Shown: positions 1 to 64,000 of the stretch, in pieces
How positions within the stretch are numbered: position 1 is the first letter of the stretch
How the letters are laid out: the number at the start of each line of letters is the position of its first letter
Origin: Rhodovulum sulfidophilum DSM 1374
Lineage (GTDB): Bacteria; Pseudomonadota; Alphaproteobacteria; Rhodobacterales; Rhodobacteraceae
Assembly (NCBI RefSeq): GCF_001633165.1
Contig: NZ_CP015418.1
Location: 777,501 to 841,500, forward strand
Length of the DNA: 64,000 nt
Direction: 5' to 3'
The notes under the pieces: generated by a model
The model's database searches: none
Seen by the model: the letters and a program-made list of their open reading frames with translations, nothing else
Told to the model about the DNA's origin: nothing
Made by a program: the position numbers and the translations under genes

Positions 1-2565
<2,565 letters not shown>

Positions 2566-2643
2566 ATCCAGTAATAGCCAAGCTATGCTGGTCATCAGCA
2601 ACACAACCCCAGTGTACGCGACTTGGAGAATGGCTCTTCCTCG

Positions 2644-2760
2644 GTTTGGTGGTCATAGCACGAGCAAAACACCCGGCTCCATTCCGAACCCGGCCGTTAA
2701 GTGCCGTCGCGCCGATGGTACTGCGTCTCAAGACGTGGGAGAGTAGGTCGCCGCCAAACC
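2644..2760 (+). rRNA. rrf: 5S ribosomal RNA
   Basis: The sequence begins GTTTGGTGGTCATAGC and ends GTAGGTCGCCGCCAAACC. The two ends pair as helix I (GTTTGG with CCAAAC). Internally it carries CCGAACCCGGCCGTTAAG and GATGGTACTGCG, the usual alphaproteobacterial 5S signature. It lies about 80 bases after the 23S gene, as expected for an rRNA operon. Confidence 0.96.
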
Positions 2761-2855
2761 TAGAAAGAGCCATATAACTCTCTGTTCGATGTTCCGTCCC
2801 TATATCAAAAAGACATGGGACGGACGCGCATGGCTCTCGCCAAGCGCAGAATTGG

Positions 2856-3924
<1,069 letters not shown>

Positions 3925-4083
3925 ATGGTCGATCCCTACATCACCCACAACATGACGCATGAGCAGATCAACACGGCGTTCGACCTGCTGCACGCCGGCA
4001 AGTCGATCCGGTCGGTCATCCACTTCCAGCCGAGCGAAACCATGCTGAACAACAATCTGCCGGGTGTGATCGTCCCCGCGTGA
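3925..4083 (+). pseudogene. Zinc alcohol dehydrogenase, C-terminal remnant (copy 1)
   Basis: About 52 codons read as the C terminus of a class III / zinc-dependent alcohol dehydrogenase: VDPYITHNMTHEQINTAFDL followed by LHAGKSIRSVIHF and a short tail ending PGVIVPA. The rest of the gene is missing and recombinase sequence abuts it. A diverged second copy of the same tail lies in the opposite direction at 29997-30156. The fragment has no catalytic or cofactor domain left. Confidence 0.75.
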
Positions 4084-4121
4084 TCGCCCTCTGCAAGGGA
4101 CAGAGTCAGCAAAGCAATCAG

Positions 4122-4148
4122 AAAGGGCCCGCCAAGAGCGGGCCCTTT
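4122..4148 (+). terminator. Hairpin terminator after the adh tail
   Basis: AAAGGGCCCGC at 4122 pairs perfectly with GCGGGCCCTTT ending at 4148 around a five-base loop. It lies 39 bases after the alcohol dehydrogenase stop codon, so it is probably that gene's original terminator. The downstream T-run is only three bases. Confidence 0.7.
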
Positions 4149-4308
4149 AGGTCGGCCAAGACCATAGCTGCCGCTTTGACTGAAGGCTGCAGATGGCGGG
4201 TGTCACGGTGGCGATACCGTTCACGTCCGGCGCAGCATGACGATCTGCCCTGCTACGAAGGGCGGGAATGTATGTGCCGACTGCTGTTCGCAAGAGCTTT
4301 TGGCGTGG

Positions 4309-4520
4309 CTGCAGATATCGCTGATTTGTATCCGGTCTATGTGTCGGCTCATCATCGACGCCTAGATCCGCTCAATGCAGGTTCTGTCGGTGTGGTCGAG
4401 AGGCTGAGGTTTCGTCGCGAAGCCCACCTTCTACAGAACGACCGGTTCGACGGCACTTGGGGCGATGAGTTCATCTATGCAATATTGAAAGCCGAGTGGG
4501 AGGATCGCCAGGGACTGTAA
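4309..4520 (+). pseudogene. GNAT-family acetyltransferase, C-terminal remnant
   Basis: The last ~65 codons of an open frame read like the end of a RimJ/RimL-type GNAT acetyltransferase: RRLDPLNAGSVGVVERLRFR (acetyl-CoA side of the fold), then RREAHLLQNDRFDGTWGDEF and YAILKAEWE. The sequence upstream in the same frame has no resemblance to the family, so the N-terminal two thirds are lost. The next ~290 bases, up to the IS3 orfA start at 4814, hold no gene I can recognise. Confidence 0.6.
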
Positions 4521-4813
4521 TGGGAGCCCACTCCGTCCCTTGGCGTCTACAGGGCATGCTGCAACCGCGATGAACGGCCGCTTCCGTGATCCTCGGACGG
4601 CGCGGGCTTGAGGTGTCGAACGGCGGCTATCGGCAGAGCGCGCCCGAGCGGGCGGCCCGAGGCGCTCCAAGGCCATGCTGCACCGCCGCAGGTCCGCTCC
4701 GAGCCTTTGCCGTCACCTCTGATTTGGAGGTATGAGCTCCTCCCCGAGAATCGGACAGTGATGTAAGCTACGATCTGACGTCTGCTGGTCTCCAAGAACG
4801 AGGAGATCGGAGC

Positions 4814-5107
4814 ATGTCGAAACGCAGGAACCATGACGCGGGCTTCAAGGCTCGCGTGGCGCTGGAAGCCGTGAAGGGCGAGCGCACCGTGTCGGAGCTG
4901 GCCGCGGAATACGGCGTGCATCCGACCATGATCCATCAATGGAAGAAGGCGCTGCTCGAGGGGGCGTCGGACATCTTTGAACGCGGCGGAAAGAAGAAGG
5001 CAGAGGTCGACGGCGAGACGGCGCGGTCGCTGCACGCCAAGATCGGGGAACTGGCAGTCGCCAACGATTTTTTGTCACGAAAGCTCAAGCCCTGGACCGG
5101 CAAGTGA
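4814..5107 (+). CDS. IS3-family transposase OrfA
   Basis: This 97-residue protein has the helix-turn-helix typical of IS3 OrfA (NHDAGFKARVALEAVKGERT, then VSELAAEYGVHPTMIHQWKK) followed by a leucine-zipper-like region. It would bind the IS ends as part of the OrfAB transposase. The start follows GGAGATCGGAGC. The stop overlaps the OrfB start (GTGA), the usual IS3 arrangement. The element cannot move by itself because OrfB is cut short. Confidence 0.85.
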   Translation: MSKRRNHDAGFKARVALEAVKGERTVSELAAEYGVHPTMIHQWKKALLEGASDIFERGGKKKAEVDGETARSLHAKIGELAVANDFLSRKLKPWTGK

Positions 5108-5345
5108 GGCGCGGGATGATCGAACGCTCTCAGCCCACGCTGTCGGTCGGTGAGCAATGCCGCCCGCTGTCGATCTCGCGGTCGTCGTTCTACTACACAC
5201 CGCAGGGCGAGACCGCAGTGAACCTGGCGCTTATGCAACTGATCGACCGGCAATTCCTGGAAACGCCGTTCTACGGCGTCCAGCAGATGACTTGGCACCT
5301 ACAGAACGAGGGCCATGCCGTGAACGTAAAGCGCATCCGGCGGCT
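5104..5345 (+). pseudogene. IS3-family transposase OrfB, N-terminal remnant
   Basis: The first ~80 residues match the N-terminal HTH_21 region of IS3 OrfB (SVGEQCRPLSISRSSFYYTP, then YGVQQMTWHLQNEGHAVNVK). At about 5345 the reading breaks into unrelated sequence belonging to an IS5-type element on the other strand, so the DDE catalytic domain is gone. This shows a later insertion or recombination into the IS3 copy. Confidence 0.8.
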
Positions 5346-5367
5346 GGGGCCACGGTCCCCTACAACT

Positions 5368-5602
5368 GTGGGGGCCATACTCCCTTGGGGTTTCGCGCCA
5401 CCGCAAGCCGTTGCGATTGATGAAGATAATGCCACTCAGAGCACGTCGATCATCAACTCTGGGCTTGCCATGCGACTTCGGAAAGTAAGGCTCCAGACGT
5501 GCCATCTGTGCGTCGCTCAACCAGAAAAGATCAGACATGGTCACCACTCGTTTTCGAACGGTGAATCATGCACGCCGAACCAAATCAATGGGCCCTGACC
5601 CT
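5368..5602 (-). mobile_element. IS5-family element, 5' end fragment
   Basis: On the minus strand, the transposase N terminus starts at 5538 (MSDLFWLSDAQMARLEPYFP, then DRRALSGIIFINRNGLRWRE) and breaks after EYGPH at about 5371. The element end, GGGTCAGGGCCCATTG read on the minus strand, lies near 5587-5602, as in IS1031/IS427-group elements. Only about 57 codons of the transposase remain and no catalytic residue is present. Confidence 0.75.
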
Positions 5603-5745
5603 AAGCGCGGACCCAGATCACCGCAATCGCCCGCCCTGCTGCGCGAGACGAAAGCTCCGCGCGTCGGGCGATTGCTCAACCTGCGCCAACCGGCGTAAAC
5701 ACAAATTGGGCTCCGGTCGCGGCTGGATGAAAGTTCAGTGGTAAG

Positions 5746-5890
5746 TCAAGCACGCCAGCGGTAATGGGTAAACTGCGTCACCCCGATGGACCGCACCGCC
5801 TCCGCCACTGATCGACCCTGCGATACCAGCAAGTCGACCTGCCTAGGCTTCGCGCCGATCTCCTCCGGCTTGTGCCTCTTCTGCGCTTTG
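5746..5890 (-). mobile_element. IS3-family OrfA fragment
   Basis: A minus-strand frame ends KRHKPEEIGAKPRQVDLLVS, QGRSVAEAVRSIGVTQFTHY, RWRA: the HTH_Tnp_1 segment of another IS3-family OrfA. It lacks its own start and the rest of the element. The flanking stretches 5603-5745 and 5891-6113 contain nothing I recognise. Confidence 0.6.
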
Positions 5891-6113
5891 TTGTATAATC
5901 GAAGGATCTCGCGTCGCCGAGTGGCTCTCGAGGCCGGACATTGCGCTGCTTGGCGAGCAGGAACCCTTCGTACAAGCCGCTGCAGCCGCTGATTTCTTCG
6001 ATTGTGCAATAACAGCCCTCTTCTGGCCCATTCATTCGTCCTCCATTTAGCTCGAAAGCCTACTTCGGGGAGGACCACTTTTCAGCGGACAGGCCAGACG
6101 CGGGTCTATGCTT

Positions 6114-7073
6114 TCATCCCTTTCGGTTCATTTTATTTGGCAACACTCCAAACTCCTTGCGAAAAGCTGCCGAAAAATGGCTGAGATTAATATAGCCGAG
6201 ATCTGCCGCGACCGTAGTTACAGAAGCGCGTCCGATCGAAAGTCGATGGTGCGCTGCGTGCATTCGCTCTCGCTGAAACAGTTTGTAGGGGCTCGTGCCG
6301 AAGAGTTTTTTGAAACCGCGTGTGAGTGAGGGGGCGCTCAGACCAGCCTCGTGCGCAAGTGCAGGAATACTGGGCGCAGCACTCAAATCCGCCAGAAGCA
6401 AATCTCTCGCGTGCAAAAGCTGACGTCTCAAATCGGGGTTCACGCTTTCGACGCGCGAAGGCGTCCGACATTCCAGAAACAAGCCTGCGATCGATAGCGC
6501 CTGTGCCTGGAACCAAAGCGGATGGCGTTGTGATGGCTGGTCACGATCGTGAAATGCAAGCTCGCGGTTCAGCATATGAATGACGGCGGACAGCTCTCCC
6601 CCGAGATAACCCCCGCTTGAGCCGCCATGTTTGGTGAGCTCTACAAGCTCGGTGTCGTCATCATCCACCCATTGGTTGAACAGGTTGTTTTCGACCATGA
6701 TCGTCAGGTTCTCGAGCGCCCCCTTCTGCCGGTAGATGCCACTGCGCCCTGGCCGATATTCTATTGAACCCGTGTTGCATCGCACAGGCAGGACGGCGTC
6801 TGGCTTGTCAGTGAAGCTCCGCGAGGCAGTGCCCTTGAGATTCGTGGTGAAGCTCAGGCTGACACGGTCGCTGTCGTCTTTCAGCGGCAGCTCCATGCCG
6901 CCCTGAAAACTGCCAGCCCAGTAAAGGAGGTCTACCCCGTCCTGCAACTTGAGGAAGACGGCTCGACATTGACGGCCCTGCGTGGGGTGGAACAGACCGG
7001 TGTCACGTAAGGCCTTGGAAACCGGTATGAAACCACGCGCCTCCCCAAATGCATGTCCCATCGCCTGCCCCAT
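6114..7073 (-). CDS. AraC-family regulator of siderophore uptake
   Basis: A 319-residue transcription factor. The C-terminal ~100 residues carry the double helix-turn-helix of AraC/XylS proteins (IPALAHEAGLSAPSLTRGFK, then VTTVAADLGYINLSHFSAAF). The N-terminal half is a ligand-sensing domain like that of PchR/YbtA/RhrA. It is transcribed away from a TonB receptor and an RhtX-type permease, the same arrangement as rhrA/rhtA/rhtX and ybtA/fyuA, so it probably activates them when the ferric siderophore is present. The ATG at 7073 lies five bases after a TATAAT-like box; ATG at 7061 is a plausible alternative start. Confidence 0.85.
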   Translation of the reverse strand: MGQAMGHAFGEARGFIPVSKALRDTGLFHPTQGRQCRAVFLKLQDGVDLLYWAGSFQGGMELPLKDDSDRVSLSFTTNLKGTASRSFTDKPDAVLPVRCNTGSIEYRPGRSGIYRQKGALENLTIMVENNLFNQWVDDDDTELVELTKHGGSSGGYLGGELSAVIHMLNRELAFHDRDQPSQRHPLWFQAQALSIAGLFLECRTPSRVESVNPDLRRQLLHARDLLLADLSAAPSIPALAHEAGLSAPSLTRGFKKLFGTSPYKLFQRERMHAAHHRLSIGRASVTTVAADLGYINLSHFSAAFRKEFGVLPNKMNRKG

Positions 7074-7149
7074 TTGGAATTATACCTGATTGATTGTATC
7101 AGGATTGTGTTTGATCGAAATCGGGCGGCACGGCAAGGCGTGATCTGAT
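7074..7149. promoter_or_regulatory. Divergent promoter with inverted repeat
   Basis: The gap between the AraC gene and the receptor holds the inverted repeat CCTGAT (7085-7090) / ATCAGG (7098-7103) and two direct GATTGT repeats. A TATAAT-like box reads on the minus strand at 7079-7084. It is a candidate operator for the AraC protein; no Fur-type palindrome is obvious. Confidence 0.45.
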
Positions 7150-7191
7150 TTGTCCCGCGTGAGATCACAGTCATGGAGCCCGAAACGTCCT

Positions 7192-9312
7192 ATGCACTTG
7201 CCAGCACGCCCTTATTCCCGTCCGCGGGGCCTCGTTGTGATCCTGACGATCAGCACGGTCACCTTCCTGCCCCCCATGGCCAAGGCCCAAGAGCAGGTGT
7301 CATCCGAGTTCCTGGGGGTTGTTCAACTCGATCCGATCACAATCAACGGGCAGGATGATCCCCTCAATTTCTCCTCCGTGCATGAGGGTGAAGATATCGA
7401 AAAGGGGCGGTTGCGAAATTTCGAAGATGTTCTGCGGGCAACCCCCGGGATTGGTGTGAACTCGTCGGGGGGAACGAACCTCTCGACTATCTACATCCGC
7501 GGTGTCGGGTCGATGTATCCCATGAGCCTCGATGACAGTGCGGCAACATTTACACTGGACGGCAGCCCGTTGAGCGCGCGGCATATCTCGCTGGGAACAC
7601 TCGACGCGGAGCGGATCGAGGTCCTGAAAGGGCCTCAGGGTACGAAATCCTCCGCTGCGGCTTTGGCCGGGACTGTCAATGTGATCACTGCAAAACCGAG
7701 CCGTGTGCAGGAAGGATATCTGCGCAGCGAGATCGGACAGGAGGGGCAGTACCTTCTGGAAGGGGCCGTGGGTGGGCCGTTGTCCGAGACGTTGAGCGGT
7801 CGGGTGGCCCTCCGCTATTCTGGCAGTGAACATTGGGTGGAAAACCTGCAGACGGGCGGGCCGGTGAGCGACCCGAAGGAGTTTGCGTTCCGTGGCTCGC
7901 TTCTGTGGGAGGGGCAACAGGGAACATCGGCCTTGCTGACATATGAGCACCAGAAGATAGAGGCATTGCCCAATCTGATCATGCTCAAGCCCTATGATCG
8001 CTACGGCAAGCTTGATCTTCCCCGGGGCCTCTACGATCAGGTCGAAAAGTCGATTGATCGCACATCGCTTCAGATTACGCACGATCTCGGGGGGAGCCGG
8101 ATCACCTCGCTCACCTCCTATCTGACCGGCGATAATACAGAGGTCGCGGCGTATGACCGGATCCTCTACGAGGCCCTTTATGGCACACCGGGAGAGTTCT
8201 GGAATATCGATGAGGCGCGGGAAAAGGTCTTCAATCAGGACATCCGGTGGGCGTCCTCGGAAGGGGCCCCATTCGATTGGGTCATCGGGGCCTCTTTTGA
8301 GCATTTCGATGGGTCTTATGATACGCCGCGAAATACATACGGGACGTCCAGCGCGACGTTCCGCGATTTCGAAAGTGAACGCTATGCGCTTTACGGCAAC
8401 GTGACGATCCCTCTGGGGGGCGAGGTGGATCTGAGTGCCGGGCTGAGGCAAAACTGGACGGAGTCCAGCTACGATGGCGCCTATCACGGCGGCAGCTCGA
8501 TTGTGTATGAGAGCCGCTCGCGTAGCGAAGACTTTCTGACGGGGCAGCTTGGCCTGTCCTGGGATGTCTTTCCTGCAACCACGCTCCACGCAAAAATCGC
8601 GCGTGGTCATGTGCCGGGTGGCTATAATATCTACGCCACACAACCGGCCGATAGCGACCCCTATCATGGTGCAACGAACGACACTGTTGAAGTCGGTTTT
8701 TCGACTGCTTTCGCGGATGGCGCACTGGAGTTGAACGGCGCCTTGTTCGCCAGTCAGGTCGACAACAATCACCTTTTGAGCTACGATTCAGTGACCTATG
8801 TCGTCAGCACTCTGAATGCCGATACCAAAAGCCGCGGCCTGGAGCTTCAGGGCACTTGGCATGCCAGCCCCGCGTTTTCCATTTCGGCCGGTGTGAGCTA
8901 TGTCGATGCCGAAATCACCTCAAATGTATTCGGGATCGGCGACGGGGATGTCAATTCCGGAAACAAGGTGCCCGATGTCGCCCCTTGGACCGCTCATCTC
9001 TCGACGAATTACAGGCGAACGGTGCAGTCGTTTCTAGGGCTTGCAAATCCGATTCTTGACGCGCGGCTTGACTATAGTTTCGTCGGGAGCCGCCCAGCTG
9101 ACCCACAGAACCATTTCGATCTCGACCCTTATCACAAGCTCGATATGCGACTGGAGCTGACGCAAGGGCAAACCGAGTATTATGTCGCCGTGGAGAACCT
9201 GCTGGATGAGCAGATCGAGCTTTACGGCTACTATGCACCTGACAGTGGCGCGAGTTATGGTGGGATCGCCCGTGGGCGCGCAGTGACCGTCGGCCTGACG
9301 CACAGGTTCTGA
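7192..9312 (+). CDS. TonB-dependent siderophore receptor (FyuA-like)
   Basis: A 706-residue outer-membrane receptor. The N-terminal signal peptide ends near AKAQEQ. The plug domain follows (LRNFEDVLRATPGIGVNSSG, IYIRGVGSMYPMSLDDS, ERIEVLKGPQGT, AGTVNVITAKP), then the 22-strand barrel ending in the aromatic C-terminal signature RAVTVGLTHRF. Size and plug motifs resemble FyuA and rhizobactin-type receptors. The longest frame begins at TTG 7150, but ATG 7192 gives a normal signal peptide. The permease gene follows after two bases, so they form one operon. The substrate siderophore cannot be read from the sequence. Confidence 0.88.
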   Translation: MHLPARPYSRPRGLVVILTISTVTFLPPMAKAQEQVSSEFLGVVQLDPITINGQDDPLNFSSVHEGEDIEKGRLRNFEDVLRATPGIGVNSSGGTNLSTIYIRGVGSMYPMSLDDSAATFTLDGSPLSARHISLGTLDAERIEVLKGPQGTKSSAAALAGTVNVITAKPSRVQEGYLRSEIGQEGQYLLEGAVGGPLSETLSGRVALRYSGSEHWVENLQTGGPVSDPKEFAFRGSLLWEGQQGTSALLTYEHQKIEALPNLIMLKPYDRYGKLDLPRGLYDQVEKSIDRTSLQITHDLGGSRITSLTSYLTGDNTEVAAYDRILYEALYGTPGEFWNIDEAREKVFNQDIRWASSEGAPFDWVIGASFEHFDGSYDTPRNTYGTSSATFRDFESERYALYGNVTIPLGGEVDLSAGLRQNWTESSYDGAYHGGSSIVYESRSRSEDFLTGQLGLSWDVFPATTLHAKIARGHVPGGYNIYATQPADSDPYHGATNDTVEVGFSTAFADGALELNGALFASQVDNNHLLSYDSVTYVVSTLNADTKSRGLELQGTWHASPAFSISAGVSYVDAEITSNVFGIGDGDVNSGNKVPDVAPWTAHLSTNYRRTVQSFLGLANPILDARLDYSFVGSRPADPQNHFDLDPYHKLDMRLELTQGQTEYYVAVENLLDEQIELYGYYAPDSGASYGGIARGRAVTVGLTHRF

Positions 9313-9314
9313 TC

Positions 9315-10541
9315 ATGGCGGATGATTTGCGGTGTGAGGGTGGCACCGATGTCCTGGGCATGCGTCAATGGACTCTTCTCGCAAGCCTCTACTCGACGCA
9401 ATATCTCGGCCTTAACTTTTTCGTGGTCGCCCTGGTGGCAATCCTTCGGACCGAGGGAGCCCAGCTCGATGTATTGGGGCTGGTCTACATGCTGGGACTG
9501 ATCTGGCCGCTTAAACTGATCTGGGCTCCGATGATAGATCGCTTCACGATCGGCCGAGGCGGCCATTTCCGCGGCTGGCTGCTGTTGACGCAGGGACTTT
9601 TGGTCTTGCTTCTGCTGGCAATTGGCAGGTTCGATGTGATCGACGATTTTCCACTCGTCTATGCGCTCTGTCTTGGCGTGGCGTTACTGGCCGCGACCCA
9701 GGACATCGCCGTGGATGGGCTGGCATGTCGCCTATTGCCAGAGACCGGCCGTGGTTTGGGGAACGGATTGCAGATCGCTGGTGGCCTGGTGGGAAATATG
9801 GTGGGAGGCGGTCTGATTTTGATGCTCTACCCCCAGATCGGTTGGGAAGGCTGTTTGACACTCCTTGCGGTTCTCACGGCGATTCCCGCGGTTCAGCTCA
9901 TTGGCTTCGAGGAACCCGCCTGGCAGAGATACGGGGATGCGACGGGTAAGCTCTATCGCAGGATGACGGTGTTCTGGTGGCAGCCGGGACAGAGGTGCTG
10001 GTTGGGAATAGTCCTGCTCGTTTCGGCATCGAGCGGAATGGCTTATGCTGTTCTGATGCCGCTTTTGGTAGATCAGGGATGGGGGCCAGCCCGGATCGGC
10101 CTGGTGGTGAATGTGTTCGGCTCCATTGCCGGTCTCGTCGCTGCCCTGATCAGCGGATGGCTCATGCATCGCCTCAGTCGTCGCGACGCGCTGGTTATGG
10201 GGGTGGGCCTTCAGATCACCGGTGTCGCAGCGCTTCTATTGCCGGCCTGGGGGCTCACACAAGCAGCGGCGTTTGGTGCGATCGCCTATTTCCTGTGCTA
10301 TAATCCGGTTTCGGTCGTGATGGCGACCATGATGATGGACCGCGCCGCGCCGCAAAGCGCCGCCACGGATTTCACCTTGCAGTTTACGTCCGGACAATTC
10401 GCCGCGATTGCGGCCATGTCTGCAGGTGCGGCCATGGCCGCTCAGATTGGGTATGGAGGCGTTCTGGGTGTCGCTCTCGGCGCCGGATCGGTGGCTTTGT
10501 TGCTAGCCGTGGGGTTCGGTCGAAGCCGAGCCGCAGGATGA
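9315..10541 (+). CDS. RhtX/FptX-type siderophore permease (MFS)
   Basis: A 408-residue inner-membrane protein with about 12 predicted membrane helices and the motif ATQDIAVDGLACRLLP typical of the AmpG/RhtX/FptX branch of the major facilitator superfamily. RhtX and FptX each replace an ABC transporter as the single inner-membrane importer of a ferric siderophore (rhizobactin 1021, pyochelin). The gene starts two bases after the receptor stop with no good ribosome site of its own, implying translational coupling. No siderophore biosynthesis genes are in the window, so uptake of a foreign siderophore is likely. Confidence 0.85.
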   Translation: MADDLRCEGGTDVLGMRQWTLLASLYSTQYLGLNFFVVALVAILRTEGAQLDVLGLVYMLGLIWPLKLIWAPMIDRFTIGRGGHFRGWLLLTQGLLVLLLLAIGRFDVIDDFPLVYALCLGVALLAATQDIAVDGLACRLLPETGRGLGNGLQIAGGLVGNMVGGGLILMLYPQIGWEGCLTLLAVLTAIPAVQLIGFEEPAWQRYGDATGKLYRRMTVFWWQPGQRCWLGIVLLVSASSGMAYAVLMPLLVDQGWGPARIGLVVNVFGSIAGLVAALISGWLMHRLSRRDALVMGVGLQITGVAALLLPAWGLTQAAAFGAIAYFLCYNPVSVVMATMMMDRAAPQSAATDFTLQFTSGQFAAIAAMSAGAAMAAQIGYGGVLGVALGAGSVALLLAVGFGRSRAAG

Positions 10542-10565
10542 AGCGTTGGAGCGGTTCTGGCTCAT

Positions 10566-10830
10566 ATGGCTTTGTTGCACAAATCGCCTCTGGGGAGTCA
10601 CTACTTGAATCCAGCACGATAGCGGGGAGACCATAAGCAGTTGCCCCCCCCGAAAACGACAAGACCACGAACTGGTCGTCCTGCAATGAAGCATTGAGAC
10701 AGGCGTTGTTGCGCAAATGCAGTATGGATTCATGTTGCGAATCCAGGGTGCTAGCCAGTTGGCATGAGCAGACCTGCGAAGACCACCACCTGGCGTGGCT
10801 ATAGGCCCGCCAGTTCTTGATCTGGTAGGT
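10566..10830. mobile_element. IS5/IS903-type element remnants
   Basis: GGCTTTGTTGCACAAATCG at 10566 is an IS end. From 10702 the sequence GCGTTGTTGCGCAAATGCAG, followed by ATGAGCAGACCTGCGAAGAC at 10764, is the left end and first codons (MSRPAKTT) of an IS5-family transposase that stops after about 17 codons. The same end and start occur at 24583-24645. From 10830 to 11009 nothing recognisable is seen. Confidence 0.65.
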
Positions 10831-11009
10831 CGGCGGTAATAGTCGCTTACGCCTCCCAGCTATCACTCTGGATTCAAGCAACAAATCTCCAAGCCGATTT
10901 GCGTAACATAGCCCATTCCAATTGCAGGTGACCGCGACACTGAACCAGCTATATTCGGTATTGATCCGACAAGGAGACCCAGACATGGTACAGTAGATGG
11001 TGGTTATCC

Positions 11010-11175
11010 GGTATGTCCGGCCAACCTTAAAAGGGAACGCGGTGCGGGCTTAGGCCCAACGCCGTGACTGCCCCCGCAACTGTAGGCGGCGAGCGACCCC
11101 GAAGCGACCACTGGGCAGCAAGGCCCGGGAAGGATCGGGGGAGCGGCGACCCGCGAGTCAGGAGACCTGCCATCT
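11010..11175 (+). promoter_or_regulatory. Cobalamin (B12) riboswitch
   Basis: The aptamer shows the conserved blocks in order: AAAAGGGAACGCGGTG near 11030, ACTGCCCCCGCAACTGTAGG (the B12 core) near 11066, CCACTGGGCAGC near 11108, GGGAAGG near 11128, and the B12 box CGCGAGTCAGGAGACCTGCC ending near 11171. A GC-rich hairpin (GGGCGGGGTGCCCCGG) and GAGGAG follow at about 11191-11217, a likely expression platform hiding a ribosome site. It reads toward the small gene at 11291 and the methyltransferase at 11708, which would be repressed when cobalamin is plentiful. Confidence 0.92.
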
Positions 11176-11290
11176 GTTCGATACCAACCCGGGCGGGGTG
11201 CCCCGGACGAGGAGCAGATAAGATGGACCATGCCGTCCTGAGACTATTGCTACCGCCGGTTGACTCCGCCCCATTCGCGCGGAGGGCGCA

Positions 11291-11593
11291 ATGCATCTTC
11301 ACACCACGATCAACGGACCCATCATGGCGCCCGAAAGTCCTGAACGGGCCCGGGAACAGGGACAGTTGGGCTACATGCAATGGCTCGGTTCGATGCCCGG
11401 CAACGCGCCCTACAAGGACGAGGCGATCTACGCCTGTATCGCGGCCATGGATCTGGAGCGATCGAAACCGGCCGTCGCGGTGTTCTGCGAACTGATCCGG
11501 GCCTCCCTGCGTAAGCCGCTCCGCCGCCTTGATCTTGCCCTGCCCCGACCGCGACGGCGCGGAGGCGCAGCTGTACGACGTTCCCGCCTCTGA
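11291..11593 (+). CDS. Small protein of unknown function downstream of B12 riboswitch
   Basis: A 100-residue protein starting at ATG after the ribosome site GGAGGG. It has an acidic/helical first half (ERAREQGQLGYMQWL, AIYACIAAMDLERSKPAVAV) and a very basic end (RRLDLALPRPRRRGG then RRSRL). It has no signal peptide or membrane segment. I do not recognise the family. Its position between a cobalamin riboswitch and a homocysteine methyltransferase suggests a role in methionine or methyl-group metabolism, but that is only context. A second ATG with GAGGAG upstream at 11223 opens another frame that looks like chance. Confidence 0.55.
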   Translation: MHLHTTINGPIMAPESPERAREQGQLGYMQWLGSMPGNAPYKDEAIYACIAAMDLERSKPAVAVFCELIRASLRKPLRRLDLALPRPRRRGGAAVRRSRL

Positions 11594-11707
11594 GACAGTC
11601 GGCGCGCGCCCCGCGCCGATCCGAGGATCAATTGCGCCGGACCGCGGCCCGCGACCAGTCAGACTCGGCGCTCCCCCAACGATGGTCGTCACTTCTGAAG
11701 AAGGATC

Positions 11708-12760
11708 ATGGTCATGACCGCCAACCCGCTCACCGCCGCGCTCGACGCCGGCCCCGTCATCTGTGCCGAAGGCTTCCTGTTCGAGCTGGAACGTCGCGGC
11801 TATCTCGCTGCGGGCGAGTTCGTCCCCGAGGTCGCGCTGGATCACCCGGAGGCACTGCGCGCGCTCCATCTCGACTTCCAGCACGCCGGCTCGGACATCG
11901 TCGAGGCCTTCACCTACAACGGCCACCGCGAAAAGATGCGGGTCATCGGCAAGGAATACCTGCTAGAGCCGCTGAACCGCGCCGCCCTGCGCATCGCCCG
12001 CGAGGTCGCGGATATGCAGCCCGGCAACCTGATGGCCGGCAACATCTCCAACACCAATATCTGGGACCCCGTCGATGCCGGCAAGCAGGCCGAGGTTCGT
12101 GCCATGTTCGAGGAGATGGTCGGCTGGGCCGTCGAGGAACGCGCCGACATGATCGTGGGCGAGACCTTCTACTATGCCGGCGAGGCGCTTCTGGCGCTTG
12201 AGGTTGCTAAGGCCAGCGGCCTGCCCGTGGTCCTCACGATCGCGCCGATGGCCGCGAACGCGATGATGGATGGCGTCGGCATCGTTGAAACCTGCCAGCA
12301 GCTCGAACAGGGCGGCGCCGATGTGGTCGGGCTGAACTGCTTCCGTGGGCCAGAGACGATGCTGCCATGGCTCAAGGAAGTGCGCGCCGCCGTCTCGTGC
12401 CATGTCGGCGCGCTGCCGGTTCCCTATCGCACCACGCCTGCAGAGCCGACTTTCTTCAATCTCTCCGATCCCGGTTGTTCCTGCCCCGCGCCCCACGGCC
12501 GGACCTTCCCGACCGCGCTCGATCCGCTTCAATGCAGCCGGTACGAGATCGGCGCCTTCGCCCGCGAGGCCCATGCGATGGGGGTCGATTACCTGGGGGT
12601 CTGCTGCGGGGCCAATCCGATGCTGATCCGCGAGGTGGCCGAGGCCGTGGGGCGCACCACCGAGGCCAGCCGCTACTCCGAACGGATGGAAGCTCATTTC
12701 ATGTATGGCAGCCATGATCGGTTGCCCGCCCACATCCGAGCCCTCGGCGAGCGCGCCTGA
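11708..12760 (+). CDS. Betaine/thetin-homocysteine S-methyltransferase family
   Basis: A 350-residue TIM-barrel enzyme of the Pfam S-methyl_trans family. It transfers a methyl group, probably from betaine or a related methyl donor, to homocysteine to give methionine. The zinc-binding cysteines are visible in VVGLNC (about residue 206) and GVCCG (about residue 299). These match the Cys pattern of BHMT, and no cobalamin domain is present. It follows a B12 riboswitch and a small gene, so it probably supplies methionine when cobalamin is too scarce for MetH, like riboswitch-controlled metE elsewhere. AAGGAT precedes ATG 11708; ATG 11714 is an alternative start. Confidence 0.82.
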   Translation: MVMTANPLTAALDAGPVICAEGFLFELERRGYLAAGEFVPEVALDHPEALRALHLDFQHAGSDIVEAFTYNGHREKMRVIGKEYLLEPLNRAALRIAREVADMQPGNLMAGNISNTNIWDPVDAGKQAEVRAMFEEMVGWAVEERADMIVGETFYYAGEALLALEVAKASGLPVVLTIAPMAANAMMDGVGIVETCQQLEQGGADVVGLNCFRGPETMLPWLKEVRAAVSCHVGALPVPYRTTPAEPTFFNLSDPGCSCPAPHGRTFPTALDPLQCSRYEIGAFAREAHAMGVDYLGVCCGANPMLIREVAEAVGRTTEASRYSERMEAHFMYGSHDRLPAHIRALGERA

Positions 12761-12767
12761 TCCTGCC

Positions 12768-12794
12768 GGCCCGTCGGCAGTTGCCGGCGGGCCG
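12768..12794 (+). terminator. GC-rich hairpin after the methyltransferase
   Basis: GGCCCGTCGGCA pairs with TGCCGGCGGGCC around a short loop, directly after the stop codon. There is no T-run, so termination strength is uncertain. Confidence 0.45.
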
Positions 12795-13113
12795 ATCCCT
12801 CCTGACGGTCATGACCTGGCGAAATGAGCGAAGCCGACGCGGCGAAATCTCAACGGCCACCCGCTCGGACCGGGGCCAACGCGGCGAAATCACTGCCGCC
12901 TAGTATTTTCCTTCCGTCGTAGCCACGAGCCGCCGCGGCTGGTCGCGGTGAAGTATCATCTGGGCAAGCAGGATCTCAATGTCGCTGCCGCTCAACACTC
13001 AAATCCAACCGGAAGATCCTGGATCAACCCGGCCCTGATTGCGGGGGAAGGTCACATCCTCAATCCGATCCACCAGATGCCGGGACTGAACGCCGAGCGT
13101 TTCAGCCGACAAC
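12795..13113. other. Gene-free stretch with an IS481 tail scrap
   Basis: No gene is visible here. At about 13058-13092 a short plus-strand stretch reads HILNPIHQMPGLN, the C-terminal signature of IS481-family transposases, also present at 55104-55241. The rest is unassigned. Confidence 0.5.
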
Positions 13114-13887
13114 CTACGGCGTTGCGTGATCCACCAGAACCAATGGGATGCCTGCGGCGCAATGCTCGATACGAGCGGGGACCCCGTAAGCACGGGAGAT
13201 TACCGGGGAAGAAATCACCTCTTCCGGGGGGCCGAAAGCGATCAGCGAGCCCTCCGAGAGCACAGCGAGTTGATCACAGGACCTGATCGCGAGATTGATA
13301 TCGTGGATGGCGATCATGGCGATGGCGCCGGTTTCACGCAGGAGGTCTCTAACGGCGTTAATCACCGCGAGTTGCCATTTCAGATCAAGCGCGCTGGTGG
13401 GCTCGTCAAGCAGCAGAAGCTTCGGGTTCCGTACGGTGACTTGAGCAAGGCCAACCATCTGACGTTGTCCTCCCGACAGCCGATCCATGCGCTCGAGTGC
13501 GAGATGGCTGATGCCGAGGGCGGAGAATGCGTTTTCGACGGTTTGTTCCGCGGTTGGCGTATCCAGCGCCCTGACCGCGCGGCAGGCGGCCAGCACCGCT
13601 TCGTAAGCCAGCAGAGGGCTGGCAGGCGGCAAGGATTGGGGCAGGTAACCGATTGTCTCGACGCGAGTCTTGTGGTCGGCGGCCGCCAGATCCACGCCGT
13701 TCAACTCGACGCGGCCGGAACCTGCGCCGAGGCCGGCAATGGCGCGCAGAAGCGTCGATTTGCCGGAGGCGTTCGGGCCGAGAAGGCCAACCAGTGATCC
13801 TGGTGCCACCGATGAGAGTGACAGGTTTTCTATCACCGGTCGGCGCCTGTAACCGGCTGAAAGATTGTGGATTGCGAGACCTGTCAT
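13114..13887 (-). CDS. Iron-siderophore ABC transporter ATPase (FecE/FhuC type)
   Basis: A 257-residue ATP-binding subunit with Walker A GPNASGKST (about residues 37-45), signature LSGGQRQMVGLAQ (about 139), and Walker B LLLLDEPTSALDL (about 158), all intact. It powers the FecCD-type permease encoded just upstream on the same strand (four-base overlap, ATGA type) for uptake of a ferric siderophore or similar iron-chelate. It is the last gene of a four-gene minus-strand operon starting near 17074. Confidence 0.9.
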   Translation of the reverse strand: MTGLAIHNLSAGYRRRPVIENLSLSSVAPGSLVGLLGPNASGKSTLLRAIAGLGAGSGRVELNGVDLAAADHKTRVETIGYLPQSLPPASPLLAYEAVLAACRAVRALDTPTAEQTVENAFSALGISHLALERMDRLSGGQRQMVGLAQVTVRNPKLLLLDEPTSALDLKWQLAVINAVRDLLRETGAIAMIAIHDINLAIRSCDQLAVLSEGSLIAFGPPEEVISSPVISRAYGVPARIEHCAAGIPLVLVDHATP

Positions 13888-14984
13888 GCATGACGCTCCC
13901 TGGCGATCAGCAGCGACAGGAACAGCGGGACTCCCACGATCGAGGTGACGATACCGAGTGGGATTATCACTCCCGGAATGACCATCTTGGACCCGATCGA
14001 CGCCAGCGAAAGGATCAGCGCTCCCGCAAACGCAGCGCCTGGCAGGAAGAAGCGGTGGTCTTCACCCAGAAGCAGCCGCGCGATATGCGGCCCGACAAGG
14101 CCGACGAAACCGATCGTGCCGACGAAACAGACCGCGACAGCTGCCAACAGGCTTGCGCGCAACATTACTGTCAGCCGAAGCCGTTTCGTATCGATCCCCA
14201 GGCTTTCAGCCTGTGCCTCGCCAGCACGAAGAGCAGTCAGCTTCCAGACATTTCGCAAGGACAGGGGGACTGCAACGATCAGAACGCCTGCCACGGTTGC
14301 GATTTTCGGCCAGGTCGTCCGGCCCAGGCTGCCCATGCCCCAGAATACGATCTGTTGCAGCGTGTCGGCATCGGCCAGAAATTGCAGCAGGGCCACAACA
14401 GAGTTTATCGCGAAGACCAGGGCGATACCGAACAGGACCACGCTGTCGGCACCATTGGCTTGCGTTTGCGCGAGCACGTGGATGAGGAGTGCGGCCATCG
14501 CCGCGAACAGGAAAGCGCTTGCCGGCAAAAGTGCTTCTTGCGGAAGCCAGCTCACCGAAAGGCCCGTCACCAGAACCAGAGCGGCCCCGAGGGTAGCGGC
14601 GGCGGAGACACCCAGCGTAAAGGGGCTGGCGAGCGGATTGTTGAGGACCGTCTGCATTTCCGCGCCCGCCAATCCAAGCGACGCGCCGACAAGGATCGCC
14701 ATCACCGCATAGGGCAGGCGGACATTGAACAGGATGTAGTGCATCGAACTCGGCAACCCGGCGGAATCCAGAAGGCCGGTGATCACGACGCCGGGTGACA
14801 AGGCGGCCGGTCCTGTGAAGACATCGCAAATGAACGCGATGACCAGCAGCCCAAGCATGAGGATGAGGATCAGAAACCTGTATCTGACGAAACTGGCATA
14901 ACCTTGAGCGAGTGACCGAGCCGCGGCCGGTATCTGCAGAGAATGTCTCAAAGTAGGGGGTCTTTCATGCGAATTTGGTTCCAC
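13884..14984 (-). CDS. Iron-siderophore ABC transporter permease (FecCD/BtuC family)
   Basis: A 366-residue protein with roughly ten membrane helices and the family motifs RLPYAVMAILVGASLGLAGA, NPLASPFTLGVSAAATLG, and VGTIGFVGLVGPHIAR (the ATPase-coupling region). It forms the inner-membrane channel for a ferric siderophore or cobalamin-like ligand. Translation appears to begin at GTG 14984, overlapping the previous gene by 37 bases, with a long hydrophilic N-terminal extension (~35 residues) before the first helix. One of the shorter starts may be real. Confidence 0.9.
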   Translation of the reverse strand: MEPNSHERPPTLRHSLQIPAAARSLAQGYASFVRYRFLILILMLGLLVIAFICDVFTGPAALSPGVVITGLLDSAGLPSSMHYILFNVRLPYAVMAILVGASLGLAGAEMQTVLNNPLASPFTLGVSAAATLGAALVLVTGLSVSWLPQEALLPASAFLFAAMAALLIHVLAQTQANGADSVVLFGIALVFAINSVVALLQFLADADTLQQIVFWGMGSLGRTTWPKIATVAGVLIVAVPLSLRNVWKLTALRAGEAQAESLGIDTKRLRLTVMLRASLLAAVAVCFVGTIGFVGLVGPHIARLLLGEDHRFFLPGAAFAGALILSLASIGSKMVIPGVIIPLGIVTSIVGVPLFLSLLIARERHA

Positions 14985-15925
14985 GGCCTGTTCCGGGCAT
15001 AAGCCTCGGCCGTCTCGCTGAACGCCGCGATAGCCGGGAAGGGGCGGGTGTCCGGCCGAAGTTCACCGGCCTTGCGGATGATGGGATTCGGAGCGACCCT
15101 CTCCGAAACAGGGTATTCGTAGCCGACGTCCGCGTAGATCTGCTGGCCATTGTCTCCGGCAAGGTACTCCAGGAAGGCGACGGCCTCTTCGCGATGCGGT
15201 GCATGTGTTGCGACAGCGGCGCCGGTTATGTTGATCGGGGTTCGGCCGTCATCGAATGTCGGCACAATGGCCCGCAGGCTTTCGCTCCAGGCCTTCTGCT
15301 CCGAACCACCTGCGCCAGCTTGCATTTCACCGAAGTAGTAGGAATTGGCGACACCGATCAAGGCCCGCCCCTCGGCAATCGCCCGCGCGGCGTTCCGATC
15401 ACCTCCATTGCCCAGCGGGTTGTTGGCGGCGATGCCCGCCAGCCAGGCTTTGGTTTTCTCCTGCCCGTAACGGGCCAGGTAGGCGGCAATCAAACCCGTG
15501 TTGAACATGTGGTCAGCCGACCGGATGAACATCCGGTCGCGCCAGCGCGGGTCTGTGAGGTCGTCATAGTCGAGACGCGTCACATCGAGCGACTTTTCCA
15601 CGAAGATGAGGCGCGCGCGCATGGATTGCGCGAACCAGCGGCCCTCGGGATCGCGCAGGTAGGCTGGCACCAGTCGATCAAGCGTGCCGGATCTGACCGG
15701 CTGTGCAAGGTTGGCGTCCGCGAGTTTCAGGAGCCGTCGGAAATCGACCGTGAGCACGATATCGGCGGGGCAATCAGGTCCTTCCTCCTGCATCAGCGGA
15801 GCTGCGTCGGACTTGATGTCCCGGATCGTCACCTCGACCCCGCTTTCCTGGCGGAAACCGTCGGCCAACAACTGCGTGAATTCGCGGTGGCGGGTGGAAT
15901 ATACGGTAAGCTTACGGCTGGTCAT
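14948..15925 (-). CDS. FbpA-like solute-binding protein lacking a signal peptide
   Basis: A 325-residue type-II periplasmic-binding fold like the ferric-iron binding protein FbpA: KLTVYSTRHREFTQLLADGF, then PADIVLTVDFRRLLKLADAN, LRDPEGRWFAQSMRARLIFV, and the C-terminal YEYPVSERVAPNP. FbpA proteins are exported, but this one begins MTSRKLTVYSTRH, so the mature domain starts straight after the initiator. The ATG lies nine bases after the stop of the preceding gene, leaving no room for a signal peptide. It sits in an operon with a FecCD permease, which does not normally use FbpA. It may work inside the cell or reach the periplasm in complex with another protein. Confidence 0.8.
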   Translation of the reverse strand: MTSRKLTVYSTRHREFTQLLADGFRQESGVEVTIRDIKSDAAPLMQEEGPDCPADIVLTVDFRRLLKLADANLAQPVRSGTLDRLVPAYLRDPEGRWFAQSMRARLIFVEKSLDVTRLDYDDLTDPRWRDRMFIRSADHMFNTGLIAAYLARYGQEKTKAWLAGIAANNPLGNGGDRNAARAIAEGRALIGVANSYYFGEMQAGAGGSEQKAWSESLRAIVPTFDDGRTPINITGAAVATHAPHREEAVAFLEYLAGDNGQQIYADVGYEYPVSERVAPNPIIRKAGELRPDTRPFPAIAAFSETAEAYARNRPWNQIRMKDPLL

Positions 15926-15934
15926 CTGGTCCGC

Positions 15935-17074
15935 TCATGCTGAGAGATCGAGGGCAACGGTGTAGACACCGTCCTGCGGGAGCAACGGGAAGCGCTTGCG
16001 AAATGCGGCGAGCGTCTTTCGAGCGTCGAAACCATCCTTGATGCCCGGGTTGAGCCAGCCGGCCAGTGCTTCGAGAGCAACCAGATGCAGCGGCGTCTCA
16101 TTGAGACCATGCCAGACGGCGTAGGCGCGCTTGTTGCGCACCGCGTTCAGTTCCGCGATGCCGGGATCCGAGACGATCCGGATCAAGCTTTCGCGCGCTT
16201 GGGCTTCGGTGACGTTCGCACCGATGGAGATACCGCCTGCGGCGTCCCCTTTCAGTCCGCCGGTTGCGACATAGACATCAGGTTGGCGCGTCAGCATGTA
16301 TTCGAGATTGATGGGACCGACCGCTTTCGGCAACACGTCAGCCGCGATACTGTGGCCACCCACCAGGGCGGCGAGATCGGCAAAGCTGCCCCGTGCGATG
16401 CTGGCGCAGCAGGGCATCACCCCCGCGTGGCTGTGGAAGACCAGATCGGTGGGGGCTCTGGATCGATCGCCAAACGCCCCGGTGATCCGTTTCAGCGTCG
16501 CCTGGTAGAAGGAAATCGTGTCTTCGCCGCGTGTTTCCTGCCCGAGCAACTGGCTGAGGATTCGAAGGCTCGGAACCGTGTCCTTCAGCGGATCCTGTGC
16601 AAAATCGACCACCGCGACAGTGAGACCCGCCTGGGTGAGGCTGCGGATGAAGGACGTGCTCCCGTCGTTGTCGACCGGTCCGGCATTGAAACGGCTGATC
16701 AGCACCAGATCTGGCTGAAGCATCAGCAGCCTTTCGATCGCGTAGTCGCTGCCGACTCGCCGGCCGATGACGGGCAGTGACTTGAGCGCGGGAAACCGGC
16801 TGCTCCATGCTTCGGCCTCGTTCGGAAACGTCCTGTTCAGATCGTCAGCCCAGCCGGCAAGAATTGCGATTGGATCCGGATGAACCATGCCGATCATGCT
16901 GAGAAAACGCCCTTGCCCCAGCACGACGCGCTTGGCCGGCCTCGCAAGCCTGACCTCACGGCCCAGGAGATCGCGAACCACGATACCGGGGTTCGCCCTG
17001 GCAAGACCCGGGGCCGCAAGCGCCATCGCGCCGCAAACGAAACCACGCCGCGTAATCGTATCCATGTCACTCAT
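15935..17074 (-). CDS. Periplasmic iron-siderophore binding protein (FepB/BtuF type)
   Basis: A 379-residue class III binding protein (Peripla_BP_2). The N terminus TITRRGFVCGAMALAAPGLA contains a twin-arginine (RRGF) export signal cleaved after ARA. The lobes are recognised by VVRDLLGREVRLARPAKRVV and IERLLMLQPDLVLISRF, and by the C-terminal LEALAGWLNPG. It would deliver a ferric siderophore to the FecCD permease. It is the first gene of the minus-strand operon and is divergent from a TonB receptor at 17197. Confidence 0.85.
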   Translation of the reverse strand: MSDMDTITRRGFVCGAMALAAPGLARANPGIVVRDLLGREVRLARPAKRVVLGQGRFLSMIGMVHPDPIAILAGWADDLNRTFPNEAEAWSSRFPALKSLPVIGRRVGSDYAIERLLMLQPDLVLISRFNAGPVDNDGSTSFIRSLTQAGLTVAVVDFAQDPLKDTVPSLRILSQLLGQETRGEDTISFYQATLKRITGAFGDRSRAPTDLVFHSHAGVMPCCASIARGSFADLAALVGGHSIAADVLPKAVGPINLEYMLTRQPDVYVATGGLKGDAAGGISIGANVTEAQARESLIRIVSDPGIAELNAVRNKRAYAVWHGLNETPLHLVALEALAGWLNPGIKDGFDARKTLAAFRKRFPLLPQDGVYTVALDLSA

Positions 17075-17196
17075 CGTCGCGCGTTTCCGATGCCCTTTGT
17101 AATCTTGACTGTTTTAATCATAGTTCTTATGGGGGGTGCAACACGCTTGAGGCAAAGGCGCAAAGCCTTGAAATTTATCGTATATTAGGAGGTGTC
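17075..17196. promoter_or_regulatory. Divergent promoter region of iron locus
   Basis: This AT-rich 122-base gap drives the binding-protein operon (minus) and the receptor (plus). TTGACT at about 17106 and TATATT near 17181 are possible promoter elements for the plus strand, and AGGAGG at 17187 is the receptor ribosome site. No clear Fur or Irr palindrome was found by eye. Confidence 0.4.
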
Positions 17197-19326
17197 GTGG
17201 GTCATTTTCGTGCGTTCGCTCTTGTTTTGATCGCCAGTCTGAACCTCATGTCCACAGCCTCGGAAACGCGGGCGCAGGATGATGTCGTCGTGCTCCCGCC
17301 GGTCGTCTTGACAAGTGAGGGGGAGGATTCGGACAGCTATGTGGCCGAAACGTCGCGCGCCGCCACCAAGACAGCCACGCCACTGATCGAGACACCGCAA
17401 GCCATTTCCGTGGTCACCGAGGCCGAGCTGGAAACGCGCCAGGTTCAGTCCGTCGGTGCGGCCATCCGCTACAATTCCGGCGTCCTCGGCGACTATTGGG
17501 GTGGCGCCGATCTGCGATACGACAAGACTTTGATCCGCGGCTTCGATTCCGCCCAATACCTCAACGGGCTCAAGCTGAGCAAAGGCAGGTTCGCGGGCCT
17601 GGGACGGCCGGAACCGTTCGGCCTGGAACGCATCGAGGTGCTGAAGGGACCGTCTTCGGTGCTCTACGGGCAAAATGCTCCGGGCGGTCTCGTCAACCTT
17701 GTCAGCAAGAAGCCGACGTCCGAGACCATTCGCGAGATCAACACCTCGGTCGGCACCTTTGGGCGTCGCCAGGGCTCGTTCGACTTCGGCGGAGAAATCG
17801 ACGCGGAAGGCAAGTTCCAGTACCGGCTGGTCGGCCTGGCTCGCGATAGCGGCACCCAGACCGATCACGGCAGGGACAATCGCCAGTACCTGGCGCCTTC
17901 CCTGCGCTGGACGCCAACGTCCGATACCACCTTCACGCTTCTGGGGAGCTATCTTCGTGAGGACCTTGGGAACCAAGTCAACGTGTTGCCGCCGGTCGGC
18001 ACACTGACGTCAGCATCCTTCGGAAAGATACCGACCAGTTTCTACGCGGGCGAACCCTCGTTCGACAAATTCATTCGCACGTCGCGCTCGATCGGCTACG
18101 AGTTCGAACATCACTTCGATGACGTCTGGACGGTCCGGCAAAACCTTCGTTTTGACAGGCAGGACGCGGATTACCGTTATGTGAGCTATTCCGGTGCCGC
18201 CCTGGCCGGCACGACCATGCCGCGCAAACGCTCTTTTGTCGATCAGTCCCTCGAGTCCTTCGCTGTCGACAACCAGGCCGAGGCGGAGTTCACAACGGGA
18301 CGTGTCTCCCACGATCTCATGGTGGGTCTGGATTACCGATACATAGACTCCGCCTTCCGGTTCGGTACGGCGGCCGCCTCCAGCCTGGACATCGAAAACC
18401 CGGTTTACGGCGCGCCGGTTTCAATGCCGCCGACCACCCGCAGTGAAGAGACAGATCAGCATCAAACCGGCTTTTACCTGCAAGACCAGATGCGGTTGGG
18501 GCGGTGGGCGTTCACGCTCGGCGGTCGTTACGACGTCGTCAGCAGTTCGACCCGGAACCGGCTGACGAACACGGTCGTCGACCAAGATGACGAGAAATTC
18601 ACGTGGCGGGCAGGCGTAGTCTATCTGGCGGAGAACGGCCTCGCTCCTTACGCCAGCTATTCGACCTCATTCGAGCCGACACCCGGCAGCGATTTCGCCG
18701 GAGAAGCTTTCAAGCCGACAACCGGCGAGCAATTTGAAATCGGCGTGAAGTATCAGCCGGTCGGCTTCGACGGCTTCGTGACCCTGTCCGCCTATGAGCT
18801 GACCCAACAGAACGTCACGACGACCGATCCCGTCAATACCAGATTCGATGTCCAGACCGGCGAAACCAGGGTACGGGGTATCGAGCTGGAAGGTGTCGCC
18901 GCCCTCAGCGACAGCTTGAACGTGAAAGCCAGCTACACCTACATGGACGGCAAGGTGACACAGAGCAACGACTATCTGGGGAACGTTCCGGCTCAGATAC
19001 CGGATCACGTAGCAAGCCTCTGGGGCGACTACACCTTCCCGGATGGTGGTCCGCTGGCTGGCCTGGAAATCGGCGCTGGTGTGCGTTATATCGGCGGGCG
19101 TTTCGGCGATGCGGCCAACCGCATGGATCTGCCGGCAACGACATTGGTCGATGCCTCACTCCGCTATGATTTCGAGAACCTGAGTCCCGATTTTGCAGGC
19201 CTGAGCTTGAGGGTCAATGCAAGCAACCTGTTCGACAAAACCTATGTCGGTCAGTGCGCGAGCACCCGGTATTGCCAATATGGCGGACGACGAACCGTTT
19301 CAGCCTCGCTCGGATTCCGATGGTGA
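17197..19326 (+). CDS. TonB-dependent siderophore receptor (FhuA/FpvA-like)
   Basis: A 709-residue outer-membrane receptor beginning at GTG after AGGAGG. A signal peptide ends near ETRAQDD. The plug domain shows TPLIETPQAISVVTEAELET, LIRGFDSAQYLNGLKLSKGR, GLERIEVLKGPSSVLYGQNA, PGGLVNLVSKKP: the TIGR01783-type siderophore receptor pattern. The barrel ends TVSASLGFRW with the terminal aromatic. The divergent FepB/FecCD/FecE operon suggests one complete outer-to-inner membrane uptake path. The substrate is probably a hydroxamate-type siderophore by similarity, but this is not certain. Confidence 0.9.
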   Translation: MGHFRAFALVLIASLNLMSTASETRAQDDVVVLPPVVLTSEGEDSDSYVAETSRAATKTATPLIETPQAISVVTEAELETRQVQSVGAAIRYNSGVLGDYWGGADLRYDKTLIRGFDSAQYLNGLKLSKGRFAGLGRPEPFGLERIEVLKGPSSVLYGQNAPGGLVNLVSKKPTSETIREINTSVGTFGRRQGSFDFGGEIDAEGKFQYRLVGLARDSGTQTDHGRDNRQYLAPSLRWTPTSDTTFTLLGSYLREDLGNQVNVLPPVGTLTSASFGKIPTSFYAGEPSFDKFIRTSRSIGYEFEHHFDDVWTVRQNLRFDRQDADYRYVSYSGAALAGTTMPRKRSFVDQSLESFAVDNQAEAEFTTGRVSHDLMVGLDYRYIDSAFRFGTAAASSLDIENPVYGAPVSMPPTTRSEETDQHQTGFYLQDQMRLGRWAFTLGGRYDVVSSSTRNRLTNTVVDQDDEKFTWRAGVVYLAENGLAPYASYSTSFEPTPGSDFAGEAFKPTTGEQFEIGVKYQPVGFDGFVTLSAYELTQQNVTTTDPVNTRFDVQTGETRVRGIELEGVAALSDSLNVKASYTYMDGKVTQSNDYLGNVPAQIPDHVASLWGDYTFPDGGPLAGLEIGAGVRYIGGRFGDAANRMDLPATTLVDASLRYDFENLSPDFAGLSLRVNASNLFDKTYVGQCASTRYCQYGGRRTVSASLGFRW

Positions 19327-19374
19327 TGAGTGATCGTGCCGCGGTTCAATTGCTCAGATCACGGTTGCCTTAAG

Positions 19375-20094
19375 TCAGCGCCATCGACGGGTGAAACCGG
19401 ACGGGGCCGGGGGCGGGACCGAGGAAAGCGCCGCCTCCAACTCCCTGCGCCGCGCATCGAGCGCCAGCATCCGGTCCTTTACCTGCTCCGCGGGGATCCC
19501 CGCCATGATCGCGTCCACAAGCTTCGCGTGGCCGCCTCTCACGCGCGCCAGTTCCTTTTCCAGCTTGCTTCGACCGGCCAGGGCCGCGTCCTGCAGCCGG
19601 TTGCGCTCGGCCGTGTATTCCTTGCAGGACGCTTCCACCAGACCGGGATCCATAAGGTGGTGTTCCAGCGCATCGAGGACGCTGCGCTCAAGATCCACGC
19701 GCTTGATCGTCCGCATGTTCGTGCAGATGGCGCTGCCCTTGTTGCGGGCCCGGGAGCAGCCGGAGGCGTCCTGGCTGACCTTCGCGTATCCGCCGCCGCA
19801 GCCGCCGCAGCCGCCGCATTGCATCAGGCCCGAGAACAGGAACCTCGGCCGCCGCCGGTCCCATACCGGAACCCGCGTTCCTCTGGAAATCAGCGCCCCT
19901 TGGCGGCTGCGTACCGCCTGCCAGAGTTCATCGTCGATGATGCGCAATTCGGGGATCCCCGGCGGCATCAGGCTCGCACCCGATGCCGCACGGTCGAAAT
20001 AGACCTTCACCACCTCATATCCCTGGCGATCTGTCTGGGTGCGGTAGGCCCGGATCTGATCTTCGATTGACGCATCACGCTGCAGCTCTGTCGA
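19375..20094 (-). pseudogene. Serine recombinase remnant (copy 2), internally deleted
   Basis: This copy joins a short piece of the catalytic domain (STELQRDASIEDQIRAYRTQ, then YEVVKVYFDRAASGASLMPP) directly to the recombinase/zinc-ribbon part (IPELRIIDDELWQAVRSRQG). It lacks most of the catalytic domain and then loses frame after LEAALSS. The zinc ribbon carries an expanded CGGCGGCGGG stretch compared with copy 1. It is fused in frame to an IS3 OrfB start at 20095, giving a 308-codon chimeric open frame that is unlikely to be functional. Confidence 0.82.
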
Positions 20095-20301
20095 ATAACC
20101 GAACCGCCTGCGTTCTCCGGACAACTCTTTCAAACGCTGACGCAGCCCTTGGTCCTGCGGCCTGCTTGACCTTCGCCGATAGACGCGCGGATCAAGCCCG
20201 GCCAAGGCACACGCCCTCCGCTGGTTATAGTTCTTCTCTGTCATGGCCCAGTCCACGGCACGTCTCCGAGCACCGGGCTTCAGAAGCGTCCGCAGGCTCA
20301 C
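20095..20301 (-). pseudogene. IS3-family OrfB N-terminal fragment fused to recombinase
   Basis: The first 69 residues (LKPGARRRAVDWAMTEKNYN, then RRACALAGLDPRVYRRRSSR, ELSGERRRFGY) are the start of an IS3/IS407-group OrfB. The DDE domain is missing; the frame runs straight into recombinase codons. It overlaps the OrfA stop by four bases, as in an intact element. Confidence 0.8.
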
Positions 20302-20585
20302 TCGAACGCGTGGCGTTCGCCTGCTCCCATTCCCAGCATTTCCTTGAGTGTGGCGACGTCGAGCATGTGCTCCGCCAGCATCTTCTTCAGCTTGGCGTTC
20401 TCAGTCTCCAGGGCCTTCAGCCTCTTGGCCTCGGACACTTCCATGCCGCCATACTTCGAGCGCCATTTGTAGAAGGTGCCATCGCTGATGCCGTGCTTGC
20501 GGCACAGTTCCTTGGCACCTATCCCGGCCTGATGCTCCTTCAAGATGACAATGATCTGCTCTTCGCTGAAACGGCTTTTCCGCAT
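20298..20585 (-). CDS. IS3-family transposase OrfA (IS407-like)
   Basis: A complete 95-residue OrfA: the helix-turn-helix RKSRFSEEQIIVILKEHQAG followed by KELCRKHGISDGTFYKWRSK and a leucine-zipper region (ALETENAKLKKMLAEHMLDV). The ribosome site AGGAGACAG precedes the ATG. The probable IS end lies about 20615-20640. Without OrfB it is inactive. Confidence 0.85.
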   Translation of the reverse strand: MRKSRFSEEQIIVILKEHQAGIGAKELCRKHGISDGTFYKWRSKYGGMEVSEAKRLKALETENAKLKKMLAEHMLDVATLKEMLGMGAGERHAFE

Positions 20586-20639
20586 CGTCTGTCTCCTCGT
20601 TTGGAGAACAGGCTAACCTCAAACCGCGGACTGTTCAGG

Positions 20640-21175
20640 GGAGCACGTCACGCCTCTGCGACGAATCGGCCTGACAGACCAGCAACTCCACCCGCCTGAG
20701 TATGCCGGGACTTCATCGGATTCGTGAGTCCTCTGGCTCATGTTTCGTTCCTCTTTATGGGCCCAAATCCTCCCTTGGGGGCAGAGAAGCCAACCAATAG
20801 GGTATGCTCATCGATCAGGTCTCCTTGCGACGCCTGAAACAGGCCAAAAGCTTGAAATAAATAAATCCAGAGACTGATGTCCGAAAATGAAGATTGCCCC
20901 AAATAGCCACCTCAAAGTCTTTTCGGCCCCTGGCTCCACGCGCATCGCCGTTCGCTGATGCGTCCAAATCCTTCGCGTGACTACTTGTAGACCGCACACC
21001 TTTTGCGTGTTACCTTTAACCCGTCAGGTCGGCTTGAGCATTGAAGCTGACGATTGCCTTTCGGTGGTCCTTTTCCGGTAAATTTTCTGGCCTCGAGATT
21101 GGCCTGATGTCTCTCAACATAGCATGATCGCCTTTCGAAACGGAGGGTGCATCAATTTCAATTGAGGAGCAAAAT
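20640..21175. other. Gene-free region upstream of the RiPP locus
   Basis: No convincing coding sequence. It is noticeably richer in A and T than the surrounding DNA, especially 20860-21175. It should contain the promoter of the precursor gene; the ribosome site GAGGAG at 21164-21169 is clear but no strong -35/-10 pair stands out. A short minus-strand frame at 20808-20999 resembles nothing I know. Confidence 0.5.
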
Positions 21176-21322
21176 ATGACCAAAAATCTGATGGAAAGCG
21201 TTGAGCCTCAGCTCTCCGTTCCGGTGAAGCGCGTGAATGCCGGCGCGGCTGTTGGCGAAGATGGCGCTGAATTCTCCGATACGACGGTCGTGATCATCCT
21301 GGCTTTTGAAGACGAAGCCTGA
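21176..21322 (+). CDS. RiPP precursor peptide, PatE-like
   Basis: A 48-residue peptide with the ribosome site GAGGAG six bases before the ATG. It reads as a leader (MTKNLMESVEPQLSVPVKRV onward) and then GAEFS-DTTVVIIL-AFEDEA. In the patellamide precursor PatE each unit is GLEAS, an eight-residue core (for example VTACITFC), then AYDGE. Here GAEFS (residues 30-34) matches the N-terminal protease site, residues 35-42 the eight-residue core and AFEDEA (43-48) the macrocyclisation follower. There is no Cys and no heterocyclase gene, so no thiazolines are expected. The protease gene starts 31 bases later. Core borders are inferred. Confidence 0.75.
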   Translation: MTKNLMESVEPQLSVPVKRVNAGAAVGEDGAEFSDTTVVIILAFEDEA

Positions 21323-21353
21323 TCTGCGGCATTGCTAAGGAAAGCTGCGCGCT

Positions 21354-23354
21354 GTGGTCAAAGTCGAAGAAATTGCCGGTGTGCGGGAGCTTTGGCGAAA
21401 GTCGACGGGCTTGCCAGAGATCTGCGTGGCCGTTGTCGACGGCCTCGTCGACCTTGATCACCCGGTATTTCACGGTGCGCAGCTGTCCTGTCTGGACAAT
21501 GTTTGGCAGGACTTGTCGAGTGGAACCAGTGTTGGTCATGGAACGCATGTTGCCAGTCTCATTTTCGGACAACCGGGAGGGCCGGTACCGGGGATTGCCC
21601 CAGGGTGTTCCGGAATTAACGTTCCGGCTTTTTCCGACGTAACGCGCCGCTCTTCGCAACTGGAAATAGCACGTGGAATCGAACTCGCGGTCGAGCACGG
21701 CGCACATATCGTGAATATCAGCGGAGGTCAGTTTTCACAGTCGGGAGACCCGGAGGATGCGCTTGGGAGGGCACTCCGGCTTTGCGGCGAAGAGAATATC
21801 CTGGTGGTGGCTGCGGTCGGCAACAACGGCTGCTTTTGCAACCATGTTCCCGCGGCAGTGTCCACGGTTCTTGCGGTTGGCGCTCTTGGCGACGACGGTT
21901 TGCCGCTTCCGCAAAGCAATTGGGGTGCCGCGTATAAAGGCCATGCAATTCTGGCGCCGGGGCAAAACCTGCTGGGCGCCGAGCCTGGCGGCGGGCTGGT
22001 TCAGATGACCGGCTCCAGCATGGCGGCTCCCGTCGTTTCGGGTGTCGCGGCCGTTCTGCTTAGTATGCAGGTGGCGGCTGGCCACAAGCCGGATCCACTG
22101 GGTGTCGGCGCGTTGCTGATCTCCACTGCAGATAAGTGCGACATAGGCGAAGCCGGGCACAAGCCTGACGGAAGCGGATATTGCGACCGCTTTCTGAGCG
22201 GAGCCATAAACATAGAGAGGTCAACAAGGATTATGTCTGAGATGCTTCGGAATGGCGAAGGGGCCGAGGCCAGCGCATGCGGCTGTAAAAAGCGCGCGGA
22301 GTCCGGTGATCCTGAATTGGGTGTGAGCGTCGCGGCGGAAGTGGCGGCGGCAGAGCAAAGCGTTGTCCCTGAGGCGGCTCTTGTTGTGCAATCAGCACAG
22401 GAAACAGCTGCCTCGGAACAGTCGAAGCCACCGCAACAGGCGAATGCTCCACAATCGGGGCCTCTGGCAATGATCGACGGTCCGATTCTGTCATCTCTTC
22501 CTGGCGGGATGCGGCAACGGGTCTATGCGCTTGGCGAGCTTGGCTATGATTTCGGCACCGAGGCGCGGCGCGACACGTTCAAGCAGCTGATGGCGCCGCA
22601 GGAGATCGACGGCACCGTCCTTCCGCCCAACCCCTATGATGCCCGCCAGATGGTCGACCATCTCGCGAACAACCCGTCGGAAGCGCGCTCGCTGATCTGG
22701 ACGCTCAACCTCGAACTGACGCCGATCTATGCGCTCGAAGCCAGCGGCTCGTTCGCCGCCGAGATCTACGGCCTGCTCACCCGCCTGCTGACCGGCTCGG
22801 TCGCCGCAGACGATGACCCCGCTCACATCGAGCGCGTCGCCATCCCCGGCGTGCTGAGCGGGCGGTCGGTGAAACTCTATTCCGGACAGGTGGTGCCGAT
22901 CGTCGAGATCGAGCAGATCCGCGGGCTTTATGGCTGGGAGGTCAACAAGCTGGTGGAGGCCGCGGTCAGCGCCGCGCAGGCGCATGGAGACGGCGCTGCG
23001 GAGGTCGCCACCATCACCGAGAACCTCCGCGAGTTCCTGACCAAGATCTATTACGATTTGCGCAACCTGGGTACGATGTCGCGCGACCGGGCCTTGAATT
23101 TCGCGGCAACGAACGCGTTCCAGGCGGCACAGACCTTTGCCAGCGCGCTGTCAAGGGGCATGGCCGTGGATACGATCAACGTCGAGAAGAGCCCGTTCTG
23201 CCGTCTCGACAGCGATTGCTGGGACGTCCAGCTGCGCTTCTTCGACCCCGAGAACAGCCGCCGCGCAAGACGCGTCTACCGCTTCACTATCGATGTCAGC
23301 GACACAATGCCCGTAACCCTCGGCGAGGTCCGTACATGGACCGCGCCGCAATAA
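21354..23354 (+). CDS. PatA/PatG-type cyanobactin maturation protease (fused)
   Basis: A 666-residue protein from GTG 21354. Residues ~20-240 are a subtilisin (S8) domain with triad Asp29 (AVVDG), His62 (GHGTHVA) and Ser222 (GSSMAAP), and oxyanion Asn157 (AVGNNG). Residues ~300-375 are an Ala/Gln/Ser-rich linker with CGCKKRAE. Residues ~378-666 match the conserved C-terminal domain of PatG: LGELGYDFGTEARRDTFKQL, SLIWTLNLELTPIYALE, VEKSPFCRLDSDCWDVQLRF, VYRFTIDVSDTMPVTLGEVR. PatA removes the leader and PatG cleaves the follower while joining the core head to tail; here one protease domain may do both. It has no signal peptide. Base composition shifts near 22480, suggesting a domain fusion. Confidence 0.88.
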   Translation: MVKVEEIAGVRELWRKSTGLPEICVAVVDGLVDLDHPVFHGAQLSCLDNVWQDLSSGTSVGHGTHVASLIFGQPGGPVPGIAPGCSGINVPAFSDVTRRSSQLEIARGIELAVEHGAHIVNISGGQFSQSGDPEDALGRALRLCGEENILVVAAVGNNGCFCNHVPAAVSTVLAVGALGDDGLPLPQSNWGAAYKGHAILAPGQNLLGAEPGGGLVQMTGSSMAAPVVSGVAAVLLSMQVAAGHKPDPLGVGALLISTADKCDIGEAGHKPDGSGYCDRFLSGAINIERSTRIMSEMLRNGEGAEASACGCKKRAESGDPELGVSVAAEVAAAEQSVVPEAALVVQSAQETAASEQSKPPQQANAPQSGPLAMIDGPILSSLPGGMRQRVYALGELGYDFGTEARRDTFKQLMAPQEIDGTVLPPNPYDARQMVDHLANNPSEARSLIWTLNLELTPIYALEASGSFAAEIYGLLTRLLTGSVAADDDPAHIERVAIPGVLSGRSVKLYSGQVVPIVEIEQIRGLYGWEVNKLVEAAVSAAQAHGDGAAEVATITENLREFLTKIYYDLRNLGTMSRDRALNFAATNAFQAAQTFASALSRGMAVDTINVEKSPFCRLDSDCWDVQLRFFDPENSRRARRVYRFTIDVSDTMPVTLGEVRTWTAPQ

Positions 23355-23378
23355 CCGAACACAGAGGAGGAGAAAGTC

Positions 23379-24266
23379 ATGAACCGGACTACCCCGACAG
23401 AAAGCGATCCGAACACGGTCGGCACGGTTGTGCTTCCTTATGAGTTGGTCGTCCCGGTCGCCGACGTGTATCTGGTGGGATATGGTATGCGAGCGCCGAA
23501 TGATTTCACGCTCGAGACCGTCGCCGTCATGAAGCAGGCCAAGCGCATTTTCGGTGTGCCACCCATCGACGCATCGGCCTTTGGCATACCGCAAATGGAG
23601 AGCCTGCTGCCGCTCTACGGCCCTGACAAGAAGCGCTCGGTAACCTATCGGGAAATGGTCGACACCCTGCTCGATGCGGCAGAGGCAGACGGACCGGTGG
23701 TCTTTGCCACCTATGGTAGCGCCATGGTTGGCACTTTGCCGGCGCATTTGATTCTCGAGGAAGCGGCCTCGCGCGGGCTCAGGGCCCATGTCAGCAACAC
23801 GGTTTCCTCGTTTGACGGCATCTGGTCGCGCTTCAACATCGAGCCCTTTTTCGGCTTTCAGATTTGGGAGGCCACGGCCTTCGTCACAATGGAAATCGTC
23901 CCCGACACCTCTGCGAACCTCTTGTTGCCACAGGCCAATGTATATGGCGTGAAAAGTGGTCCCGATGCCAGCAGGAATCTTGAAATCGCGAGAACGACAA
24001 CCGTTGCGGAATTGCGGGATCACTTGCTGAAATTCTACCCGCCGGATCACAGGATCCACCACGTCAAGGCAGCATCCGGCTCAGGTGAAAGCGGCGTGAA
24101 CGCTGTGGTCGAGACTATTGAGCTGAAAGATCTCGATCAGCCGGGCCGTCAGCTCGTAAGTTCCCTTCTGGTTCCACGTGCGCCCGACTATGCGCATAAG
24201 GGAAAACTTCGATTGGATTTCAAAATGCATATTTCTTCGGATCAACCTTCCACGGAGGAAAAATAA
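23379..24266 (+). CDS. Tetrapyrrole-methylase-fold enzyme, borosin-like peptide N-methyltransferase
   Basis: A 295-residue protein after the ribosome site GGAGGAG, 24 bases downstream of the protease. It has the TP-methylase/SAM fold: DVYLVGYGMRAPNDFTLETV (SAM loop, residues ~29-48), VVFATYGSAMVGTLPAHLIL (~107-126), and FNIEPFFGFQIWEATAF. By alignment from memory, Tyr80, Arg86, Tyr90 and Tyr112 fall exactly where OphMA has catalytic Tyr66, Arg72, Tyr76 and Tyr98. OphMA N-methylates the backbone of the omphalotin core, also a Val/Ile stretch. Here the peptide is a separate gene, as in bacterial split borosins. Other TP-methylases act on corrins or diphthamide, so the substrate is inferred from context and these residues. 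Confidence 0.8.
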   Translation: MNRTTPTESDPNTVGTVVLPYELVVPVADVYLVGYGMRAPNDFTLETVAVMKQAKRIFGVPPIDASAFGIPQMESLLPLYGPDKKRSVTYREMVDTLLDAAEADGPVVFATYGSAMVGTLPAHLILEEAASRGLRAHVSNTVSSFDGIWSRFNIEPFFGFQIWEATAFVTMEIVPDTSANLLLPQANVYGVKSGPDASRNLEIARTTTVAELRDHLLKFYPPDHRIHHVKAASGSGESGVNAVVETIELKDLDQPGRQLVSSLLVPRAPDYAHKGKLRLDFKMHISSDQPSTEEK

Positions 24267-24582
24267 ATTTTCCACCTCGATTGAGGTTGCGTATATTTGG
24301 TCAAATGATTTTATAATAGGTCGAAATTTTCGAATGGAAGGAATCTCTCGTTGTTCAGTCTCAGCATATGGCGGAGAGGATTGATGCTGAATCTTTCGGA
24401 CTCTGAAGCCCAAGCCTTGCAGATGTATTCTTAGGGCATGAGGGGCGGCTATTTTGCGCTATTGGTCGGCGTTGTTGCAGAAAGGAGGCTTGAGTCGTGA
24501 CTTCCCTTTTCCCCTTCGGGATCATGCTACGCGGACGATCACGGCGGTGTAGAGGGCATTGAAGCGGTTGATGCGTGCGACG
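24267..24582. other. AT-rich spacer and IS C-terminal scrap
   Basis: The first ~110 bases after the methylase are AT-rich and gene-free. At about 24530-24585 the minus strand reads VARINRFNALYTAVIVRVA then stop, resembling the C terminus of an IS5-type transposase. IS-end-like sequence GGCGTTGTTGCAGAAA lies near 24468. Confidence 0.45.
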
Positions 24583-25017
24583 GGCGTTGTTGCGCAAATG
24601 CAGTGTGGATCCGTGTCGCGAATGTAGCGTGCTACCCAGTCGGCATGAGCAGACCTGCGAAGACCACTTACAAGACCACCAACTGGCGTCGCTATAATCG
24701 GGCTTTGAGGCAGCGCGGATCACTGACCGTCTGGTTCGATCCCTCGATGCAATGGTAGGCCATCCCGTCGGGGAGGCGTGGCCGTCAGCAGGCCTGCAGC
24801 GACGCCGCGATCCAGGTCTGCCTGACCCTCAAGGCCCTCCTCGGGCTGCCGCTCCTCCAGGCCACCGGTTTCGTGGCGAGCCTGCTGGAGTTGTCCGGCT
24901 TGGGCTGGGCTGTTCCGGAGTTCAGCACCCTGTCCCGGCGGCAGAAGACCCTGAACATGACCATCCCGTACCGCGGCTCCAGAGGCGCGCTTCACCTGCT
25001 TGTGGACAGCACCGGCC
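24583..25017 (+). pseudogene. IS5/IS903-type transposase, broken
   Basis: The IS left end GGCGTTGTTGCGCAAATG at 24583 precedes ATG 24645. The frame reads MSRPAKTTYKTTNWRRYNRA, an amber stop at 24756 (after SMQW), then continues as QACSDAAIQVCLTLKALLGL and TIPYRGSRGALHLLVDSTG, where homology ends at about 25017. The catalytic DDE part is absent. From 25018 to about 25310 I see no recognisable gene. Confidence 0.75.
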
Positions 25018-25309
25018 ACAAGGCGGCGCAGATGTTCGGGACCCTGCCGCCGGACCGGCACGATACCGTCTTCCGGGACCTCGCTAGAGCCATCGCGGCA
25101 GAGCTGAACACCGCGCTTGAGGCTCTGGTTGTTCTCCTCGATGAAAGCACGATCCACGCGCATTTCACGATCAGGAACTACACGAACATAGGGTTGGCCG
25201 TCAGCGAGGCGTCCAGGCGCGGCACCATGGCCCGGTTGCAGGATCTCGCTGCGGAAGTCATGCAGCAATACCATCCCGAAATCGAACGTGGCCATCGCAA
25301 ACGAGCCCG

Positions 25310-25800
25310 GCCGAGACAGTCGAGCGGATCAAGGCGCTGGCGCTCGAACGTCCGGCCCATGGCTGCAACCGCTTCGAGGCAATGCTGGCGCTCGAGGGCG
25401 TGCGGGTCTCCTCGATCACCATCCAGAAGATACTCAATAGTCGCCAGCGTGGCGCCACCGGTCCGAGTCGCTGGCGACGCTCTGGGCACGCGCTACGATC
25501 GCTGGCTGGCGCTCGAGGAGGCCCATGCGGGCAAGGCCATCGAGATCACCGCCGCGCAGGCTGCCTTCCTCGAGAAGCAGACCCCCTGCTTCCGGGAAAG
25601 ACACGTTGAATCAGGCACTCCCGGCGAGCTCCTTTCTGCGGACACGTTATTTGTCGGCACGCTGAAAGGGATCGGCAAGGTCTACCTGCACGCGGTCGTC
25701 GACACCTTCGGCAGCTATGCCTTCGGCTTCCCTGCACGTCTCCAAGCAGCCCGATGCCCCATCGAAACCGTCATGTCATTCGTTACTCAAGAAAGTTAAG
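25310..25800 (+). pseudogene. IS481-family transposase, N-terminal half, frameshifted
   Basis: Pieces in different frames read VERIKALALERPAHGCNRFE, SSITIQKILN, then LGTRYDRWLALEEAHAGKAI, FLEKQTPCFRERHVESGTPG, LKGIGKVYLHAVVDTFGSYA: the N-terminal half of an IS481-family integrase-type transposase. Frameshifts occur near 25440 and 25730, and the C-terminal half is missing. A separate IS481 C-terminal scrap lies at 55104-55241. Confidence 0.75.
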
Positions 25801-25894
25801 TGGACAACTGAGGCGCTTTACTGTGCGCAATGTCTGAAGGTTGTCATGAACCGGTGACATCTTCCGCGGAGTAGGACGGCCCCGAGGGACTCGG

Positions 25895-26176
25895 ATGATA
25901 CTGTGGCGATATGCGACGATGGCTGGCGCAATCGGGGCGCTGGCGGAGGGCGGGGCGGCCGCCCCCCTGCCAAAGGGCGAAGGGCTCAAGGTGATCCGCA
26001 AGGAATGTACCCGCTGCCACCCCCTGCGGAACATCGTGGACAGCGACGGGCTCACCGCGCCCCAATGGCGCGACTTCATTGTCCGGATGACTGATCTGGA
26101 AAACCGCCCGGAAAATCTCGACGTGGTGGTGGCCTATCTGGCCGAGCATTTCCCGCCCTACGCGCCCGGTGACTGA
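25895..26176 (+). CDS. Small c-type cytochrome-like protein
   Basis: A 93-residue secreted protein: signal-like N terminus (MILWRYATMAGAIGALAEGG) and one heme-binding CTRCH motif at about residue 38. The second half (LTAPQWRDFIVRMTDLENRP) resembles small monoheme cytochromes found beside dehydrogenases. The axial sixth ligand is probably Met65 (RMTD), but this is a guess. It precedes the PhoX-like gene by 254 bases on the same strand and may form a functional group with the diheme protein at 28250. Confidence 0.65.
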   Translation: MILWRYATMAGAIGALAEGGAAAPLPKGEGLKVIRKECTRCHPLRNIVDSDGLTAPQWRDFIVRMTDLENRPENLDVVVAYLAEHFPPYAPGD

Positions 26177-26430
26177 CTGGCCGGCGATGCCGACCGCCCA
26201 GGCTGAGCCAACCGGTCGCAACCGACGCCCTTCCAGAATAAAAAGTTTGATTTCAATGACTTACAGGACGCACCTGCGGTACCGTCATGCCCCCTTGGCG
26301 GGATCGCAGGTTATAACGTCACAAATTCGTTAACCCTCATTTCTAGACTTCTGGCATCCGTCCATGGGGCGGTGTGTGGCACCCTCTTGCCGCGCCTCAA
26401 GGCATTCATGCAAACCCAGAGGTTCCCTCG

Positions 26431-28188
26431 ATGACCCGTATCACTTTTCTGCTGGCGACGACTGCGTTGCTTGCAACCCCGGCCTTCGCCGACAGCTTCG
26501 AATTCTCTTCCGTTTCCGCCCCGACGACAGACGCACAGAAACGCGCGGTTCAGGCGTCGGACAGCGTCACCATCGGCGGCGAGACCGTGAAGATCGGCTA
26601 TCACATCCTTGCCCGCAGCGGGCAGAAAATCGGGGACGGCACCTGGGGGCTGCTGGTCGACAAGACCGGCAAGCCGGTGCGCAGCGAGGACGGCTCGGAA
26701 CATATCTCGGTCGATACCGACTTCTCGTCGCTGCTGCCGGTGGGCAAGAAGCTGTTCTCGATCAGCCATTTCGAATCGCGTCCCGGCGCGATGTACCTGA
26801 CCGAACTGTCTCAGGACCCCGAAACCGGTGTTCTGACCCCGGTCTCGACCAAGCCGGTGGATTTCTCGGATGTGGGCGGGCTCTGGGTTCCCTGCGCGGG
26901 GTCGGTGACGCCCTGGGGCACCCATATCGGATCCGAGGAATACGAACCCGACGCGCGCGAGGTTGCGGCGGCCGAAGAGCTGGCCGATATCGACGACTAC
27001 TTCTATCCGATGGCCCGTTATTTCGGCCTGAGCCCGTCCGAGATGACGCTGGACCAGTTCCGCGCGGCGTTCAATCCCTACAGCTTCGGCCATCCGACCG
27101 AGGTGACGGTCACCGAGGACGGCAATGCCACCGCCGCCAAGCATTACGCCATGGGCCGTCTCTCGATCGAGCTGCCCTATGTGATGCCCGACAGCAGGAC
27201 GACCTACATCACCGACGACGGCACCAATGTGGGCCTTTACATGTTCGTGGCCGACGAGGCGGGCAATCTGGACGCCGGCACGCTTTATGCCGCGAAGCTG
27301 ACCCAGACCTCGGACGAGGGCGCCGGGGCCTTCGATCTGGACTGGGTCGATCTGGGCCATGCCACCAGCGACGCGGTGAAGAAGATCATTGATGACAAGC
27401 CCGGCTTCCTCGACATCTTCGAAGCTGCTGATCCGGCCGAGGGCGGCACCTGCGGCGAGGGTTTCACCTCGATCAACACCACCTCGGGGCATGAATGCCT
27501 GAAGATCCGCGATGGCATGGAATTGGCCGCCTCGCGCCTGGAAACCCGCCGCTATGCCGCGATGATGGGCGCCACGACCGAGCTGCGCAAGGAAGAGGGC
27601 ATCACCTTCGACCCCGAGAACAACCGCATGTTCCTGGCCATGTCCGAGGTCGCCAAGGGCATGGGGCCTGAAACGAAATACGACATCGGCGGTCCCGACA
27701 GCGTGCAGGTGGCCGAGAACAAGTGCGGCGCCGTCTATCAGCTGAGCGTGGCCCCCGATGCTGCCATCGGCTCGGACTTCGTCCTGCAGGACATGGCCCC
27801 GCTGGTCGAGGGCACGCCCACCGAATATGGCGCCGACAGCGAATTCGCGGGCAATACCTGCGAAATCGACGGCATCGCCAATCCTGACAACCTCACCTAC
27901 ATGACCGGCCATGACACGCTGATCATCGGCGAGGATACCGGCTCGGGCCACCAGAATGACGCGATTTGGGCCTACAACATGACCTCGGGCGCGCTGACCC
28001 GGATCTTCACCACGCCCTACGGCTCGGAAACCACCTCGCCCTACTGGTACCCCGACATCAACGGCTTCGGCTACCTGATGGGCGTGATCCAGCACCCCTA
28101 TGGCGAATCCGACGCGGACAAGCTGGCCGATCCGGCCGACGCCATGGCCTATGCGGGCTATTTCGGTCCATTCCCGGCCAGCAAGTAA
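26431..28188 (+). CDS. PhoX family (DUF839) alkaline-phosphatase-like protein
   Basis: A 585-residue exported protein. ATG 26431 follows AGAGG and gives a Sec-type signal peptide (MTRITFLLATTALLATPAFA); the longer frame from 26374 has no signal. Family motifs seen are VPCAGSVTPWGTHIGSEEYE and SRLETRRYAAMMGATTELRK, then EGITFDPENNRMFLAMSEVA. PhoX enzymes are Ca/Fe phosphomonoesterases folded as a beta-propeller. Classic PhoX has a twin-arginine signal; this one does not. A hairpin separates it from a diheme protein, suggesting co-transcription with partial termination. The phosphatase activity is not proven by sequence for this subgroup. Confidence 0.8.
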   Translation: MTRITFLLATTALLATPAFADSFEFSSVSAPTTDAQKRAVQASDSVTIGGETVKIGYHILARSGQKIGDGTWGLLVDKTGKPVRSEDGSEHISVDTDFSSLLPVGKKLFSISHFESRPGAMYLTELSQDPETGVLTPVSTKPVDFSDVGGLWVPCAGSVTPWGTHIGSEEYEPDAREVAAAEELADIDDYFYPMARYFGLSPSEMTLDQFRAAFNPYSFGHPTEVTVTEDGNATAAKHYAMGRLSIELPYVMPDSRTTYITDDGTNVGLYMFVADEAGNLDAGTLYAAKLTQTSDEGAGAFDLDWVDLGHATSDAVKKIIDDKPGFLDIFEAADPAEGGTCGEGFTSINTTSGHECLKIRDGMELAASRLETRRYAAMMGATTELRKEEGITFDPENNRMFLAMSEVAKGMGPETKYDIGGPDSVQVAENKCGAVYQLSVAPDAAIGSDFVLQDMAPLVEGTPTEYGADSEFAGNTCEIDGIANPDNLTYMTGHDTLIIGEDTGSGHQNDAIWAYNMTSGALTRIFTTPYGSETTSPYWYPDINGFGYLMGVIQHPYGESDADKLADPADAMAYAGYFGPFPASK

Positions 28189-28204
28189 GGCCAGAGCCAA
28201 GTTC

Positions 28205-28228
28205 GGGAGAGGCGGCCGCGCCTCTCCC
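28205..28228 (+). terminator. Intergenic hairpin between PhoX-like and diheme genes
   Basis: GGGAGAGGCG (28205-28214) pairs perfectly with CGCCTCTCCC (28219-28228) over a four-base loop and is followed by TTTCC. It ends 21 bases before the next ATG, so it may act as an attenuator or RNA-stability element rather than a full terminator. Confidence 0.55.
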
Positions 28229-28249
28229 TTTCCAGCTGAAAGGTATTTC

Positions 28250-29881
28250 ATGCGCCGCCTCTCTTCCGCCCTGGCCGCCCTGCTGGCCGCCACCCCGGTT
28301 GCCGCCGCGGATCTGGCCAGCCACAGGCTGTCGAACCCGACCGCCTACATCCCGCCGCAATGCTATACCGACACCATGGATGCCGAGGGCAATGCGCATA
28401 ACCCCTGTTTCACCTGCCACGTCCGGGCGCGCGCGCCGAACTACATCATCGGCGATGCCGACCTGCAGACCGAATACAGCCTGCCGGGGCCGGCGCTGAA
28501 GAACCCCTGGACGAACCTCTTCGTCGATCGCTCGGCCCGGATCTCGGCGATCCCCGATGCCGAGATCGACGCCTATGTCGCGCAAGACAACTATTTCGAT
28601 CCCGACGGCACGATCACCCTGGCGCGCAAGCTTGCCCCTCCCCCGGCCGCCTGGGACGAGGATGGCGATGGCGCCTGGGCGGGCTATGTGCCCGACTGCT
28701 ACTATGATTTCGACGCGGAAGGATTCGATCACGCTTCCGATGGCACCCCCACCGGCTGGCGCGCCTTTGCCTATGTGCCCCTGCCGGGCGTCTTCTGGCC
28801 CACCAACGGATCGACCGACGACGTGCTGATCCGTCTGGCCGCCCCCTTCCGCAGCACTACGGACGGCAGCTACGATCCCACGATTTACAAGGTGAACCTT
28901 GCCATCGCCGAGGCGCTGATCAAGCGCGCCGACGTGCCGGTTGCGCCGGTCGATGAAGCCCGTCTGGGCGTCGATCTGGACCGCGACGGTGCCCTCGGCA
29001 CCGCGACGCAGGTCACCTTCGACTGGGCGCCGCTGAAGGGGCGCGACATGTCCTGGGTGGGCGCCGCGAAGGGCGAGATGCTGGCCGCGGGCCTGTTCCC
29101 GGTCGGGACCGAGTTCCTGCACACGGTACGTTATATCGACGTTTCCTCGGGCGAGGCCGTGATGGCGCCGCGGATGAAAGAGGTCCGCTACGGTATCAAG
29201 ACCCGCTGGCAGACCTATGCCGACCTTGAGGAAGGCGGGCTCGAAGAGGCCAAGGAACGCTACGACTTCCCCGACCGGATCGACCTGTTCGACGGTGGCC
29301 TCGAAACCGGCATCGCCAACGGCATGGGCTGGCGCTATCAGGCCTTCATCGAGGATGCCTCGGGCGATCTGCGCCCTCAAAGCTTCGAGGAAACCGTGTT
29401 CTGCATCGGCTGCCACAGCGGGATCGGGCTGACCGACGACGCCACGATTTCCTTCCCGCGCAAGCTCGGTGTGGCCGATGCCCATGCGGGCGGCTGGTAT
29501 CACTGGTCGCAGAAGTCGCTGGCAGGCACCCCCGACCCGGTCCGGGCCGATGGCCGGCGCGAGCTGCTGACCTATTTGCAGGAAAACGGTGCGGGTGACG
29601 AATTCCGCAACAACGCCGAGGTCAAGGCGCGTTTCATCGCCTCCGACGGTTCGGTGAAGCCCGAGGCAGCGGCAGCCCTTCGGGACGACATCACCACGCT
29701 GATCATGCCTTCGCCCGAACGCGCCCGGACGCTGAACAAGGCCTATCGCGAGATCGTCCTCGAGCAGAGCTTTGCCAAAGGCCGCGATGCCGTGGCCGAA
29801 CCCGCAAGCCACGTCCTGAAAGAGGTTGACCAGAACCAGCCCACGGGCATCGAAATACCGGTCGGCGCCTCACGCTGGTAG
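28250..29881 (+). CDS. Exported diheme cytochrome c-like protein with EF-hand-like loops
   Basis: A 543-residue protein; ATG 28250 follows GAAAGG and a clear signal peptide (MRRLSSALAALLAATPVAAA). It has two heme motifs, CFTCH (residues 53-57) and CIGCH (385-389). Two aspartate loops, DEDGDGAW (~137) and DLDRDGALG (~242), look like calcium sites. I do not recognise a named family. It is probably periplasmic or surface electron-transfer or redox-linked. The partner may be the PhoX-like protein encoded just upstream (61 bases) or the small cytochrome at 25895. A longer frame from 28100 is rejected because it lacks a signal peptide. Confidence 0.75.
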   Translation: MRRLSSALAALLAATPVAAADLASHRLSNPTAYIPPQCYTDTMDAEGNAHNPCFTCHVRARAPNYIIGDADLQTEYSLPGPALKNPWTNLFVDRSARISAIPDAEIDAYVAQDNYFDPDGTITLARKLAPPPAAWDEDGDGAWAGYVPDCYYDFDAEGFDHASDGTPTGWRAFAYVPLPGVFWPTNGSTDDVLIRLAAPFRSTTDGSYDPTIYKVNLAIAEALIKRADVPVAPVDEARLGVDLDRDGALGTATQVTFDWAPLKGRDMSWVGAAKGEMLAAGLFPVGTEFLHTVRYIDVSSGEAVMAPRMKEVRYGIKTRWQTYADLEEGGLEEAKERYDFPDRIDLFDGGLETGIANGMGWRYQAFIEDASGDLRPQSFEETVFCIGCHSGIGLTDDATISFPRKLGVADAHAGGWYHWSQKSLAGTPDPVRADGRRELLTYLQENGAGDEFRNNAEVKARFIASDGSVKPEAAAALRDDITTLIMPSPERARTLNKAYREIVLEQSFAKGRDAVAEPASHVLKEVDQNQPTGIEIPVGASRW

Positions 29882-29996
29882 ATCCCCGGGGGGGGGCGGG
29901 CAGCTTCTCTGTCCCGGTCATGCCGCCGACCATGGTAGAAAGAACCGCAAGAGGCTCGCCCCGGTGGCGGGCCTTTCTCTTTCCTTGCGATGACGT

Positions 29997-30156
29997 TCAG
30001 GCCGGGACGATGATCCCGGGCAGGCTGTTTGTCTTCGTCGTTTCGTCCCGCTGGAAGTGGATGACCGAGCGGATCGACTTGCCCGCATGCAGCAGGTCGA
30101 AGGCGGTGTTGATCTGCTCACGCGTCATGTTGTGGGTGATGTGGGGATCAACCTCG
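29997..30156 (-). pseudogene. Zinc alcohol dehydrogenase, C-terminal remnant (copy 2)
   Basis: On the minus strand the last ~52 codons read VDPHITHNMTREQINTAFDL, LHAGKSIRSVIHFQ, and end PGIIVPA. It resembles the fragment at 3925-4083 but differs at several residues, so the two come from different paralogues or an old duplication. The catalytic parts are missing. A hairpin-like GGCTCGCCCCGGTGGCGGGCC lies near 29950 and may be its terminator. Confidence 0.75.
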
Positions 30157-30184
30157 AAATCGTCCTGCCGTCACCCTTTGAAGT

Positions 30185-30605
30185 AAACCGGCGATGGTCC
30201 CGCGCGCGGCTTCCGCCCCCTCTTCGATGTCGACGGCGATGCCCACCTTCCGCAGACGCGCAAGGCCCTACCCGCGCATGCGCGGATACGGGGCCTGCAT
30301 CATCGCGACCACGATCCGCGCCATGCCTGTCGCGATGATCGCCTCCGCACAGGGCGGCGTTCTCCCCCAGTTGGTGCACGACTCCAGCATCACGTAGACC
30401 GTGCAGTTCCGCGCCCGGCCGTGGGTGCGTCCGCGCCTTGTTATGGAGCCGACTGCTAGGCTGGGTCTCGGCCTCTGCCTGCCACGCTTTGTCATTGACA
30501 AGGACGCAGCCGACCGGAGAGGGGGCCAGATCCGCCTGCGGGCCAGGGGCAGAGCGCGTTCCATCCAGCGGCGATCCGCGTCAGAGCTGCGTGGGCGGCA
30601 GGGCA
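30185..30605 (-). pseudogene. Riboflavin deaminase/reductase RibD remnant
   Basis: A degenerate minus-strand reading begins SDADRRWMERALPLARRR and contains VMLESCTNWGRTPPCAEAII (the zinc-binding cysteines of the deaminase domain, normally TLEPCSHxGRTPPC) and GLARLRKVGIAVDIEEG. The His-Ala-Glu part is lost and stops interrupt it. It lies among zinc-related genes, so it may have been a Zur-controlled RibD paralogue. Confidence 0.6.
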
Positions 30606-30619
30606 TCGCCATAGACCTC

Positions 30620-30990
30620 CTTCGGGTCGACCCATTGGCCCGCTGCGATGGAAGCGCGACCGATCGTCGAAATGGCAGTTGGCGTCGCCATCGGTGCGGA
30701 CGCGCAGCCAGGCCGCATCCTGATCGTCGTCGATCCGCATCCCGACGATGTGATGCACCAGACCGCTGGTGTCCTCCTGTGTCAGAGGCATTGCCGCGAG
30801 CGGCTCCAGAAATGCGCCCGGCCGGTCTCGATGCTGCGGGTGAGGGCGCCCATCATCAGGACTTTGCGGCTGTCGGCATCGGTGGTGATAACCTGCAGCA
30901 GGCCGTCAGCGTCAAAGCGCGGGGCCAGGTCGTTGCCTTCCTCGATCTGGTCGAGGTTGAGGCGGGGCGAACAGAAGCGGGACTTGGGGG
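30620..30990 (-). pseudogene. Phosphoribosyl-AMP cyclohydrolase HisI paralogue, frameshifted
   Basis: Minus-strand frames read [20 protein letters not shown] and [34 protein letters not shown], then after a frameshift near 30785 TSGLVHHIVGMRIDDDQDAA and CHFDDRSRF. This is HisI with a small deletion (after LMMG) and a frameshift. Canonical HisI has Cys in the DCD motif and in RSCF; here these are DDD and RSRF, as in HisI2-type paralogues reported to be zinc-independent, or through decay. Its place beside znuA fits the known Zur-linked hisI duplicates. Confidence 0.7.
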
Positions 30991-31272
30991 GAGCTCCTGA
31001 GGGATCGCACCACGCCGGATGAGACGCTGCGGATTGCCGCCAAGCAAGCGGTTGGCTGGCCTTGCGCTGCGGCCGGAGCCACGGCCATGGTGCCGCAGAT
31101 GGGCGGCAGGATGCCATGGCCGGTCAGAGGTGCTTCCAAGTGGGGGCTACCCGGGGGGCACGTGGCACCGCGATCCGGATGCGACGCTGGAAACCGGCTG
31201 TCCGGATTTGCCGTGCCGAGGTCATGGCTATCGCGGCAGGGGCGAACGCCGGGCCGCTGCCAGATCAATGGA
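30991..31272. other. Region between hisI remnant and znuA terminator
   Basis: No gene recognised. A minus-strand stretch reads [13 protein letters not shown] near 31060-31100, which looks like the end of a signal peptide, but nothing coherent follows; it may be another decayed gene. Confidence 0.35.
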
Positions 31273-31302
31273 GGCGGGCACCGCGTCGCCGTGGTGCCCG
31301 CC
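31273..31302 (-). terminator. znuA terminator hairpin
   Basis: GGCGGGCACCGCG pairs with CGTGGTGCCCGCC over a four-base loop, starting six bases beyond the znuA stop codon on the minus strand. Confidence 0.6.
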
Positions 31303-31307
31303 GGGTT

Positions 31308-32315
31308 TCATTCCAGGCAGTCGGTGAGGCTGCTGGAAAGGTTGCGCAGCAGGTGCGGGTAGAGATCGGCACCGATGGCCAGATCCGCGCCGAGCGGGTC
31401 CATCACGCCCGCTTTCGCATCGGTGCCCCGGAAGACGGTGGCGACCAGCTTGGGATTGAACTGGGGTTCGCTGAAGGCACAGGTCACATCCAGTTCGCGG
31501 ACCTTGTTCTGGATTTCCTCGATGCGGCCCGGGCTCGGGGCCGAGGCGTCGCTCAGGGTGATCGAGCCGCTGGCAGGGAAGTCGAAACGGTTCTCGAAAT
31601 AGTGGTAGGCGTCATGGAAGACGATGAAGTGCTTGCCGCGCACCGGGGCCAGCTCGGCCGAGATCTCGCCGATCAGGCCATCCAGCTCCGCTTGGCCCGC
31701 CTTGGCATTCGCCGCATAGGTGGCCGCGTTTTCAGGGTCCAGTTCAGAAAGCTCTGCGGCAATCGCACCCAGCCAGACCTTGGCGTTCTCCGGGTCGAGC
31801 CAGGCATGCGGGTCGTGACCATGGTGGTGGTGCCCCTCATGGTCATGATCGTGGTCGTGCTCCTCATGATCATGGTCGTGATCTTCCGCATGCTCGTGGT
31901 CATGGTCATGCCCAGCCTCGGCATGTTCGTCACCGTGGTCATGGCTGTGGGGCTCGAAGGTCGCGTTTTCGCGGAACTCCAGCTCGGTGGTGCCGTCGGT
32001 TTCCATCAGCTCCACCACATGGGCATCTGCGGCCAGAGCGTCCAGCGGGCCTTCCAGCCAGGGCTCCAGCGCCTCGCCGACCCAGAAGACGGCATCGGCA
32101 TCGTCCAGCGCCTCAGCCTCGGAGGGCCGCAGGGAATAGCCATGCGGCGAGGCCCCGGGCTGCACCAGCAGACCCGGCGTGCCCAGATCGCCCATAACGA
32201 TGGAGACGAGGGAGTGGACCGGGGGAATGTCCGCGACAACCGACGGCACCTCGGCATTGGCGGCCGTGGCCAGCCCGAGAACGGAAACGGTTCCGAGGAT
32301 CAGATTGCGACGCAT
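31308..32315 (-). CDS. znuA: Zinc ABC transporter periplasmic binding protein ZnuA
   Basis: A 335-residue zinc-binding protein. ATG 32315 follows GGAG and gives a signal peptide ending ANAE; the longer frame overlaps the operator. Between the two lobes (residues ~117-160) lies a His/Asp/Glu-rich loop (repeats of HDHDH and HHHH) typical of ZnuA zinc capture. Conserved zinc-site regions are visible: PPVHSLVS near the start, HDPHAWLDPENA after the loop, HFIVFHDAYHYFENRF, and CAFSEPQFNPK. It delivers zinc to ZnuBC and is transcribed divergently from zur. Two Zur-like boxes lie just upstream. Confidence 0.95.
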   Translation of the reverse strand: MRRNLILGTVSVLGLATAANAEVPSVVADIPPVHSLVSIVMGDLGTPGLLVQPGASPHGYSLRPSEAEALDDADAVFWVGEALEPWLEGPLDALAADAHVVELMETDGTTELEFRENATFEPHSHDHGDEHAEAGHDHDHEHAEDHDHDHEEHDHDHDHEGHHHHGHDPHAWLDPENAKVWLGAIAAELSELDPENAATYAANAKAGQAELDGLIGEISAELAPVRGKHFIVFHDAYHYFENRFDFPASGSITLSDASAPSPGRIEEIQNKVRELDVTCAFSEPQFNPKLVATVFRGTDAKAGVMDPLGADLAIGADLYPHLLRNLSSSLTDCLE

Positions 32316-32330
32316 GTGGCGCTCCATGTA

Positions 32331-32374
32331 ATGTTGTAACATCGGTCCGACGCGTATATGCAATACTATAACAT
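32331..32374. promoter_or_regulatory. Zur operators between znuA and zur
   Basis: Two AT-rich palindromes lie in the divergent gap: ATGTTGTAACAT at 32331-32342 and ATGCAATACTATAACAT at 32358-32374. The minus-strand reading of the second, TGTTATAGTATTGCA, matches most of the alphaproteobacterial Zur pattern TGTTATAnTATAACA. They would let Zur repress znuA and its own operon when zinc is sufficient. Confidence 0.7.
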
Positions 32375-32401
32375 ATCAATAGGCATTTCCCGGAGCACAG
32401 G

Positions 32402-32884
32402 ATGAAGGCAGTCGGAACAGTCGGGCATGATCGAGAGGCCAGCACGGCCGAAAGGCTGGCCAGTGCGGAAAGCTTCTGTGCCGAGAACCGGCTGCGCTTC
32501 ACGGCAGCCCGGCGCCGCGTGTTCGAGATCCTTCTGGACGAGCAGAAGGCGCTTGGCGCCTATGACATTCTCGAACGGCTCGACGCCGATGGTCTCGGGT
32601 CCCAGCCGCCCATCGCCTACAGAGCGCTGGATTTCCTTGTGAAACATGGTTTTGTTCGACGGATCGAGCGGCTGAGCGCCTATGTTGCCTGCCTTCAACC
32701 CCGCGAAACCCACGATCCCGCCGTCATGATCTGCCGTATCTGCGACAGCGTCGAGGAAACCACCTTTGCACCCTCACGCGGCATGCTCGGCGCCGCGGCG
32801 CGCGATGCCGGATTCCTGATCGAACAGACCGTGGTCGAGGCCATCGGTGTCTGCGCAAATTGCCGCGCGGCAGGGGCCGTGTGA
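32402..32884 (+). CDS. zur: Zinc uptake regulator Zur (Fur family)
   Basis: A 160-residue Fur-family repressor: N-terminal winged helix (RFTAARRRVFEILLDEQKAL, then PIAYRALDFLVKHGFVRRIE) and a C-terminal dimer domain with two Cys pairs, CRIC (about 111-114) and CANC (about 153-156), for the structural zinc. It is the first gene of zur-znuC-znuB, overlapping znuC by one base (TGATG), and faces znuA. It should sense zinc and repress the uptake genes through the boxes at 32331-32374. Confidence 0.93.
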   Translation: MKAVGTVGHDREASTAERLASAESFCAENRLRFTAARRRVFEILLDEQKALGAYDILERLDADGLGSQPPIAYRALDFLVKHGFVRRIERLSAYVACLQPRETHDPAVMICRICDSVEETTFAPSRGMLGAAARDAGFLIEQTVVEAIGVCANCRAAGAV

Positions 32885-33612
32885 TGGACCTTTTCGAATT
32901 CGCCGACGTCTCCCTGCGCATCGGGGATATCACGATCCTGTCCCATGTCTCGATGCGGATGGAGCCGGGTGAGATCGTCACCATCGTCGGGCCGAACGGG
33001 TCGGGAAAGTCGACCCTTCTGCGCTTGCTGATCGGGTCGCTGACGCCCTCGGAGGGGCGGATCTCGCGCGATCGCGGGCTCCGGATCGGCTATGTGCCGC
33101 AGCGGCTTGCCATCGACCCGACGCTGCCGATGACAGCTGCGGACCTGCTGTCGCTGCGCCGGAAGGTGCGGCCCGCGCAGATCGCGCAGGCGCTGGCAGA
33201 GGCGGGCGTCGCGGGGCTGGAGCGACGCCAGATCAGCGCGCTTTCCGGCGGCCAGTTGCAGCGCGTGATGCTGGCCCGGGCGCTTCTGGGCGAACCGCGG
33301 CTGCTGGTCCTCGACGAGGCCACGCAGGGTCTGGACCAGCCGGGCGTCGCCGCCTTCTATCGTCAGATCGAGCAGGTCCGGCGCCGCCGCGGCTGCGGGG
33401 TGCTGATGGTCAGCCACGATCTGCACGTCGTCATGAGCGCCAGCGACCGCGTCATCTGCCTGAATGGCCATGTCTGCTGCCAGGGCGCGCCACACCATGT
33501 CGCCTCGGCCCCGGAATACCGGGCGCTCTTCGGCGAGGGCACGCAGGGGGCACTGGCACTTTACACCCATCACCACGATCACGACCATGACAGGACAAGG
33601 GCCGCCGAATGA
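32884..33612 (+). CDS. znuC: Zinc ABC transporter ATPase ZnuC
   Basis: A 242-residue ATPase with Walker A GPNGSGKST, signature LSGGQLQRVMLARALL, and Walker B LLVLDEATQGLD, in the usual order. The C terminus is His-rich (YTHHHDHDHD), typical of ZnuC. It overlaps zur and znuB (ATGA junction at 33609), so the three genes are translated together. Confidence 0.94.
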   Translation: MDLFEFADVSLRIGDITILSHVSMRMEPGEIVTIVGPNGSGKSTLLRLLIGSLTPSEGRISRDRGLRIGYVPQRLAIDPTLPMTAADLLSLRRKVRPAQIAQALAEAGVAGLERRQISALSGGQLQRVMLARALLGEPRLLVLDEATQGLDQPGVAAFYRQIEQVRRRRGCGVLMVSHDLHVVMSASDRVICLNGHVCCQGAPHHVASAPEYRALFGEGTQGALALYTHHHDHDHDRTRAAE

Positions 33613-34409
33613 GCCTTCTCGACGATTTCATGATGCGCGCCGTTCTGGCGGGGCTGGGGCTTGCGGTCGCGGCAGCCCCGTTGGGCTGCTTCGTCGTCTG
33701 GCGCCGCATGGCCTATTTCGGCGATGCGACGGCCCATGCCGCGATCCTTGGGGTGGCGCTGTCGCTGACCTTCTCGGTGTCGATCTTCGGAGGGGTGATG
33801 GTCGTGGCCCTGGCGATGGCACTGACGGTATCTTCTCTGGGCGGGCGCGGCTTTGCCATGGACACGATGCTGGGCGTGCTCGCCCATTCGGCGCTGGCCT
33901 TCGGGTTGGTGGCGGCATCGTTCCTGACGGGCATCCGGATCGACCTCATGGCCTATCTCTTCGGGGATATCCTGGCGGTGATGCCGGGCGACCTTGCGGT
34001 GATCTGGACGGGGGCCGTCCTGGTCGCGGGGCTGATCGCCTGGCGCTGGTCCGCGCTGCTGACGGCGACGCTGAACCCCGATCTTGCCCGCGCCGAGGGC
34101 GTGAACCCGGAGCGTGAGCAACTGGTCCTGACCTTGGCCCTGGCGATCACGGTCGCCGTGGCGATCAAGGTGGTGGGGGCGCTGCTGATCACCGCCATGC
34201 TGATCATTCCGGCCGCCGCGGCGCGCCCGTTCAGCCGGTCGCCGCTGCAGATGGCGCTGCTTGCCATGGTGCTGGCCGCCGGGGCCGTGATCGGGGGTGT
34301 CCGGGCGTCCTACAGCTTCGACACGCCGACCGGGCCGACCATCGTCTGCGTCGTCGCCGTTCTGTTCATGCTGTCGCTTTCGGTGTCGCGCATGGTCCGG
34401 CAGCACTGA
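33609..34409 (+). CDS. znuB: Zinc ABC transporter permease ZnuB
   Basis: A 266-residue inner-membrane protein of the ABC-3 family with about eight helices; motifs PLGCFVVWRRMAYFGDATAH and AIKVVGALLITAMLIIPAAA are characteristic. It overlaps znuC by four bases. It completes ZnuABC, the high-affinity zinc importer. Confidence 0.94.
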   Translation: MSLLDDFMMRAVLAGLGLAVAAAPLGCFVVWRRMAYFGDATAHAAILGVALSLTFSVSIFGGVMVVALAMALTVSSLGGRGFAMDTMLGVLAHSALAFGLVAASFLTGIRIDLMAYLFGDILAVMPGDLAVIWTGAVLVAGLIAWRWSALLTATLNPDLARAEGVNPEREQLVLTLALAITVAVAIKVVGALLITAMLIIPAAAARPFSRSPLQMALLAMVLAAGAVIGGVRASYSFDTPTGPTIVCVVAVLFMLSLSVSRMVRQH

Positions 34410-34462
34410 GGCGGGCAGGAGCAGTCCTGCCAGGGCGCGTTTTCAAGGCGACGGCAGCTCTC

Positions 34463-34777
34463 GTGCTGATCATCGACCGCGACAGCCGAAAGGCCCTGAA
34501 CTGGCATCTTTGGGGTGCGATCGGGGCGGGGCCTGTGGGGGAGGTCGTGAAAGAGGCGTTCGCCAGATCCGGCCTGCCCATGATCTTCAACATCTATCAC
34601 GACAGCGCCGGGGTTCCGGTTCGTCTTGTCGAGGCCCCGGAAACGGATGAGGTCGAGGTCGCGACCGAAGCGGTACGCACGCCATCGTGCCAGAGTTTGG
34701 TGCCCGGCCGCGCGCCCGCCGCCTTTGATCCGGGCAAACGCCGCCTCAAAGACCGAAGCCAAGGGTCAGGACGATGA
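34463..34777 (+). CDS. Possible small protein of unknown function after znuB
   Basis: A ~104-codon frame from GTG 34463 (VLIIDRDSRKALNWHLWGAI, then FNIYHDSAGVPVRLVEAPET). There is no clear ribosome site, and the last ~35 codons look non-coding. I do not recognise it. It may be a decayed member of the zinc island or a chance frame; an overlapping antisense frame of similar length exists. Confidence 0.3.
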   Translation: MLIIDRDSRKALNWHLWGAIGAGPVGEVVKEAFARSGLPMIFNIYHDSAGVPVRLVEAPETDEVEVATEAVRTPSCQSLVPGRAPAAFDPGKRRLKDRSQGSGR

Positions 34778-35060
34778 TGATTAGGCCGCCCGCGATCCGC
34801 AGGGCCGCGCCGGAGATGCCAGGCGCGGCGGCCAGGCCAAGGCGGGTCTCAAGCGCCGACATGCGCCCGATGGCATTGCCGCCGAAAATGGCAATCGCGT
34901 TGAGGGCGGCCGTGCCCGCCCCCATGGCCAGGGTCGCAAGAATGCCTGCCAGCGAAATACGAAGGCCGAAGAGCGCGCGGTCACCATCCGCCGCCATGGC
35001 GCGCAGAAGGCCCGGACGGTTTCGGTTGAGGATGGCGTGCAGGAACTGGTTGCCGAGGCT
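34746..35060 (-). pseudogene. Nickel/cobalt (NicO/RcnA-type) transporter, C-terminal remnant
   Basis: The minus-strand frame contains two hydrophobic helices, RISLAGILATLAMGAGTAAL and AALRIAGGLIIIVLTLGFGL, matching the last third of NicO-family metal transporters (AMGLGTA motif). The N-terminal His-rich part is missing. Such transporters are often neighbours of Zur-controlled genes. Confidence 0.5.
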
Positions 35061-35122
35061 CGGGCACCGGGCGCCGATTGACCTCGGCCGGCCGCAAGAC
35101 ATTCGGACAGGAGGATTCCCAC

Positions 35123-35611
35123 ATGACGATCACCGAAGATGACATCAAGCAGGCCCTCGTGACCTGGGGCAATGGCAAGATCGCCATTTCCAAGGCCTTC
35201 GAGGAGGGCGGCATCGAGGCGGCCGGCAAGGTCGCCTCGGCCAACCTCGACGCCTATTATGGCTACAATCTGGGGCCGGTGCTGTTCAAGCCGACCATGG
35301 CCAGCGGCGAACAGACCTTCCGCCCGACAAAGGCCGGTGCGTTGGCCTATTTCTGCGGCCATTCCTCCGAGTATCCACGCGACAACGGCTTCGCGATCAT
35401 GGGCTGGCGCGCAATGCAGCACATCAACTCGGCCACGTTTCTTCAGGGGGATGTCGCCATGTGGATGGGTTGGATCAGGCTGACCAACAGGCACGGGGCA
35501 ATCACGACGGTCGACAAGAGCTTTGGCTACAAGAAGGACGATACCGGCACTCTGCGCATTGTCCTGCACCACTCGTCACTGCCCTATCAGCCGCCGGAGC
35601 TGAACCGATGA
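35123..35611 (+). CDS. Iota-class carbonic anhydrase-like protein
   Basis: A 162-residue protein after a strong ribosome site (AGGAGGA). It has the SnoaL/CaMKII-association fold and ends with HHSSLPY (residues 149-155), the hallmark of iota carbonic anhydrases (the LCIP63/COG4337 family). Other family-like segments are YGYNLGPVLFKPTMA and FRPTKAGALAYFCG. These enzymes hydrate CO2, and some members are reported to work with manganese or no metal. Most bacterial members have a signal peptide; this one has none, so it is probably cytoplasmic. Its place next to zur-znuCB suggests a zinc-sparing replacement for ordinary zinc carbonic anhydrases. No Zur box was found directly upstream. Confidence 0.78.
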   Translation: MTITEDDIKQALVTWGNGKIAISKAFEEGGIEAAGKVASANLDAYYGYNLGPVLFKPTMASGEQTFRPTKAGALAYFCGHSSEYPRDNGFAIMGWRAMQHINSATFLQGDVAMWMGWIRLTNRHGAITTVDKSFGYKKDDTGTLRIVLHHSSLPYQPPELNR

Positions 35612-35805
35612 TCCTGGGGACGACCGAAGAACTGAAGAAATGCATGGAATTTGCCTCGAACGCTGCCTGTCTCGAGGCCATTCACTGGCCCCGCATCGCT
35701 GCGACGGTCTGGCAGCGCGCGCCGCTCGCCGGCTTTCAGCGCTGGGTCGATGCCTTGCCACCTGAGCAATTGCCCCGGGCATGGATCAACGACACCGCGT
35801 TTCTC
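35608..35805 (+). pseudogene. DUF1826-family protein, N-terminal remnant
   Basis: Starting at ATG 35608 (four-base overlap with the carbonic anhydrase stop) the frame reads ILGTTEELKKCMEFASNAAC and RIAATVWQRAPLAGFQRWVD, ALPPEQLPRA. This resembles the start of DUF1826 proteins, which commonly sit in Zur-controlled clusters. It ends at about 35805 where the AraC gene of the next locus begins on the other strand. About two thirds of the protein is missing. Confidence 0.55.
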
Positions 35806-36811
35806 GCCCGAGGCTCGGCGCATCGCCCGTCCAGCTGCGAAATGCGCGCCAGAAGCTCGTGCCGTCGGAGTAACCGAGAGCCGTCGCCACCGCCTCGACG
35901 CTCATGCCCTTTTCGGCAAGCAGACTCCGGGCACGCCTCTGCCGGTGCAGACGCAGGAGCGCGCTCAGACTTTGCCCTTCTTCCGCCAGCCGTCGCTGCA
36001 GGCTGCGCGGGGGCATCCGGAGCGCTGCCGCAATCGTGCGCAGATCGACCGGCCGCACCCCGAGATAGAGATCGATCAGCGCCTCGACCTGGTCGACGAT
36101 ATTTTCGGAACGGCTGGCGCCGGCTGTCAGATCCTGCAGATGCCGTTCGATCAGCGCGATCATGTCGGGATCTTCCGTGCGATGCACCCGCTCGGCCGCA
36201 GCGGCGGAAAAGACGATCGCATTGGTGGGATGAGCATAGATCACCGGGGCACGGAAGAGCGCCTCGAGCCGGGTCTTCTCGGGGATTGGCGGATGGTTGA
36301 GGCGGATCTCGGACGGCCGCCAGCGCGGATCGAAGGCGCCGCGGATCAGTCGGCAGATGCCCGCGAGGCTGAATTCGGTATCCTGACGCGACGGCGCCAC
36401 GACCGGCGCGGTGATCCGGTATGTGAAAACGAGGTTTCCATCCTCGCTCTCGAGGCTCGATTGGGTGGCGCTTTGCAGCGCCCCCGACCAGCGCGCGAAA
36501 GCCGAAAGCGCCCCGCGGATCGTGCCCGCCTGCACCGCGCGAAGTCCGATCGGCGCAAGATTGCCGGGCCGGAGTGAAAAGCCCAGCCGGGCGCCGAAGA
36601 GCGGGTCGCCCGCCAGATCCGCCGCGGCCTCGATGATCGAGAGATAACTTTGCAGGGGAATCGCCGCGTAAGGGTCGGCCAGGATCTCTGGCGAGAGTTT
36701 TTCGCGTGCGAGCAGAGCTTCCAAACTGCCCGGATCGTCAGCAAAGCATTCCAAAATTGGCCCAAAAATCAGGGCCCTGACAGACAGCATTCCGGGCAGC
36801 GGGGTGCTCAT
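35786..36811 (-). CDS. AraC-family regulator (Arabinose_bd domain)
   Basis: A 341-residue regulator. The N-terminal ~190 residues match the AraC Arabinose_bd sensing domain of the OruR/ArgR group (LQSYLSIIEAAADLAGDPLF, GARLGFSLRPGNLAPIGL). The C-terminal HTH_18 shows LRTIAAALRMPPRSLQRRLA and VEAVATALGYSDGTSFWRAF. The last ~10 residues (after WTGDAPS) do not match the family and coincide with the DUF1826 junction, so the natural end was probably replaced. ATG 36811 is preferred over 36931. It is divergent from an amino-acid operon that it probably activates. Confidence 0.82.
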   Translation of the reverse strand: MSTPLPGMLSVRALIFGPILECFADDPGSLEALLAREKLSPEILADPYAAIPLQSYLSIIEAAADLAGDPLFGARLGFSLRPGNLAPIGLRAVQAGTIRGALSAFARWSGALQSATQSSLESEDGNLVFTYRITAPVVAPSRQDTEFSLAGICRLIRGAFDPRWRPSEIRLNHPPIPEKTRLEALFRAPVIYAHPTNAIVFSAAAAERVHRTEDPDMIALIERHLQDLTAGASRSENIVDQVEALIDLYLGVRPVDLRTIAAALRMPPRSLQRRLAEEGQSLSALLRLHRQRRARSLLAEKGMSVEAVATALGYSDGTSFWRAFRSWTGDAPSLGRETRCR

Positions 36812-36950
36812 CGGGGACTTATTTCTGCAATTGCGGCCAATGCGGCGGCTTTGGCGCAAACTATCGGATTTTTGGCGCGGATTGCAATGGCCGCTATTGT
36901 CCGGCGGCTTGCAGACCGATCCTAAGAACACAACAACAGGGATCGGTAGA
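36812..36950. promoter_or_regulatory. Divergent promoter of amino-acid catabolic operon
   Basis: An imperfect inverted repeat, TTGCGGCCAATGC near 36831 and GCAATGGCCGCTATTG near 36885, sits between the AraC gene and the permease. It is a candidate binding site for the regulator. Confidence 0.4.
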
Positions 36951-38381
36951 ATGGAAAAAGGACAGGGCGAGAACCGCCTTCAGGCCAATTCGATAGGGCT
37001 TGCGCATATCGTTTTCTTCGTTGTCGCGGCGGCCGCGCCCATGACCGCTGTCGTCGGCGCAACCCCGCCCGCTTTCGCCTTCGGCAATGGCGCGGGCGTC
37101 CCCGGCGCCTTCATCCTGGCGGGCATCCTTTACCTGATCTTCTCTGCCGGTTTCACCGCGATGACCCGGCATGTGCCCCGCGCAGGCGCGTTCTACACCT
37201 ATATCACGCGCGGCCTCGGCTCGCCTGCGGGGCTGGGCGGGGCGCTGACGGCGCTTCTGGCCTATTTCGCCATCCAGATCGCCGTTTTCGCGCTCTTCGC
37301 GGTCTTCGTCTCGGGCTTTGCCGCATCGCTGGGTCTCGATCTGCCCTGGTGGGTCTGGGCCTTCGCCGGGCTCGCCGCGGTGGTGCTTCTGGGGCGGCGG
37401 CACATCTCGGTTTCGGGGCATATCCTCGGCGTGTGCATGATCGCGGAACTCGTGATCCTGTTGGTCCTCGACATCGCCATCCTGGCGCATGGGGGCGGCC
37501 CGGACGGGATCTCGGCCGCGGGGTTCCGGCCCTCAGACGTGCTGGTGCCGGGGCTGGGCGTGACGATGGTCTTCGTGCTCGGGTCCTATGTGGGCTTCGA
37601 GGCCACCGCGATCTTCGGCGAGGAAGCCTCGAACCCCGACCGCACCATTCCGCGGGCCACCTATACGGCCGTGATCCTGATCACCGCCTTCTATGCCTTC
37701 TCGACCTGGTCGATCGTGCAGTATTACGGCCCGGAAAACGCGCAGGCCGCGGCCGCCGCCTCGCTGGAAGGCTTCTATTTTAATGCGATGGAGGCGCTTC
37801 TGGGCGGCTGGGTCGTGAAGCTTGCCTACATATTGCTCATCACCAGCCTCTTTGCCTGCCTGCTGTCCTTCCACAACACGCTCAACCGCTATCTCTATGC
37901 GCTGGGGCATGAGGGGCTGATCTGGGCCCATGTGGCGAAGGTCCACCAGGATCATGGCTCGCCGCATGTGGCGGGACTTGTCCAGGCGGCGCTGGTCGTC
38001 TCGATCCTCGGTCTCTTCGCGCTCTTCGGAGCCGACCCCTACGGCGTCGTCTTTTCGTGGATGTCGGCGCTTGCGGTCCTGTCCATCGTCGCGGTGCAGA
38101 CCATGGTCTCGGCCGCCGTGATCGCCTTCTTCCGGCGCGACAGTTTCGGCCGCTCGCCGCTCGTCACCCTGGTCGCCCCGGCGCTGGCCACGGCCGGACT
38201 GGCCGCTGCCTTCTGTCTCGTCTGGTCGAACCTGCCGATGCTGACCGGCTCGGAAAACCCGGCCGTGCGGGCCTTCCCCGTGATCGTTCTCGGCACTGCC
38301 GCGTCGGGCTGGCTTCTGGCGCTTCGGATCAAGCGCTTGCAACCCGAGATCTACGCCCGCCTGGGCCAAGCCTTCGACTGA
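36951..38381 (+). CDS. APC-family amino acid permease
   Basis: A 476-residue membrane protein with about 12 helices and APC motifs (FFVVAAAAPMTAVVGATPPA, FTAMTRHVPRAGAFYTYITR, VGFEATAIFGEEASNPDRTI). It imports an amino acid or amine. It heads an operon with an ornithine-cyclodeaminase-like enzyme, RidA and an amine/D-amino-acid oxidase-like enzyme, so the substrate is likely a cationic or D-amino acid, or an amine. ATG 36951 follows CAGGGAT. Confidence 0.85.
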   Translation: MEKGQGENRLQANSIGLAHIVFFVVAAAAPMTAVVGATPPAFAFGNGAGVPGAFILAGILYLIFSAGFTAMTRHVPRAGAFYTYITRGLGSPAGLGGALTALLAYFAIQIAVFALFAVFVSGFAASLGLDLPWWVWAFAGLAAVVLLGRRHISVSGHILGVCMIAELVILLVLDIAILAHGGGPDGISAAGFRPSDVLVPGLGVTMVFVLGSYVGFEATAIFGEEASNPDRTIPRATYTAVILITAFYAFSTWSIVQYYGPENAQAAAAASLEGFYFNAMEALLGGWVVKLAYILLITSLFACLLSFHNTLNRYLYALGHEGLIWAHVAKVHQDHGSPHVAGLVQAALVVSILGLFALFGADPYGVVFSWMSALAVLSIVAVQTMVSAAVIAFFRRDSFGRSPLVTLVAPALATAGLAAAFCLVWSNLPMLTGSENPAVRAFPVIVLGTAASGWLLALRIKRLQPEIYARLGQAFD

Positions 38382-38416
38382 CCCCACTTTCCATTTCAAA
38401 ACAGAGAGATACTGAT

Positions 38417-39556
38417 ATGAACGCCGCAACGCGTATCGACTTCCTGTACCTGTCCGAACCCGACATGATCAAGGCGGGCGTCACCGACATGGCCGCATGC
38501 GTCGACTGCATGGAGGAGATGTTCGGCCTGCTGCATGCCGGCGATTACCGGATGGCCGGGGCGAACAATGACAGCCACGGCGCGATGGTGATGTTCCCTG
38601 CGGAAAGCCCGTTTCCCACGATGCCCAAGCCCACCGCCGACCGCCGCTTCATGGCGATGCCCGCCTATCTTGGCGGCCGGTTCTGCACCACCGGCGTCAA
38701 GTGGTACGGCTCGAACGTCGCGAACCGCGAGAAGGACCTGCCGCGCTCGATCCTGATGTTCACGCTCAACGACACCGAGACCGGGGCGCCTCTGGCGCAT
38801 ATGTCGGCAAACCTCCTGTCCGCCTACCGCACCGGCGCGGTGCCGGGGGTGGGCGCCCGGCACCTGGCGCGGAAGGACGCGAAGATTGCAGGCATCCTCG
38901 GCCCGGGGGTGATGGCGAAGACGACGCTTTCGGCCTTCATGGCCGCCTGTCCGGGGATCGACACGCTGAAGGTCAAGGGGCGCGGCGAAAAGAGCCTGAA
39001 CGACTTCCTCGCATGGGTGGCCGACGCTTTCCCGCAGATCACCTCGGTCACCGTCGTGGAGAGCATCGAGGAGGTGGTGCGCGGCTCGGACCTGGTAAGC
39101 TATTGCAATTCCGGCGAAACCGGGGATCCGTCCACCTATCCGCTCGTCAGGCGGGACTGGGTGAAGCCCGGCGCCTTCCTGGCCATGCCCGCCGTCTGCA
39201 ACATCGACGAGGGGATGCAGGCCCGGGACATCCGCAAGGTGCTCGACAATACCGGGCTTTACGAGGCGTGGTACGAGGAAGTGCCGAAGCCCGCCCATGC
39301 CACCATCCCGGTGATCGGCGTGAAGTTCATGGACATGATCGCCGAGGGAAAGATGGCCCGGAGCGATCTCGAGGATCTGGGCGCGATCGTCGCGGGCGAC
39401 GCTCCCGGCCGCAGGACCGATGACGAGATCGTCATCATGTCGGTAGGCGGCATGCCCGTCGAGGATGTGGCCTGGGGCACCGTGGTTTACCGCAACGCGG
39501 TCGAACGCGGCATCGGCGTAAAGCTCAACCTTTGGGAAGAACCGGTCCTGCGCTGA
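38417..39556 (+). CDS. Ornithine cyclodeaminase/mu-crystallin family protein
   Basis: A 379-residue NAD(P)-binding protein (OCD_Mu_crystall). Motifs: FMAMPAYLGGRFCTTGVKWY (substrate lysine region), AGILGPGVMAKTTLSAFMAA (Rossmann loop GPGVMA), and GSDLVSYCNSGETGDPSTYP. Homologues of this size group are annotated as tyramine oxidase subunit B or ornithine cyclodeaminase. It may convert a basic amino acid to an imine or cyclic product. It is 35 bases downstream of the permease. Confidence 0.8.
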   Translation: MNAATRIDFLYLSEPDMIKAGVTDMAACVDCMEEMFGLLHAGDYRMAGANNDSHGAMVMFPAESPFPTMPKPTADRRFMAMPAYLGGRFCTTGVKWYGSNVANREKDLPRSILMFTLNDTETGAPLAHMSANLLSAYRTGAVPGVGARHLARKDAKIAGILGPGVMAKTTLSAFMAACPGIDTLKVKGRGEKSLNDFLAWVADAFPQITSVTVVESIEEVVRGSDLVSYCNSGETGDPSTYPLVRRDWVKPGAFLAMPAVCNIDEGMQARDIRKVLDNTGLYEAWYEEVPKPAHATIPVIGVKFMDMIAEGKMARSDLEDLGAIVAGDAPGRRTDDEIVIMSVGGMPVEDVAWGTVVYRNAVERGIGVKLNLWEEPVLR

Positions 39557-39603
39557 TATTTTCCGGGGGGCCGCCGCCCCCCGCCTGACCCGATGGAATG
39601 CAA

Positions 39604-40023
39604 ATGACACAGATCCTGAAACTGAAATCCGGCAATGCGCTGGAAGAGAAGAGCAGCTATTCCCGCCTCGTCGCGGCGGGCGACTGGATCTTCGTTTCGA
39701 ACACCGCCGGGCGGAACCCGGAGACGAAGCTGATCCCCGAAGACGTGGCCGGGCAGACCCGCCAGGTCTTTGCCAATATCTCGCGCGCGCTCGCAGGCGC
39801 TCGCGCCTGCCTTGGCGATACCGTCTCGGCACGGGTCTTCATCCAGGAACCGGCCGACACTCCCGCCGTGATGGAGATCTTCGCCGAGATGTTCCGCGGC
39901 ATCGATCCCGCGCTGACCGTCACCTGCCCGCCGCTCGGCTCGACCGCCTACAAGGTCGAGATCGAGGTGACCGCCTTCCGCGGCGCCTCGAACGGGGCGC
40001 AGAAGATCACGCTGGAGGGCTGA
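39604..40023 (+). CDS. RidA-family enamine/imine deaminase
   Basis: A 139-residue Rid/YjgF-fold protein: SSYSRLVAAGDWIFVSNTAG, QTRQVFANISRALAGARACL, ARVFIQEPADTP, and VEIEVTAFRGAS. Rid proteins hydrolyse reactive imines released by amine oxidation or cyclodeamination, matching the neighbouring genes. The canonical arginine seen near RVFI fits the active subgroup. ATG 39598 is a possible alternative start. Confidence 0.85.
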   Translation: MTQILKLKSGNALEEKSSYSRLVAAGDWIFVSNTAGRNPETKLIPEDVAGQTRQVFANISRALAGARACLGDTVSARVFIQEPADTPAVMEIFAEMFRGIDPALTVTCPPLGSTAYKVEIEVTAFRGASNGAQKITLEG

Positions 40024-40026
40024 GGG

Positions 40027-41319
40027 ATGGAACCGCTTGCAGATCTTCCCGTTTCCACCCTCGACATTCCCGCGAAAACCACGGTCGTGGTGATCGGTGC
40101 GGGGATCGCCGGGCTCTCGGCCGCGCTGACGCTCATCGAGCGGGGCATTCCCGTCTGCGTGCTGGACAAGGGCCGGATCGGGGCCGAGCAATCGGGCCGC
40201 AACCTCGGCTGGGTGCGCAAGACCTCGCGCGCGCCCGCCGATGTGCCGCTCGCGCAGGCCGCCGACCGGCTTTGGGTCGCGATGCCCGCGCGGACCGGAT
40301 CCGATTGCGGTTACCGGCAGGCGGGGATCCTGTTCGTCACCCGTTCCCGGAAACAGATGGCGGTCTACGAGGACTGGCTGAAGGCCGTCGCGCCCCTCGA
40401 TCTGGGCGCAAGGGCGCTTTCTCCGTCAGAGATCGACCACCTCGTGCCGGGCGGCACGGGCGGCTGGACCGGCGGCCTGCACACGGCCTCGGACGGCCGC
40501 GCGGAACCGTCGATGGCCTGTGCCGCACTGGCCCGGGCGGTGCTTGCAAAGGGCGGTCAGATTGTCGAGCACTGCGCCGTCCGCACGCTGTCGACCGCCA
40601 CCGGAAAGGTCTCGGGCGTCGTCACCGAACGCGGCGAGATCGCCTGCGATCAGGTGATCCTGGCCGCAGGTCTCTGGTCGCGGCGTTTTCTGGGCAACCT
40701 CGGCCTCTTCCTTCCGACGCTGCCGCTGGTCTGCTCGGTCCTGCGCACCGCGCCGATGGAGGGGCCCTGCGAGACCGCCGTGGGCGGCCCGGACTTCTCC
40801 TTCCGCAAGCGGCTGGACGGCGGCTTTACCATCACCCAGCGAGGCCGGCTCGATGCGCCGCTCACGCCCGACCATCTGCGGCTCGGCCTGCGCTACCTGC
40901 CTGTCCTGCGGACGCAGAAGGGGGCGGTGCAGACGGGGCTCGGACGGCATTTCCTGAACGAGCTGCTTTCGGAAACACGCTGGCGGGAGGGCCGGATCAC
41001 TCCCTTCGAGCGGTGCCGGATCATGGATCCGCCGGTCAATGCCGGGCTCAACGCCGAGGCCCTTGCCGCGTTGCGCAAGGCCTGGCCGGTCTTCGAGAAT
41101 GCGCGCACCGCTGCGGCCTGGGCGGGCATGATCGACGTTACCCCCGACAGCGATCCGGTGATCGACAGCGTGGCCCGGCTGCCCGGTCTGACAGTCGCCA
41201 CCGGCTTTTCCGGCCATGGTTTCGGTACCGGTCCGGCGGCGGGGCAACTGGCCGCCGATCTGGCAACCGGCGCCGTGCCGCTCGTCGATCCCGCCCCCTA
41301 CCGGTTCTCGCGGTTCTGA
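40027..41319 (+). CDS. FAD-dependent amino acid/amine oxidoreductase (DAO family)
   Basis: A 430-residue flavoprotein with the FAD-binding VVVIGAGIAGLSAALTLIER and the late signature ATGFSGHGFGTGPAAGQLAA of the DadA/DAO family. It would oxidise an amino acid or amine to an imine, which RidA then hydrolyses. It starts three bases after the RidA stop, so it is part of the same operon. The substrate is unknown. Confidence 0.85.
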   Translation: MEPLADLPVSTLDIPAKTTVVVIGAGIAGLSAALTLIERGIPVCVLDKGRIGAEQSGRNLGWVRKTSRAPADVPLAQAADRLWVAMPARTGSDCGYRQAGILFVTRSRKQMAVYEDWLKAVAPLDLGARALSPSEIDHLVPGGTGGWTGGLHTASDGRAEPSMACAALARAVLAKGGQIVEHCAVRTLSTATGKVSGVVTERGEIACDQVILAAGLWSRRFLGNLGLFLPTLPLVCSVLRTAPMEGPCETAVGGPDFSFRKRLDGGFTITQRGRLDAPLTPDHLRLGLRYLPVLRTQKGAVQTGLGRHFLNELLSETRWREGRITPFERCRIMDPPVNAGLNAEALAALRKAWPVFENARTAAAWAGMIDVTPDSDPVIDSVARLPGLTVATGFSGHGFGTGPAAGQLAADLATGAVPLVDPAPYRFSRF

Positions 41320-41586
41320 GAGCAGGCCCGCAAACGCCGCTGCAGCGGACGGTTCAGGTCCCGTGGTGGCGGTGGCTCCGGCCCGGGCAGCGGCGGCGGC
41401 GCGGGCCCTGCCCGCAAGGTGTACATGGCCGCGTGGCACCTGCGGCCGGGCCGCCGTCAGAGTGGGGCCTCGCCTCCGCTCCGGGAAAGTCCAGGCGAGG
41501 CCTTGCGAATACCCCGAACGGCAGCTTGCCGCCGATTGTGTTGAAAAACTCCGGCAGCGGTTAAGAGGTAGCCTGAATTTGGAGCA
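41320..41586. other. Non-coding stretch after the DAO gene
   Basis: GC-rich sequence without a recognisable gene or clear terminator. AT content rises from about 41570 toward the IS110 element. Confidence 0.4.
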
Positions 41587-41784
41587 TTATCCTTCACAGA
41601 GGAGGAAGATATCTTCTGTGGATGGCCCCTGCTTTGCAAGAGCTTTATTGTGATTTTGCGGCGCCATTGTCAGTACAGTCGTCTGTCCGGCCTGTTTGCG
41701 TGACACCTTCGGGATGCCACTGGCCCTGATGAGTTCCGCAAGCGAGGTTCCAATCGGCTTAGCGACCTCGCGGGCCGCTGACAT
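41587..41784 (-). CDS. Small open frame of unknown function beside IS110
   Basis: A 65-codon frame on the minus strand with a protein-like composition: MSAAREVAKPIGTSLAELIR, then SGIPKVSRKQAGQTTVLTMA, and ending GPSTEDIFLLCEG. It is not recognised. There is no strong ribosome site. The ending, with a lone Cys three residues from the C terminus after a hydrophobic stretch, and the small size could suit a modified peptide, but no maturation enzyme is next to it. It may also be a fragment cut off by the IS. Confidence 0.3.
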   Translation of the reverse strand: MSAAREVAKPIGTSLAELIRASGIPKVSRKQAGQTTVLTMAPQNHNKALAKQGPSTEDIFLLCEG

Positions 41785-41866
41785 TCACGGAGTGTCCTTG
41801 CTTTTGGTTGACTTCGTTCCGCATCATCACGGTCCAAGCGTCTTGCAACTCGTGCCGGCCGGGCGG

Positions 41867-42886
41867 TCAGGTGCCCGGCTGGCGGTAGTCCTGTTGCTTC
41901 GTCAGCATGGCCCAGACGATCCGGGCGGCCTTGTTGGCCATGGCGACGGTGGCCAGCCGGAACGGCTTCTGGGCCAGCATCTTCGCCGTCCAGAGATCGG
42001 CACGCTCGGGATGCTTCCTGGCCATCAAGGCGCGCGACGTCATGCCGACGATCAGCAGCTTCCTGATGTAGCGGTCGCCCTTCTTGGTGATCTTCCCGAG
42101 CCGCTCCTTGCCGCCGCTGGATTTGTTCAGGGGGGGCAGACCCAGCCAGGCCGCCAGATCGCGCCCGGTCCGGAATTGTTTCGCATCGCCGATCGTGGCG
42201 ATGATGGCCGAGGCGGTAATCGGACCGATCCCGGGTATGCGCATCAGCCGCCGGGCATCTGCCGTCATCATGGCGTGCTGTTCGATCATCCTGGTGTAGC
42301 CGACGACCCGGGTGTTGAGGCCCACCAGCTGATGGCACAGCGTCCCGAGAATACCGTTGGCCAGTTCCGGCATGTCGGGATGGTCCCCGCCGAGGTGGCG
42401 TTTGGCAAAGGTGAGGATGGCGCCCACTCCGGTCGGCAGGATGTGGCCGAATTCGCGCAAGATGCTGCGGATCATGTTCACGATCTGGGTTTGCTGCCGG
42501 ACCACAAGATCGCGGGTGCGGTGGATCGCCAGGATCGCCTGCTGATCTTCCGTCTTCAGTTCGACGAAGCGCATCGTGGGTCGGCGCACCGCCTCGCAAA
42601 TCGCCTCGGCATCGACCGCGTCGGTCTTGCCCCGCTTCACATAGGGTTTCACATAGCCCGCAGGCATCAGCCGGACGTCGTGACCGAGCTTGCCCAATTC
42701 GCGGCCCCAGTGATGGGCGGACCCACACGCCTCCATCCCGACGACGCAGGGCGGCAGGGCCTCGAAGAATTGCAGAAGCTTGGCGCGCTTCACCGTCTTG
42801 TTGAAAATGACGCGCCCATTCGCGGAAATCCCGTGAACCTGAAAGACATCCTTGGCCAAATCCAGGCCGACCGTATTGACTGTCAT
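41867..42886 (-). CDS. IS110/IS1111-family transposase, intact
   Basis: A 339-residue full-length IS110-type recombinase. The N-terminal RuvC-like DEDD domain shows VGLDLAKDVFQVHG, VGMEACGSAHHWGRELG and KTDAVDAEAICEAVRRP. The C-terminal Transposase_20 domain shows IPGIGPITASAIIATIGDAK and the serine motif KSSGGKERLGKITKKGDRYI. No frameshift is visible, so it may be active. IS110 elements lack terminal inverted repeats, so the element borders (somewhere within about 41790-43040) cannot be fixed from one copy. The ~160-base flank upstream of the start could hold the guide (bridge) RNA known for this family. Confidence 0.93.
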   Translation of the reverse strand: MTVNTVGLDLAKDVFQVHGISANGRVIFNKTVKRAKLLQFFEALPPCVVGMEACGSAHHWGRELGKLGHDVRLMPAGYVKPYVKRGKTDAVDAEAICEAVRRPTMRFVELKTEDQQAILAIHRTRDLVVRQQTQIVNMIRSILREFGHILPTGVGAILTFAKRHLGGDHPDMPELANGILGTLCHQLVGLNTRVVGYTRMIEQHAMMTADARRLMRIPGIGPITASAIIATIGDAKQFRTGRDLAAWLGLPPLNKSSGGKERLGKITKKGDRYIRKLLIVGMTSRALMARKHPERADLWTAKMLAQKPFRLATVAMANKAARIVWAMLTKQQDYRQPGT

Positions 42887-43089
42887 TGGGTGGCTCCTCT
42901 CTCAGCAGTCGATGACAACTGCACTATGGCGCATCGCGACGCCGGGGGAGCAGGGGCCATCCACATCATCCGCTTAAGAGGCGAGATCACCGAAAATCGG
43001 AATGATTTCCAACGAACTGGTACTCTGCGGCCACGAAAACGCGTTTTTCAACAGTATTCGACCTGTGTTGATTTTCTGGAAAAGGAGTC

Positions 43090-43300
43090 AGACGGCGTAG
43101 CTGAGCTCCGGTAAGTTGCGGCGGTTGCGAGCCCCCGAACCCCAATACTATCAGTGCCTTCTAGCCGCACCACACCAGGGGACGCGGCAGTCGTTGTTTG
43201 CGGCAGTCCCTCCGCACTTGTCGCAAGCCGAAGCAGAGCCGCAAGCGCGCCGCGAAGCTCGATCATCACGCCATCATGCCGCGTCCTTCCCGGAGACATG
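43090..43300 (-). pseudogene. Serine recombinase remnant (copy 3), C-terminal scrap
   Basis: The minus strand reads IELRGALAALLRLATSAEGL, TTTAASPG and RLEGTDSIG, closely matching the end of copy 1 (IELHGALAGLLRLATGAEAL). After this the tail differs (GLATAATYRSSATPSD), so it was attached to a different target sequence. No other recombinase domain is present. Confidence 0.7.
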
Positions 43301-43851
43301 GTGAGCTTGCGAGTCCGGCGGGGCCTGATCGCGGGCCCTCATGCCGTAGCCGCGCTTCACCTTGGCGACCCGCAGGCGATAGTCACTAAATACTGTCGCG
43401 CGCCCGGCACTTTGCGCCGCCCGGTGTTTCTCGAGCCGCCGCCAGGCGAGGATCGGGGCCTCGTCCCGCTAGCGCCCCGTGCCGCCCTGCGGCGGTGCCG
43501 CATCCCTCCTTCCCTGGCGAATTGCGAGCCAGCCGGCGGGCAGCGGGCAGCCCTTTGAATGCACTGATGCTGGGCGCAGCATCCAACCAGCCGCCCATAA
43601 GAAGAGCGAATCCCGGAAGGTCGCCGCGTCTGCATCAGCTCGCTCCTAGATTGCAGATGCGGACCTTTGCTACGGAAGACCTGCACCGCGGCAAACCAGC
43701 CCTCGACCCTGCGGAGATTTTTGTACGACAAGAGATCGAGCCAGCCGTGACGTGCATAGCAAGCCTGGTCGGAAGCCATGACCCGTATTGCTTGTGCGCG
43801 ACGGGATCGGATAGGGCCCCACGATTATATAAAACAGGGATCGGAGAACAC
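43301..43851. other. Unassigned stretch before putP
   Basis: Long open frames exist on both strands but none looks like a known protein. A minus-strand stretch near 43330-43440 (FSDYRLRVAKVKRGYGMRAR) is protein-like and may be a fragment. The last ~60 bases hold the putP promoter and ribosome site. Confidence 0.35.
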
Positions 43852-45321
43852 GTGTCCATAGGAGCCATCATTAGTCTGACGACCTATTTCATCCTGATGA
43901 TCGGGATCGGGATCTACGCCTACAGGAAGTCGACAGCGACGTCGGCGGACTACATTCTTGGCGGACGAAACCTTCCTCCCGCCGTCGCCGCACTCTCCGC
44001 CGGGGCATCCGACATGTCCGGCTGGCTGCTGCTGGGCTTGCCCGGAGCGCTCTATGCCGCGGGTCTCGTCGAAGCCTGGATCGGGATCGGCCTCTTCCTG
44101 GGGGCGCTCGTCAACTGGATCGTCGTGGCGCCGCGCCTGAGGGAACAAACCGAACGCTATGACAACGCGCTGACAATCCCGGCCTTCCTGGCCAATCGCT
44201 TCCCGTCGCGGGGCGTCATGCTGCGCATGGTTTCAGCGGTGATCATCGTGGTCTTCTTCGCCGTCTACACGGCCTCGGGCCTCGTCGCAGGCGGCAAGCT
44301 TTTCCAGAGCGCCTTCGATGGCAGCTACCAGTTCGGCGTCTGGCTGACCCTCGGCGTCGTGCTTGCCTATACCGTGGTCGGCGGCTTCCTGGCCGTGTCT
44401 CTCACGGATTTCTGCCAGGGCCTGATCATGATGCTGGCGCTGATCATCATGCCCGCGATCGTGCTGTATTCCGGAAAGGGCGCGGGCTTCGCCCAGGTCC
44501 AGGAGACGCTCTCCGGGGTCGAGGGGTTCTCCTTGGATCTCTGGACCCCCGACATGACGCTCATCGGGTTCATCTCGCTGCTGGCCTGGGGCCTTGGCTA
44601 TTTCGGCCAGCCGCACATCATCGTCCGCTTCATGGCGGTGAAGAGCGTCGCCGCAGTCGCGACCGCGCGCAATATCGGCATGGCATGGATGGGCATCGCC
44701 CTCATCGGTGCGGTGGGCGTCGGCATCTTCGGTCGCGCCTATGTCGAGCGCAACGGCGTGGTGATCGAGGATAGCGAGACGATTTTCATCTATCTCGCCG
44801 ACAACCTGTTTCCCGGGCTGATCACGGGCTTCTTTCTGGCAGCACTTCTGGCCGCGATCATGTCGACGGTATCGAGCCAGCTTCTGGTCTCGTCCTCCTC
44901 CCTGGCCGAGGATTTCTACAAGCTCGTGCTCAACAGGGGCGCCTCCGAGAAGACCCTTGTCGCCATCGGACGCATTTCCGTGGTTGCGGTCGGGGCTGTC
45001 GCCGCACTGATTGCAGGCGATCCAGAGAGCGAGGTGCTGGACCTTGTCGCCAATGCCTGGGCGGGCTTCGGAGCGGCATTCGGTCCGTTGGTCATCCTGT
45101 CCCTGACCTGGCCGCGCATGAACGGAGCCGGCGCCGTGGCGGGCCTTGTGGTGGGCGCCGCAACCGTCGGGCTCTGGATCTTTACCGGTCTGAAAGCGGC
45201 CACCGGCCTGTACGAGATCATCCCCGGCTTTGTGCTCGCATGGCTCGCGATCTACGTCGTCAGCCTCGCGACCAAGGATCGGGGCGAGTTCCGCTCGACG
45301 ATATCTGCACCGGCTGAATGA
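43852..45321 (+). CDS. putP: Sodium/proline symporter PutP
   Basis: A 489-residue sodium:solute symporter (SSF family, about 13 helices). GTG 43852 follows GGAGAAC; the longer frame is not homologous. Motifs: ADYILGGRNLPPAVAALSAG, SDMSGWLLLGLPGALYAAGL and LGYFGQPHIIVRFMAVKS, typical of PutP. It imports proline with sodium. No proline dehydrogenase gene is nearby, so it stands alone. Confidence 0.9.
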   Translation: MSIGAIISLTTYFILMIGIGIYAYRKSTATSADYILGGRNLPPAVAALSAGASDMSGWLLLGLPGALYAAGLVEAWIGIGLFLGALVNWIVVAPRLREQTERYDNALTIPAFLANRFPSRGVMLRMVSAVIIVVFFAVYTASGLVAGGKLFQSAFDGSYQFGVWLTLGVVLAYTVVGGFLAVSLTDFCQGLIMMLALIIMPAIVLYSGKGAGFAQVQETLSGVEGFSLDLWTPDMTLIGFISLLAWGLGYFGQPHIIVRFMAVKSVAAVATARNIGMAWMGIALIGAVGVGIFGRAYVERNGVVIEDSETIFIYLADNLFPGLITGFFLAALLAAIMSTVSSQLLVSSSSLAEDFYKLVLNRGASEKTLVAIGRISVVAVGAVAALIAGDPESEVLDLVANAWAGFGAAFGPLVILSLTWPRMNGAGAVAGLVVGAATVGLWIFTGLKAATGLYEIIPGFVLAWLAIYVVSLATKDRGEFRSTISAPAE

Positions 45322-45423
45322 GACCTGCAGGCAGAGGCCCGAAATCGGCCTCTGCCTTTGGGCCAGCGCCCTACCGACGGTGGGCAAGTTGATTGATGCC
45401 GGGCTGCATCTTGCTGGTGACTG

Positions 45424-46030
45424 CATGGCAGGTGACAGCCCGGCACAGCCTGCCCGCTCTGTCGCCCGACCCGGTAACGGTCGGGGCGCGGTGGCCGGGG
45501 CCTTCCTGATCGATCCCGCGTGCTGGAACGGCACCCTCGCCACCAGCCTTTTGCGAATGGTCGGCGGGCTTGCGCTTGCGACCGGGGTCGGCGCTCCGTT
45601 GGGGATCATCATGCACCGGTCGCCCGGGGCCGGAGCATTTCTGGCTCCCTTGCGCCTGCTGCCCATGAGAATACCCCGGCCGGTTCTGGCCATTCTCTGG
45701 ACGCAGGGCGGTATCTGGACGGTGATCTTCAGCGTCGCGGCCCTGCTTGTGCGGGTCTTTCAGGTCGCGGTTACCGAAGGATTCTGCGCGGTCGATCCGC
45801 AGTTCGACGAGATGACCCGACCGTTCCGCGTGCTGCTTCGGCGACGGTTCGGGCTTCAGGGCATGGCGGACCGACCGGCGGCCACCCTGTCGAAAGGGCA
45901 GGCTCAGCGCATCGCGCTCTTGCGCGCGTTGAGCGTCAGGCCCGATATCTTGCTCCTGGACGAGGCCCTCGGCGGTCTTGACGGCGAATGCTTGGCAATC
46001 CGGGGGCGCCGTTATCGAGGTCACGCATGA
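45424..46030 (+). pseudogene. Collapsed ABC transporter: TauC/SsuC-type permease joined to ATPase
   Basis: One frame starts as an SsuC/TauC-type permease (CWNGTLATSLLRMVGGLALA, GVGAPLGIIMHRSPGAGAFL) and, after EMTRPFRVLLRR at about 45843, continues as the middle of an SsuB/TauB-type ATPase (FGLQGMADRPAATLSKGQAQ, RIALLRALSVRPDILLLDEA). The intervening half permease and the Walker A region are missing, so a deletion fused the two genes. No function is expected. Confidence 0.7.
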
Positions 46031-46296
46031 CCCGGCATGGCGGCTGTTTCAGAGGCGGTGCCTGTCGCTCCACCACCCGGGGGAAAGATAGCACCGGCGC
46101 GCGAAGGGAACTCTGATGACCGGCGCGGCGCAGGTTCGGCCCGCAAGAGAGTTTCGCCTGCGGCATCAATCGCCCCGCGCCTGATGCAGAGGGTCCGGGC
46201 GCGTTGGATCCGGGTGTTACGGCGCGCGGAAAGCCGATCGACCGCCTAAGGGACCCCCTCTTGCCGCCGGCCTCCCTGTTTCGGCCCGGGCGCCGG
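46031..46296. other. Spacer between the ABC remnant and SDR gene
   Basis: No recognisable gene; likely residual sequence from the collapsed ABC locus and the end of the SDR transcript. Confidence 0.4.
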
Positions 46297-47064
46297 TCAG
46301 GTCAGCATCTGGCAGTCGCCGCAGACCGAGACCGCCTGTCCGGAAATCGTGCGCCCCCGCGGGCTGGTCAGGAACAGGATCTGGTCGGCGATCTGTTCGG
46401 GCTGAACATACTCCTTGAGGGAGGTGTGAGAGAACGCTTCTTCCTCCACCTGTGCGAAGGCTATGCCGCGCCGCTGTGCCTTGGCTTCCAGAACGCGGCG
46501 CTGACGATCTCCGGCCACGATGCCGGGAAGGATGGCGTTGCAGCGGATGCCGTCACGGCCCAGTTCGATCGCAAGGGATTTCGTGAAGCCGATCACCCCC
46601 CATTTCGCGGCGGAATAGGGCGTTCGAAGCGCAAACCCGACCCTGCCGGCGAGGGAGGACAGGTTGATGATCGAGGCGTTGGCGCTTTGCCGGAGCGCCG
46701 GAACGGCATGACGCACGCAGTGGAATTGCGATGTCAGGCAGACGGACAGGCATGTCTCCCAATCGGCAGGGTCGATGTCTTCGACCGGACCGGTGGGGCC
46801 CGCGATCCCGGCATTGTTCACCAGCACATCGAGCCCGCCCAGATGATCGAGGGCGGCGGTCATGAACTCCGCGATCTGACTGGCATCGCCCATATCCGTT
46901 CTCTGGCGAAAGACCGCGTCGGGAAGCGTTTCCAGCGCGGTCGCGTCGATGTCGCAGGTCGCCACGCGGGCGCCCTCGGCCAGATAGGCCTCGACGATGG
47001 CGCGGCCGATGCCCTGCGCGCCCGCGGTCACGACAACCCGCGCGCCTTCGAGATCCAGTTTCAT
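46297..47064 (-). CDS. SDR-family oxidoreductase
   Basis: A 255-residue classical short-chain dehydrogenase: the NAD(P) loop TAGAQGIGRAIVEAYLAEGA (Gly motif), VLVNNAGIAG, and the catalytic INLSSLAGRVGFALRTPYSA with YxxxK (YSAAK). An acidic residue after the second strand (CDID) suggests NAD preference. It overlaps the GntR regulator by four bases and faces away from the branched-chain-type transporter, so it probably oxidises a hydroxy group of the imported substrate. Confidence 0.88.
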   Translation of the reverse strand: MKLDLEGARVVVTAGAQGIGRAIVEAYLAEGARVATCDIDATALETLPDAVFRQRTDMGDASQIAEFMTAALDHLGGLDVLVNNAGIAGPTGPVEDIDPADWETCLSVCLTSQFHCVRHAVPALRQSANASIINLSSLAGRVGFALRTPYSAAKWGVIGFTKSLAIELGRDGIRCNAILPGIVAGDRQRRVLEAKAQRRGIAFAQVEEEAFSHTSLKEYVQPEQIADQILFLTSPRGRTISGQAVSVCGDCQMLT

Positions 47065-47801
47065 GATATGATCCTCCTCCTGCTATCCTGCTGATCCATC
47101 CCGGCATGGGCGCGGATGAATTCCGAGGCGAAGCGGATATCCTCCGAGATCGCCTGGGCCGCTGTGTCTCCGTCGCGGGCCAGAAGCGCCTCGCACAGCA
47201 TCCGGTGATGCCTGCGGGAATGGTGGCCGCGCGAATGCGCGCTTTGCTGTTCGGCGGGCAGGCCTGCCTCGACGCCGATGTCGAAATTGATGATCGGCCC
47301 GGCCTTGAGCCAGAGCATGGTGATCAGCTGCATCAGGGTTTCGGAGCCCGCTGCCCGGTAGACCGCGAAATGCAGATCCTTGTTGGCCGCCACGGCCGCC
47401 GCGCTGCCATAGGCGCGGTCGAGCACTTCCTCGAACCGCTCGGCCAGGGCGATGATGCCCGCGATCTCGGTCTTCGAGCTTCGCTCGGCGGCCAGCCGGG
47501 CCGCCTGGCCCTCGTTCAGCATCCTGACCAGGGTCAGATCCGCGAATTCGGCCGCCGTCATCAGGGGCACCATGACCGCCCGCTTGGGGCTGACCTCGAG
47601 GGCTCCGCTGGCGGCCAGGCGACTCACCGCCTCGCGGACAGGCATCATCGAGACCTCGAGCCGGTCCGCGAGATCGCGCATCGACAACCGGTCGCGCGGA
47701 CGCAGCGCCCCGGATAACAGCATCTCGCTCAGGGTATCAAAGGCCTGATCCGAAAGCGTCTTTCGACGAACCGGGCGGATTCGATCAAGCGGCTGGGTCA
47801 T
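47061..47801 (-). CDS. GntR-family regulator (FadR/FCD type)
   Basis: An N-terminal winged helix (DRLSMRDLADRLEVSMMPVR, EAVSRLAASGALEVSPKRAV) is followed by an all-helical FCD sensing domain (RMLNEGQAARLAAERSSKTE). ATG 47801 is preferred; ATG 47813 adds four residues. It shares an operon with the SDR gene and is divergent from the ABC transporter, between which lies a perfect 17-base palindrome, its likely operator. Confidence 0.87.
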   Translation of the reverse strand: MTQPLDRIRPVRRKTLSDQAFDTLSEMLLSGALRPRDRLSMRDLADRLEVSMMPVREAVSRLAASGALEVSPKRAVMVPLMTAAEFADLTLVRMLNEGQAARLAAERSSKTEIAGIIALAERFEEVLDRAYGSAAAVAANKDLHFAVYRAAGSETLMQLITMLWLKAGPIINFDIGVEAGLPAEQQSAHSRGHHSRRHHRMLCEALLARDGDTAAQAISEDIRFASEFIRAHAGMDQQDSRRRIIS

Positions 47802-47845
47802 AAATCCGAACACTCCGGTTGACGGTTCGATGTTTGCTCTGCAAC

Positions 47846-47862
47846 TGTGATCTCAGATCACA
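47846..47862. promoter_or_regulatory. Perfect palindrome, candidate GntR operator
   Basis: TGTGATCTCAGATCACA is a perfect 17-base inverted repeat centred 48 bases upstream of the GntR start. A half-like site, TTGTGATCCGAC, recurs near 47937 close to the transporter start, consistent with control of both directions. Confidence 0.6.
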
Positions 47863-47972
47863 ACGAATCGGGACGAAGTGCAACTTCGATCTGAGGAGGA
47901 GGCGGAATATCGGTCATCGAACCGGTTCCCCGATCCGTTGTGATCCGACGAACGGTTCCAGGGAGGGAAACC

Positions 47973-49217
47973 ATGACGACGACGAACTCGACCCGCAGGG
48001 GCTTCCTGCGGACAGGTGCGGCTGGTCTGGCGCTGGGCGTGGCGGCCCCGACCTATCTGCGTGCCCAATCCGCGCCGCTCAAGATCGGCCACCTGACGCC
48101 GACGACCGGCTTCCTCGGCCCTCTCGGCGAATATGCGCAGATGGGGATCAAGCTTGCGGTCCAGCATATCAACGACAATGGCGGCGCCGGCGGGCGGCAG
48201 GTCGAGCTGATCATGGAGGACAGCGTCAACCCGCAGACCGCCTCGACCAAGGCCGAGCGCATGTTCGAACGCGACCGGGTCGACATGATCGTCGGCGAGA
48301 TCTCGTCGGCCTCCTGCCTGACGATCAGCCAGGTCGCCGCGCGCTACAAAAAGTGCTTCGTCAATACCGGCGGCAATTCCGACAGCCTGCGCGGCAAGGA
48401 CTGCAACCGCTACATGTTCCATGTCGAGACCCAGAACTCGATGTATGTGAATGCCGAGGGCCAGTTCTTTGACGGGAAGGGGCTTGTCGACGGCAAGAAC
48501 TGGTACACGATGACGGCGGATTACGCCTTCGGCCACGATCTTCTGGCGGCGGCGAAGGCCTTCCTCGATGCGAATGGCGGCAATCTGATCGGCGACGAGC
48601 TGGTGCCGACCGATGCCACCGATTTCTCGTCCTATCTGCTGAAGATCCGTCAGGCCGAACCGGATGTCGTCGCGCTGAACCTCGCCGGGACCCAGATCAC
48701 CAACTTCCTGAAGCAATACGGCGAATTCGGGCTCGACTTCACGCTGGGCGGCTTCGGCTTCGACACGGTTTCCGCCTGGGCGGCGGGGGCGCGGAACTTC
48801 AGGGGCACCTGGCCGAATGTCTGGAACCACCTTGTGCCGAACGATGCCAGCCAGGCCTTCGTCAGGGCCTTTGTCGACGCCTATGGCAAGCCTCCGGAAA
48901 ACCAGGCCTGGGGCGATTACAATGCCGGGCTGATCATGGCCAGGGCCGTTGCCGAGGCGGGCGATGCCGGTGGCGACGCGCTGGCCGACTATCTGGAAAG
49001 CCCCGAGGCGCAATTCGACCTGATGAAGACCCGCAAGGGCTATTTCCGCCCGTCGGATCACCAGCTGATCCAGGAGATCTACGCCATCACGGCGCTGCCC
49101 GCGGACGAGGTGCAGAACAAGTGGGACATCTTCACCACCTCGGATCCGCTGCCCGGACCCGATCAGCCGCTCGAGACATTGGCCACGAGCGTCACCGGCG
49201 GGACCTGCTCGCTCTGA
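47973..49217 (+). CDS. Branched-chain-type ABC transporter binding protein
   Basis: A 414-residue LivJ/AmiC-like periplasmic protein with a twin-arginine signal (TRRGFLRTGAAGLALGVAAP). Family motifs: IGHLTPTTGFLGPLGEYAQM, GIKLAVQHINDNGGAGGRQV, and VGEISSASCLTISQVAARYK. ATG 47973 follows GGGAGG. It is the first gene of an operon with livH, the fused livMGF and two catabolic enzymes, so the ligand is probably a hydroxy or keto acid, or a carnitine-like compound, rather than leucine. Confidence 0.88.
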   Translation: MTTTNSTRRGFLRTGAAGLALGVAAPTYLRAQSAPLKIGHLTPTTGFLGPLGEYAQMGIKLAVQHINDNGGAGGRQVELIMEDSVNPQTASTKAERMFERDRVDMIVGEISSASCLTISQVAARYKKCFVNTGGNSDSLRGKDCNRYMFHVETQNSMYVNAEGQFFDGKGLVDGKNWYTMTADYAFGHDLLAAAKAFLDANGGNLIGDELVPTDATDFSSYLLKIRQAEPDVVALNLAGTQITNFLKQYGEFGLDFTLGGFGFDTVSAWAAGARNFRGTWPNVWNHLVPNDASQAFVRAFVDAYGKPPENQAWGDYNAGLIMARAVAEAGDAGGDALADYLESPEAQFDLMKTRKGYFRPSDHQLIQEIYAITALPADEVQNKWDIFTTSDPLPGPDQPLETLATSVTGGTCSL

Positions 49218-49292
49218 ACGCGCCAGAGGCGGGAGGCATCGGCCGCCCGCCCGATTTTTCCGGGACAGGACACGGGGAGGTATCGCACCGCC

Positions 49293-50168
49293 ATGTTGGG
49301 GCTATTCGTTGCTCAGGTGCTGAACGGGCTGCTTGACGGGACCTATTATCTGCTGATCGCGCTGGGGCTGTCGCTGATCTTTTCGCTGGGAGGGATCATC
49401 AACCTCGCGCATGGGGCCTTCTTCGCGATCGGCGCCTATCTGGCGATCACGATCGCGCCCTTCGCCGGGTTCTTCGGGGCGCTGGTGCTGGTGCCGCTTC
49501 TCGTGGCGGGGCTTGGCATGGCGACCGAGCGCACGCTTTTCACCAGGTTCTACCGGGCCGATCCGCTTTATTCGCTGTTGCTGACCTTCGGTCTCGCCAT
49601 GGTGATCGAGCAGGGGCTGCGCTGGATCTTCGGCGCCTCGCCGCAAAGCTTCAACATGCCCGAGATCCTGCGCGGGCAGGTCTTCTTCGGAGACTTCATC
49701 TATTCGCGCTACAGGATCTTCCTGATCGTCGTGGCCGTGGTCACGGTCGGAGCGCTCTGGGTGCTGCTGAACCGGACCGCCTTCGGCCGGATCGTGCGCG
49801 CGGGCGTGCAGAACCCCGAAATCGTCGGCGCGCTGGGCATCTCGCTGCGTCCCTACCTGTCGGTCGTGGCCGGGATCGGGATCGGGCTTGCCGGTCTCGC
49901 GGGCGTGCTGCTGGCGCCGATCTACACGATCCATCCGGCGATGGGCGCCGAGATCATCACGCTGGCCTTCGTCGTGGTGGTGATCGGCGGGCTCGGATCC
50001 TTCTGGGGGGTCATCATCGCCGCGGTGCTGGTGGGGCTGACCAAGGGCCTGCTGGTCGCCGTCGGGCTGTCCTCCTGGTCCACCGCCGCCATCTATCTGT
50101 TGATGTTCGTCGTCCTGATGCTGCGCCCGCGCGGCCTGCTGGGCGAACGCATCCTCCGTTTCGAGTAG
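49293..50168 (+). CDS. Branched-chain-type ABC permease LivH
   Basis: A 291-residue inner-membrane permease with about eight helices and the LivH motifs GLSLIFSLGGIINLAHGAFF, FAIGAYLAI, and VVVIGGLGSFWGVIIAAVLV. It precedes the fused LivM protein by six bases. Confidence 0.93.
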   Translation: MLGLFVAQVLNGLLDGTYYLLIALGLSLIFSLGGIINLAHGAFFAIGAYLAITIAPFAGFFGALVLVPLLVAGLGMATERTLFTRFYRADPLYSLLLTFGLAMVIEQGLRWIFGASPQSFNMPEILRGQVFFGDFIYSRYRIFLIVVAVVTVGALWVLLNRTAFGRIVRAGVQNPEIVGALGISLRPYLSVVAGIGIGLAGLAGVLLAPIYTIHPAMGAEIITLAFVVVVIGGLGSFWGVIIAAVLVGLTKGLLVAVGLSSWSTAAIYLLMFVVLMLRPRGLLGERILRFE

Positions 50169-50174
50169 ATCCCC

Positions 50175-52685
50175 ATGACCCGCATCCATCCGCTTCTGAT
50201 CGCGGGCGCCGCGTTGATCGCGCTGCCCTTCGCCATCCAGGCCGCGGGCCTGACATTCACATCGGCAACCGAGGTCGTGGTCTACGGCCTGGCCTGCATG
50301 GGGCTCAACGTCCTTGCCGGGCGGACCGGCCTGTTCAGCTTCGGCCATGGCGCCTGGTTCGGGCTGGGGGCCTATGTCGCCGGGCTCAGCTCGCTGGCGA
50401 TGGGAGGCGCCTTCTGGCTGCCCCTGCTGATCTCGGTCGGCGCGACGGCGCTGATCGCGGCGGGGTTCGGCTCTGTCATGTTGCGGCGCTCGGGGGTCTA
50501 TTTCTCGCTCATGACGCTGGCGCTGTCCGCGCTGGGTTTCTCGATCGCGTTCCGCTGGACCGAGGTGACGGGGGGCGAGAACGGGCTGGGCGGGATCGAC
50601 CGGCCGTCTTTCGCGGGCCTCGATTTCGAGATGTCTGAGCCCTATTACTGGCTCGTCGCGGCCATTGCATTTGCCATGCTGGTCCTGCTCTGGCGGGTCA
50701 ACAACTCGCCCCTCGGAACCGTCCTCAGGGCGATCCGCGAAAACGAGCAGCGCACGCGCTTCCTCGGCTACAGGGTCGACCGCTACAAGCTGGCGGCCTT
50801 CGTGCTGTCGGCCTCGATCACCGCGCTGGCGGGCGTGCTTCTGCTTTACAAGAACCGCATGACCTCGGCCGAACCCATGTCCGTGGTCTTTTCGGGCGAG
50901 TTGCTGGCCATGGTCGTGATCGGCGGCATGCGCGGCTTTCTCGGCCCGGCGCTGGGCGCGCTGTTCTATATCCTCTTCCGCGAATATCTCTCGATCTACA
51001 CCGACAACTGGCTGTTCTGGTTCGGTCTCGTCTTCGTGGGCTTCGTCCTCTTCGCCCATGACGGCCTGATCGGCATTCCCGGCCAGATCCGGCGCCATCT
51101 GCGCCCGCCGCCCGAAAGCCATGCCGCGATGGCGGGGCGCAAGGCCGAGACCCATCCGCTTCCGGCCTTCCTGAAGCCAAGCGACCATGTCGACGGGCCG
51201 CTTTTGGTGGCCGATGGCATCTCGAAATATTTCGGCGGCTTCAAGGCCGTGGACGAGGTCAGCATCGCGGTTCGCGACCGCTCGCTTCATGCGCTGATCG
51301 GGCCCAACGGCGCGGGCAAGACCACCGCCTTCAACCTGCTTTCGGGTCTTTACGAACCCAGTGCGGGCAGCCTGACGCTTGCCGGCGCCCCCCTGTCGGG
51401 CCGCACCCCCGAAGAGGTCTCGGCGGCCGGGCTTGGCCGAAGCTTCCAGATCACCAATCTGTTTCCGTCGCTCAGCGTAAAGGAGAACATCCGCCTCGCG
51501 GTGCAGGCGGCCTCGCCCCGGCGCATGAACCCGCTGATCCGCGCCGAGGGGCTCGAGGAGGTCAACGACCAGACCGCGCAGATCCTCGACTATGCCGGGC
51601 TGGCAGGCATGGAAACGGCCGAGGCCGCGTCGCTGTCCTATGGCGGTCAGCGGCTGCTGGATCTGGGGCTTGCGCTTGGAAACCACCCCCGCATCCTGCT
51701 GGCCGACGAGCCGCTGGCGGGGCTGTCGGTGGCCGAACGCGAACGCATCGGACGCTTGCTGAAGGCGTTGTCGGCCGACATCCCGGTCCTGCTGGTCGAA
51801 CATGACATCGACCGTGTCTTCGAGCTGGCCGACCGCGTGACGGTGATGAACGAGGGGCATGTCCTGCTCGACGGAACGGTCGAAGAGACCCGGTCCGATC
51901 CGCGCGTGCAGGAGGTCTATATCGGCTCGGGCACATCGGCGGTGGCGGCGCGGCCCCGTGTCAGCGCGGCGCATGACAAGGTTCTGCTTTCCCTCGACGG
52001 GGTGAATGTCAGCTATGGCAAGAGCCATATCCTCCACGATGTCAGCTGCGCGTTGCGGCAGGGCGAGATCCTTGCCCTTCTGGGCCGGAACGGCGCGGGT
52101 AAGTCGACGCTGCTGAAGGCCCTGATCGGCATCGCGCCGGTCGGCAGCGGCGAGATCCGGCTGGATGGCACGGTCGTTTCCGGCCTGTCCTCGGCAGAGA
52201 TGGCGCGCTCGGGCATTTCCTACGTGCCGCAGGGGCGGGGCCTGTTCGCCGGCATGTCGGTGGGCGAGAACCTCGAGCTCGGCCGGATCAAGCGCCGGAA
52301 GGGCCATGGCGTTCACTGGACCGACGAGCGCATCTTTTCCTATTTCCCGCGCCTGAAGGAACGGATCGACACGCCCGCCGACTATCTTTCGGGCGGCGAG
52401 CAGCAGATGGCCGCGGTGGCGCGCGCGCTTGCCGGCGACACCCGCGTTCTCTTGCTGGACGAGCCGTTCGAGGGGCTCTCTCCCGCCGTCGTCGAGCAGC
52501 TTTTCGAGACCTTCGACCGCCTGCGGCAGGAAGTGTCGATCATCATCGTCGATCACAATCTCGATCTCGCGCTGACCCTGTCGGACCGGACGGTGGCGCT
52601 TGAACGGGGCAGCATCATCCATGAAGGCCCCTCTGCTGCGCTGGCGACCGATATCGACCTTCGCCGCAAGGTTCTCTGGCTCTGA
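50175..52685 (+). CDS. LivM-LivG-LivF triple-fusion ABC transporter protein
   Basis: An 836-residue single polypeptide joining three usual subunits. Residues ~1-310 are the LivM permease (LACMGLNVLAGRTGLFSFGH, FGLGAYVAGL). Residues ~345-585 are the LivG ATPase (Walker A GPNGAGKTT, signature LSYGGQRLLDLGLALG, Walker B ILLADEPLAGLS). Residues ~600-836 are the LivF ATPase (GRNGAGKST, LSGGEQQMAAVARALA, VLLLDEPFEGLSP). All ATPase motifs are intact. LivG usually has LSYGEQR; Glu is Gly here. Together with LivH it would make a complete importer from two membrane polypeptides. LivM-LivG fusions are known; the triple form is less common. Confidence 0.9.
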   Translation: MTRIHPLLIAGAALIALPFAIQAAGLTFTSATEVVVYGLACMGLNVLAGRTGLFSFGHGAWFGLGAYVAGLSSLAMGGAFWLPLLISVGATALIAAGFGSVMLRRSGVYFSLMTLALSALGFSIAFRWTEVTGGENGLGGIDRPSFAGLDFEMSEPYYWLVAAIAFAMLVLLWRVNNSPLGTVLRAIRENEQRTRFLGYRVDRYKLAAFVLSASITALAGVLLLYKNRMTSAEPMSVVFSGELLAMVVIGGMRGFLGPALGALFYILFREYLSIYTDNWLFWFGLVFVGFVLFAHDGLIGIPGQIRRHLRPPPESHAAMAGRKAETHPLPAFLKPSDHVDGPLLVADGISKYFGGFKAVDEVSIAVRDRSLHALIGPNGAGKTTAFNLLSGLYEPSAGSLTLAGAPLSGRTPEEVSAAGLGRSFQITNLFPSLSVKENIRLAVQAASPRRMNPLIRAEGLEEVNDQTAQILDYAGLAGMETAEAASLSYGGQRLLDLGLALGNHPRILLADEPLAGLSVAERERIGRLLKALSADIPVLLVEHDIDRVFELADRVTVMNEGHVLLDGTVEETRSDPRVQEVYIGSGTSAVAARPRVSAAHDKVLLSLDGVNVSYGKSHILHDVSCALRQGEILALLGRNGAGKSTLLKALIGIAPVGSGEIRLDGTVVSGLSSAEMARSGISYVPQGRGLFAGMSVGENLELGRIKRRKGHGVHWTDERIFSYFPRLKERIDTPADYLSGGEQQMAAVARALAGDTRVLLLDEPFEGLSPAVVEQLFETFDRLRQEVSIIIVDHNLDLALTLSDRTVALERGSIIHEGPSAALATDIDLRRKVLWL

Positions 52686-52698
52686 GAAAGGAAAACCC

Positions 52699-53646
52699 AT
52701 GACGGAAACGGTGGCCATCATCGGCGCGGGTCTGATCGGCCGGTCCTGGAGCGCGCTTTTCGCCCGGGGCGGGTACGAGGTGCGGGTCTGGGACCCGGAT
52801 GCAAAGGTTCTCGACCGCTTTCGGGCCGACACCGAAACGCTCTGCGAGACACTGTCGGCCGAGGGCATGCTGGACGATCCGGCCGCAACGCTGGCCCGGG
52901 TCAGGGTCTGTCCGACGCTCGAGGAGGCCGTGGCCGAGGCTGTCCATGTGCAGGAGAACGGGCCCGAGCGGATCGAGGTCAAGCAGGAGCTTTTCGCGCG
53001 GCTCGACGCGGCCTGCCCGGAGGGGGCGGTCATCGCCTCCTCGACCTCGGCCATCGTGCCCTCCCGCTTCACCGCCGATCTGGGGGGGCGGGCCCGGTGT
53101 CTGGTCGCCCATCCGGTGAACCCGCCGCATCTGATCCCGGTTGTCGAGCTCTGTCCCGCCCCCTGGACCGCGGCGGAAACCCTCGACCGGGCCGAGGCGA
53201 TCTATGCCCGGATCGGACAGGTTCCGGTGCGCATGACCGGGGAACGCGACGGGTTCGTGCTGAACCGGCTGCAGGGCGCGCTTTTGGGCGAGGCGCTGCG
53301 GCTTCTGGGCGAAGGCGTGGTCGGCGTCGAGGGGCTCGATGCCACGATCCGGCATGGGCTCGGCCTGCGCTGGGCGCTGATGGGCCCGATCGAGACCATC
53401 GACCTGAACGCGCCGGACGGGCTTGTCGACTATGTCGCCCGCTATGGCGATTTCTATGCCGATATCGTGGCCGAGCCGCTGGGACGCGAGGTGTTCTCGG
53501 TCGAGACCGCCAGCCGGATCGCGGCGTCCTGGGCCCGGGATCGCGACCCGCAGGATATCCGCAGACGCCAGGACCGGCGCGACAGGCGGCTTGCCGCCTT
53601 GCGCCGGCACCTTGCTTCCGAAACGACCCAAACCTCAGGAGCGTAG
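52699..53646 (+). CDS. 3-hydroxyacyl-CoA dehydrogenase family (lambda-crystallin/carnitine dehydrogenase type)
   Basis: A 315-residue NAD-dependent dehydrogenase: ETVAIIGAGLIGRSWSALFA (GxGxxG), EAVHVQENGPERIEVKQELF, and catalytic VAHPVNPPHLIPVVELCPAP (His). This short form matches lambda-crystallin/L-gulonate and L-carnitine dehydrogenases, which act on free hydroxy acids rather than CoA esters. The product would be a beta-keto acid, the substrate class of the next enzyme. ATG 52699 follows GAAAGGA; the operon is tight (13 bases). Confidence 0.83.
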   Translation: MTETVAIIGAGLIGRSWSALFARGGYEVRVWDPDAKVLDRFRADTETLCETLSAEGMLDDPAATLARVRVCPTLEEAVAEAVHVQENGPERIEVKQELFARLDAACPEGAVIASSTSAIVPSRFTADLGGRARCLVAHPVNPPHLIPVVELCPAPWTAAETLDRAEAIYARIGQVPVRMTGERDGFVLNRLQGALLGEALRLLGEGVVGVEGLDATIRHGLGLRWALMGPIETIDLNAPDGLVDYVARYGDFYADIVAEPLGREVFSVETASRIAASWARDRDPQDIRRRQDRRDRRLAALRRHLASETTQTSGA

Positions 53647-53647
53647 A

Positions 53648-54577
53648 ATGGCCAAACCCCGCAAGGTGATCATCACCTGTGCCGTCACCGGCGCGATCCA
53701 CACGCCGTCAATGTCCGAGTTCCTGCCGGTCACGCCGGCCGAGATCGCGGATGCCGCGATCGGGGCCGCCAAGGCCGGCGCGGCCGTCGTGCATCTGCAT
53801 GCCCGCGACCCCGGGGACGGCCGTCCCGACCAGTCGCCCGAAGCCTTCGCGCCCTTTCTCGGGGTCATCAAGCAGGCCTCGGATTGCGTGGTGAACATCA
53901 CCACCGGCGGCGCACCGACCATGAGCATCGAGGAACGCGTGCGCCCGGCCGAGACCCACCGGCCCGAGATCGCCTCGCTCAACATGGGCAGCATGAATTT
54001 CGGGCTCTTCCCGATGCTCAAGCGCTTTCCCGATCTGAAACATCAATGGGAGCGCGACTATGTCGGCAACAAGAACATCATCTTCAACAACGCCTTCGGA
54101 CAGATCGAGTACATCCTGACGACGCTGGGACCGCTTGGCACGAAGTTCGAGTTCGAATGCTACGACACGGCCCATCTCTACAATCTCAAGCACTTCCTCG
54201 ACGAAGGCCTGGTCGAGGGACCCTTGTTCATCCAGACGGTCTTCGGCCTGATGGGCGGGATCGGCGCGCATCCCGACGATGTCATGCACATGAAGCGCAC
54301 GGCCGACCGCCTGTTCGGCGACCGGTATATCTGGTCCGTCCTCGGCGCCGGCAAGAACCAGCTTCCGATTGCCGCGATGGCGGCCGCGATGGGCGGCAAT
54401 ATCCGCGTCGGGCTCGAGGATTCGCTCTGGATCGGCCCCGGCCAGTTCGCGCAGAGCAATGCCGAGCAGGTCGCCAAGGCCTGCCAGATCATCGAGGGCC
54501 TGGGGCTCGCCCCCGCCACGCCCGACGAGGCCCGCGAGATGCTGGCCCTCAAGGGCGCGGAAAGGGTCGGCTTCTAG
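53648..54577 (+). CDS. Beta-keto acid cleavage enzyme (BKACE, DUF849)
   Basis: A 309-residue TIM-barrel enzyme of the Kce/BKACE family. Metal-binding and catalytic motifs: ITCAVTGAIHTPSMSEFLPV, VVHLHARDPGDGRPDQSPEA (the HxH zinc ligands), and VGLEDSLWIGPGQFAQSNAE (Glu ligand). BKACEs react a beta-keto acid with acetyl-CoA to give acetoacetate and a CoA ester. With a dehydrogenase just upstream, the pair resembles carnitine or beta-hydroxy acid breakdown; dehydrocarnitine is one possible substrate. Confidence 0.88.
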   Translation: MAKPRKVIITCAVTGAIHTPSMSEFLPVTPAEIADAAIGAAKAGAAVVHLHARDPGDGRPDQSPEAFAPFLGVIKQASDCVVNITTGGAPTMSIEERVRPAETHRPEIASLNMGSMNFGLFPMLKRFPDLKHQWERDYVGNKNIIFNNAFGQIEYILTTLGPLGTKFEFECYDTAHLYNLKHFLDEGLVEGPLFIQTVFGLMGGIGAHPDDVMHMKRTADRLFGDRYIWSVLGAGKNQLPIAAMAAAMGGNIRVGLEDSLWIGPGQFAQSNAEQVAKACQIIEGLGLAPATPDEAREMLALKGAERVGF

Positions 54578-54679
54578 GCTCGGTCGGGTCGGCGCCTCGG
54601 GCCAGTTCTTCGGGCGGCGCCGCGCTTCTTGCCGCGAGGCTGGACTGGCTGGCCCGGAGCATCATCTCTTCACGGTCCG

Positions 54680-55090
54680 GCAAAACGCCCTCGGACGGGA
54701 CAGGGTATGTACGGGATCTGCAACCCGAGCCGCGCCTGGCGTCGGCCCGGCGTCGAATGATCCGGCACCAGCCGGTCGAGCCCGGCCATCTGGATCAGGC
54801 TTTCGACCGGCCCGGCCGTTTGCCGAAGCGGAAGGCCGAAGAGCCCTTTCAGTGTGAGGCGTACCTGGACCGCTGCATCAGAGACCCTCTCGGACCGCCC
54901 AGGCTTACCGGTCGTTCCGGCGTGCCAGACTGTGTCGCGATCAAACCAGACAGAGAGTGCGCCTCGCTGGCGGAGCGCGAAATTGTCGTCGGACCAGTTC
55001 GTCATGTGATATCGAATGGGAGGGGGCTTCGGTATGCCGAGGATTTAACACGTTGGATTTGCTAAGTTAATCATCATTAAGGCTTTGTGC
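54680..55090 (-). mobile_element. IS5-family transposase N-terminal fragment
   Basis: From ATG 55005 on the minus strand: MTNWSDDNFALRQRGALSVW, FDRDTVW, DAAVQVRLTLKGLFGLPLRQ, then frame decay after about 100 codons. The IS end GGCTTTGTGCAACAAG lies at 55081. The catalytic part is missing. The 100 bases after BKACE (54578-54679) show nothing else. Confidence 0.7.
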
Positions 55091-55103
55091 AACAAGACCC
55101 CTT

Positions 55104-55241
55104 TTCACCTACAAATTCGCAAGCTGCCTCAAGACCTTCAGCGGTCTCACGCCCTACGAGTACATCTGCAAACTCCGGATTTCAGAGCCAGACAGATTCA
55201 ATGTCGATCCGATTCAACAGATGCCGGGACTGAACACCTAG
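55104..55241 (+). pseudogene. IS481-family transposase C-terminal fragment
   Basis: The plus strand reads FTYKFASCLKTFSGLTPYEY, ICKLRISEPDRFNVDPIQQM, PGLNT and stops: the exact C-terminal signature of IS481-family transposases. It directly abuts the IS5 end at 55081, so the two elements recombined. Only 46 codons remain. Confidence 0.75.
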
Positions 55242-55244
55242 GCG

Positions 55245-55422
55245 CTAAGCAGGCCGTGCCGTTGATGATGCTCGCGTCCATGCCGCCGGACTTCGTCGGC
55301 TACTTGTATAGCGTGGCGCTGCTCATGCCATGTGCGCGGCACAGCTCGGCGGCAGAAACGCCCTCTTCCATCTGACACAAAACGCCCATGATCTGGGCCT
55401 CGGTGAAACGAGTCTTCTTCAT
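55245..55422 (-). pseudogene. IS3-family OrfA fragment with stop
   Basis: On the minus strand: KKTRFTEAQIMGVLCQMEEG, VSAAELCRAHGMSSATLYK, then an amber codon where TGG (Trp) is expected, then SGGMDASI. It is an inactive IS3/IS407-type OrfA start. From 55423 to 55630 no gene is seen. Confidence 0.7.
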
Positions 55423-55630
55423 CGGAAGCTCCTCAGTCATCCTGACGAGAAAACTCTATCTCCCATCCACCTAAGACCGGGGGGATTACCCATCCCCGAC
55501 AGCAGGCAGGATCATTCCGGCCGCGGACACCGTCATTTCGCCCAATCAGCAGCCCTCATGTCCGAAGGGCAAGTATCCCGGTGCCGTCCCACGCCCCTGG
55601 CGCCGCCCCGTCGGCCGGTCGGCGGCCGTG

Positions 55631-57100
55631 TCAGTGCCAGTCGCGGCAGACATATTTGATTTCCATGAAGGCCTCCATGCCGCGTCGGGCGCCCTCGCGG
55701 CCGATGCCCGACTGCTTCATGCCGCCGAACGGGATCGGCGCGCCGGTGACCTTGGTCCGGTTCACCGCGACCATGCCGTATTGCAGCGCCCGCGAGACCC
55801 TGTAGATCCGGCGCGGATTCAGGCTGTGGACATAGGCGACAAGACCGAACTCGCTGTCATTGGCGCGGGCGATCACCTCGTCCTCGGTGTCGAAAGGGGT
55901 CAGCGCGGCAACCGGTCCGAACGTCTCCTCGCGCATGATCTTCGCATCATGGGGCACGTCGGTCAGCACCGTCGGCGCGTAGAACAGATCGCCCAGGGGC
56001 AGGCGCGAGCCGCCGCAGGCGAGCCTGGCCCCCTTTGCAAGGGCGTCGGCCACGTGCTCCTCCTGCTTGGCAACGGCACCTTCGTTCATCAGCGGGCCGA
56101 TATCGGGATCGTCCATGCCGCGGCCGACGGTCAGGGCCTGGGTGGCCGCGGTGAAGCGGCGGCAGAATTCGTCATAGACGGGACGCTCGACATAGATCCG
56201 GTTGGCGCCCAGGCAATCCTGCCCCGAGGTCGCGAACTTGGCCTTGATGGTCTCGGCCACGGCATGATCGAGCTCGGCGCCCGAGAAGACGATCACCGGG
56301 GCATGGCCGCCCAGCTCCAGCACCAGCCGTTTCACGGTGGCGGCCGATTGGCGGTAAAGCAGCCGGCCGATCTCGGTCGAGCCGGTGAAGGACAGGGCCC
56401 GCACGCGGGGGTCCTCGGTCCAGGGGCCGACGATGGTGGCGGCATCGCCGGTCACGACATTGAAGACCCCGGGCGGCACGCCCGCGCGCGCGGCCAGTTC
56501 GGCCAGCGCCAGGGCCGAATGCGGCGTCTCGGCGGAGGGATGCGCCAGTACCGAACAGCCCGCCGCCAGCGCCGCCGCGGCCTTGCGGGTCAGCATCGCC
56601 GCCGGGAAGTTCCAGGGCGTGATCAGCGCCACCACGCCGACGGGTTCCAGCCAGAGCTCGACCTCGGCATCGGGCAGATGCGAGGTGACGCCCTCGATAT
56701 TGGGGCGCTTGGCCTCCTCGGCGTAGAATTCGATGAAGGAGGCGGCATAGTCGATCTCGCCGCGGGCCTCGGACAGCGGCTTGCCCTGTTCGACGGTCAT
56801 GATCCGGGCCAGATCCTCGCGCGCCTCGGTGACCAACTCGAACCAGCGGCGCAGGATCGCCGACCGGTCCTGGGGCAGGGTCCCGGCCCAGACGGGAAAG
56901 GCGGTCTGGGCACTGTCGATGGCGGCGCGGGACTGCTCGGCGGACATCGCGGCGACGCTGCCCAACACTGCGCCGTCGGCGGGGTCGCGGACCTCGAACC
57001 GGCTCTCGGAGCAGACCCAGTCCCCGCCGATACGGGACCTGTCGCGCAGCAGGTCGCGGTCGGAAAGCCCGGTCCGGTCGGCGATGGTATTCCCTGTCAT
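55631..57100 (-). CDS. NAD(P)-dependent succinate-semialdehyde/aldehyde dehydrogenase
   Basis: A 489-residue aldehyde dehydrogenase of the GabD type: LITPWNFPAAMLTRKAAAAL (cofactor site), VLELGGHAPVIVFSGAELDH (catalytic Glu), and SGQDCLGANRIYVERP (catalytic Cys). The end (KQSGIGREGARRGMEAFMEI) matches GabD. It shares strand and direction with the Tct transporter and an amidohydrolase, so it probably oxidises a semialdehyde in the breakdown of the compound they import. It may be controlled by the GntR regulator at 61256. Confidence 0.88.
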   Translation of the reverse strand: MTGNTIADRTGLSDRDLLRDRSRIGGDWVCSESRFEVRDPADGAVLGSVAAMSAEQSRAAIDSAQTAFPVWAGTLPQDRSAILRRWFELVTEAREDLARIMTVEQGKPLSEARGEIDYAASFIEFYAEEAKRPNIEGVTSHLPDAEVELWLEPVGVVALITPWNFPAAMLTRKAAAALAAGCSVLAHPSAETPHSALALAELAARAGVPPGVFNVVTGDAATIVGPWTEDPRVRALSFTGSTEIGRLLYRQSAATVKRLVLELGGHAPVIVFSGAELDHAVAETIKAKFATSGQDCLGANRIYVERPVYDEFCRRFTAATQALTVGRGMDDPDIGPLMNEGAVAKQEEHVADALAKGARLACGGSRLPLGDLFYAPTVLTDVPHDAKIMREETFGPVAALTPFDTEDEVIARANDSEFGLVAYVHSLNPRRIYRVSRALQYGMVAVNRTKVTGAPIPFGGMKQSGIGREGARRGMEAFMEIKYVCRDWH

Positions 57101-57241
57101 GCGAGTTCTCCTTTCCCGCCAAGCCTCGCATGCAAGGCCGCGTCGAGAAACCCTTGACCTGCGAAGGGCGGACCCTAGCGCGCGGCGACTGCGCCGCCGG
57201 GACAGGGCGCGGACGGGACAGGAACGGAGGGTGGGCTAACC

Positions 57242-58747
57242 TTACCCGGCGCGGCGCGCCCCGCGCAGCATCCGGGCGAGCTGGCGCAGGAGCGCGATGC
57301 TCCAGAGACCGATGGTCAGCGCGCCCAGCACGGCCGAGGCGGGCCGCTCGAAGAAGCCCGCAAGCGAGCCCTGGGTGCTGATCAGCGACTGCATCAGGTT
57401 CTGCTCGACGATCCGGCCCATCACGATGCCGAGGACCGCGGGCGCCAGCGGCAGACCGGCCGCGTTCATGCCCACCGCCAGCGCGCCCAGCCCCAGCATG
57501 ACCAGAAGCCCCGACATGTCGTTGTTGATGGCAAAGGCGCCGAGGCAGGCCAGCACCAGCAGCGTGGGCGCGATCACCGCGGTCGGGACCCTCAGCACCA
57601 GCCCCGCCATCCGGATCGCGATCCAGCCGAAGGGCAGCAGCATCAGGTTCGCGAGGAAGAAGACCAGAAACACCGCATAGACGATCTGTCCGTTCTCGAC
57701 GAAGACCATCGGCCCGGGATTGACGCCCTTGAGGTACAGCACGCCGATGGCGATGGCGGTGATGGTGTCGCCCGGAATGGCGAAGACCAGCGCCGGGATC
57801 CAGGCCCCCGCAAGCGCTGCGTTATTGGCCGAACCACCGGCGACGATGGGCTCGATATGGCCCTTGCCCCATTTCTCGGGCTCGCGCGTCGCCCGGCGGG
57901 TGACGGCGACCGAGATCCAGGCCGCGATATCGGCCCCCGCCCCCGGCAGCGAGCCGATGGCCGTGCCCATGACCGAGCCGCGCAGGCTGGGCCACCAGTG
58001 ACGCCGCCCGGCCCGCGCGATCTTCATCAGCGCCGATCCGGGCTCGGCCTCGGGCAGCTGGTGGCGCGGGCTGCGGTCGGACAGCAGCCGCAGGATCTCG
58101 GGCAGGGCGAACATGCCGATCAGCGCGGGAATGAAGGAAATCCCCTCCAGCAGCGCCCAGGACCCGAAGGTGAAGCGCGGATAGCCGGTGGTGTAATCCA
58201 TGCCGACGCAGGCGATCAGCAGGCCGATCATCAGCGCGCCCATCCCCTTGAGCAGGTCGTCGCCCGCCACCAGCACGGCACAGCTGAGCCCCAGACAGCC
58301 CAACCAGAAGAATTCGAAGCTGGAAAAGCTCAGCGCGAAATCGGCCAGAAGCGGGGCGGCGGCAATCAGGATCACGGTGCCGATCACGCCGCCGATCATG
58401 CCGAAGACCGCCGAGGCGCCGATGACGAAGCCCGCCTCGCCCTTCCGGACCAGCGCATTGGCATCGGTCATGTAGGCGGCCGAGGCAGGCGTGCCGGGGA
58501 TGCGCAGAAGCGCGCCCGGAATGTCGCCCGCGAAGATCGACATCGCCGCCGCCGAGACGATCGAGGCAATGGCCGCGACCGGCGACAACAGGAAGGTGAT
58601 CGGGATCAGCAGCGCCACCGCCATGGTCGCGGTCAGCCCCGGCAGCGCGCCCACGACGAAACCGAAGAACGAGGCGATCACGATCGACAGGATCGTGTCG
58701 GGAGTGGCGATCAGCGCCATCGCTCCGATCAGGTCGCCCGCCATCAC
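57242..58747 (-). CDS. tctA: Tripartite tricarboxylate transporter large permease TctA
   Basis: A 501-residue membrane protein with about 12 helices and the TctA signature FVVGALPGLTATMAVALLIP, and IPGTPASAAYMTDANALVRK. It is the channel subunit of a proton/sodium-coupled TTT system working with TctB (four-base overlap) and the binding protein TctC. Confidence 0.93.
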   Translation of the reverse strand: MMAGDLIGAMALIATPDTILSIVIASFFGFVVGALPGLTATMAVALLIPITFLLSPVAAIASIVSAAAMSIFAGDIPGALLRIPGTPASAAYMTDANALVRKGEAGFVIGASAVFGMIGGVIGTVILIAAAPLLADFALSFSSFEFFWLGCLGLSCAVLVAGDDLLKGMGALMIGLLIACVGMDYTTGYPRFTFGSWALLEGISFIPALIGMFALPEILRLLSDRSPRHQLPEAEPGSALMKIARAGRRHWWPSLRGSVMGTAIGSLPGAGADIAAWISVAVTRRATREPEKWGKGHIEPIVAGGSANNAALAGAWIPALVFAIPGDTITAIAIGVLYLKGVNPGPMVFVENGQIVYAVFLVFFLANLMLLPFGWIAIRMAGLVLRVPTAVIAPTLLVLACLGAFAINNDMSGLLVMLGLGALAVGMNAAGLPLAPAVLGIVMGRIVEQNLMQSLISTQGSLAGFFERPASAVLGALTIGLWSIALLRQLARMLRGARRAG

Positions 58748-59217
58748 AGCACTCCCGTCAGCGGCCCCGAGGGCAGCGGCACCCGCAGCAGCACCCGGAA
58801 GATCAGATCGAAGGCGACGGTCAGCCCGACGGCCAGCGTCAGCGACAGGACCGGGCGGCGATAGACCGCCAGCAGCCCCGAGATCAGGATGGCGAAGACG
58901 AGGATCTGGCTGCCCAGCCGCTCGGCCAGAAAGACCACGGCCAGCACCGAGGCCACTATATAGAGTGTCGCCAGCAGGGCGCGGCGGATCTCGCCATTGC
59001 TGGGCAGGTCCAAGAGGGCGGGCAGCCCGCCTGCCGCCCGCGCCCCGCGCAGAACGAGGCCCCCGCCGAACAGCACCAGCCCGATGCCGATGAGGCGTGG
59101 AAACAGGTCGGGGCCGTAGATCTGGCCCGCGACCCGCGGGAAGCCCGCAACATACCAGATCACCGCGCCGCCCAGCGCCGCCAGCAGCGCCCCGGCCAAT
59201 GCGTCATGGATCCGCAT
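58744..59217 (-). CDS. tctB: Tripartite tricarboxylate transporter small permease TctB
   Basis: A 157-residue protein with four helices, typical of TctB. The first helix begins after MRIHDALAGALLAALGGAVI, and the region GPDLFPRLIGIGLVLFGGGL is conserved in the family. It lies between tctC and tctA on the minus strand. Confidence 0.9.
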   Translation of the reverse strand: MRIHDALAGALLAALGGAVIWYVAGFPRVAGQIYGPDLFPRLIGIGLVLFGGGLVLRGARAAGGLPALLDLPSNGEIRRALLATLYIVASVLAVVFLAERLGSQILVFAILISGLLAVYRRPVLSLTLAVGLTVAFDLIFRVLLRVPLPSGPLTGVL

Positions 59218-59235
59218 CGCGTCGCCCTTCCCGGC

Positions 59236-60189
59236 TCAGTCGTTCAGCCGGTCGAAGATGGCCTGCATCTTGGCCAGATCCTCGGCCATGAAGGCCTCGA
59301 ATTCGGGACCGGGCCGCCAGACATGCTTGAAGCCGCGCTCTTCGAGGGTGGCCACGAAACCGTCGCAGTTGGCGGCCTTCTCGACGGCGGCGCTCAGCAC
59401 CTCCAGCGCGGCCGGATCCATGTCCTTCGGTCCGGTCACGCCGTGCCAGAGCCCGTAGGTATAGTCGATGCCCTGCTCCTGCAGCGTCGGCACCTCGGGG
59501 AAGATCGCCACCCGCTCGGCCGCCATGGTCGCCAGCGGCCGCAGCTTGCCCGCCTCGATCAGCGCGCGGGCCTCGACCAGCGAGGCGGTCGAGAAGTCGC
59601 TATTGCCCGCGGCGACGTCGAGATGGCCCTTGGTGCCGCCCTGGGTCGGCACCCAGATCACCTGATCGGGCGCCATGTCCAGCGCGAACATGAGCCCGAG
59701 GAACCCCGCATGCCAGCTTGCCCCCGGCGCGGCGCCGGTGCCCTTGATGGTGGCGGGATTGTCGCGGATCGCGGTCACCAGATCGCCCATCGTCCGGTAG
59801 GGCGCATCGGCCGCGACGGTGACGCTGCCCGGCAGCTCGTTGGTCTGGCCAAGCGCGGTCATGTCGGCATGGGTCAGATCGGTCAGCCCCTGCGGCTTGT
59901 AAAGCGAGATGTCCGAGGCGATCAGCCCGATGGTGTAGCCGTCAGGCCGGGCATGGGCGATGGCGGTCTGCCCCGGAATGCCGCCGCCGCCCGCGCGGTT
60001 GACCACATTGACCGGCTGGCCCAGTTCCTTTTCCAGCTCGACCGCCAGCGTCCGCGCCACGATATCGGTGCCGCCGCCCGCCGGATAGGGCACGATCAGC
60101 TGCACCGGCCGGTCGGGAAACTCGGCCCAGGCCGCCCCCGCCGCCAATGTCAGCGAAAGCCCCGCGATCAGTGCCTTTGTCCTGGTCAT
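59236..60189 (-). CDS. tctC: Tripartite tricarboxylate transporter binding protein TctC (Bug family)
   Basis: A 317-residue Bug-type periplasmic protein. Signal peptide MTRTKALIAGLSLTLAAGAA ends at AWA; then FPDRPVQLIVPYPAGGGTDI, the family ligand loop, and NVVNRAGGGGIPGQTAIAHA. It captures a carboxylic acid for TctAB; the ligand cannot be read from sequence. Confidence 0.92.
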   Translation of the reverse strand: MTRTKALIAGLSLTLAAGAAWAEFPDRPVQLIVPYPAGGGTDIVARTLAVELEKELGQPVNVVNRAGGGGIPGQTAIAHARPDGYTIGLIASDISLYKPQGLTDLTHADMTALGQTNELPGSVTVAADAPYRTMGDLVTAIRDNPATIKGTGAAPGASWHAGFLGLMFALDMAPDQVIWVPTQGGTKGHLDVAAGNSDFSTASLVEARALIEAGKLRPLATMAAERVAIFPEVPTLQEQGIDYTYGLWHGVTGPKDMDPAALEVLSAAVEKAANCDGFVATLEERGFKHVWRPGPEFEAFMAEDLAKMQAIFDRLND

Positions 60190-60208
60190 GTCCTTGTCCT
60201 CCCTCGTT

Positions 60209-61150
60209 TCAAGTCAGTCCGGGCAGGTCGAGCCCGTAGGTATCGGCGGCCGTCCCGGCAAAGAAGGCCCGGCGGTCGGCCTCGGGCAGATCCGAGGTCA
60301 CGGCCATGAAATCCGCGATCAGGTCGGGAAAGCTGCGGAACATGCCGTCGACCGGCATGTTGCTGGCAAACATCGCCCGCCCGGCGCCGAAGGTCTCGAT
60401 GCAGGTCAGGATCACCTCGCGCTGCGCCTCGGTGGTCCAGGCCTCGCCCGGCACGCCAAGGCCGCTGACCTTGATCCGGATATTGGGCCGGGCCGCCGCG
60501 ACCGAAAGCGCACGGCGCCACTGGGCCAGCACCGCCGGATCACGGCTGCCGGGCACGCCGGCATGGTTGATCACGATCATCGTGTCGGGAAAGTCGCGGG
60601 CCAGTTCGGCCGCGTCGGGCAGGTGCCAGAACGGCGTCTGCAGCTCGAAATGCAGGCCATGGGCGGCAAGCCCGGCATAGCCGCGGCGGAAGTCGGGGCA
60701 GCGCATCGAACCCGGCAGCGCGTGGCCCTCGTGCCAGTCGGCGGCGCGGGCGAAGGCCCTGGGCTTGTGACGAAGCGAACGGACCAGCGGAAAGGCGGCC
60801 TGCGCCGCGATCAGGTCCTGCGCCTCGGGGCGGTCCAGCCAGACCTGTGCGGTCATTGCCGCGGGAAAGCCGGTTTTCGCATGCAGATCGGCGATCCAGC
60901 GGGCCTCGCCCAGCGGATCCTCGGGGGTCCATTCGGCCTCCATGTGGATGGCGGCGGCGATGGTCCAGGGCCGGGTCGCGGCACGGTAATCGGCGGGCAG
61001 GTAGTTCCGCTTGACCGCGGAATAATCGCCATAGCGATGCGGGTGCAGCACGTCCTCGGCCAGCCATGGATGCTTGCCAAGCGACAGATCCCACATGTGG
61101 CAATGGGCATCGACGATCTGAACCGTCTCGGCTCCGGCGCGGCGTGTCAT
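60209..61150 (-). CDS. Amidohydrolase-family lactonase (COG3618)
   Basis: A 313-residue metal-dependent hydrolase: IVDAHCHMWDLSLGKHPWLA (HxH metal site), IAAAIHMEAEWTPEDPLGEA, TMIVINHAGVPGSRDP (His ligand), FASNMPVDGMFRSFPDL (Asp region). It resembles 2-pyrone-4,6-dicarboxylate and sugar lactone hydrolases, although the metal-site Asp is replaced by Asn in ASNMPVD as in LigI-like members. ATG 61150 follows GGAGGAG. It heads the minus-strand operon with tctCBA and the aldehyde dehydrogenase. Confidence 0.85.
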   Translation of the reverse strand: MTRRAGAETVQIVDAHCHMWDLSLGKHPWLAEDVLHPHRYGDYSAVKRNYLPADYRAATRPWTIAAAIHMEAEWTPEDPLGEARWIADLHAKTGFPAAMTAQVWLDRPEAQDLIAAQAAFPLVRSLRHKPRAFARAADWHEGHALPGSMRCPDFRRGYAGLAAHGLHFELQTPFWHLPDAAELARDFPDTMIVINHAGVPGSRDPAVLAQWRRALSVAAARPNIRIKVSGLGVPGEAWTTEAQREVILTCIETFGAGRAMFASNMPVDGMFRSFPDLIADFMAVTSDLPEADRRAFFAGTAADTYGLDLPGLT

Positions 61151-61255
61151 GGCTCCTCCCTCGGCACGTCTCGGGAGGAGATTTGCATGCAATATTGGAA
61201 TAATGTCAAAGAAATTTCACGGAAACCGCAATATTTCTTAACTCTTGCATGCAGA
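61151..61255. promoter_or_regulatory. Promoter with two TTGCATGCA operators (amidohydrolase operon)
   Basis: TTGCATGCAA at 61183-61192 and TTGCATGCAG at 61245-61254 flank an AT-rich stretch upstream of the amidohydrolase gene. They are 62 bases apart (about six helical turns) and match the sites beyond the regulator gene, so the GntR protein probably binds both. Confidence 0.65.
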
Positions 61256-61954
61256 TCAGTGGTTTGGGGTCGCCGCCTCAAGGGCGTGTCGCGCGACTTT
61301 CCAACCGGCGCGATGGTGCGCGCGAAGCAACTCCCTCAGAAGGGGACCTTCGCGCCGCTGCAACGCGTCGAGGATCTGGGCATGTTCCTGAACCGCCCGC
61401 GCCCAGCGGCCGTGATCGCGGTTGCCCGCGAAGCGGAACCGACGGATCCGCGCGCTTTCGCTGGCATAGACCCGCGACAGCGCCTCGTTCTGCGCGGCGT
61501 CGATGATCTTCTGATGGATCGCCTGGTTGATGTGGAAATACTCCATCAATGCCCGGCGCCCGAAGGCCTCGCCCATCCGCGCGTCAAGCTCGGCGATTTC
61601 CTCGATCATTTCGGGCGTTGCATGCTCGACCGCACGCTCGGCGCCGATGCTTTCCAGCCCGATCAGGATTTCCAGGGAATCCTCGACATCCTCGGGCGAC
61701 AGCCGCACCACGGTGGCCCCGGCATTGGGTCGGATCGATACCAGCCCCTCGCCGTCGAGGATCTTGAACGCCTCGCGCAGCGGCGTGCGCGAAATCCCCA
61801 GCCGCTCGGTCAGCACACGCTCGTTGATCCGTTCGCCGGGCGGGATCTCGCCGCTGACGATCAGGTCCCGGATGAATTGCGTCACCAGGATCGAGCGCTG
61901 ACCCCGCGGCCAGGCCGCAACTTCCTCCGACATCGCCTGCCACTTGTCCCCCAC
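61256..61954 (-). CDS. GntR-family regulator (FCD type)
   Basis: A 232-residue repressor-like protein: winged helix PPGERINERVLTERLGISRT, PLREAFKILDGEGLVSIRPN; then an FCD domain (IEEIAELDARMGEAFGRRAL, FHINQAIHQKIIDAAQNEAL with its metal-site His). The longest frame starts at ATG 61975 inside an operator; GTG 61954, six bases after GGAGG, is preferred, and ATG 61933 is possible. It lies between the TctABC/amidohydrolase operon and a divergent oxidoreductase-TRAP operon, and TTGCATGCAA sites flank it on both sides. Confidence 0.85.
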   Translation of the reverse strand: MGDKWQAMSEEVAAWPRGQRSILVTQFIRDLIVSGEIPPGERINERVLTERLGISRTPLREAFKILDGEGLVSIRPNAGATVVRLSPEDVEDSLEILIGLESIGAERAVEHATPEMIEEIAELDARMGEAFGRRALMEYFHINQAIHQKIIDAAQNEALSRVYASESARIRRFRFAGNRDHGRWARAVQEHAQILDALQRREGPLLRELLRAHHRAGWKVARHALEAATPNH

Positions 61955-62149
61955 CGCATGCCTCCGTGATTGCATGCAATGACCCTAAAAAACCCCCGAC
62001 GAGAGAGCAAGGTTGTTGACGTTCGGTTTTTTGCATGCAACTCATTCCGGAAAAGCCGATTCCGGCGATGAATGAGGGCCAGACCCCAAGGATTGCGTGC
62101 GAAACGTCTCAGGACGCGGCGCGATCCTTCAGCCAATCCGAGGACGGGA
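61955..62149. promoter_or_regulatory. Divergent promoter with two TTGCATGCAA operators
   Basis: Two perfect copies of TTGCATGCAA lie at 61970-61979 and 62031-62040, 61 bases apart. This is the same spacing as the pair at 61183/61245. They would let the GntR protein control itself and the oxidoreductase/TRAP operon. Confidence 0.7.
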
Positions 62150-63550
62150 ATGAACTACCACACCTATTTCAGCGCCGGGGACCGCATGGTGGAAGCCTGC
62201 GTGATCGGCACCGGCGGCTTCGGGCGCAGTTTTCTGGCCCAGGGTCGCAAGGTTCCGGCGCTGTCGGTCCGGATCGGCGTCGATGTCAGCGCCGAGATCG
62301 CGGCCGAGGCGATGCGCGATGTGGGCATTCCCGAGGACCGGATCCGCATCGTGACCGGCGCCGCCGAGGCGCTGGCCGCCTTCGAGGCCGGCGCCCATGT
62401 CGCGGCGGGCGATTTCGCCCATGTTGCCGGGCTGCCCTTCGAGGTCGCGGTCGAGGCCACCGGCAATCCGGTTCACGGCGCCCGCCATGCCCGGCTGGCG
62501 ATCGAGGCGGGCAAGCATGTCGCCATGGTCTCGAAAGAGGTCGACAGCGTGGTCGGCCCCGGCCTTGCCGCCATGGCCGCCGAGAAGGGGCTGATCGTGA
62601 CGCCGGTCGACGGCGACCAGCCGAGCCTGCTGATCGGGTTGATCACCTGGGCCGAGACGCTCGGGCTCGAGATCGTCGCGGCCGGAAAGTCGAGCGAATA
62701 CGATTTCGTCTTCGACCGTGGGACCGGCACCATCCTGTGCAACGGCCAGACCTATCCGGCGGCGGATTTCGCTCCTTACGCCCGGATGGGCGATATGGAG
62801 GCGGCCGCGCTGGTCGCCGCCCGGGGCGAGGCCGCCCGGACCCTGCCGCAGCGCGCGGTGCCCGATCTCTGCGAGATGACCGTGGTCGCCAATGCCTGCG
62901 CCATGGGCGTCGACACCCCCGAGCTGCATTGCCCGATCGCCCGGATCGACGAGGTGCCCTCGATCCTCTGTCCGGTCGCCGATGGCGGCATCCTCGGCCG
63001 CGCGGGGGTTCTCGATGTCTTTCACTGCCTGCGCGAACCGGGCGAGATCAGCTTTGCCGGCGGCGTCTTCGTGGTGATCCGCTGCGATCATGCCGACACC
63101 TGGGAGGTGCTGCGCGAGAAGGGCCATATCGTCAGCCGCAACGGCCGCACCGCGATGGTCTTCCTGCCGCGCCACCTGCTGGGGCTCGAGGCCGCGACCT
63201 CGATCCTCGAGGTCGGGCTGCGCGGCGTCTCGAGCGGCACGTCCCGGCCCGCCCATCACGCCGATCTGGTCGCCCATGCCGACCGCGACCTGGCCGCGGG
63301 CCATGTCCTGAAGATGGGCGGCCATCACCATTCGATCGACGCCGTCTCGGCCCGGATCCTGCCCGGCGGACCGCTTTCCGAGGACAGCCCGGCGCCATTC
63401 TACCTGGCCTCCGACTGCCGCCTCCTGCGCGACGTGCCCGCTGGCGAGCCGATCCGGATGCGGGATATCGAGATCCCCGAGGACAGCCCCCTTGCCGCGC
63501 TTCGCGCGCTGCAGGACAGCCATTTCGCACCGTCCGGCCAGACCGCCTGA
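62150..63550 (+). CDS. Homoserine-dehydrogenase-like oxidoreductase with SAF domain
   Basis: A 466-residue protein. The N-terminal Rossmann fold is seen in VEACVIGTGGFGRSFLAQGR, followed by EATGNPVHGARHARLAIEAG and MVSKEVDSVVGPGL (homoserine-dehydrogenase-like). The C-terminal ~80 residues (APFYLASDCRLLRDVPAGEP, IRMRDIEI) form a SAF domain. Such proteins are often mislabelled flagellar FlgA. They occur in sugar-acid catabolic clusters; the exact reaction is unknown. ATG 62150 follows a weak GAGGACGGGA site. Confidence 0.8.
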   Translation: MNYHTYFSAGDRMVEACVIGTGGFGRSFLAQGRKVPALSVRIGVDVSAEIAAEAMRDVGIPEDRIRIVTGAAEALAAFEAGAHVAAGDFAHVAGLPFEVAVEATGNPVHGARHARLAIEAGKHVAMVSKEVDSVVGPGLAAMAAEKGLIVTPVDGDQPSLLIGLITWAETLGLEIVAAGKSSEYDFVFDRGTGTILCNGQTYPAADFAPYARMGDMEAAALVAARGEAARTLPQRAVPDLCEMTVVANACAMGVDTPELHCPIARIDEVPSILCPVADGGILGRAGVLDVFHCLREPGEISFAGGVFVVIRCDHADTWEVLREKGHIVSRNGRTAMVFLPRHLLGLEAATSILEVGLRGVSSGTSRPAHHADLVAHADRDLAAGHVLKMGGHHHSIDAVSARILPGGPLSEDSPAPFYLASDCRLLRDVPAGEPIRMRDIEIPEDSPLAALRALQDSHFAPSGQTA

Positions 63551-63583
63551 CCGGCACCAGATCACGACACGGGAGGAACCGTC

Positions 63584-64000
63584 ATGACCCTGAACCGACG
63601 CAGCTTCATTGCCGCCGCCGGCGCCGCCGGCGCCCTGCTGGCCGCGCCCTCGATCCTCGGCGCGGCGGGCAAGATCACCCTGCGCATGGGGCATCCCCAT
63701 CCCGAGACCGACAGCTGGCAGGACACCGCGCTCTGGATGGGCGAGACCCTGGCCGAGAAATCCGGCGGCGAGATCGGCCTGCAGGTTTTCCCCAACGGCC
63801 TGCTGGGCAATGACCCGACGATGATCAACTCGGTCCGGGCCGGCGCGCTCGACATCATGGTCACCGGCAACCCGTTCTTCACCAGCCTCGCGCCCGAGCT
63901 GAACGTGCTCGACCTGCCCTATCTGTTCCACGACCGCGACCATGTCGCCCGCGTGCTGGACGGCGAGATCGGCGACCGCCTGCGGACCGATTTCGAGGGC
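63584..64000 (+). CDS. TRAP transporter binding protein DctP, 3' end cut by window
   Basis: The first 139 residues of a DctP-family protein: a signal of twin-arginine type (NRRSFIAAAGAAGALLAAPS), then ITLRMGHPHPETDSWQDTAL and GGEIGLQVFPNGLLGNDPTM, the conserved DctP pattern. It would bind a carboxylic acid for a TRAP permease encoded beyond the window. ATG 63584 follows GGGAGG, 33 bases after the oxidoreductase stop. Confidence 0.93.
   Translation, partial: MTLNRRSFIAAAGAAGALLAAPSILGAAGKITLRMGHPHPETDSWQDTALWMGETLAEKSGGEIGLQVFPNGLLGNDPTMINSVRAGALDIMVTGNPFFTSLAPELNVLDLPYLFHDRDHVARVLDGEIGDRLRTDFEG

Follow-up and report, generated by a model that had tools for sequence, protein, structure and literature searches.

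What does a bacterium make when it keeps, side by side, a precursor and a protease of the cyanobactin kind and a methylase resembling borosin enzymes? The question is raised by three genes of Rhodovulum sulfidophilum DSM 1374, which lie in the 64,000-nucleotide stretch that was analysed (G000:C1:777501-841500, hereafter the window) in a genome of 4.35 Mb in three contigs. Our preferred answer, to which we give a probability of roughly 60%, is that precursor, A-type protease and borosin-like methylase act together to produce a short peptide with an N-methylated backbone.

Three genes between transposase fragments

The three open reading frames, all on the plus strand, occupy 21176-21322, 21354-23354 and 23379-24266, encode 48, 666 and 295 aa, and are separated by 31 nt (precursor/protease) and 24 nt (protease/methylase). 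The precursor and methylase genes start with ATG and the protease gene with GTG, and a purine-rich stretch is found close 5' of every start codon, which agrees with an earlier note on this DNA, in which three adjoining genes on one strand were described as each having a ribosome site.

On either side of the trio there is a transposase fragment, upstream at 20298..20585 on the minus strand (HTH_Tnp_1, 87 bits) and downstream at 24873..25799 on the plus strand (DDE_Tnp_1_5, 58.5 bits over residues 2-51). A composite transposon was considered and rejected, since the trio is not framed by long near-identical repeats. Compared with plasmid records, the upstream flank has short matches, Sinorhizobium accounting for 44 of 64 and Paracoccus and Dinoroseobacter coming next, in weak agreement with the alphaproteobacterial host given in the earlier note. 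Within the protease gene there is a jump in third-position GC, which might be a sign of recombination. An Rfam scan of 17000-27000 gave zero matches, promoter and terminator scans returned 2 and 5 sites (1.2 and 3.8 in shuffles), and no exporter was identified in the scanned part of the neighbourhood. A role in defence was set aside because the only PADLOC matches are to the protease, one with a generic subtilase model (61.4 bits) and a weak one with IetS (16.4 bits), while the precursor and methylase genes have none.

A cyanobactin-type precursor

The first gene (21176..21322) is not a chance ORF, since it has homologues with a conserved leader: searching with a profile built from its 48 residues and three counterparts gave 13 proteins, with E values from 3.5e-24 to 2.8e-6, and the profile's own members account for three of them. 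Over 14 aligned precursors, the mean majority fraction is 0.78 in the leader, 0.45 in the core and 0.60 in the follower, that is, the cyanobactin precursor architecture of conserved leader, variable core and follower. The leader of the window copy (residues 1-19, 21176..21232, +) carries P-x4-PVxR, which is present in 11 of the 14 precursors (0.05% of shuffled sequences), while the shorter PVxR is found in 13 (0.7% of shuffled sequences). Since a search for cyanobactin precursors used the motifs KKNxxPxxxxPVxR and FAGD, according to a section of its report (PMC3428304), the presence of the published leader motif supports the earlier description of this peptide as PatE-like.

Downstream of the leader comes GAEFS (21263..21277, +), the predicted cut site of an A protease by its likeness to the PatA consensus G(L/V)E(A/P)S, as given in an excerpt of PMC10885120. 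It is followed by the predicted core DTTVVIIL (21278..21301, +), whose putative boundaries come from the variable region of the alignment, and by the follower AFEDEA (21302..21319, +), which reads AFEDEG and AFEEEA in the two nearest relatives. Thirteen of the 14 precursors have an [AF][AF]-acidic pattern within their last 8 residues; five of the 14 have FAGD, and the window copy ends in AFEDEA instead. Scanned against Pfam and NCBIfam, the window precursor matches no model, and it therefore exceeds no curated cyanobactin cut-off. TIGR04446 (PirE), with which 13 of the 14 precursors were scanned (P0086 was left out), matches four of them, all under the cut-off (best E 8.8e-5) and none of them the window copy.

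An A-type protease, judged by sequence

The 666-aa product of the second gene (21354..23354, +) is a member of the PatA/PatG family, scoring 760.8 bits with TIGR03895 (cut-off 421.05). It consists of a subtilase domain (residues 23-261, 21420..22136, +; PF00082, 98.4 bits), a PatG_D domain (residues 390-502, 22521..22859, +; PF18047, 51.2 bits) and a PatG_C domain (residues 553-662, 23010..23339, +; PF18065, 131.7 bits), and its catalytic Asp29, His62 and Ser222, together with the oxyanion Asn157, align with PatA, PagA and PatG.

As for the side of the family on which it falls, the protein is 52% identical over its whole length to AcyA, which we take to be an A protease. Its subtilase domain scores 286.5 bits with PagA and 270-272 with PatA, against 149-152 with PatG, and identity in the fold matches is 47-52% for PagA/PatA (47% for PagA) and 36% for PatG. 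The PatG insert presumably lies between the catalytic Asp and His; the part that joins the aligned stretches is 44 residues long in PatG and 7 in the window protease, and in the predicted model, of middling quality (pLDDT 72, pTM 0.50), the strand with Asp29 and the helix with His62 are not separated by any further helix. This insert is a two-helix macrocyclisation element, and the macrocyclase domain is confined to G proteases, according to parts of a review (PMC4663559). Fold Z scores (PagA 40.4; PatA 40.3, 37.4 and 37.1; PatG 38.0 for 4aks, 37.0 and 35.8) do not split A from G, as 4aks falls between two PatA values. A tree built from 27 subtilase domains has a branch (support 96/94) with the window protease and the A types on one side and, on the other, PatG together with the second copies from actinobacteria discussed below; PatG is represented there by a single long-branched reference, entered as two stretches joined together. 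By identity, by the missing PatG-size insert and by the tree, the window protease is thus classed as A type (PatA/PagA), and the label of PatG-type macrocyclase was rejected on the same three grounds. Where the earlier note had seen a PatA/PatG macrocyclase, the family is supported and the macrocyclase is not. Both domain trees cluster the protein with its nearest relative, P0091, which is on a contig equal in size to that of a same-type precursor.

A partner was sought in two ways. In the window genome no second PatA/PatG protease exceeds the TIGR03895 cut-off, the other match being a 38.7-bit subtilase, and with the three actinobacterial second copies as queries the known protease gene is the sole match in the window. 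Cyanobactin clusters require both an A and a G protease, as the same review states in part (PMC4663559), whereas the window genome has one protease over the cut-off. A heterocyclase in the pathway was likewise rejected, a YcaO search of the whole genome having given zero matches.

A borosin-like methylase

The third gene (23379..24266, +) encodes a 295-aa TP methylase (PF00590, 46.7 bits, cut-off 27.8). A sequence search of the PDB matched it with backbone N-methyltransferases of the borosin type only (SonM, E 1.2e-13). Its predicted model, likewise of middling quality (pLDDT 74, pTM 0.57), leads to the same fold (rmsd 10.2-11.7), with the next fold family nearly 4 Z units lower. R86, Y90 and Y112 are invariant across 22 aligned rows; the R72, Y76, Y98 pattern of OphA is kept, as is Y80, and the position of OphA Tyr63 is occupied by Leu77. 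Likeness to SonM/OphMA in sequence and fold and the catalytic Arg/Tyr residues all agree with the earlier reading of this enzyme as borosin-like.

Relatives and distribution

Scanning genome contigs with the methylase alignment led to three loci, in Gandjariella thermophila, Nonomuraea rhizosphaerae and Actinomadura craniellae, with methylases 50-60% identical to that of the window. In all three, the gene order on one strand is precursor, two PatA/PatG proteases, methylase, and no flanking gene is common to them among the ten ORFs scanned. The earlier note had staked its proposal on precursor, protease and methylase recurring together in other genomes, and in these relatives they do. Around three distant methylases (26-30% identity), tblastn found zero PatA/PatG proteases within 12-13 kb.

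The wider protein set points the same way, with most relatives linked indirectly, solely through contigs of equal size: eight contig sizes (the window's included) are common to methylase clusters and the protease clusters listed, compared with 0.32 on average when the sizes are shifted. There are besides one methylase-precursor pair of equal size (Nonomuraea sp. NPDC050783) and two protease-precursor pairs. Among 26 methylase clusters on contigs of at least 6 kb, nine have a protease match among the best 120 of 2242, and 17 have none there.

In the second proteases of all three actinobacterial loci, Glu replaces the catalytic Asp while His and Ser are kept, and both the A-type GCxCxHVP stretch and a PatG-size insert are missing. 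Two of them, compared with PDB structures, score 193-218 bits with PatG (149-152 for the window domain), and higher, 254 and 267, with PagA. Scores and tree together suggest that they are the C-terminal protease of these loci, which on sequence grounds have an A copy and a copy grouping on the PatG side. Head-to-tail cyclisation is therefore plausible in the two-protease actinobacterial loci and, for want of a second copy in the window genome, unsupported at the window locus.

With the thresholds used, searches of 385 genomes of the class and 295 of the family to which the window belongs found the methylase in a single genome each, that of the window; likewise, among 299 genomes of its phylum, the TIGR03895 cut-off is exceeded in the window genome alone. 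Draws around the actinobacterial genomes gave 1/396, 3/200, 2/180 and 3/220, the close matches being the three starting genomes and the others distant. Methylase relatives on plasmids are at most 30.2% identical, and viral contigs yielded none among 66 pattern matches. The trio likely arrived by horizontal transfer.

What the locus might make

From the observed gene order, protein families, catalytic residues and conservation of the trio, we infer a reaction, its sites, the cuts and the fate of the follower. The methylase would N-methylate amide nitrogens of DTTVVIIL, guided by the still attached leader, and the A protease would then remove the leader by cutting after GAEFS. The follower AFEDEA might be removed by some further activity or by the A protease too; in the actinobacterial loci, the PatG-side protease would be the natural candidate for both follower removal and ring closure. 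As the window genome has no dedicated second-protease step, a linear product would be expected from it, except if its one protease can ligate as well. Computed [M+H]+ values, unmethylated, are 873.5291 for linear DTTVVIIL, 855.5186 for cyclo-DTTVVIIL and 1535.7839 for the linear core plus follower (DTTVVIILAFEDEA), to which n x 14.0157 is added for methylation.

A head-to-tail cyclic octapeptide, as the earlier note predicted, rests on a macrocyclase that our searches failed to find, the window protease being of the A type and second copies being absent, and that prediction is unsupported at this locus. It could still hold if the single protease cut the leader, ligated the core and freed the follower, possibly after N-methylation. 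One idea is that N-methylation of the residue preceding the cut could take the place of a proline or thiazoline, which PatG favours. The protease does belong to a family that includes a macrocyclase, and the follower persists in the two nearest relatives despite zero second proteases found in the window genome. However, an enzyme that is A type by sequence and tree, with 7 residues where PatG has 44, fits poorly with a macrocyclase domain restricted to G proteases (PMC4663559, in part), and we regard cyclisation by this single protease as unlikely.

Less probable still is that an imported two-protease cluster survives here in incomplete or decaying form, deprived of its second protease and yielding no product today, or just an intermediate. 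Such a history would account for a second copy that is present in 3/3 actinobacterial loci and absent from the window genome, and it would sit well with the flanking transposase fragments, the possible recombination mark inside the protease gene and a methylase found in no other genome among the 295 of the family. Yet the three ORFs are intact and closely spaced, protease and methylase keep their catalytic residues, and the window protease groups with P0091, whose contig equals that of a same-type precursor in size. Least probable, and improbable in our view, is that the methylase has some other target, be it a terminus or side chain or a different molecule, as the width of the TP-methylase superfamily, a nearest NCBIfam model that is YabN (50.4 bits, cut-off 525) and Leu77 in place of Tyr63 might suggest, but its PDB sequence matches are borosin-type only, the next fold family is nearly 4 Z units lower, its active-site residues are kept and the hydrophobic core DTTVVIIL resembles the mainly hydrophobic cores that tested borosin enzymes take as substrates (PMC11285071, in part).

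A short, backbone-N-methylated peptide thus remains our preferred reading. A broader one, held more tentatively and at somewhat less than even odds, is that actinobacteria and the window host share a separate RiPP family, in which a borosin methylase acts on a cyanobactin-type core, subtilases of A/G type excise it, the two-protease form cyclises it head to tail by means of a G-side protease with Glu for the catalytic Asp and no PatG insert, and the window represents a one-protease form.

Comparison with known systems

The closest parallels on the cyanobactin side are the PirE/AcyA/PagA-type systems (piricyclamide, anacyclamide, prenylagaramide), which share with the window a short single-core precursor with P-x4-PVxR (PMC3428304, in part), a similar A protease (window copy 52% identical to AcyA, 47% to PagA) and the follower FAGD seen in 5 of the 14 aligned precursors. 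The window differs in having no second protease and no YcaO in its genome, and a TP methylase instead. Linear cyanobactins of the aeruginosamide type also have a methyltransferase in a pathway of cyanobactin type, and the window product may be linear like theirs, but they feature C-terminal O-methylation, prenylation and a thiazole (excerpts of PMC11285071 and PMC4663559), whereas the window methylase is borosin-type.

On the borosin side, split systems (SonM/SonA, type IV) likewise have a discrete trans-acting methylase, with the same fold and matching catalytic Arg/Tyr, and a separate precursor, which part of PMC8429565 states to be their mark; the window differs in its short precursor, whose leader is of cyanobactin type, and in having a PatA-type protease of its own. 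Fused borosins (OphMA, omphalotin) share the borosin-type methylase with the R72, Y76, Y98 pattern, but carry methylase and precursor in a single protein, and their cyclisation involves a prolyl oligopeptidase, OphP (PMC12235650, in part).

The trio likely joins two pathways described apart in the literature searched, with a short N-methylated peptide as product. A borosin methylase paired with a PatA/PatG protease is undescribed in the portions of that literature covered, which lay outside the main bacterial borosin surveys, where the arrangement may be present. Sections of PMC11395268 cite surveys of borosin types V-X and RODEO profiling, and one of its figure legends mentions a borosin class without a borosin-binding domain, to which the window system could belong.

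Concluding remarks

Backbone N-methylation and macrocyclisation together give stable, membrane-permeable peptides, and fungal borosins are a ribosomal route with both. If the broader reading of a separate RiPP family is true, bacteria would have a ribosomal route to cyclosporin-like N-methylated macrocycles. An operon of three or four bacterial genes, with a short separate precursor and a naturally varying core, would make an easy engineering target and would show that RiPP classes exchange parts. The comparison between one protease in the window and two in actinobacteria poses the question of what the second protease adds, and of whether an A-type enzyme alone releases or cyclises an N-methylated core.

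Evolution of the protease genes

Each of the actinobacterial loci L003, L004 and L005 encodes two PatA/PatG-type proteases, and in all three the second copy (8283–9986, 5166–7061 and 8254–9966, respectively) carries Glu at the position of the catalytic Asp. In L004 (3081–7061) and L005 (5925–9966), the two proteases of each locus pair as sisters in their PatG_D/PatG_C parts (identity 65% and 88%, respectively) but not in their subtilase parts, a case of concerted evolution between tandem copies. This sister pattern is absent from L003. Within the protease gene of the Rhodovulum sulfidophilum window (21354–23354), third-position GC rises from 0.56–0.68 (21354–22553) to 0.81–0.89 (22554–23354), close to the linker between subtilase and PatG_D, and may reflect a recombination.

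Related loci and the upstream flank

Upstream of the window trio, the transposase fragment (20298–20585, minus strand) is abutted by an ORF (19375–20301, minus strand) with a weak match to a recombinase zinc ribbon (22.3 bits, under the model's cut-off). A precursor relative, P0086, lies on a 693-base contig; its core-like stretch is DTMVIII and it ends in AASKSS, the acidic follower being missing. More distant borosin-like methylases are encoded in L042, L043 (in which the frame is broken by two stops) and L046, and tblastn found no PatA/PatG neighbours in the surrounding 12–13 kb.

On a plasmid of Gloeothece verrucosa PCC 7822 (L020, 8001–13158), an A-type protease adjoins a class I methyltransferase-PatG_D/PatG_C fusion, for which no subtilase match was found in the PDB. 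On a Streptomyces plasmid (L021, 5950–10493), a PatA-like subtilase (48% over residues 19–295) is followed by six small hypothetical genes, which could be candidate precursors.
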